Shown piece after piece: positions 1 through 34,298 of a stretch of 34,298 nt of DNA; the first letter of the stretch is position 1; each line of letters begins with the position of its first letter. This DNA comes from Bacteroidota bacterium (GTDB lineage Bacteria > Bacteroidota > Bacteroidia > UKL13-3). The notes under the pieces were generated by a model. That model made no database searches. It worked only from the letters and a program-made list of their open reading frames with translations, and was not told where the DNA came from. The position numbers and the translations under genes were made by a program. Location of the stretch: NCBI GenBank assembly GCA_030699355.1, contig JAUYMZ010000461.1:1-34298 (forward strand), in the 5' to 3' direction.

Positions 1-2
1 CA

Positions 3-260
3 AACAAAGAAAAAATCACTTGTTTTTATTTTGAGGCATTCGACGAAAAATGGAAAGATGCCAAAAACCCAATGGGTTCAGAAAACCATTTTGGATTATT
101 TACCATTGACGGAAAAGCTAAATATGCCTTGTGGAAAAGGGTAGATGAAGGCCTATTTAAGCAGCTTAGCAGAGAGGGCAAACCCATTGAAAAAACTTAC
201 AGTGGCAGTAAAGAAGATTTGCTCAAAACTGTGGCCTTACCTAAACATGTAAAAAATTAA
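3..260 (+). CDS. C-terminal fragment of a GH17-type protein (5' truncated by the window edge)
   Basis: The frame is open from nt 3: NKEKITCFYFEAFDEKWKDAKNPMGSENHFGLFTIDGKAKYALW. This matches the FFFEAFDENWKGSSDPMEPEKHWGVF end of the GH17 at 5067-5987. The listed ATG at 72 is internal. Confidence 0.75.
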   Translation, partial: NKEKITCFYFEAFDEKWKDAKNPMGSENHFGLFTIDGKAKYALWKRVDEGLFKQLSREGKPIEKTYSGSKEDLLKTVALPKHVKN

Positions 261-1769
261 ATGAGCATGAATATCAAACAGCAATTATGTAAAAACAAAT
301 CCCTATCAATGGCCTTGATTTGCTTGTTTTTTATTCAGTGTTCACAAGATAAAAAAACAACTATGGATGTATATGAAACCTCAGAAAATGGAAATGCACT
401 TACCTTACTAAAAGAGTTTCAAGCAGCTGATAAATCACTTACCATAAACCTTAATCCCGAGGAAACCTTTCAAAAAATTACCGGAATTGGCGGGTCGTTC
501 ACGGAAGCCTCTGCGTCTTTATTAAATAGATTAGGTTCAGCCAATAGAAAAAAAATCTTAGAGGCCTATTTTAGCCAAGAAGGCGCTAATTATTCCTTAA
601 CCAGGACACATATAGCCTCTTGCGATTTTTCGCTTAGCAATTACACTTATGCCAAGGTTGAAAATGATGTTGCAATGAATCATTTTAGCATTGAGGACGA
701 TAAAAACGACTTGATTCCAATGATTCTGGAGGCCAAAAAAATATCTAAAGATGGCTTTCATATCATTGCTTCTCCGTGGTCGGCCCCACCTTGGATGAAA
801 GATAACAAAAGTTTTGTGGGTGGAAAATTATTACCCCAATTTAATGATGCCTTTGCTTTGTACTTTTCTAAATACTTAACTGCTTATAAAAAAGAAGGCA
901 TTGATATTTGGGGAATTACCGTAATTAATGAGCCACATGGAAATGGAAATAATTGGGAAAGCACTTTGTTTTCGCCAAAAGAAATGACAGATTTCGTGCA
1001 AGATTATTTAGGACCGAAATTGGAAAAAGATGGCTGGGACCATGTAAAAATATTGGGCTACGATCAAAACAGAGCTGGCTTAAAAGAATGGGTAGATGAA
1101 ATGTATCGGGATGAAAAATCATCTAAATATTTTGCCGGTACAGCCATACATTGGTATGAAAGCACCTACGATTATTTCCCAGATGCCCTGCAATACGCGC
1201 ACAAAAAAGCACCAAACAAATTTCTCATTGAAACGGAGGGTTGTGTGGATTCTGAGATACCAAAATGGCGGGATGATAAGTGGTATTGGCAAAAAGAAGC
1301 CACCGATTGGGGCTGGGATTGGGCAAGCGAAAAAGACAAACACCTGCACCCTAAATATGCTCCTGTAAATAGATATGCAACAGATATCATTGGTTGTTTA
1401 AATAATTATGTTGATGGTTGGATAGATTGGAACATGGTTTTAGATACACAAGGCGGTCCCAACTGGTTTAAAAATTGGTGTGTTGCACCTGTGATTGTTA
1501 ACCCCGATAAAGATGAAGTGTATTTTACACCCTTGTATTATGTAATGGCACATTTTAGCAAGTTTATGAGGCCCGGTGCAACTAGAATTGGCTGCCAAAT
1601 AAACCACAAAGAAGTTATGGCTACTGCCGTTCAAAATCCGGATGGAAGCATTGCCCTTGCGGTGTTTAATCCTACGGAAGAGCAATACAATATAAATATC
1701 AACCTAAACAATCAAACCCAAACGCTTAGCATAGATTCGAAAGCATTACAAACTATAATACTCAACTAA
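261..1769 (+). CDS. GH30 family glycoside hydrolase, lipoprotein (beta-1,6-glucanase/glucosylceramidase-like)
   Basis: Lipobox-like N-terminus (LICLFFIQC). GH30 hallmarks: GIGGSFTEASASLLNRL, SLTRTHIASCDFSLSNY, SPWSAPPWMK, TVINEPHG (acid/base E), FLIETEGC (nucleophile E). Confidence 0.88.
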   Translation: MSMNIKQQLCKNKSLSMALICLFFIQCSQDKKTTMDVYETSENGNALTLLKEFQAADKSLTINLNPEETFQKITGIGGSFTEASASLLNRLGSANRKKILEAYFSQEGANYSLTRTHIASCDFSLSNYTYAKVENDVAMNHFSIEDDKNDLIPMILEAKKISKDGFHIIASPWSAPPWMKDNKSFVGGKLLPQFNDAFALYFSKYLTAYKKEGIDIWGITVINEPHGNGNNWESTLFSPKEMTDFVQDYLGPKLEKDGWDHVKILGYDQNRAGLKEWVDEMYRDEKSSKYFAGTAIHWYESTYDYFPDALQYAHKKAPNKFLIETEGCVDSEIPKWRDDKWYWQKEATDWGWDWASEKDKHLHPKYAPVNRYATDIIGCLNNYVDGWIDWNMVLDTQGGPNWFKNWCVAPVIVNPDKDEVYFTPLYYVMAHFSKFMRPGATRIGCQINHKEVMATAVQNPDGSIALAVFNPTEEQYNININLNNQTQTLSIDSKALQTIILN

Positions 1770-1781
1770 CAAACAAAACCT

Positions 1782-4121
1782 ATGTCTAATCAACCACTCG
1801 TTAAAAAAGTTCCCAGAACCCAAAAAATTGCCTTTGGATTGGGAATGCTTGCCAACCAAATGTTTCCGGCTGCATTGGGTATTTTTATCGTAATACTCAT
1901 AGAAGGCTTGGGATTTCCGGGTTGGATGTTGGGCATTATCTATTTTGTACCCAAACTGTTTGATGCCATTACCGACCCAATTATGGGTTTTATTACAGAT
2001 AACACCAAATCTAAATGGGGACGAAGAAGACATTATGTTCTGATTGGTGCGGTTATTATGGGATTGTCTTTTGCTTCTATGTGGCAATTGTATGCTTCGA
2101 ACAGTGTTAACTACAATTTTTATTATTTTTTAGTTTGGTCATTAGTATTCTTTTTAGGTCTCACCATTTTTAGTGTGCCTTACGTGGCCATGGGTTATGA
2201 GATGAGTGATGATTTTCATGAACGTACCGAGATTATGGCAACAGCTCAGCTTATAGGTCAGCTAGCCTGGGTAATTGCACCTTGGTTTTGGGTAATTATG
2301 TACGACCCAAGGTTTTTTGAATCAACAGAAATTGCCACTAGAACATTGGCTGTTTATGTGGCCATTGGTTGCTCTATTCTAGCCGCTGTACCCGCATTTT
2401 TTATAAGCAGTAAATCTACTTTAAACGAAAATTACGAGCCCTTAACTTTTAGAAATATCAGTTCAAGTTTTGACCAAATTATTGAAGGATTTAGAGATGC
2501 GTTAAAAATAGCGCCTTTTAGAAAATTATGTATTGCTACCTTTCTAATCTTTAATGCATTTAACACGGTGGCGGGGTTTTCATTTTTTATTATAAAGTAC
2601 TTTATATTCAGCGAAAACCCTAATAATTTTGGCGTGTGGCCAACCCTCTTTGGAAGCATTGGTGCTATCATAACAACGCTCATTGTAATTCCAATTGTAT
2701 CGCGTATGTCGAAAGCAATGGGAAAAAAGAAAGCCTTTGTTATTTCTCAATTCATATCCATTATTGGCTATGTACTCTTTTGGTTTTTGTTTGTTCCAGG
2801 CAAGCCCTATCTCTTTATTTTTGCGTTACCTTTTTTCTCTTTTGGTATTGGTAGTTTGTTTACTTTAATGATGTCTATGACATCAGATGTGATTGATATT
2901 GACGAGTTGAATACAGGCAAGCGAAGAGAAGGAATTTTTGGTGCTATTTATTGGTGGATGGTAAAGTTTGGTTTGGCCATTGCGGGTTTATTAAGCGGGT
3001 TAATTTTATCCTTTGTTGCCTTTAATTCGGGTGCTGCCTCTCAAACAGCACAATCTATGTTTGAATTAAGATTATTTTTCTCTGGAATCCCCATTTTAGG
3101 AACCTTATTAGCCATTTGGGTGATGAGAGATTATGATGTTACTGAGGAGAAAGCAAGAGAAATAAGTGCTGAATTGGGTAAAAGAAAGAATAAACCTAGT
3201 TTACCCTACTTGCAAGGCAAATTACATTCGCTTTTACACCATACAAATTTAAACATCATCAACGGAATTGATTATAGCCAGAAAAGTGAAGCCGAAATAG
3301 AAACAAAGTTTGCACAAACATTTCATACGGGTTTACATGGTTTGTGTTTTAGTGCCTATGGAGAAGGGCAGAAAGTGGGAGATATTTTATCGAAAGAACA
3401 AATTAATAGAAGGTTAGATATCATTGCTCCGCATACGCAATGGATAAGAACTTTTTCGTGCACAGAAGGAAATGAATGGATACCAGAAATTGCCCATCAA
3501 AAAGGAATCAAAACAGTGGTTGGGGCTTGGATCAGCCAGGATAAAGAGCGAAATGAAAGGGAAATAAATGCTTTAATTAAATTGGCAAATGCAGGTTTGG
3601 TAGCGGTAGCAGCGGTAGGTAATGAAGTATTGTTGAGAGAAGAGATTAGCGAGGAAGAATTAATTGAGTATATAAAAAGGGTAAAAACCGCCATTCCAAA
3701 TACCGTTGAAGTGGGATATGTAGATGCCTATTACCAGTTTATTGACAGACCCAAATTGGTAGATAGCTGCGATTTAATTCTCTGTAATTTCTATCCTTTT
3801 TGGGAAGGTATTGCAATTGATTATTCTATGAGTTACCTCAACAATATGTTTGAACTAACAAAAACAGTTAGTAAGCATAAAAAAATTATTATTACCGAAA
3901 CAGGATGGCCAAGTTTGGGTGAAACCATTGAAAGTGCAGTGCCATCAAAAATAAATGCCATGAAATATTTTATTGTTGCGCAGGAATGGGCAAAAAATAA
4001 TAATATTGAGATGTTTCATTTCTCTTCTTTCGACGAATCGTGGAAAGTAGTGCAAGAAGGAAAATTAGGAAGCTTTTGGGGTTTATGGGATCAAAACGAA
4101 AAATTTAAGTTTACAAAATAA
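1782..4121 (+). CDS. MFS (GPH/MelB-like) sugar symporter fused to a C-terminal GH17 glucanase domain
   Basis: aa 1-~460 is a polytopic transporter with DAITDPIMGFITDNTKSKWGRRRHYV (GPH/MelB motif). aa ~490-779 is a GH17 domain with AAVGNEV (acid/base) and IITETGWPS (nucleophile). One uninterrupted reading frame. Confidence 0.85.
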   Translation: MSNQPLVKKVPRTQKIAFGLGMLANQMFPAALGIFIVILIEGLGFPGWMLGIIYFVPKLFDAITDPIMGFITDNTKSKWGRRRHYVLIGAVIMGLSFASMWQLYASNSVNYNFYYFLVWSLVFFLGLTIFSVPYVAMGYEMSDDFHERTEIMATAQLIGQLAWVIAPWFWVIMYDPRFFESTEIATRTLAVYVAIGCSILAAVPAFFISSKSTLNENYEPLTFRNISSSFDQIIEGFRDALKIAPFRKLCIATFLIFNAFNTVAGFSFFIIKYFIFSENPNNFGVWPTLFGSIGAIITTLIVIPIVSRMSKAMGKKKAFVISQFISIIGYVLFWFLFVPGKPYLFIFALPFFSFGIGSLFTLMMSMTSDVIDIDELNTGKRREGIFGAIYWWMVKFGLAIAGLLSGLILSFVAFNSGAASQTAQSMFELRLFFSGIPILGTLLAIWVMRDYDVTEEKAREISAELGKRKNKPSLPYLQGKLHSLLHHTNLNIINGIDYSQKSEAEIETKFAQTFHTGLHGLCFSAYGEGQKVGDILSKEQINRRLDIIAPHTQWIRTFSCTEGNEWIPEIAHQKGIKTVVGAWISQDKERNEREINALIKLANAGLVAVAAVGNEVLLREEISEEELIEYIKRVKTAIPNTVEVGYVDAYYQFIDRPKLVDSCDLILCNFYPFWEGIAIDYSMSYLNNMFELTKTVSKHKKIIITETGWPSLGETIESAVPSKINAMKYFIVAQEWAKNNNIEMFHFSSFDESWKVVQEGKLGSFWGLWDQNEKFKFTK

Positions 4122-4131
4122 TAAATAGCGT

Positions 4132-5067
4132 ATGTCGTACAGAGAAGGCCATTTTTTTAATCCAGAAAATAAGGAAAATTATATTCACCATCAGCAGGAA
4201 GGTGCACAAGAAATGCCGTGGATTAACTATGCTGAACTTACAGCGGATGATTTAAAAACCATGTGGCATAAAACCCTTCAAATGGGCATGCATGGCATTT
4301 GTTTTAGTATCTATGAAGATGGGCAAAAACCAGGTTCCATTATAACAGAAGCGCAAGTTGAAAGACGAATTGAAATATTAAAGCCGTATACCAAATGGGT
4401 TCGCTCATTTTCTTGTATAGAAGGAAATGAACATGTTCCTAGCATAGCCAAAAAACATGGCATGAAAACGCTTGTGGGTGCTTGGCTAGGGGATGATTTA
4501 GCATTAAATGAAAAAGAAATTGAAAGTTTAATTGCTATGGCAAAAGAGGGTTTAGTTGATGTGGCTGCTGTAGGCAATGAAGTAATGTACAGGAAAGATT
4601 TAACGGAGGAGCAATTAATAGCATACATACAAAGGGTAAAAGAGGCTATACCGCATATTCCAGTGGGATATGTAGATGCGTATTATGAGTTTTCGCACCG
4701 ACCAAGAATTACAGAGATATGTGATGTTATTTTAACTAATTGTTATCCGTATTGGGAAGGCTGCCCCATAGAATATTCGTTTGAACACATGAGGAGCATG
4801 TTTGAATCTGCTAAACATGCCGGACAAGGAAAACGTGTAATTATTACAGAAACCGGTTGGCCTAGCGAAGGTGGTGCTTTTAAAGGCTCTATTGCTAACC
4901 AAGAAAATGCCATGCGCTATTTTATAGATTGCCAAAATTGGTGCCATGCTAACGGAATAGAGAGTTTCTACTTCGCTTCTTTCGACGAGTCGTGGAAGGT
5001 TGGTCCGGAAGGTGATGTGGGTGCGTATTGGGGACTTTGGGATAAACACGAAAAACTAAAATATTAA
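4132..5067 (+). CDS. GH17 family beta-1,3-glucanase-like protein, no evident signal peptide
   Basis: GLVDVAAVGNEVMYR, GYVDAYYEF, VIITETGWPSEGG, FASFDESWKVGPEGDVGAYWGLWD. Collinear with the fused GH17 domain just upstream. N-terminus MSYREGHFFNPENKENYIHHQ is hydrophilic. Confidence 0.85.
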   Translation: MSYREGHFFNPENKENYIHHQQEGAQEMPWINYAELTADDLKTMWHKTLQMGMHGICFSIYEDGQKPGSIITEAQVERRIEILKPYTKWVRSFSCIEGNEHVPSIAKKHGMKTLVGAWLGDDLALNEKEIESLIAMAKEGLVDVAAVGNEVMYRKDLTEEQLIAYIQRVKEAIPHIPVGYVDAYYEFSHRPRITEICDVILTNCYPYWEGCPIEYSFEHMRSMFESAKHAGQGKRVIITETGWPSEGGAFKGSIANQENAMRYFIDCQNWCHANGIESFYFASFDESWKVGPEGDVGAYWGLWDKHEKLKY

Positions 5068-5987
5068 TGAGTAATTTTTTTCAGAAATTTAATATACCAT
5101 TCGATAAAGCGATTTGTTATTCTGGTTTTAGAGATGGGCAACAACCAGGCGGAATTGTTCCTTCTTACGAAGAGATTAAAGAAGATTTGATGCTGCTTAA
5201 ACCTCATTGGAAATACCTAAGATTATATGATTGCGATGAACATGCTGCTAGGGTAATGGAGGTTATTAAGAAAGAAAAACTAGACTTTAAATTAATGCTT
5301 GGTGCCTACATAGTTGCCGAAATGAATAATTATGGTTGTCCGTGGGGTGGCGGTATTTATGAAGAAGAACAGTTAGCAGAAAATCACAAGGCAAATAATG
5401 AAAAAATTGAAAAGCTAATAGATTGGTCGAACCAATACTCCGATATTATTTTCTGTGTATCGCTGGGGAATGAAGCTTGTGTAGATTGGACAGATCACTT
5501 TGTTCCGGTAGATAGGGTTATAGAATTTGCCAAGAAGGTGAAGCAAGGTATTAAGCAACCCATTACCTTTTGCGAGAATTATGTTCCTTGGTTAAATTAC
5601 CTAAAGCCACTGGTAGAACATATTGATTTTATTTCGATACACACCTACCCTGTTTGGGAATACAAACACATCCACGAATCGGTAGACTACTCCATATCAA
5701 ATTATGAATTAGTGGCGCAACTATACCCATATGTTCCGGTAGTTATTACCGAAGCAGGTTGGGCAACCAATTCGCACGGGAGAGGAATAAACAGCGAACA
5801 CGTAAACGAAGAAAACCAAAAAGTTTATTACGAAGATTTAATGGAGTGGACTACCAAGCATCAAGTTTTAACCTTCTTTTTTGAAGCCTTTGATGAAAAT
5901 TGGAAAGGCTCATCAGACCCCATGGAACCCGAAAAACATTGGGGCGTTTTTAAAGCTGATAGAAGTCCTAAGTTGGTGTTTAATTGA
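5067..5987 (+). CDS. GH17 family glycoside hydrolase (divergent subtype), no evident signal peptide
   Basis: CVSLGNEACVDW, ISIHTYPVWEY, VVITEAGWATNSHGRG, FFFEAFDENWKGSSDP. Overlaps the previous stop by 1 nt (TAATG). Confidence 0.83.
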   Translation: MSNFFQKFNIPFDKAICYSGFRDGQQPGGIVPSYEEIKEDLMLLKPHWKYLRLYDCDEHAARVMEVIKKEKLDFKLMLGAYIVAEMNNYGCPWGGGIYEEEQLAENHKANNEKIEKLIDWSNQYSDIIFCVSLGNEACVDWTDHFVPVDRVIEFAKKVKQGIKQPITFCENYVPWLNYLKPLVEHIDFISIHTYPVWEYKHIHESVDYSISNYELVAQLYPYVPVVITEAGWATNSHGRGINSEHVNEENQKVYYEDLMEWTTKHQVLTFFFEAFDENWKGSSDPMEPEKHWGVFKADRSPKLVFN

Positions 5988-5991
5988 TAGA

Positions 5992-6717
5992 TTAAAGCTG
6001 AAAAGAAAAGCCTTCTTTCTCTAAAGCGCGGTAACTTTTTTCGTCGAATTGAAAGAGCTTAGCGGGTCGGTGAGAAACATTTTCTTTTACTTCATTCAGT
6101 GGCTTTAAAATATTCATCTCTAGGATTTTTTTCCTGAAATTAGATTTATCAAACTTATATCCCAAAAGTGCTTCGTACAATAATTGGAGCTCTAAAAGGG
6201 TAAACTTAGGTGGCAGCAATTCAAAACCTGTAGGCTTATGCCTCACCTCATTTTTTAATGTTTCTATTCCCTTTTGTAAAATATTGTGGTGGTCGAATGC
6301 CAACTCTGGCAAATCTGTAATATTAAACCATTGGGCAGATTTGGCCCACGAAGAAGCTATCGGATTATAATCTATGCTATTTACCAAAGAAAAATAACCC
6401 ACAGTTACCACACGGCCAATTGGATGCCTATCTACACTTCCAAAAGTAAAAAACTGCTTCATGTAAATATTTTTTAAGCCAGTTAGTTTTTCTAACACAT
6501 TATTGGCGGCATCTCGTAAATTTTGTTCGGGTTCCACTAAATCTCCAATTAAAGCCCAATGTCCTTTAAAAGGCTCAACATCTCTTTGAACCAATAAAAC
6601 CTTTATTTCGCCCTCATGATATCCAAATATCACACAATCAACGGATAAGCCAAATACAAAATACGCATCTATCGGGAATTTATAATCTGATATGTAATAT
6701 TTACTTGGAATTTCCAT
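5992..6717 (-). CDS. NrtR/AraR-like transcriptional regulator (Nudix-fold effector domain + winged HTH)
   Basis: N-terminal Nudix fold with degenerate box GDLVEPEQNLRDAANNVLEKLTGL. C-terminal wHTH region LPPKFTLLELQLLYEALLGYKFDKSNFRKKILEMNIL.. typical of Nudix-type sugar regulators. Confidence 0.8.
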   Translation of the reverse strand: MEIPSKYYISDYKFPIDAYFVFGLSVDCVIFGYHEGEIKVLLVQRDVEPFKGHWALIGDLVEPEQNLRDAANNVLEKLTGLKNIYMKQFFTFGSVDRHPIGRVVTVGYFSLVNSIDYNPIASSWAKSAQWFNITDLPELAFDHHNILQKGIETLKNEVRHKPTGFELLPPKFTLLELQLLYEALLGYKFDKSNFRKKILEMNILKPLNEVKENVSHRPAKLFQFDEKSYRALEKEGFSFQL

Positions 6718-6774
6718 GCCGCAAAATAAAGGAAGATTTTATTTTTTAAGGAAAAAATTACTTATTGTATTTTT

Positions 6775-6785
6775 TACTTTAAGTA
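6775..6785. promoter_or_regulatory. Candidate operator: perfect inverted repeat TACTT-T-AAGTA in the divergent regulator/secreted-protein intergenic region
   Basis: Sequence TACTTTAAGTA read directly at 6775-6785. It sits just upstream of a possible -7 element TACCTTGC (6794-6801) for the 6821 gene. AT-rich background makes chance occurrence possible. Confidence 0.3.
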
Positions 6786-6820
6786 TTTTTATTTACCTTG
6801 CATTACAATAATTTAATAAT

Positions 6821-8674
6821 ATGAAAAAAATAATTACTTCAGGTTTATTCCTACTCTTAGCGAGTGTAGGATTTTCTCAAAACGCACCGATCAATTTTGA
6901 GACGGGTGGACAAGGTGCTAGCTGGACATGGACCACATTTGAAAACGATTCAAATCCAAGATTAGAAATCGTGAACAATCCAAGCTCTATGGCACCAAAC
7001 ACTTCTAGTAAAGTAGCCAAATTTACAGCTCTTCCAGGTGGTAAACCATGGGCAGGTTGTGAGTCTCAAAAGGCAACTGATATTGGCACCTTTACCTTAA
7101 CCGCTTCTAATGCTGTTGTTAAAATGATGGTATACAAAAGTGTAATCAGCGATGTGGGTATTAAATTCGTTAAAAACGATAATTCAGCCATTCCAGAAAT
7201 TAAAGTAGCAAATACTAAAATTAATGAGTGGGAAGAATTAACATTTAATTTCACTTCAAAAATTGGTTCACCAGAAGCAACAGACATTACTCAGATTGTA
7301 GTTTTCATGGATTTTTATTCAGGTACTGCAGACAGAACTACTACCACTGTTTCTTATTTTGATAATATTACCTTCTCAGGTGGTAGCGCTTTACCAGTGC
7401 CTACTGTTCCAGCTATGGCTCCAACCAAACCAGCTGCTGATGTAATCTCTTTGTTTAGTCATGTTTACACCAACAGACCAGTTGATACTTGGAGAACCTC
7501 TTGGTCTGCTGCTACACTTACAGATTTTCCTATCGGTACAGATACTGTTAAAAGATATACTGCTTTAGATTTTGTAGGCATCGAAACCGTTTCTAATCAA
7601 ATCGACATTACTTCAATGGATATGTTCGAATTTGATGTATGGACTCCAAACTCAACTACTCTTAAGTTTAAGTTAGTAGACTTTGGTGCTGATGGTGCTT
7701 TTGGTGGTGGCGATGATAAAGAACATGAAACCGTTATCAATACCCCAACTTTAAATGGTTGGAATCACATTTCTATGCCAATTTCTGGTATGACAGGCCT
7801 TACCACTAAATCGAACATTGCACAACTTATTTTTGCCAGTGCACCAGCTGGAACTTCTGTTATTTATTTGGATAATATTTTATTCAGCAAAGCTGCTGTA
7901 GTGCCTGAACCAACTACTGCTGCACCAACGCCTACCAAAGTAGCAGCTAATGTAATTTCTATGTTTAGTAATGCATATACAAATGTAACTGTTGATACTT
8001 GGAGAACAGATTGGTCTGCAGCAACACTTACAGACATTCAAATTGCCTCTAACGACGTGAAAAAATATTCTGCTTTAGATTTTGTAGGTATCGAAACTGT
8101 GGCCAATCAAATTAACATCTCAACTATGGATTCATTTGAATTTGATGTTTGGACACCTAACTCTACAACCCTTAAGTTTAAATTGGTAGATTTTGGTGCT
8201 GATGGTGCTTTTGGTGGTGGTGATGATAAAGAACATGAAACTGTTATTACACCAACCTTAAATGGCTGGAACCACGTATCAACAGCTATTTCAGCTATGA
8301 CCGGATTAACCAGTAAATCAAATATTGCTCAACTTATTTTTGCAAGTGTACCTTCTGGTTCTTCAATTATTTACTTAGACAATATTTTGTTCAGCAAAAA
8401 TCTTGCTATAGGTTTAGCTTCTGTGAACAAAGAAGTAGTTGGAGTATTTCCAAATCCTGCTACCGAAAGTTTAAATATCGTTTTACCAGGAAGTATTAGT
8501 GCAGAAAACACCAGCATTACTATCATCAACCAATTGGGTCAAGAAGTAATGAAAGTAAGCCTTAAAGAGGCACAAACACAATTATCGCTTCAAGGTTTAA
8601 AAGCTGGTTTGTATACCTACATTATCAGTAACCAAGAACAAACCATTCAATCGAGCAGATTATTGGTTCAATAA
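6821..8674 (+). CDS. Secreted T9SS protein with an N-terminal carbohydrate-binding-like domain and two tandem glucan-binding-like modules
   Basis: Signal peptide MKKIITSGLFLLLASVGFSQ. Two copies of VIS[LM]FS.xYTNxxVDTWRT.WSAATLTD...LKFKLVDFGADGAFGGGDDKEHETVI..., a module seen attached to flavobacterial GH16-type proteins. C-terminal sorting domain VFPNPATESLNI...GLKAGLYTYII. No catalytic domain recognised. Confidence 0.78.
   Translation: MKKIITSGLFLLLASVGFSQNAPINFETGGQGASWTWTTFENDSNPRLEIVNNPSSMAPNTSSKVAKFTALPGGKPWAGCESQKATDIGTFTLTASNAVVKMMVYKSVISDVGIKFVKNDNSAIPEIKVANTKINEWEELTFNFTSKIGSPEATDITQIVVFMDFYSGTADRTTTTVSYFDNITFSGGSALPVPTVPAMAPTKPAADVISLFSHVYTNRPVDTWRTSWSAATLTDFPIGTDTVKRYTALDFVGIETVSNQIDITSMDMFEFDVWTPNSTTLKFKLVDFGADGAFGGGDDKEHETVINTPTLNGWNHISMPISGMTGLTTKSNIAQLIFASAPAGTSVIYLDNILFSKAAVVPEPTTAAPTPTKVAANVISMFSNAYTNVTVDTWRTDWSAATLTDIQIASNDVKKYSALDFVGIETVANQINISTMDSFEFDVWTPNSTTLKFKLVDFGADGAFGGGDDKEHETVITPTLNGWNHVSTAISAMTGLTSKSNIAQLIFASVPSGSSIIYLDNILFSKNLAIGLASVNKEVVGVFPNPATESLNIVLPGSISAENTSITIINQLGQEVMKVSLKEAQTQLSLQGLKAGLYTYIISNQEQTIQSSRLLVQ
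7418..7891 (+). repeat. Module copy 1 in the 617-aa secreted protein
   Basis: APTKPAADVISLFSHVYTNRPVDTWRTSWSAATLTD...IYLDNILFSK; near-identical at nucleotide level to 7922-8399. Confidence 0.85.
7922..8399 (+). repeat. Module copy 2 in the 617-aa secreted protein
   Basis: APTPTKVAANVISMFSNAYTNVTVDTWRTDWSAATLTD...IYLDNILFSK; shares the block TTTGGTGCTGATGGTGCTTTTGGTGGTGG with copy 1. Confidence 0.85.
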
Positions 8675-8695
8675 TTAGAAATTAAACACCTTATA

Positions 8696-8734
8696 AACGC
8701 CCTTAGAAAATTGATTTCTAAGGGCGTTTTTTTT
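8696..8734 (+). terminator. Rho-independent terminator after the 617-aa gene
   Basis: Perfect 14-bp stem AACGCCCTTAGAAA / TTTCTAAGGGCGTT with a 5-nt loop, then a T tract. Confidence 0.92.
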
Positions 8735-8835
8735 GCTGGTAATAGGGTATTTTTAAAATCGGTTTGAACCTAAAAACACTTGCTGTATACACATAACAAT
8801 TTAAATATTTACAGATACTATAGTACCTTGCGGCC

Positions 8836-9267
8836 ATGATTAGCAGAAAAAAAATACGGTATACAGCTAAAGATTTTGAGGGCGAAATAATATATAAAAC
8901 AAGCAGAAGTGGCGGCGCGGGCGGACAAAACGTAAACAAAGTTGAGACCAAAGTTCAATTGTTTTTCAATGTTCGTTTATCAGCTATTCTCACGGAAGTA
9001 GAAAAAGAGTTTATCATTAAAAAGTTGAGCAATGTTTTAATAGATGAAGAAATTTTACAAGTAAGCTCACAAGTAGAAAGGAGTCAGTTAGCCAATAAAC
9101 AAGATGCCCTACAAAAGCTATTAAAACTCATAAACAAATGTTTGGATCAGCCCAAAGCACGCAAAGCCAGTGCGCCAACCAAATTATCTATACACAAAAA
9201 GAAGCTCAGCAAACAAAACAAAAGTTATGTAAAAAGCATGCGTTCAAAACCGAATATAGAAGAGTAA
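8836..9267 (+). CDS. arfB: ArfB-like alternative ribosome-rescue factor (class I release factor fold)
   Basis: SRSGGAGGQNVNKVETKVQL (GGQ motif), 143 aa, lysine-rich C-terminal tail ..KLSIHKKKLSKQNKSYVKSMRSK. Confidence 0.9.
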   Translation: MISRKKIRYTAKDFEGEIIYKTSRSGGAGGQNVNKVETKVQLFFNVRLSAILTEVEKEFIIKKLSNVLIDEEILQVSSQVERSQLANKQDALQKLLKLINKCLDQPKARKASAPTKLSIHKKKLSKQNKSYVKSMRSKPNIEE

Positions 9268-9475
9268 AGATGATAGCATGTTTAAGTTGATTAATGATAA
9301 AAACCATCCATCTAAAGCGAACTGTTTGTGAATTAATAAGCAACCATAATATAGAGGATGGAATCTATTTTTAAATAAGTATAGTGCTATAACTACAAAT
9401 TATTGTCAAACTAAAAAAAAGAAATAGATTTATACAAAATAACGAAAATAAACAACGAATAAACGAAAAAATTGT

Positions 9476-9505
9476 TTTGATATAATTTCATAATTTCTAT
9501 TTTTG
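9476..9505 (+). promoter_or_regulatory. Bacteroidota-type sigma-A promoter for the giant surface-protein operon
   Basis: TTTG at 9476-9479, 18-nt spacer, then TATTTTTG at 9498-9505, an exact match to TAnnTTTG. The gene starts at 9547. Confidence 0.65.
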
Positions 9506-9546
9506 TTTTAGATTAATACTCATTTTTTAATTTAAAATAGAAAATT

Positions 9547-12500
9547 ATGAAAAAACTCAAACTCCTAATGTTGGCTTTTGCCACATTGGTGATGGGAAAT
9601 TTTGCCTGGGGGGCAGGTTATCCAGGAACAGGTGCCACCTACGAACAATGCAGGGGGCTATTTAATTTTAGAATTCCTATATATGATGAGTACACAGCGG
9701 CAGATGACGATTGGCTTAGTACTGCTTATGTTCGTTATAAAAATGTGAATAATCAGTGGGCTGTCCTGCTTTACATGAACGATCAGAACTTCACAAATAA
9801 TCAAGGCGTAATTGCTGGATTCAGCTCCCATAACGTAAGAGCACAAGCCTTCGCAAATTTTAATTTTCAACCAGGTAGTCATACTGGCACTTCAAATATT
9901 AGTCCATCCTACAGTATTACTAATTACAGAACGGATAATGGAAATAAACAATATTATGTAAACTTATTGATAAATAAGTTACCACATGATATTAAAATTT
10001 CCCCTACTGGAGCAACAGAATGGCGTGTAGATGGAGCTTGGGAAAATAGAGCACATACATCTCCAGATAGAACAGATGGTTTCTCCAATGACTATACATT
10101 TTCCGTACAAACTATATCAGCTCCACCCTCTTTAATCGCCACTCAAAACCTATGTGGGCAGGTAGATTTATCTTGGAGTCAGCCTTCTCAGGGTTGGCAT
10201 AGCTCTGTTTCTTGTGGTAATTATGGAACTTATGAGTATGTTACAACCAGAGATAATGGAAACGAAACAATAGTTACAGGTTCTACAAATACCTACTCCT
10301 CCTTGCCAGCAGGCTCCTCATACACATTTGGTGTTAAAACTGTTTGGAGAACATCACTCAATCCACATATTTCACTTTCTTCTAATGTAGTAACTGCTTC
10401 TGGTTCTACCAAAGGCGCGCCTCCAGCACCTAGTTTTTCGCTAGTTAGTACAGACCGTTGCGACCAAAAGATTCAGATAAATTGGGACTTTTCTGGTAGT
10501 GAAAATCCTACATCTTTTGCTCTAGAATATGCCACTACGAGTGCGTTTACCAGTCCAACAGTAATATCTGGTTTATCTGGCACCTCGCGGAGTTACCAAC
10601 TAACGCCTCCTGCCGTAAACACCAATTATTATTTTAGAATAAAAGCAATCAATAATTGCGGAAATTCATCTACCTACTCGGCCACAGAAATGGGGAAAGC
10701 AGAAGGCCTTATCACCGCTGTGAGTTCGGTTCAGGCCGTATTTGATTCTATAAACCAAGTAGTAAGGGTGAGTTGGGTAAACCCATCTGCAAACTCAGCT
10801 GCAGTAACAGAATATAAAATATCTAGAATTGAGGCAGGAAAAGCCAATGTAGATTACCAAGTAGCGGCTAGTGAATTAACTACCAGCAATGGAAGAATGC
10901 AGTTTACCGATGAAAATATTCAAAACTGTGTTAGCTATAGATACCAAGTTCGACCAATATCTATTTGTAATCAGAATGGCGCCTTTAACAGCACAAGCAG
11001 TGTAACTTCTTTATTAAATATTCTACAAAACATTTCTGCCACTCTTTCTACTATCAAAGCCTCCAAAGGATATTATAGCAATAGGGTTCAATTATCATGG
11101 ACCACCGATCAAAGGGTTGCTTTGAATAACTATGAAATTTGGAGAAAAATTGCAGGTTCAACGGCAGACTCAGTTAAAATTGCTACAGTAGCAGGTGGTA
11201 TAAATGAATACAATGATGAAACTGCCGTGGCTGGATTTTTATATCAATATATTATTAGAGGCAAACTAAATTGTATTGGAATTGTACCAAGCTATACAAA
11301 TGCTTTAACAGATATTGGATACAAAAGTCCGTCTGGTTCTGTAAGTGGAAGGGTAACTTTTACAGGAGGTTTCTCACTAAAAGGCGCAAAAGTATTCGCA
11401 GAAAGATCTAACTCCAATCTTTCTAACCCTGATGGCTATAGTTTAAGCTTTAATGGGAGCAGTCAGTATGTAGAAGTAGCCCACAGTAGTTCATTGGGTT
11501 TTACAGGCGACTTTACCATGGAAATGTGGGTAAGACCAACTAACCTTACCAACGACTTTACCCTATTAAACAAAACAGATGATATTAATGGAGGTGGATT
11601 TAGACTGCATTATGATTATATTTCTGCTAGCTCTTCTGTGGTAAAATTTGAATTGAGAATAGGTGGTACTACCTACGCGGTTCAAATGAACAGTCCTTTA
11701 GTATTAAATTCATACGCTCAGATTACCGTATCAAGAGTTGGTTCAAAACTAAGTATTGCCTCTAATGGCTCTGTAAAAGCCAGTTCAACCGTTCCAACAG
11801 GCGCCTTTACCAATACTAGCCGACCAATTACTATCGGTGCTGCTAAAAATGGAAGTACGGCATCATCGTTTTTCCAAGGTAATATAGACGATGTAAGAAT
11901 TTGGGGAATTGGTAAAGATACCACTAGGATTCTGCAAGATTATGGAAGATTGGTTTCACCAAGCAGTCCGAACCTATTACTATATTTAAATTTTGACGAG
12001 AACCTAGGCACACATAACAGAGTATACGACCAAGCATTCGACTACAATAATCAGCAACCTAGAGAAAACCATGGTTTATTATACGGCAACTGCACTTGGA
12101 GTAATTCGGTGCCAGGAAGCAACAATTTAGCTTACCTAGATTATACCGATGAAAATGGTTACTACACCATTTCGAATATTCGATATTTAGGTACTGGAGA
12201 AACCTTTAGGGTGGTTCCTTCCTTCGAATCACATAGTTTTGGTCCCGCATTAAGGAACTTATTTATAGGAGAGGGTGCGAGCATTCATAACGGCATCGAC
12301 TTTTTAGATTCATCTTCATTTATATTTAAAGGAAGAGTTTACTATGGAGATAGCTATTCGGTTGATAGCCTAATTTATAATCCAGCTCCAGGAATAAATG
12401 TGTATATAGATGGCAATATTGTTATCCAGAATGGAAGTCCATTGGTTACGAATGCAGATGGTGAGTTTGATATTAGGGTTCCAATAGGTGAGCATACGGT

Positions 12501-15500
12501 TAAAGTAGGTAAGAATTTTCACTCCTTCCTAAACAATGGTAATTGGCCCATAATAACAGCCAAACACAATTTCCAAGCAGATGTATTAAGCAGGGTAATG
12601 TTTATTGATACTACCAAAATTACCTTAACGGGTCGTATTGTAGGTGGCCCTATAGAATTTGCCAAGCCATATGGACTTACCGCTGTAAAATCTAAAAACA
12701 ATTTAGGTGTTGCTATCATAAACCTAACAACAAGCGGTGGTGGCACGTATTCAAAAAGATATACTACAGAAACCCATCCAACCACTGGTGAATATGTATT
12801 GCGTGTTTTCCCATTATTTTATGGTTTTAGTGCACAGATAAAAAACAACAATGAGAACATCAATTTAGGTCCATTTGGAAACTTAAACCTAACTACCAAT
12901 GCAGCATTTGATACCCTTACCTATTATGATACAACCTACACCCAAACAAATTGTGCCACTTGTTACATATTAAGCGATACGAATAAAGTAAACTTTGTGT
13001 ACCCGCAGAGTCCGTTTAGAAGAACACCTATTTTATACATAAGCAAAACAGCCAATGTTACGGCCAATAATTTCAATGGTGCAGACAGTATACAAGTTGG
13101 TTCAGACAGAAAGATTGCTTTAAAAAATACAGATGGTAGCTATAGATTTGGCTATCCATTTTTTGAACAAGGCAAGCGCTATTCATTTAACTTATTTGGA
13201 TTTGAAAAGTATACCAATTTTGATGGCACTAATCCAGTTATTTCCCAGGTTCCTTACCAAGGATTTGTGCAGATACGAAACGAAATAAAAGAAACAGGCT
13301 CTGATGAGAAGTTTCAATTAGATTCTAGTGGCAGGTATACCTATACATTTATTGCAGGTTCGCCAAATACCGTATATACAGCCAACGACACCCTATCTTT
13401 TACCAAACGCTTTGAAGCCTTTTTATATCCAGATAATCAATATTTATTTGGAAATGCTTGGTTACCACAACCGGTCAGGGCAGTTGTAATTGGTGGCGCC
13501 CCAAAGTCTGGTGGATTTGACTTTTTAACTGTTGGCCCAAGTATCATTGATTTTGTGGTACGCAGACCGCCGGGTTCTAGTAGCGTAGCAACGATTGCAA
13601 AAGGCAGAAACTATACTAGCGAAGAAACAAACGTAGCGACAGGCAGTACTGATACCAAAATTGGCGCAATTAAACAATTTGGAGTAAAAGCTATAACTAC
13701 CTCTCCTGTTGCACCTGGCTCTCCTTTAATAATTACTGAGACGGAAGTGAAAGACCAATTAGAAGCTTTAGCAAACGTTGTTTCCTCTGGAAAAGAAGGC
13801 TGGGTTAAAGTAACCAATACAAGCACCAATTATGCCATTAGCACACAGCCAATTTCTGGTTTACCAGGCCATGTAGCTAACCTTGGAGATGTGTATGTTG
13901 GTAAATCAGAAAACTACCGATTTTCTGATGTATATAGCATCGAAGTTATACCAACAAGATTATGTACTAATCCTTCAGTGGCCTGTCCGTTGCCACCATC
14001 TGCTGATAGCACAAGTCTAGCTATTATTACTACTAGGGGCTATTCTAAAGAAGGAATGAAAACCTCTTTTGCGTATTCAGAATATGAAATTATCAATAAT
14101 ATCATTCCATTGTTAGAAAGGAAAAGAAACGATGCATTGGCAGATTCAACCAAGTATCGCTCTAAAATTCTTACTACCCATGCACTTTATGGTAGTAATA
14201 ATGATGACCCATTATGGCTAACCCAAAGAACACCAACGAACCCTAGCACAACTGAATATGCAGATACAACAGGACCAAGTTATAGTTTATTAAATATACC
14301 TTCCAATAAGTCTCATGTGGAGTGGGATGAAGTGAGAAGATTAAATCAAGATATAAGACTTTGGAAAGAAGCGATTGCTAATAATGAAAAGATTAAATAT
14401 CAAGTAACTAATAACCGCTCCAGATATAGAGAAATTGAGAATTTTAGTTTTGACAGTCGAACAAAAATAACGAAATCATATACCACAGAATCAGGAGAGG
14501 GTGCAACACGAGAGTGGGAAGCTGCAGCAGGAGTTGACTTATCAAATGTATTTAATACCACATTTAGTGGAAGTGGTATTGGAGTAAAAACATCTACCAC
14601 TACCTTAGGCGGAAGAGCCGGTACGGAACAAAGCGTAACAACCTTTCCCATGACCTGGGAATTTACCCTTGAAGACAATGATTTATACGATAGATTTACG
14701 GTAGATGTGTTTGATCCAAAAGACGGTGGAAGTCCGGTTTTTATTAACAGAGGAGGTCGCTCTCGCTGTCCGTATGAAGGTCCGCAATACTCTAAATTCT
14801 ACGACCCATCTGTTGATTTTATTTCATCACATACCAAAAATGCCAATAGAACTATTTCAGATGGTACGGTACAAATTGAAGCGCCCGTAATTGAAGTAAT
14901 TGGAAGTTCTATTAGAGAAAATGTGCCTGCTAAAAGCGCTGCTACTTTTACCATTCGATTAAAAAATAACTCAAACCATAAATTAGATTACCAATTGGCA
15001 ATAGTACAAGAAACTAATTCAAATGGTGGTATTGTGAAAATTGATGGTTTAGACCCTAACAGAATATACACCATAGACAGCCAAATGGTTGTTGTTAAAG
15101 TAGTTACCATTGAGCGCGGCCCAGAAAGCTATGTATATAACGATATAGAAGTTGAATTTAAATCTCCTTGCGAAGGAGAAATAAGGAGCTCTGTAAAGCT
15201 TTCAGCTAGGTTTACACCTACATGTACTGATTTAGGAATAAAATCTCCTTTTAATAATTGGGTAGTTAATACCAACTCAAACAATAGGCTACCGGTGGTA
15301 ATTGAAAATTACGATATAAACTTCTCGTATTTCAATAACTTCCAGCTAGAATATAAATCGAAGGCAGCCACGGAGTGGACCATTCTCGAAAAATTTAATA
15401 AAGATGCCCCTTCTAACAGCCCTAATTACATACCAAGAGCCTCGGCAGTTACCACCTACAATTGGGATTCGTTAAATGAAGTAAAAGATGGACTTTTCGA

Positions 15501-18500
15501 AATTAGAGCTGTATCTAATTGTTATTTGGATAGCGCAGGATTAAATATAGTAAGTGTTGTTTCTCCAAGTAAAGAAGGTATTATCGATTTAACCCGACCA
15601 AAAGTATTTGGGACTCCTTCTCCAGGTGATGGAATCTTATCTCCTAATGATGATATCAGCATTCAGTTTACGGAAGACATAGACAATACCCTATTACGAT
15701 TCGACAATTTTGAGATAAAGGGAATTCCAAACACGGCACCTGTTAAACACAATGCTACGCTATTCTTTGACGGTGTTAACGATAGAGCAGAATTACAACA
15801 ATCGCCAAACTTTGCTCAAAAATCGTTTACCATGAGCTTTTATGCCATGCCAAAACGCCTTAACCAAAAGCAGATTATTGTTTCACAAGGAGTAGAAAAT
15901 AACAAGCTAGAAATTGGATTCGACGAGCAAAATCGCTTTTATGCTATTATAGGAAATAGCTCTGTAACAGCCTCTAGACCAGTGGTAATGTCCCAAAAAA
16001 TACTCAGTCCGAATTATACTGACACCACTGAAATCAGATGCTTCACCGTTTCTTACAATAAAGAATCTGAAACCATTTTACTCTATGTAGATAATGAAAG
16101 AATGAACAATGATATTGATTTTGTAACCAACTATACCTCGGCTGGCAAATTAACCTTAGGTGTTGGTCTAAATCAATCCCATTATTTTAGAGGAAACTTC
16201 ACAGACTTTAGGTTATTTAACAAAGCACTTACCAATTCAGAAATTATATTGAACCTAAATAAAAGAGCCAGCATTAGCGATGCAGGTATTTTACACAATT
16301 GGTCTATCAATGAAGGTAGTGATTCTATCCTAATAGATAAAATTAGAAGAAGAGAATTAACCCTTATCGGACCACAATGGGTGCTTTCTAATCCTGGAAG
16401 AGCTTTACAAATGAGTGCGGGAGGAAGCAATGTTTTAAGCGTAAATTCTGGAACCTATCCAATAACCAACTCCATGGATATGACCTTAGAATTTTGGTTC
16501 AAAACGAATGCAAATACAGAGCAAGTTTTAATGAGCACCGGAAACCCTCAGTTTATTACAAACACAGGCTTCTTTGAACCGTATTGGCAGTTTAAATTAT
16601 TAAGCAGCGGCTTACTTCAAATTGGTTATGAAGGCACCACAAACAGAGACAGTTTTACAGTAAGTAATACTCCATATAACGATGGAAACTGGCATCATTT
16701 TGCTATGGTAATTAGCAGAACTACCAACCTATCTTCATACATTGATGGCAAACTAATAAACACCAAACCTGCACAAGGATTTCCATCATTTGCATCGTCT
16801 CAATTAACCTTGGGCGGACTAAAACGAGCTATCAGCGTATCTCAGCCAACACCTTGGATTGAAAGAAGATTTGTAGGTCATTTGGATGAGTTTAGAGTAT
16901 GGGAGTTGGCTCGAACAGCCGAACAAATAGCCAACGAAAAGAACACCAGATTAACGGGTAAGGAGATGGGATTAAAATGCTATTTACCTTTCGAAACCTA
17001 TAAAGACAACGCCAATGTTTTACTCATCGATTCTACTTTCGAAAACCAATCAGACTCTGGCGTTTTCTCCTTTTTAACACCAAATTCTGCTCTGGCAATC
17101 TTAAATAATATTAGTCCGGTAATTAAACTGGCTGAACCTATAACCAATTATCCAGTAACCTTTTTAACCAATAAGGATAAGATTATATTGATTCCAGAAG
17201 TTTCGGCGGCGGCCATAGAAAATACCACCCTCAATATTACAGTTAAAGGTTTACAAGATAAATATGGCAATTCAATGGCTTCGCCAAAAACGTGGATAGC
17301 CTATATTGATAAAAACCAAGTTAAATGGGATTTAGAAGAATTTACCTTCGAAAAGCTAAGTGGCCAATCGCTTACTTTTAGCAATGATATCATAAACTCT
17401 GGTGGTGAAAACAAACAATGGAGCATTGGTAATTTACCTTGGTGGATTACTGCTTCTCCTGCCTCGGGTATTATCCCTCCTAACTCTACTAGAAAGGTAA
17501 CCTTTACCATTGATGCCAACGTTAATATTGGAAATTACGATTTAGACTTGGCACTCGTTACTAACTTTGGCTACAATCATAAAATGTATGTGAAGGTTAA
17601 AGTATACGCCAATCCGCCATCAACCTGGACCATCAACCCTAACAACTTTTCATCCAATATGAATATTGTAGGACAAATCAAAATTGGCAATACCTTCTCA
17701 ACTAATGGCGACGATTTAATAGCGGCCTTTGTAAACGGACAATGCAGAGGTATTGGCAAACTTAATTATTACAGTCAATCTGATAAATATGTGGCATACC
17801 TTACCGTTTACTCTAATAATCCTTCTTTAAACGAACTCATTACCTATCAAATATGGAATGCCACCGAAGGTAAATTGCATTCGATAGTAGAGTCTAGCAA
17901 CACAGCTTGCGATACGTTTAAATTAGATGCCATATATGGAACCTTTATTTCGCCAGTAATTTTTACAGCTACAGACAAACTTAGCAGAGATATTATTCTT
18001 AATCCGGGTTGGAATTGGTTGTCGTTTAACCTCAATATGCCATCATTCCATCTGAACCAACACAATGGCGTTGCGGGAATTTTAAGCACACTCACTCACC
18101 CGACCACCCGAGATAGAATTAGGGTGCAATATGTAATGAGCAACAGTGATGCTGCTCAACAAATATTTGCAGAATTTGATAGTACAAGCGGATGGGTAGG
18201 CGATTTAAAAACGGTGGATGTGGTAAATGGTTACAGATATTATTCTGCCAAAACAGATACCATAACCATTGTAGGTAATGAAATAGATCCTACTACAAAA
18301 CCTATTAAGGTTATTCAAGGTTGGAATTGGATTGGGTTTTTATCTCAACGTAATTTAGCCCTGTCTACCGCGCTAGGTAATTATGATGCAAAACACGGCG
18401 ATTTAATTAAAAGTCAGTCTCAATTTGCCATGTTTGTAAACCAAGTGGGTTGGGTGGGTACATTAAATACCTTAATACCAAACAAAAGCTATATGCTTCA

Positions 18501-19197
18501 ATCAGTAGATTCTCTGTCCAAAACAATTGTTTACCCACGTTCTGCCATGTTTGGTAAAAAGCCGCTAGACCTAGACAATGATGAATTGTACCTAAGCTTT
18601 AATATCAACCCGGCTAAATACGCTCACAACAGCAATGTAATTGCAAAGGTTAATTTGTGTGAAAATCCTGTAACATCTAATAGGTACTATTTGATGGCTG
18701 AATCTAACGGAGAATTGCGTGGGGTAACTCAGGTAAGAACTAACAACGAACAGCATAATTTTTACTTAACAACCTTTGGTAACTCTGCTAACGAGAAGTT
18801 CAATTATTACCTGTACGATGTGGGCACTAAACAAAAAATTGAGCTCGATTTTCATAACGAAAATAGTGCCAACAGCATTGTTGGAAGCTACACTAAACCC
18901 ATTGCCATGAGTAACACCAGTGAGTTTAATTGCAATAGCTTGGTTATGGAGAAAAAGGTGGCTATTTACCCGGTACCTTTTACAGATTACATCAATGTTG
19001 AGTTGGTTAATAATTACCAAGGAACTTATGTGGTGAAGCTATTTGATATTCAAGGCCGACAATTACTTAGCGAATCATTTAAGAAATCTGACCAATGGTT
19101 GGTACACAAAATAAATACACAGTCGATACCAGAAGGCACGTATTTAATTCAAATTATTTCAGACAAAGAAGTTATCAATAATAAATTAATAAAATAA
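9547..19197 (+). CDS. Giant (3216 aa) T9SS-secreted multidomain surface protein: FN3-like, three LamG/concanavalin-like domains, Ig/BACON-like domains, type A sorting domain
   Basis: Signal peptide MKKLKLLMLAFATLVMGNFAWG. FN3-like segments (PPSLIATQNLCGQVDLSWSQP). LamG-like segments (YSLSFNGSSQYVEVAHSSSLGFTGDFTMEMWVRP..GNIDDVRIWGI; ATLFFDGVNDRAELQQSPNFA; MTLEFWFKTNANTEQVLMS..HLDEFRVWELART). C-terminus VAIYPVPFTDYINVELV...IPEGTYLIQIISDKEVINNKLIK. Confidence 0.85.
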   Translation: MKKLKLLMLAFATLVMGNFAWGAGYPGTGATYEQCRGLFNFRIPIYDEYTAADDDWLSTAYVRYKNVNNQWAVLLYMNDQNFTNNQGVIAGFSSHNVRAQAFANFNFQPGSHTGTSNISPSYSITNYRTDNGNKQYYVNLLINKLPHDIKISPTGATEWRVDGAWENRAHTSPDRTDGFSNDYTFSVQTISAPPSLIATQNLCGQVDLSWSQPSQGWHSSVSCGNYGTYEYVTTRDNGNETIVTGSTNTYSSLPAGSSYTFGVKTVWRTSLNPHISLSSNVVTASGSTKGAPPAPSFSLVSTDRCDQKIQINWDFSGSENPTSFALEYATTSAFTSPTVISGLSGTSRSYQLTPPAVNTNYYFRIKAINNCGNSSTYSATEMGKAEGLITAVSSVQAVFDSINQVVRVSWVNPSANSAAVTEYKISRIEAGKANVDYQVAASELTTSNGRMQFTDENIQNCVSYRYQVRPISICNQNGAFNSTSSVTSLLNILQNISATLSTIKASKGYYSNRVQLSWTTDQRVALNNYEIWRKIAGSTADSVKIATVAGGINEYNDETAVAGFLYQYIIRGKLNCIGIVPSYTNALTDIGYKSPSGSVSGRVTFTGGFSLKGAKVFAERSNSNLSNPDGYSLSFNGSSQYVEVAHSSSLGFTGDFTMEMWVRPTNLTNDFTLLNKTDDINGGGFRLHYDYISASSSVVKFELRIGGTTYAVQMNSPLVLNSYAQITVSRVGSKLSIASNGSVKASSTVPTGAFTNTSRPITIGAAKNGSTASSFFQGNIDDVRIWGIGKDTTRILQDYGRLVSPSSPNLLLYLNFDENLGTHNRVYDQAFDYNNQQPRENHGLLYGNCTWSNSVPGSNNLAYLDYTDENGYYTISNIRYLGTGETFRVVPSFESHSFGPALRNLFIGEGASIHNGIDFLDSSSFIFKGRVYYGDSYSVDSLIYNPAPGINVYIDGNIVIQNGSPLVTNADGEFDIRVPIGEHTVKVGKNFHSFLNNGNWPIITAKHNFQADVLSRVMFIDTTKITLTGRIVGGPIEFAKPYGLTAVKSKNNLGVAIINLTTSGGGTYSKRYTTETHPTTGEYVLRVFPLFYGFSAQIKNNNENINLGPFGNLNLTTNAAFDTLTYYDTTYTQTNCATCYILSDTNKVNFVYPQSPFRRTPILYISKTANVTANNFNGADSIQVGSDRKIALKNTDGSYRFGYPFFEQGKRYSFNLFGFEKYTNFDGTNPVISQVPYQGFVQIRNEIKETGSDEKFQLDSSGRYTYTFIAGSPNTVYTANDTLSFTKRFEAFLYPDNQYLFGNAWLPQPVRAVVIGGAPKSGGFDFLTVGPSIIDFVVRRPPGSSSVATIAKGRNYTSEETNVATGSTDTKIGAIKQFGVKAITTSPVAPGSPLIITETEVKDQLEALANVVSSGKEGWVKVTNTSTNYAISTQPISGLPGHVANLGDVYVGKSENYRFSDVYSIEVIPTRLCTNPSVACPLPPSADSTSLAIITTRGYSKEGMKTSFAYSEYEIINNIIPLLERKRNDALADSTKYRSKILTTHALYGSNNDDPLWLTQRTPTNPSTTEYADTTGPSYSLLNIPSNKSHVEWDEVRRLNQDIRLWKEAIANNEKIKYQVTNNRSRYREIENFSFDSRTKITKSYTTESGEGATREWEAAAGVDLSNVFNTTFSGSGIGVKTSTTTLGGRAGTEQSVTTFPMTWEFTLEDNDLYDRFTVDVFDPKDGGSPVFINRGGRSRCPYEGPQYSKFYDPSVDFISSHTKNANRTISDGTVQIEAPVIEVIGSSIRENVPAKSAATFTIRLKNNSNHKLDYQLAIVQETNSNGGIVKIDGLDPNRIYTIDSQMVVVKVVTIERGPESYVYNDIEVEFKSPCEGEIRSSVKLSARFTPTCTDLGIKSPFNNWVVNTNSNNRLPVVIENYDINFSYFNNFQLEYKSKAATEWTILEKFNKDAPSNSPNYIPRASAVTTYNWDSLNEVKDGLFEIRAVSNCYLDSAGLNIVSVVSPSKEGIIDLTRPKVFGTPSPGDGILSPNDDISIQFTEDIDNTLLRFDNFEIKGIPNTAPVKHNATLFFDGVNDRAELQQSPNFAQKSFTMSFYAMPKRLNQKQIIVSQGVENNKLEIGFDEQNRFYAIIGNSSVTASRPVVMSQKILSPNYTDTTEIRCFTVSYNKESETILLYVDNERMNNDIDFVTNYTSAGKLTLGVGLNQSHYFRGNFTDFRLFNKALTNSEIILNLNKRASISDAGILHNWSINEGSDSILIDKIRRRELTLIGPQWVLSNPGRALQMSAGGSNVLSVNSGTYPITNSMDMTLEFWFKTNANTEQVLMSTGNPQFITNTGFFEPYWQFKLLSSGLLQIGYEGTTNRDSFTVSNTPYNDGNWHHFAMVISRTTNLSSYIDGKLINTKPAQGFPSFASSQLTLGGLKRAISVSQPTPWIERRFVGHLDEFRVWELARTAEQIANEKNTRLTGKEMGLKCYLPFETYKDNANVLLIDSTFENQSDSGVFSFLTPNSALAILNNISPVIKLAEPITNYPVTFLTNKDKIILIPEVSAAAIENTTLNITVKGLQDKYGNSMASPKTWIAYIDKNQVKWDLEEFTFEKLSGQSLTFSNDIINSGGENKQWSIGNLPWWITASPASGIIPPNSTRKVTFTIDANVNIGNYDLDLALVTNFGYNHKMYVKVKVYANPPSTWTINPNNFSSNMNIVGQIKIGNTFSTNGDDLIAAFVNGQCRGIGKLNYYSQSDKYVAYLTVYSNNPSLNELITYQIWNATEGKLHSIVESSNTACDTFKLDAIYGTFISPVIFTATDKLSRDIILNPGWNWLSFNLNMPSFHLNQHNGVAGILSTLTHPTTRDRIRVQYVMSNSDAAQQIFAEFDSTSGWVGDLKTVDVVNGYRYYSAKTDTITIVGNEIDPTTKPIKVIQGWNWIGFLSQRNLALSTALGNYDAKHGDLIKSQSQFAMFVNQVGWVGTLNTLIPNKSYMLQSVDSLSKTIVYPRSAMFGKKPLDLDNDELYLSFNINPAKYAHNSNVIAKVNLCENPVTSNRYYLMAESNGELRGVTQVRTNNEQHNFYLTTFGNSANEKFNYYLYDVGTKQKIELDFHNENSANSIVGSYTKPIAMSNTSEFNCNSLVMEKKVAIYPVPFTDYINVELVNNYQGTYVVKLFDIQGRQLLSESFKKSDQWLVHKINTQSIPEGTYLIQIISDKEVINNKLIK
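17620..17967 (+). other. Module shared with the N-terminus of the next protein (WTxN...AxFVNGQxRG...AYxxxxTVYSN)
   Basis: WTINPNNFSSNMNIVGQIKIGNTFSTNGDDLIAAFVNGQCRGIGKLNYYSQSDKYVAYLTVYSNNPSLNELITYQIWNATEG...YGTFISPVIF, compared by eye with 19272-19600. Confidence 0.75.
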
Positions 19198-19199
19198 AA

Positions 19200-22100
19200 A
19201 TGAACCTAACAAAATATATATACTTTGTTATTGCATTGGTTTTATTCTCAAGCAAAGCAAAGTCTGCTGCTCCAACCTGGACAGTTAACGCAGCCTCATT
19301 TCAATACGCTATGACCTTAACAGCTAAGGCAGAGCTAAACTGTAATAATCTTAACAACCCAAGTAACAAGATTGCGGTCTTTGTAAACGGTCAAATAAGA
19401 GGAGTTGCCAATACTTCTAATGTGGTAAATGGCGCCTATATAGCCACCATGACTGTATACAGCAATACCACAAGCTCAGAAAACATTCGCTTCAAATTTT
19501 ATAATGCATCAACTGATAGTGTATATGATGGCGTTGATAGTATATTATTTCAAGAAAATGCAGCTTACGGAACTATTGGGTCTCCCTTTATAGTTAAAAA
19601 CAACAATGCACCAATAGCTCTGCAATTAAATAATAGTTCTATAAATGAAGGCCTAGCCATTAATACCAACATTGGCAACTTTACAACAACCGATAACGAT
19701 GCTGGACAAACTTTCACATACAGTTTAGTTAGCGGCACAGGCAGTGCAGATAACGCCAATTTTAACATTTCTGGAAGTACCCTTCGCACCAATGTGGTAT
19801 TAAATTTCACAAGCAAAGCAAGTCATAACATTCGTATTAGAACTACAGATACCCATGGCTGTTTTTTTGAACAAACCTTTACCATCACAGTAAACGATGT
19901 TAATACTGCACCTACCGAAATTTTTATAAGTGACTCAACTGTAAACGAAAATAGTCCAGCACTTACTATAATTGGTTCGTTTTCTGCATTAGACAATGAT
20001 TTGAGCGACACCTACACCTATTCCTTGGTAAGTGGAACAGGCAGTACAAATAATGCAAGCTTTAATATAAACGGTTTGAACCTAAGAACCACTGCTATTT
20101 TTAATTACGAAGTAAAATCTAGCTACAGCATTAGAGTGAGGGTAACAGATGGCGCCTCTAACACCTTTGATAGGGTATTTACAATTTTGGTTGATGATAT
20201 AAACGATGCACCCACTGATATTAGAATTAACGCTAGTGCTACCGGGACAAATTTTGCAGAGAATAAGCCACTTGGTTCATTAATTGGTTATTTAACAACC
20301 ACAGATGAAGATGCTAATAATACCTTTACTTATTCATTTGTAAACATTACAGGTAACAATAACAGCGATTTTTCCATTGTTAGCAATCAATTAAGAACCA
20401 ACAGCTTGTTTGATTTCGAAACCCGTCAAAATTATGTAGTGTTTATTCAAACCAATGACGGCATGGGCGGTTTATTTACCAAACAATTATTGCTTCAAGT
20501 AGTAGATAGTAATGATGCGCCAACTGCCATAAACCTCACCAATACAAGTATAAGCGAAAACCTACCTACCAATACCTTCGTGGCTAAACTTTCAGCCAAC
20601 GACCCTGATGCTGTTTCGGTTCATACCTTCAGCTTAGTGAATGGAGCAGGTAGCAGCGGGAATGCCAATTTTACCATTAGAAATGATAGCTTATTTACCA
20701 ATAGCGCCTTTGATTTTGAATCAGTTTCAAGCTATAGCATTCGTTTAAATGTGAGTGATGGAATGGGAGGTGCCTTTCAGCAATCCTTTAGCATCAGTGT
20801 TTTAAACGCCAATGATACGCCTACCGATATTAATATAAATTCTAATCAAATTGCTGAGAACTTAGCAGCCAATACGGTAATAGGAACTTTGGCTACCGCC
20901 GACCAAGATGCTAGTAATACATTTATTTATACTTTGGTTTCTGGAACGGGAAGTGCAGATAACGCAAGTTTTAACTTGGCAGGCAGTAGTTTAAGATCAT
21001 CTACTGCATTTGATTTTGAAACCAAAAATTTATACTCGATTCGTATTCGCTCTACCGATAATGGCGGGGCATACTTTGAAAAAATATTGAACATTCAAGT
21101 TACAGATGTTATAGATGCCCCAACAAACATTCTACTTAGCAATGATAGCATCAGCGAAAATCTGGCAACAAACACTTTGATTGGCAACTTATCAGGTGTT
21201 AGTCAGGATGCCTCTCCCTCTTTTACCTTTACCTTTAACAACAATATGCCGGGTAACGATAATAGTAATTTTATTTTAGTAGGAAACCAATTACGAAGCA
21301 ATGCTGTGTTCGACTTTGAAACCAAAAATGTGTATACTTTATACATTACCGCCAGCTCAGGTGCTAGTACTACTTACTCAAAAATTATTCAAGTATTTGT
21401 GCGCAATCAAAACGATGCACCCACTGATGTTTCTTTGAGTATAAACACCATCAAAGAAAACAGACCAGCGGGTTCATTTATTGGCATCTTTTCTAGTGCA
21501 GATGCAGATGCCAATAGTACTTTTTCGTATTCATTGGTAAATGGAATAGGTGGCTCAGACAATGCTACTTTTCTGGTAAGAAACGACAGCCTGTATACAG
21601 CCAGCATATTAGATTTCGAAACTAAAAACAGCTTCTCTATTCGTGTTCAAACAACCGATAATGGAAATCTAAATTTCCAGAAAGTCTTTACCATTATGGT
21701 AAGCGATAGCAACGATGCACCAATAAGCCTGAGTTTGAGCACGAATTCATTAAATGAAAATTTAGCCGCTGGTACAGTTATTGCAACTCTCAGCACAGTA
21801 GATTCAGATGCGGGTCAAACACATAGCTATTCTTTAGTTAGCGGATTTGGTTCAGACAATAACAATATGTTTAACATTGTTGGTAACCAATTACGCTCTA
21901 GTGCAAGCTTTAATTATGAAGTAAAAAATTCTTATAAAATTAGAATCCAAACCAATGATGGAAACGGTGGTACCCATTCAGACACATTCTCGATATATGT
22001 TCTGAACGCCAATGATGCACCTACTAACATTTCATTAAGCAATAACGTTGTAGTAGAAAACAGACCGCTAAATAGCTTGGTTGGACTACTAAATACCACT

Positions 22101-24380
22101 GATGAAGATGCTGGAAACTTTTTCTCCTATTCATTCTTACCCATTGCCGGAAACGATAATGCAGTCTTTTATATCAATGGAAATCAATTAAGAACTAACG
22201 CTCAATTTGATTTTGAAAGCAAACAAATTTACAATGTATTTATTCAAACCAGTGACGGTTTGGCTACCTTTTCTAAACAGTTTGTTATTTCTATTTCAGA
22301 TAGCAACGATGCACCAACCAATGTAGTTTTAAGCAATAATACGGTTGATGAAAACCTTCCAATTAATTCTTTTGTGGGCATGTTGTATAGCACAGATGCT
22401 GATGTAAACAACACCTTTAGTTATTCATTGGTTACAGGAAATGGTTCTACCAATAATGCCAATTTCATAATTAGAAATGATAGTCTTTTAACTGCTGGGC
22501 CGTTTAATTTTGAAGCCAAATCATCCTACAGCATAAGAATTCGTACAAGCGATAATGGCTTGTTATTCTTCGAAAAGCAGTTTCAAATTCTTATCAATGA
22601 TGCCAACGATGTACCAACTGATATCATATTAAGTGCCAATGAAATTACCGAAAATAGAAGTTCAAGAACATTTATTGGCTCCCTACAAACTAGCGACCAA
22701 GACCCTTCTCAAACTTTTAGCTACTCATTTGCGGCAGGTAGCGGCGATACAGACAACCTAGCATTTGTAATTATTGGAAATGAACTTCGCTCGAATAGAG
22801 TTTTTAACTATGAATCTAAAAGCAACTATTCTATTCGTATACAAAGTAATGATGGAAACGGAGGAACTACAGAAAAGGTGTTTGGTATTATTATAGCGGA
22901 TAGCAACGATGCGCCTACTAACATTGTATTAAGCACACAAACTATTGCAGAGAACTTACCAATAGCCACCAAAGTTTGTGATATGAGCACCATAGACCAA
23001 GATGCCAATGATGTATTTACATATAGTTTCGCAAATGTTACTGGCAATAACAATAACAACTTCTTTATTATTGGTAACGAACTTAGAACAAATACTACAT
23101 TCGATTTTGAAACTAAAAACTTTTACATTGTTGTACTTACCGCTACAGATGCTGCTGGTAGCAGTTTTAGCAAACAATTTGTAATTCAAATAAAAGACAG
23201 CGTAGATGCTCCAACAGCGCTAGAATTGGGAGATAATTCGGTGAGTGAAAACATGCCAATTGGAGAAATAGTAGGAACTTTTACAGCTGCCGATGCCGAT
23301 CAATTCTCAGGATTTAATTATAGTTTAGTTTCAGGAATTGGCTCCATAGATAATGGCAACTTTAGTATTGTTAACGATACGCTTTACACCAATGCCGTCT
23401 TTAATTTTGAAGTTAAGAAAACATACTCCATCAGAGTAAGAGTAACAGATGTAACCAATGCCACTTTCGAAAGAGCTTTCAACATTCAAATTACCGATGC
23501 CAATGACGCTCCTACAGCACTCCTATTATCTAACAACACCTTGCAAGAAAACCAACAAGTTTTAACAGAAATTGGCCTGTTTACTACTACAGATATTGAT
23601 GCAGATGAAGTACATAAATACGCATTGGTATCAGGCGTAGGTTCAACCGATAATACTGCCTTTATTGTGGAAGGAAATACCTTAAGAAGCAATTTCTCTG
23701 CTAACTTCGAAAATAAAAACTCCTACTCTATTCGTGTATCTACCAAAGACAACGGCGGTTCGGTATTAGAAGAAGTATTTGTAATAAATATTGTAGACAT
23801 TAGCGAAAAACCAAATATTAACGACCAAGAATTTACTGTATCAGAAAACGACAGCATAGGTACTAATATTGGTAGACTGGTTTCTAATAGTCCGGATGCC
23901 GCAGCCAATTTAACATATGGTTCTATTGGTCTGAACCCATTTTTTGCTATAGACTCTACCACAGGAGATATTAGGGTTAAACAGCGGATAGATTACGAGA
24001 AAGATAATGCCATTTCCATTATAGTAGTTGTAACAGATAGGCAAGCTGCACCACTTTATGATACGGCCATTGTTACCATTTATGTGAAAGATGAAATTGA
24101 GGTAAATCAGCCTTTACCGGTAAACAATTATTTATCGCCAAATGGAGACGGACTAAACGATTTCTTTTCAATTGATAATCCAGAATTATATTCTGCATAC
24201 AGCTTAAGCGTGTATAATGAAAGTGGCATGGAGGTGTTTTCAATATCAGGAAATTATCAGAACAATTGGGACGGCACCTACCAAGGCAATAAACTGCCAA
24301 CAGGTGTATATTTTTATGTTTTTAGTAATAGCAAAACTGGCGATAAGTTCAGGGGAGCTTTAAATATTATAAACCAATAA
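19200..24380 (+). CDS. 1726-aa cadherin-like repeat adhesin with C-terminal gliding-motility-associated (CHU_C, T9SS type B) domain
   Basis: Signal peptide, a shared N-terminal module, then 15 cadherin-like units (xNDAPTxIxLSxNxIxENxxxxTxIGxLxTxDxDxxxTFxYSLVSGxGS..). C-terminus LPVNNYLSPNGDGLNDFFSIDNPELY...GNYQNNWDGTYQGNKLPTGVYFYVF. Confidence 0.92.
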   Translation: MNLTKYIYFVIALVLFSSKAKSAAPTWTVNAASFQYAMTLTAKAELNCNNLNNPSNKIAVFVNGQIRGVANTSNVVNGAYIATMTVYSNTTSSENIRFKFYNASTDSVYDGVDSILFQENAAYGTIGSPFIVKNNNAPIALQLNNSSINEGLAINTNIGNFTTTDNDAGQTFTYSLVSGTGSADNANFNISGSTLRTNVVLNFTSKASHNIRIRTTDTHGCFFEQTFTITVNDVNTAPTEIFISDSTVNENSPALTIIGSFSALDNDLSDTYTYSLVSGTGSTNNASFNINGLNLRTTAIFNYEVKSSYSIRVRVTDGASNTFDRVFTILVDDINDAPTDIRINASATGTNFAENKPLGSLIGYLTTTDEDANNTFTYSFVNITGNNNSDFSIVSNQLRTNSLFDFETRQNYVVFIQTNDGMGGLFTKQLLLQVVDSNDAPTAINLTNTSISENLPTNTFVAKLSANDPDAVSVHTFSLVNGAGSSGNANFTIRNDSLFTNSAFDFESVSSYSIRLNVSDGMGGAFQQSFSISVLNANDTPTDININSNQIAENLAANTVIGTLATADQDASNTFIYTLVSGTGSADNASFNLAGSSLRSSTAFDFETKNLYSIRIRSTDNGGAYFEKILNIQVTDVIDAPTNILLSNDSISENLATNTLIGNLSGVSQDASPSFTFTFNNNMPGNDNSNFILVGNQLRSNAVFDFETKNVYTLYITASSGASTTYSKIIQVFVRNQNDAPTDVSLSINTIKENRPAGSFIGIFSSADADANSTFSYSLVNGIGGSDNATFLVRNDSLYTASILDFETKNSFSIRVQTTDNGNLNFQKVFTIMVSDSNDAPISLSLSTNSLNENLAAGTVIATLSTVDSDAGQTHSYSLVSGFGSDNNNMFNIVGNQLRSSASFNYEVKNSYKIRIQTNDGNGGTHSDTFSIYVLNANDAPTNISLSNNVVVENRPLNSLVGLLNTTDEDAGNFFSYSFLPIAGNDNAVFYINGNQLRTNAQFDFESKQIYNVFIQTSDGLATFSKQFVISISDSNDAPTNVVLSNNTVDENLPINSFVGMLYSTDADVNNTFSYSLVTGNGSTNNANFIIRNDSLLTAGPFNFEAKSSYSIRIRTSDNGLLFFEKQFQILINDANDVPTDIILSANEITENRSSRTFIGSLQTSDQDPSQTFSYSFAAGSGDTDNLAFVIIGNELRSNRVFNYESKSNYSIRIQSNDGNGGTTEKVFGIIIADSNDAPTNIVLSTQTIAENLPIATKVCDMSTIDQDANDVFTYSFANVTGNNNNNFFIIGNELRTNTTFDFETKNFYIVVLTATDAAGSSFSKQFVIQIKDSVDAPTALELGDNSVSENMPIGEIVGTFTAADADQFSGFNYSLVSGIGSIDNGNFSIVNDTLYTNAVFNFEVKKTYSIRVRVTDVTNATFERAFNIQITDANDAPTALLLSNNTLQENQQVLTEIGLFTTTDIDADEVHKYALVSGVGSTDNTAFIVEGNTLRSNFSANFENKNSYSIRVSTKDNGGSVLEEVFVINIVDISEKPNINDQEFTVSENDSIGTNIGRLVSNSPDAAANLTYGSIGLNPFFAIDSTTGDIRVKQRIDYEKDNAISIIVVVTDRQAAPLYDTAIVTIYVKDEIEVNQPLPVNNYLSPNGDGLNDFFSIDNPELYSAYSLSVYNESGMEVFSISGNYQNNWDGTYQGNKLPTGVYFYVFSNSKTGDKFRGALNIINQ
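19605..24090 (+). repeat. Array of 15 cadherin-like repeats (14 similar + 1 divergent), ~300 bp period
   Basis: Unit starts (N/V/I-DAPT-type codons) read at 19605, 19902, 20202, 20511, 20811, 21111, 21411, 21711, 22011, 22305, 22605, 22905, 23202, 23502, and divergent at 23802. Confidence 0.92.
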
Positions 24381-24397
24381 TAGAAAGGAAAATCGTT

Positions 24398-25537
24398 ATG
24401 AAAAATTTAAATAAAATAATAACTAGTATATTTTATACATGCTTATGTATGGGTGCATCTGCACAAGATCGCTCCAATTTTTATACTCAATTACTTAATC
24501 CGTATTTAAGTAATCCGGCGTTAACTGGCAGCTACGATGCCATTCATGCCGCCTTTAACGCCAAAACACTCGTTGGAGGAATCGCGTCTTCACCTCGAAC
24601 CATTAACTTTTCGCTACATTCTACCTTAGGTAAATCCTCGGATGGAATTGGCGTGAAAGCAATAAGCCAATGGAGTGGCGCCTTTCAAACGGTTAACTTA
24701 GAAGGAAGTTATAGCAAACTTGTAAGGCTAGCTAACAATCATAACCTAAATTTAGGTTTAAGTTTAGGTTTTATGCAAACCAATCTTAATACAGATTTTT
24801 TAAGTTCCCAAGTTAATTTTAATGACCCAACACTAACTAATCCAACCTTAAATGATTTATTGGTAACAGGAGGAGCAGGTTTTGTGTATAGATTTAAAAA
24901 ACAATTAGAAATCTATGGCTCTTCACCAATGATGCTAACTGGGTCTCAAAACCTAAATGGGTTTTTTATTGCGGGAGCCAACTATACGTTTATTGTGGAC
25001 GAAAATGCAGCATATAAAATTAAGCCAATTGTAAACTATTATAATTTTGTTGCGGCGCCTAAACTGGTAGATGTAATAGTAAGTGGGAGTTGGAACGAAA
25101 CTGTTTCATTAAACTTAGGATATAGAACCCACGGTTCAGCCATTATAGGTCTGGGATTTAACTTTAAAAATGTATTGGTTAACTACAATTATTACCACCA
25201 TACTGGTAATTTAAACAAATTAGCTCCTGCCTCAAATGAAGTATCTATTGCCTTTAACTTTCGCAAACCAGAAAGAAGGATTCCAAGTAAAGAGATTGTA
25301 AACGACCAGATTATACAAGACCAAATTGAGAAAATAAATCTAAAAATTAATGCCCTTCTTAATTTAGAACAAAACAGTCCTGGTTTAATTAATATCAAAA
25401 ATGAAATGGCCAAACTTAACAAAGACCTAGAGAAAATATTGGCTAAATACAAAATTGAAAATATAGACCAATTGAAAAGAATTAAAGAGCTTCAAACAAA
25501 TTTAGAACTCATTATTGCCAAGTTTAACGATAAGTAA
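24398..25537 (+). CDS. PorP/SprF family type IX secretion outer-membrane protein with a helical C-terminal extension
   Basis: FYTQLLNPYLSNPALTGSYDAIHAAFNAKTLVGGIASSPRTINFSLHSTLG..GIGVKAISQWSGAFQT (PorP/SprF pattern), beta-rich core to ~aa 292, then a charged Leu/Ile-rich tail. Directly downstream of a type B CTD protein. Confidence 0.85.
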   Translation: MKNLNKIITSIFYTCLCMGASAQDRSNFYTQLLNPYLSNPALTGSYDAIHAAFNAKTLVGGIASSPRTINFSLHSTLGKSSDGIGVKAISQWSGAFQTVNLEGSYSKLVRLANNHNLNLGLSLGFMQTNLNTDFLSSQVNFNDPTLTNPTLNDLLVTGGAGFVYRFKKQLEIYGSSPMMLTGSQNLNGFFIAGANYTFIVDENAAYKIKPIVNYYNFVAAPKLVDVIVSGSWNETVSLNLGYRTHGSAIIGLGFNFKNVLVNYNYYHHTGNLNKLAPASNEVSIAFNFRKPERRIPSKEIVNDQIIQDQIEKINLKINALLNLEQNSPGLINIKNEMAKLNKDLEKILAKYKIENIDQLKRIKELQTNLELIIAKFNDK

Positions 25538-25538
25538 T

Positions 25539-26219
25539 ATGTTTAAATTTAATCTCTTAATCGTTCTCTTCCTGTTTGGGTTCAGCCAGATTTATGCCCA
25601 AAATAAACGCGATAGCAGCAATGCTGAAATAAAACAGCAGGCTGTTGAAATGCGTGAAAAACTAAATAAATATTTGGCTGATAATTTATTGGAAGAGCAA
25701 ATTAAAAAGGATACTGGCGTGCAAGTATTTTTTGATTCTATGAGCACCATGATTAGCAAACAGCAGAGTGAAATTAATAGGTTAAAAGAGCAATTTGAGC
25801 AATTGGAAAAGCAGCTAAACCAAGGAACAATGAATGCTGGTTCTCCAAAACAAAAGCAACATAAAATGGTGGCAGATATGGCTCGTGGAACAAGCTTTCA
25901 TTGGGTAGGCGATAATCAGTTAAACTTGTATTTTCCTTTTGATGGCTCTGAATTAAGTGCAGAGCAGCAAGCCGAGTTGCGTATCCTTTTAAAATCTCAA
26001 AAAGGTATTCGGGTAAAACTAAATGGCTATACAGATTGGGTGGGTGGCGAAAAACACAATAAAAAATTAGCTTCGAATAGGTGCTTAAGTGCTGTAAAAT
26101 TTTGTAAGGAGTTTAAAATTCCTTACAAAATTTCGAGCTATACCAAATGTAATACCTACGAAGTTTATTCCGATGAAACTGCCAAATGGTGCAGGAGAGT
26201 TGAAATTATTATTTACTAA
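25539..26219 (+). CDS. OmpA-like peptidoglycan-associating protein with an N-terminal coiled coil
   Basis: The ORF track starts at 25515, but ATG at 25539 gives a clean signal peptide (MFKFNLLIVLFLFGFSQIYA) and does not overlap the upstream stop. Coiled coil MISKQQSEINRLKEQFEQLEKQLNQ. OmpA-like LNLYFPFDGSELSAEQQAEL..LNGYTDWVGGEKHNKKLASNRCLSAV..WCRRVEI. Confidence 0.82.
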   Translation: MFKFNLLIVLFLFGFSQIYAQNKRDSSNAEIKQQAVEMREKLNKYLADNLLEEQIKKDTGVQVFFDSMSTMISKQQSEINRLKEQFEQLEKQLNQGTMNAGSPKQKQHKMVADMARGTSFHWVGDNQLNLYFPFDGSELSAEQQAELRILLKSQKGIRVKLNGYTDWVGGEKHNKKLASNRCLSAVKFCKEFKIPYKISSYTKCNTYEVYSDETAKWCRRVEIIIY

Positions 26220-26246
26220 TACTGCCAATTTTATTTAATTTTGGCT

Positions 26247-26408
26247 ATGAAATTTTTTGTTTATACCCTCAACACCACAAAATCTGGGATAATTTTTGTT
26301 TTGTTGGCTATGCTATTTTTATCCTCGTGTGCCATATACAATGGCAATATTACCGGCAATGCACAGCTAAGTGGTAATAATTTTAGGTATGTTGGAAAAG
26401 TTGCATAA
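26247..26408 (+). CDS. Short (53 aa) putative lipoprotein, possibly a truncated remnant; absent from the supplied ORF track
   Basis: MKFFVYTLNTTKSGIIFVLLAMLFLSSCAIYNGNITGNAQLSGNNFRYVGKVA*; lipobox LSSC. The post-lipobox sequence resembles the start of longer small Bacteroidota lipoproteins. Confidence 0.45.
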   Translation: MKFFVYTLNTTKSGIIFVLLAMLFLSSCAIYNGNITGNAQLSGNNFRYVGKVA

Positions 26409-26414
26409 AATGAA

Positions 26415-26452
26415 AAAAATCCCGGCACACATGAGCGCATACCGGGATTTTT
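26415..26452. terminator. Bidirectional terminator between the + surface cassette and the - starch PUL
   Basis: AAAAATCCCGG (26415-26425) / CCGGGATTTTT (26442-26452), perfect 11-bp inverted repeat with an A run on one side and a T run on the other. Confidence 0.85.
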
Positions 26453-26468
26453 AGATGAAAACCTTTGT

Positions 26469-27332
26469 TTACTGACAACCAAATAAAAATTTCGTTTTTT
26501 TATCTGTTTGGTCAGCAACGGAGGAGTAATTTTTCTTTCTTACAGTTATTTCAATATCTGTTAAGGTATACCCATTAGGCACAGATAAAAAACTATTAGG
26601 AATCATTGTTATTTTAAACCTACCATCTGCTAAGCGTTTCATTTGAAGTTTAGGATTATCAGTTACCCTAAAAAACTTATTGGGTTCAATGGTTAAGATA
26701 GCTCCTGAAGTATCTTTGGCCGTGGCAACCATATGAATATAAACATCACCCTCGCTCAGGTTTTTCATACTAGCTTTTGGCTCATTGGGATTATCATAAA
26801 TTAGCGTAGTAATTTGGTCTCCAAACATGGTTCTAGGAATTGCGTACAAAATACCTCTTTCAACCGAAGGAGGATCAATGGTTAAATTAAGATCCTCTGT
26901 TTTAACATCTGGGTCTCCAAACCCTCCACCATCTTTCGGTTTCACTAGGAAACTTATTCCTTGCGCATAAATTACAGATGCCTCAACGCCATAAAATTCG
27001 GTTGGTATCATTTCATAATACCAAACATTAGGCCCTAAAGATTCATCTTTGGTCATCATTAACCTATCATTACTATTTTTCCATGGCTTATCACCAGTGC
27101 CATTTAATAACGAATCAACCCTAGCCTCAACCGGCTTCCAGGTCCAAATATAAAAAGGCCCAGCAGGATTAGACTTCATGGCTTCAGCAGCGGCATCAGT
27201 TGTTTTGTTTATATCACAATAGATGCGAATTGGTTTCGTAACATCTGGTTTTTTAGGTTCAACCCAAGCCACTTGAGCAAACGATTTATTAAAGGCGAAT
27301 AAGATTAATATGGCAGCTAATATATTTTTCAT
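26469..27332 (-). CDS. Secreted PUL accessory protein (possibly DUF4961-like), last gene of the starch PUL
   Basis: Signal peptide MKNILAAILILFAFNKSFAQ. FYIWTWKPVE..., LGPNVWYYEMIPTEFYG, FLVKPKDGGGFGDPDVKTEDLNL. Position after SusD and a small lipoprotein. Confidence 0.6.
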   Translation of the reverse strand: MKNILAAILILFAFNKSFAQVAWVEPKKPDVTKPIRIYCDINKTTDAAAEAMKSNPAGPFYIWTWKPVEARVDSLLNGTGDKPWKNSNDRLMMTKDESLGPNVWYYEMIPTEFYGVEASVIYAQGISFLVKPKDGGGFGDPDVKTEDLNLTIDPPSVERGILYAIPRTMFGDQITTLIYDNPNEPKASMKNLSEGDVYIHMVATAKDTSGAILTIEPNKFFRVTDNPKLQMKRLADGRFKITMIPNSFLSVPNGYTLTDIEITVRKKNYSSVADQTDKKTKFLFGCQ

Positions 27333-27334
27333 AA

Positions 27335-27853
27335 TTAATTAATTTTAAAGAATGAAACACTGTAAGAAAAAGCCTTTTCCGCTTCACAATTAACAGAACT
27401 AACAAAGTTAATTTGCGGAGCAGGTGAAAGTAGATTTTTTCCAATAATTACCTCGCTTGCTGGATTTCCATTTAGGTCTTTAAGAATAATTTTGGAAGGG
27501 TATCTATTGTCGTCGAAACTCCATTTACCATTGCTTAATTCGAAGAGATTAAGAACCAGATTTGTGGTATCAACAGTAAAGGAACTATCAGTTGTATTGA
27601 ATATAATATTGGGAACTTGCCCAGATTCTGAGGTAAGAAAATCGGCAATATTCATAGATTCTTTAACAAGTGACTTTTCATCTATCTGCAAGGCATTGGT
27701 CATTCTCCAAGTACCATTTAATGCAGCAGCAATTTTTTCTGGCGAAGACACAGGTGGTGCAACTTCCTTACTATCATCATATTTCTTTTTACAAGCAGAA
27801 ATAGAAATACCGATTAATACGATTGCTATTCCAAATAAATTTATTTTTTTCAT
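27335..27853 (-). CDS. Small lipoprotein, lipocalin-like/DUF5004-like PUL accessory protein
   Basis: Lipobox ISISAC. ALNGTWRMTNALQIDEKS...GKWSFDDNRYPSKIILKD, lipocalin-like pattern. Confidence 0.6.
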   Translation of the reverse strand: MKKINLFGIAIVLIGISISACKKKYDDSKEVAPPVSSPEKIAAALNGTWRMTNALQIDEKSLVKESMNIADFLTSESGQVPNIIFNTTDSSFTVDTTNLVLNLFELSNGKWSFDDNRYPSKIILKDLNGNPASEVIIGKNLLSPAPQINFVSSVNCEAEKAFSYSVSFFKIN

Positions 27854-27864
27854 ATTGATAATTA

Positions 27865-29274
27865 TTAATTACATCCTCCTTCTGGATTAAATATAAAGCC
27901 TTGAACAGTACCAGCTGATGCTGGAAATTGTAGCACCATACCTGGGCAATTCCATGGTGCATTTCGAATGGTAGTAGAAGGTGAATGAAAAGCCCCCATT
28001 CTTTTTAACTGCACTATACGATCCCCTTCGAGATGCATCTCTAATCTTCTTTGTAGCCTTACCTCATCAATTAAAGCTTGCCCGCTAAGGGCTGATAATG
28101 AAACATACTTGGCACTTGTTTCACCATAAGCTCTTTTAACAATAAGCCCTAAATCCAAAATGGCAGAACCCGGATTTGATTGTAAAGCAAATATTTCTGA
28201 GCGCATTAAAAGCATGTCGGTTAAGGTTAAATAAGGTGTTGCAAAATTATTGAGATTAAATTTAGTAGAAACTTTAATTTCATTTACTTGCCCAGCGTTT
28301 ATTAAACCAGCAAATTTACTCCTTCTATCGGTAGTATCAGACGATAATAAATTATACAATTCGGCAGATATACCTATTGTTGGTATATTGATGTCGTTTC
28401 TATAACTACCTTTAAATCCTGAACCCCTTGTATTGATATCATAAGCCGAATTGGTGGTTACAAAACCAAAGATTATCTCACTTTCTACCTCAGCCCTATT
28501 AAATCTGTTTAAGCTGTCGCTTAAGGCATATCCTGCGCCAATTACTTCATTTAATAAAGGCAAAGCAGCGTCATAATTTCCCATTGTAAAATATACTTTA
28601 GCAAGTAATGCCTTTGCGGCATTTCTATTCGCAAATACACCATTGCTAATTGGTAAAAGGGAAATAGCTTTTTGCAAATCAGAAACAATCAGACTATAAT
28701 TACTTGCAACACTGCTTCTCAAAACTACCTCATTTTTAGCCCTAGTTCTTTCAATAATGCCCAAATGACTATTATCAGGAGTAAAGCCAGCAGGTTGTGC
28801 CCAAAGTTTCACCGTTTCAAAATGGCAAAGTGCACGTAAAAAGGCTGCTTCACCTTGAAGGCGCTCTTTTTCACCCTGCGCAAAAGCTACCTGATCGTAA
28901 TATAAATCCATTACATTTACCCTATAAATTGTGAAATAAGGCTGTGAATAAGCAGAATTAGTGGCTCCGTTAAATTGGGCAACACTTCTGTTAAAAATAG
29001 CTGTTGTATTTCCATCGTTATTAAGTGGACTAGTTACATCATCAGCAAGTAAGTCTGAGATAACTTGAAACTGACCATTCATCATATTTGCGCAAGCATC
29101 ATAACATGAGTTTAGTAATTTCTGCATATCTTCTGCAGATTTAATTGCTTCAGCCGGATCCAAACCAAAAGATGGATCAGGATTTACATCCAGGCTTTTT
29201 TCGCAAGACGAAAAGGAGACAACGATTAATAGACTAATCGTACCCAATAAAATTTTATGTATTAATTTTTTCAT
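27865..29274 (-). CDS. susD: SusD/RagB family nutrient-binding outer-membrane lipoprotein
   Basis: Lipobox VSFSSC. GEAAFLRALCHFETVKLWAQPAGFTPDN, ALLAKVYFTMGNYDAALPLLNEVI, TDMLLMRSEIFAL, LQRRLEMHLEGDRIVQLKRMG. Confidence 0.93.
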   Translation of the reverse strand: MKKLIHKILLGTISLLIVVSFSSCEKSLDVNPDPSFGLDPAEAIKSAEDMQKLLNSCYDACANMMNGQFQVISDLLADDVTSPLNNDGNTTAIFNRSVAQFNGATNSAYSQPYFTIYRVNVMDLYYDQVAFAQGEKERLQGEAAFLRALCHFETVKLWAQPAGFTPDNSHLGIIERTRAKNEVVLRSSVASNYSLIVSDLQKAISLLPISNGVFANRNAAKALLAKVYFTMGNYDAALPLLNEVIGAGYALSDSLNRFNRAEVESEIIFGFVTTNSAYDINTRGSGFKGSYRNDINIPTIGISAELYNLLSSDTTDRRSKFAGLINAGQVNEIKVSTKFNLNNFATPYLTLTDMLLMRSEIFALQSNPGSAILDLGLIVKRAYGETSAKYVSLSALSGQALIDEVRLQRRLEMHLEGDRIVQLKRMGAFHSPSTTIRNAPWNCPGMVLQFPASAGTVQGFIFNPEGGCN

Positions 29275-29284
29275 TTTAATTCGA

Positions 29285-32200
29285 TTAGAAAGTTGCCATT
29301 ATTTGAAAATTATAAGTGCGTTCCTGAGGAGCATTTAGGTAGTATGTTCCCTGCGATTGCATATTTCTAGAAGTATTTATATTTCCTTCGCCATCTCTGG
29401 CAATTTCGGGGTCTAAACCTGGATAGCTAGTTAATACAAATAAGTTGGTACATATAAATGCAATTCTTGTACTTGACATTTTTCCTTTTTTGGCCCATTT
29501 TTCTGGCAAATTATACCCTACGGTTAAGTTTCTTAATCTTAAGAAACTCGCATCATGCAACCACATCGGCGTATTATATTGCCAATAATCTGGCAAGCCA
29601 TAAGTTGAGGGGTCTAAGGTTAAACGTGGAAATGCAGCTACATCACCTGGTTGTCTCCATCTATCAGCAATTTCTGGTCGAGAATTCCAAAAGCTCATCA
29701 CTCCTAGCTGACGTTTTGCAGACGCGTCATAAATATTACCACCAATCTGATAAACGAATAATAAACTCAAATCCCAGTTCTTGTATTTAAAATTATTAGT
29801 AAACCCGCCTACAGCTTTAGGAAGAATACTTCCTACAGGAACTCTATTATTGGCACTCCAGGTAAAAGTTTGATTTCCTTCTTTATCAAGATACACTGGT
29901 CTACCAGTTGCTGGGTCTACATGTGAAAACCTAACCAAATAGTATGTGCCTACTGGACTGCCTACTACAACCCTTGTGTCATTTGTTCCACCACTAACCG
30001 CTTCCTCGGTATATGCTCCTGTGCTAGTTATTTCGTTGAAATTTCTGGCTATATTGGCCATAATACTCCAAGAAAACTTAGACTTCCTAATTAGGTTTGC
30101 CCTTAAACTAAATTCAGCTCCATAATTTCTAATAGCTCCAACATTGTCATAATAATTGCCAAAACCAACGGATGGATCAAGGTTTAAATTCATAATAACA
30201 TCAGTAGTTCTTTTATCATAAAAATCAAAAGTTCCTGAAATTTTGTTGTTAAAAAATGCAAAGTCTAAACCTGTATTAAACGTCCAAGATGTTTCCCATC
30301 TTAAATTAGGATTCTCAAGTTGTGTGGGGTACAAAGTTGGATTTCCATTATAAGTAATAGCTGAGTTGGCCTGAAAAAATCCAAATCGTGCATTCGGGTC
30401 AAAATCTGAATTTCCAGATCTACCATATGAGGCACGAAGCTTTAACAAAGAAAGCTGTTTAAAATTCTCTAAAAATCGCTCTTCGTTCATTAACCAACCT
30501 GCAGAAACAGAAGGGAAAAAACCATATCTACTATTATCCCCAAATCTGGAAGACCCATCATAACTAAATGCAAAATTTAAAAAATATTTATACTTGCTAT
30601 TGAAATTAATCCTTCCAAAAAATCGTTCAAATTTCCATTCACTAGGCACTATATAGAGTTTTAAATTATTGTCTGTTTTTCTTCCATTGGTAAGAAAACC
30701 GTTAGCATTTCGCTCAACAATATTAAATCCTTGTGTTAATGCTTGTTGACGTTCAAATCCTCCCACAAAATCTAATTTATTCAATTTATTAATTTTATAT
30801 TCATAAGATAATTGAGCCAAATAATTGTAATTATTGGTATACCTTAAATTCTTCACGCCTATAGAAGCTGTGTCTGAACCCATTGTTCTGGTTAGCTCTT
30901 GTGGCAAAAATTGGTCGTCTGATATGTTCTGATAGTCGTAATTACCCTGCACCCTAGCTTTCAAATTATCGGTAATAGCATAATCAAAAGCCATATTTGC
31001 TATCGTTCTTTGTTCATTGGTTACCCATTTAAAAAGATCTCTCATCATCACAGGATTGGTTCTGAACCCAGCATCTGAATTATTGAATAAAAAATAAGTG
31101 CCATCCGGATTACGAACGGGATAAAATGGCAATGCAGACGACATCAACAATCCGTATCCCCCGCTCCAACCACTGTTTACTCTTATATTATCTGCATGTG
31201 TAAAAGAGGTACCTACCTGCATCTTCAATTTTTTTGAAATTTGATAATCCAAGTTAATTCTTCCTGAAATTTTATCATATGAATTTCCTTTGATGAAAGT
31301 TTCATTTTTATTATAAGATATACTTGAATATAAAGATAATTTATCCCACCCTTTCGAAAGAGTTAAATCGTGCTGATGTTTCACGCCAACTTGCGTTAGC
31401 TCATTATACCAATCTGTATTATTATTTCTAGCCTCATCCCAAGTCATGTTATTAATACCAAATTTATTAAAATCTGGTTTACCCGTGTTACCATCATTAA
31501 TCCATGCTTCTTCCATCAGATTAAGCAACTCATCTCGGCCTACCAAGCGGGGCCTTGCAGAAGGAGTTGAGAAGCCCATTTGCGCATTATAGGTTATGCG
31601 TGTTTTTCCTTTGCCTGCGCGCTTGGTTGTTATTAAAATTACCCCGTTAGCTCCCCGAGAACCATAAATAGCAGTGGCAGCAGCATCTTTTAACACCTCT
31701 ATACTTTCAATATCATTTGGATTAATTGTAGCTAAAGGATTAAAATTAGCTCCCCCAGCATTTCCAAATGCACCATAATCTTGTGTCATTGGTATTCCAT
31801 CTATCACATAGAGTGGATCGCCACCCGCAGAAATGGAAGAAATACCCCTAATACGGACAATACTAGGCGACCCAGCCAATCCACTTCCTTGCGTAACCGA
31901 TACACCCGCTAATTTCCCTTGAAGCGCTTGCTCAAAACTTTGAACGGGCAAATCATTAAACTCTTTTTGTCCAATTTTTGAAATAGCAGATGTAATTTCT
32001 CTTTTGGTTTGCGTTCCATAACCAACAACCACCGCTTCATCTAAATGATTTTCGTCTACTTTTAGCGATAGGTTTAAAACTAAATTCTGACCTGCTGTTA
32101 ACTCAATGTTTTTAAATTCATTCTTCATCCCAACATACTGAAAACGCAGGCGATATTTGCCAGCACTTAAACCAGAAATAACATAATCTCCGTTTAAGTC

Positions 32201-32350
32201 GGTTTGAGCACCACTTTTAGTGCCCTCCACAATAACCGTTGCCCCAATCAAAGGCTCCGATTTACTGTCGGTTAATTTTCCTTTTATAGTTTGGGCTTGC
32301 GAACCCAAAGCCAAAAAGAAAACAAAAATTGATAGTAGAGTTGTTCTCAT
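29285..32350 (-). CDS. susC: SusC/RagA family TonB-linked outer-membrane protein
   Basis: CarboxypepD-like N-domain (KGKLTDSKSEPLIGATVIVEGTKSGAQTDLNGDYVIS). Plug (VVVGYGTQTKREITSAIS..LQGKLAGVSVTQGSGLAGSPSIVRIRGISSISAGGDPLYVIDGIPM; IESIEVLKDAAATAIYGSRGANGVILITTK). C-terminal F. Confidence 0.96.
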   Translation of the reverse strand: MRTTLLSIFVFFLALGSQAQTIKGKLTDSKSEPLIGATVIVEGTKSGAQTDLNGDYVISGLSAGKYRLRFQYVGMKNEFKNIELTAGQNLVLNLSLKVDENHLDEAVVVGYGTQTKREITSAISKIGQKEFNDLPVQSFEQALQGKLAGVSVTQGSGLAGSPSIVRIRGISSISAGGDPLYVIDGIPMTQDYGAFGNAGGANFNPLATINPNDIESIEVLKDAAATAIYGSRGANGVILITTKRAGKGKTRITYNAQMGFSTPSARPRLVGRDELLNLMEEAWINDGNTGKPDFNKFGINNMTWDEARNNNTDWYNELTQVGVKHQHDLTLSKGWDKLSLYSSISYNKNETFIKGNSYDKISGRINLDYQISKKLKMQVGTSFTHADNIRVNSGWSGGYGLLMSSALPFYPVRNPDGTYFLFNNSDAGFRTNPVMMRDLFKWVTNEQRTIANMAFDYAITDNLKARVQGNYDYQNISDDQFLPQELTRTMGSDTASIGVKNLRYTNNYNYLAQLSYEYKINKLNKLDFVGGFERQQALTQGFNIVERNANGFLTNGRKTDNNLKLYIVPSEWKFERFFGRINFNSKYKYFLNFAFSYDGSSRFGDNSRYGFFPSVSAGWLMNEERFLENFKQLSLLKLRASYGRSGNSDFDPNARFGFFQANSAITYNGNPTLYPTQLENPNLRWETSWTFNTGLDFAFFNNKISGTFDFYDKRTTDVIMNLNLDPSVGFGNYYDNVGAIRNYGAEFSLRANLIRKSKFSWSIMANIARNFNEITSTGAYTEEAVSGGTNDTRVVVGSPVGTYYLVRFSHVDPATGRPVYLDKEGNQTFTWSANNRVPVGSILPKAVGGFTNNFKYKNWDLSLLFVYQIGGNIYDASAKRQLGVMSFWNSRPEIADRWRQPGDVAAFPRLTLDPSTYGLPDYWQYNTPMWLHDASFLRLRNLTVGYNLPEKWAKKGKMSSTRIAFICTNLFVLTSYPGLDPEIARDGEGNINTSRNMQSQGTYYLNAPQERTYNFQIMATF

Positions 32351-32352
32351 AT

Positions 32353-34298
32353 TTAGTTATATAAAATTATTTTTTTTGTTACTAATCCTTTAGCTGAATT
32401 TAAAGTTAAATAATAGGTTCCTGGTGTTAATGTACCTATCCATATTTCACCCTCAACAATTGAATCTCCCTTAACTAATTTCCTTCCCATAATATCTGTT
32501 ACCTCATAACCCGTAACAGTAAATCCCGACCTAATATTTATAAATCCAGAAGTTGGATTAGGAAAAATAGTAAGTTCTGCATTTTCTTCTATTTCTTCCA
32601 ATACAGTTGAAATTTCCAAGTTGGGCTTTTCAAGTTTTACATCTGTTAACAAAACATATTTTCCAGCCTTTAACTGAACCGTATCGCTTGTACTATTAAA
32701 ATATACTGAGTCGCCCTCAAAGAAATTATACCACCAACCAGCATGATTTACCTTTCTTATTAATGGCAAAGTAGAAGTGCCAAAATTAGCAGCAACAAAT
32801 ACATTCAAAGAACTATCGTTTAATAGCATGGTTTTAACTGTACTTGTTAAATTATTCGTAATGGTTCCTGTTGCAAATACTTGATATTTAGATTTTAAAT
32901 AATTCATTGCAGAAAAAACATTGTATAACCTTTTCCTTGGGGCTTGCTTCAAATAATCCCATCTTATTGGTTTGTTGTCTAGCCTACAATTATTATTTAC
33001 CGTTCCATCCTTACAAGTATTAATACTATATGGGTATCCTAATTCGCCAAATTGCCATATCATATAAGGACCAGGCATGGCAGCCAAAATTACTGCTGCT
33101 GCCTCACAACGCTCCAAAGCTGTTAAAGTATCTCTTACATTATAATTTGGAGATGTGAACCCAAAATTTAAATTTTTATACATCAACCTTTCTTCATCAT
33201 GGCTCTCCGCATATCTTATCAAATTGGGTTCAGACCAACCTCTATGTTGCCATAAAGCTGGCCTTAAATCGGAATTATAACCCATTGTTGCCTCATTAAA
33301 TGCATGGTTTATATTCCCCCAAAACATAAACCCATAATCTGATAAAACCTTTTCTTCACTATTATCTGCAAAATGCTCTAGAATTAAATAACAATCTTGG
33401 CAGGTTGGCCTAAGCTTATCCGAAATTCTTCTCCATAAATTAATTCTACTTTGGTCGTAAGCACTCCAAGCAGATACGTCGGTTGGTGTATTACGTTGAG
33501 TAAATCCTTTAGATAAATCAAACCTATATCCATCTATTTTATACTCCTTAATCCAATATTTTACAACTGTATCCACAAAATTTTGGGTATATAAACTTTC
33601 ATGGTTAAAATCGTAACCTACGTTAAAGGGATGTTTAGCATCATCGTTGAACCAAGGATTATTTTGAGGCTTGCCTGTGTTGGTATTAAAATACATTCTT
33701 ACCATACTGCTTTGTCCAAATGAATGATTTAACACCATATCCATAATTACCGCAATTCCGTTTTGGTGACAAACATCTATGAACTCTTTTAACTTATCTT
33801 TAGTTCCATAATATTTATCTGGTGCAAAATAAAAAGCGGTGTTATAACCCCAACTTTCATTTCCTTCAAATTCGTTGAAAGGCATAAGTCCGATGGCATT
33901 TATACCAAGTCTTTTAAGATAAGAAATGGTATCAATTAAAGCTTGATAATTGTGTTTGCCAACAAAATCTCTTATCAATAATTCGTAAATAATTAAGTTA
34001 TTGGATGCTGGCTTTTTAAAATCAGTAATAAGCCAATTATAAGGTTTTTGCGCGGTTTGAAAAACGGAAACATAATGGGTAGTTTTACCTTGAGGATATG
34101 GTTTTAAATTAGGATAGGTTTCCGCATCTATAAATTTATCATTATCCCCATCTAAAAATTTATCTGCATAAGGATCTGCAACACGAAGCTGTTGTTTGTC
34201 TATCGAATATTGAAACGCATACTCTTTCCCAGGCTCTAATCCGGTAATTTGTATCCAATACCTTATTCCGTCGGGGGTCCTTTTCATTTCATAATTTG
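32353..34298 (-). CDS. GH13 alpha-amylase family protein with N-terminal E-set-like region and T9SS type A sorting domain; 5' end beyond the window
   Basis: LGINAIGLMPFNEFEGNESWGYNTAFYFAPDKYYGTK, DMVLNHSFG, DGYRFDLSKGF, LILEHFAD, ESHDEERLMY. C-terminus LTIFPNPTSGFINIRSG...LTPGTYYLTLNSAKGLVTKKIILYN. The frame stays open upstream of the listed ATG to the window edge (..NYEMKRTPDG). Confidence 0.92.
   Translation of the reverse strand, partial: NYEMKRTPDGIRYWIQITGLEPGKEYAFQYSIDKQQLRVADPYADKFLDGDNDKFIDAETYPNLKPYPQGKTTHYVSVFQTAQKPYNWLITDFKKPASNNLIIYELLIRDFVGKHNYQALIDTISYLKRLGINAIGLMPFNEFEGNESWGYNTAFYFAPDKYYGTKDKLKEFIDVCHQNGIAVIMDMVLNHSFGQSSMVRMYFNTNTGKPQNNPWFNDDAKHPFNVGYDFNHESLYTQNFVDTVVKYWIKEYKIDGYRFDLSKGFTQRNTPTDVSAWSAYDQSRINLWRRISDKLRPTCQDCYLILEHFADNSEEKVLSDYGFMFWGNINHAFNEATMGYNSDLRPALWQHRGWSEPNLIRYAESHDEERLMYKNLNFGFTSPNYNVRDTLTALERCEAAAVILAAMPGPYMIWQFGELGYPYSINTCKDGTVNNNCRLDNKPIRWDYLKQAPRKRLYNVFSAMNYLKSKYQVFATGTITNNLTSTVKTMLLNDSSLNVFVAANFGTSTLPLIRKVNHAGWWYNFFEGDSVYFNSTSDTVQLKAGKYVLLTDVKLEKPNLEISTVLEEIEENAELTIFPNPTSGFINIRSGFTVTGYEVTDIMGRKLVKGDSIVEGEIWIGTLTPGTYYLTLNSAKGLVTKKIILYN

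Follow-up and report, generated by a model that had tools for sequence, protein, structure and literature searches.

The joining of a sugar transporter to a GH17 domain was described in 2018, when Unfried et al. reported the MFS::GH17 fusion FbGH17B (FORMB_24740; AOR29491.1) from the laminarin locus of Formosa sp. Hel1_33_131 and called the arrangement common among marine Flavobacteriia (PMC6246565). FbGH17B has an MFS transporter of 12 transmembrane helices at its N-terminus and GH17 at its C-terminus, and its gene adjoins those for GH17A and GH30. In that locus GH30 debranches laminarin and GH17A chops it; the GH17 part of FbGH17B, which acts downstream of both debranching and endo-cleavage, is an exo-beta-1,3-glucosidase that is active on debranched laminarin only and releases glucose (PMC6246565). 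The assay was made with laminarin in solution, and the activity therefore does not require transport; coupling of hydrolysis to uptake was offered by the authors as a mere possibility (PMC6246565). FbGH17B has also been suspected of possible transglycosylation (PMC11005184). In Muricauda, on the other hand, the MFS protein and the cytoplasmic GH17 transglycosylase MlGH17B are encoded by separate genes (PMC11005184, PMC13188888), and MlGH17B is 53% identical to the Formosa fused domain (PMC11005184). A search of the open-access literature found MFS-GH17 fusions reported in these three papers only (PMC6246565, PMC11005184 and PMC13188888), and found in it no transport assay, nor data on the coupling of transport to cleavage, for any member of the family.

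The stretch of DNA analysed here (the window) is 34,298 nucleotides long and is one entire contig of a Bacteroidota genome. It encodes another fusion of the FbGH17B kind, and the architecture has thus been known since 2018. An open frame on the forward strand, from an ATG to a TAA (1782–4121), specifies 779 amino acids in which a GPH/MelB-like MFS transporter precedes a GH17 domain. Pfam finds MFS_2 at residues 18–455 (E 9e-69, 232 bits against a cut-off of 27) and Glyco_hydro_17 at residues 692–777 (E 1.5e-10, 41.7 bits against 28.2), and the NCBIfam gph family TIGR00792 matches residues 15–467 (E 9e-57) with 192.7, below its curated cut-off of 231.35. In a sequence search of solved structures the first half of the protein matched MelB and MFSD2A, and the GH17 part aligned over residues 539–763 with 4WTP, a Rhizomucor beta-1,3-glucanosyltransferase (E 1e-29). 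An AlphaFold model built from 19 fusions (mean pLDDT 83) contains 12 transmembrane (TM) helices and an eight-strand barrel; with Foldseek it gave TM-scores, to the target, of 0.83–0.84 for MelB and 0.83 for 4WTP/4WTR. From the model and an alignment with MelB, the transporter domain occupies residues ~15–450 (1824–3131, forward strand). It is followed by a cytoplasmic tail helix and linker at residues ~451–504 (3132–3293), modelled at low confidence over ~471–490, and by the GH17 (beta/alpha)8 domain (3294–4118). With a pTM of 0.61 and the low-confidence linker, whose median length in the family is 38 residues, the mutual placement of the two domains in the model is uncertain.

An earlier note, made from the DNA sequence alone, had read this gene as one 779-residue frame joining a MelB/GPH-type transporter of 12 TM helices to a GH17 domain with both catalytic glutamates, and Pfam, AlphaFold and Foldseek agree with that reading, the twelve helices being present in the model. 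The glutamates are E615 (AAVGNEV; 3624–3626, forward strand), the proton donor, and E706 (IITETGWP; 3897–3899), the nucleophile; both are invariant across the 19 aligned fusions, and their roles are assigned by correspondence to Glu133 and Glu223 of MlGH17B (PMC11005184). The term 'GH17 glucanase' used in the note is right about the domain and too loose about the activity, given that the homologue studied biochemically cleaves debranched laminarin only, as an exo-beta-1,3-glucosidase. A stop or frameshift at 3130–3250, which would have made the fusion an artefact, was looked for and none was found. Full-length fusions occur in seven other genomes (88, 75, 73, 73, 72, 70 and 62% identity), and because the frame stays unbroken in many related genomes (56–88% identity) a sequencing or assembly accident at 1782–4121 is ruled out.

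The neighbouring genes, all on the forward strand, form an apparent operon in which two intervals measure 12 and 10 bases and one pair of genes overlaps: the end of a GH17 gene, a GH30 gene, the fusion, and two free-standing GH17 genes. The first of these, at 1–257, is the 3' end of a GH17A-type gene cut by the start of the contig; its Pfam match (window 3–257, E 2.7e-6) is slightly below the cut-off here and above it in a search of the genome. Relatives have a full GH17A of ~420 residues at this place, and it is also where Formosa and Muricauda carry the exported endo-laminarinase GH17A. The GH30 gene (261–1769; GH30, E 5e-77, and GH30C) resembles beta-glucanases and beta-1,6-glucosidases; its N-terminus, ALICLFFIQCSQ, reads as lipoprotein-like, and the product is predicted to be exported and to have a debranching role. 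The fusion is followed at 4132–5067 by a GH17 paralogue without a signal peptide (Pfam GH17, E 1e-12), 50% identical to the fused domain, which we call type S; the fused domain is type F. A divergent GH17-like gene at 5067–5987 (E 6e-9), also signal-less, overlaps the stop of the type-S gene and falls on a separate branch of the tree (type T). Type T carries TEAGW and CYSGFREGQ motifs and is found again in other loci, behind the S gene or close to it, including loci of Balneolaceae and Burkholderiales; a characterised relative of this family was looked for and none was found. A convergent gene on the reverse strand (5992–6717) encodes a Nudix and winged-helix regulator of the NrtR/AraR type by Pfam, possibly a sugar-responsive repressor.

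The presence of GH17A-type and GH30 genes beside the fusion agrees with the laminarin/beta-1,3-glucan setting proposed in the earlier note, and in relatives the fusion regularly co-occurs with GH17A, GH30 and GH16. Flavobacterium filum has the same gene order, complete through the first free GH17, with a 420-residue GH17A and an adjoining GH16. A Hydrogenophaga metagenome-assembled genome (MAG) has GH1, ABC transporter genes, GH16, two free GH17 genes, the fusion, GH30 and a longer GH17. A Burkholderiales beta-glucan locus (L091, 637–14003) has, besides the fusion, three more GH17 genes together with GH1, GH16, GH30 and ABC transporter genes. Two other regions of the window may be mentioned. 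At 26469–34287, on the reverse strand, lies a separate locus with SusC-like and SusD-like genes and a T9SS-tagged alpha-amylase; its SusD-like gene is the sole SusD_RagB match found in this incomplete genome, and the laminarin operon may therefore be without a SusC/D pair of its own. At 9547–26219 very large T9SS-secreted proteins are encoded, one of 3216 residues bearing laminin-G domains and one of 1726 residues bearing ten cadherin domains; PorP/SprF and OmpA genes come next, and the region is probably a surface-adhesin module.

Several lines of argument bear on which side of the membrane the GH17 domain faces. Twelve helices together with a cytoplasmic N-terminus place the C-terminal domain inside, as the earlier note had also supposed. 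Added to this is the charge distribution, with 22–30 lysine and arginine residues in the predicted inner loops and tails as against 1–4 in the outer loops in all 19 fusions. The free paralogues point the same way: by a simple hydropathy measure (not SignalP), and in a set that includes some overlapping copies of a single genome, a hydrophobic, export-like N-terminus was found in 93% of 67 GH17A proteins, in none of 108 type-S proteins and in 1 of 33 of type T. In one locus, L049 (described below), a signal-less protein has been accepted at the C-terminus of the fusion. A cytoplasmic GH17 domain is argued for by the helix count, the charge bias, the signal-less paralogues and the exported GH17A. 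The opposite arrangement, a periplasmic GH17 that supplies glucose to the transporter, has the first three of these against it and is very improbable.

The substrate of the transporter can be approached through MelB, a GPH (MFS_2) protein without a glycoside hydrolase domain, which shares with the window transporter the fold, the 12 TM helices and the aspartates D55 and D59. These, the cation-site residues of MelB, correspond in the alignment to D61 and D65, neither of which varies among 115 family members. MelB D19 and D124, which bind the galactoside, are not retained, their positions in the 115 sequences being occupied by Q/N and S/A/G, and a sugar other than a galactoside is therefore expected. 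The pattern fits a cation symporter for another sugar, for which the operon suggests laminari-oligosaccharides as the natural candidate.

What the fused domain does with such a sugar is the next question. The fused GH17 might be chiefly a beta-1,3-glucanosyltransferase rather than a hydrolase, reworking the oligosaccharides that come in for branching or storage. The nearest solved structure is indeed a glucanosyltransferase, RmBgt17A of Rhizomucor miehei (4WTP/4WTR), which differs from the fusion in having no transporter and shares with the fused domain the GH17 barrel, the catalytic pair and the Trp-Glu acceptor residues; the last are present in all 91 fused domains. MlGH17B of Muricauda lutaonensis, 53% identical to the Formosa fused domain as noted above, is also a transglycosylase. 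It resembles the present case in being a cytoplasmic GH17 beside GH30 and MFS genes in a laminarin locus, and differs in being a separate 295-residue gene with Tyr136. Judged by position and by this tyrosine, it is closer to the free gene at 4132–5067, which keeps Tyr at E+3, than to the fused domain. Of 91 fused domains, 88 have another residue in place of this acceptor-platform tyrosine (L 56, H 13, M 13, Q 3, F 3), whereas 77 of 93 free paralogues retain it. The window domain has Trp674 and Glu675 (Trp191 and Glu192 of MlGH17B) and Leu in place of Tyr136, so that the three-residue acceptor set of the GH17 beta-1,3-glucanosyltransferases RmBgt17A and MlGH17B is incomplete, the platform residue of the former (Tyr102) being missing. 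Mutation of this Tyr in RmBgt17A is cited in PMC11005184 as abolishing transglycosylation. FbGH17B, which by its published description comes from a marine host and differs from the window protein in having Met instead of Leu here, fits type F, Met occurring in no S domain, and it releases glucose. The mostly replaced Tyr of fused domains and the mostly kept Tyr of free ones fit a division in which the former hydrolyse and the latter transfer, and a mainly transferring fused enzyme seems unlikely.

Fusions are not confined to this genome. Of 396 genomes sampled evenly across the phylum, 14 have a frame with both domains, comprising 11 at full length and three further genomes (G099, G109 and G412); others carry MFS and GH17 genes side by side. 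Among the best named loci of a genome collection 76 of 80 were fused, which is not a frequency because the query was made of fusions. These loci, many of those surveyed being MAGs, belong to Flavobacterium, Winogradskyella, Lacinutrix, Algoriphagus, Chryseobacterium and Phaeodactylibacter, and also to Saprospirales, Cyclobacteriaceae, Balneolaceae and Burkholderiales, the last with the named isolates Rubrivivax pictus W35 and Rubrivivax albus ICH-3. The fusion is older and more widespread than the 2018 report on marine Flavobacteriia stated. Both trees, GH17 and MFS, place the Burkholderiales sequences in one clade (99 in each) nested within those of Bacteroidota, and the G+C content of the checked loci is 0.61–0.72, as against 0.34–0.44 in Bacteroidota and Balneolota loci; from the nested clade and the high G+C we infer that the fusion gene probably passed as a unit, long ago, from Bacteroidota to Burkholderiales. 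A search for whole fusions on plasmids gave no match covering 80% of the query.

A branch (100/99.6) divides every fused GH17 domain but one from the free neighbouring paralogue; in the larger GH17 tree the fused side numbers 91 domains. Since the fused domains form a single clade opposite that paralogue, a duplication gave rise to the cytoplasmic GH17 types F and S, and most simply the F domain would have been joined to a transporter once, in one old fusion. Repeated convergent fusion as a general rule is ruled out by this clade, with the one exception of locus L049 in genome G099. There an S-type domain is fused at the same C-terminus, preceded by MSFREERFLNFK, which is the start of a free S gene. 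L049 joins the fused clade in 0% of 200 bootstrap trees; this and the retained start region argue for a separate origin, although forcing it into the clade is not significantly worse (AU p 0.287). Since its transporter groups among those bearing F domains, the F domain was probably lost and an S domain took its place. In G109 and G412 the F domain is attached to a transporter belonging to another GPH subfamily. The tether itself is not essential, because some close relatives are split or decayed: in Polaribacter Hel1_85 (L133, 6001–8355) the MFS and an S-type GH17 share a reading frame interrupted by a lone stop codon, without any spacer, and in G019 (L013, 1281–2991) an intact transporter is followed by GH17 remnants with stops, no other F- or S-type match having been found in that genome.

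Taken together, we consider that the gene encodes a laminarin-utilisation fusion of the FbGH17B kind, which imports oligosaccharides and hydrolyses them at the cytoplasmic exit (probability about 0.8). By homology, exported GH30 and GH17A would act outside the inner membrane, removing branches from beta-1,3-glucan and cutting it up; judged by its family and kept aspartates, the GPH-type 12-TM domain would import the resulting laminari-oligosaccharides with a cation; and GH17, on a cytoplasmic tail of ~40 residues, would hydrolyse them as they emerge, to glucose or shorter sugars. The in vitro activity for this last step comes from the Formosa homologue, and its location is that argued above. 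The free type-S enzyme would be a cytoplasmic paralogue, probably with complementary transglycosylation or hydrolysis. The gain from fusion would most likely be one of efficiency, through a high local enzyme concentration and a steep inward gradient of oligosaccharide, for which direct channelling is not required.

Whether the two activities are coupled divides the remaining views, and it should be noted that confidences in these overlap. The fusion might be a frozen operon arrangement that provides anchoring or co-expression only, transport and hydrolysis proceeding independently as in the split relatives; this contests only the coupling step of the reading preferred above, and it is a serious possibility, though held at less than even odds. 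It draws on the split versions found in the same kind of operon and on G019, whose transporter persists without a working GH17 part. The fused clade, on the other hand, is of old origin and has stayed intact in most of its members; it appears to have crossed between phyla in one piece, and a second lineage, that of L049, rebuilt the fusion from the free paralogue. A stronger and rather doubtful proposal takes the transport-and-cut machine suggested in the earlier note as truly coupled, the cytoplasmic GH17 domain capturing each oligosaccharide that leaves the inward-open symporter; the domain would belong to a lineage that turned to hydrolysis after parting from a cytoplasmic transglycosylase paralogue, and the gene would have arisen on more than one occasion and travelled undivided from phylum to phylum.

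The principle of the MFS::GH17 fusion was published in 2018. The window adds one member, better evidence on the side of the membrane, natural comparisons in which the fusion is split or decayed, and a reach that extends to Burkholderiales. Laminarin is among the largest algal sugar stores and the last step of its bacterial uptake is poorly resolved; a covalent importer-hydrolase offers a clean test case for whether uptake is faster when an enzyme is tethered to the symporter.
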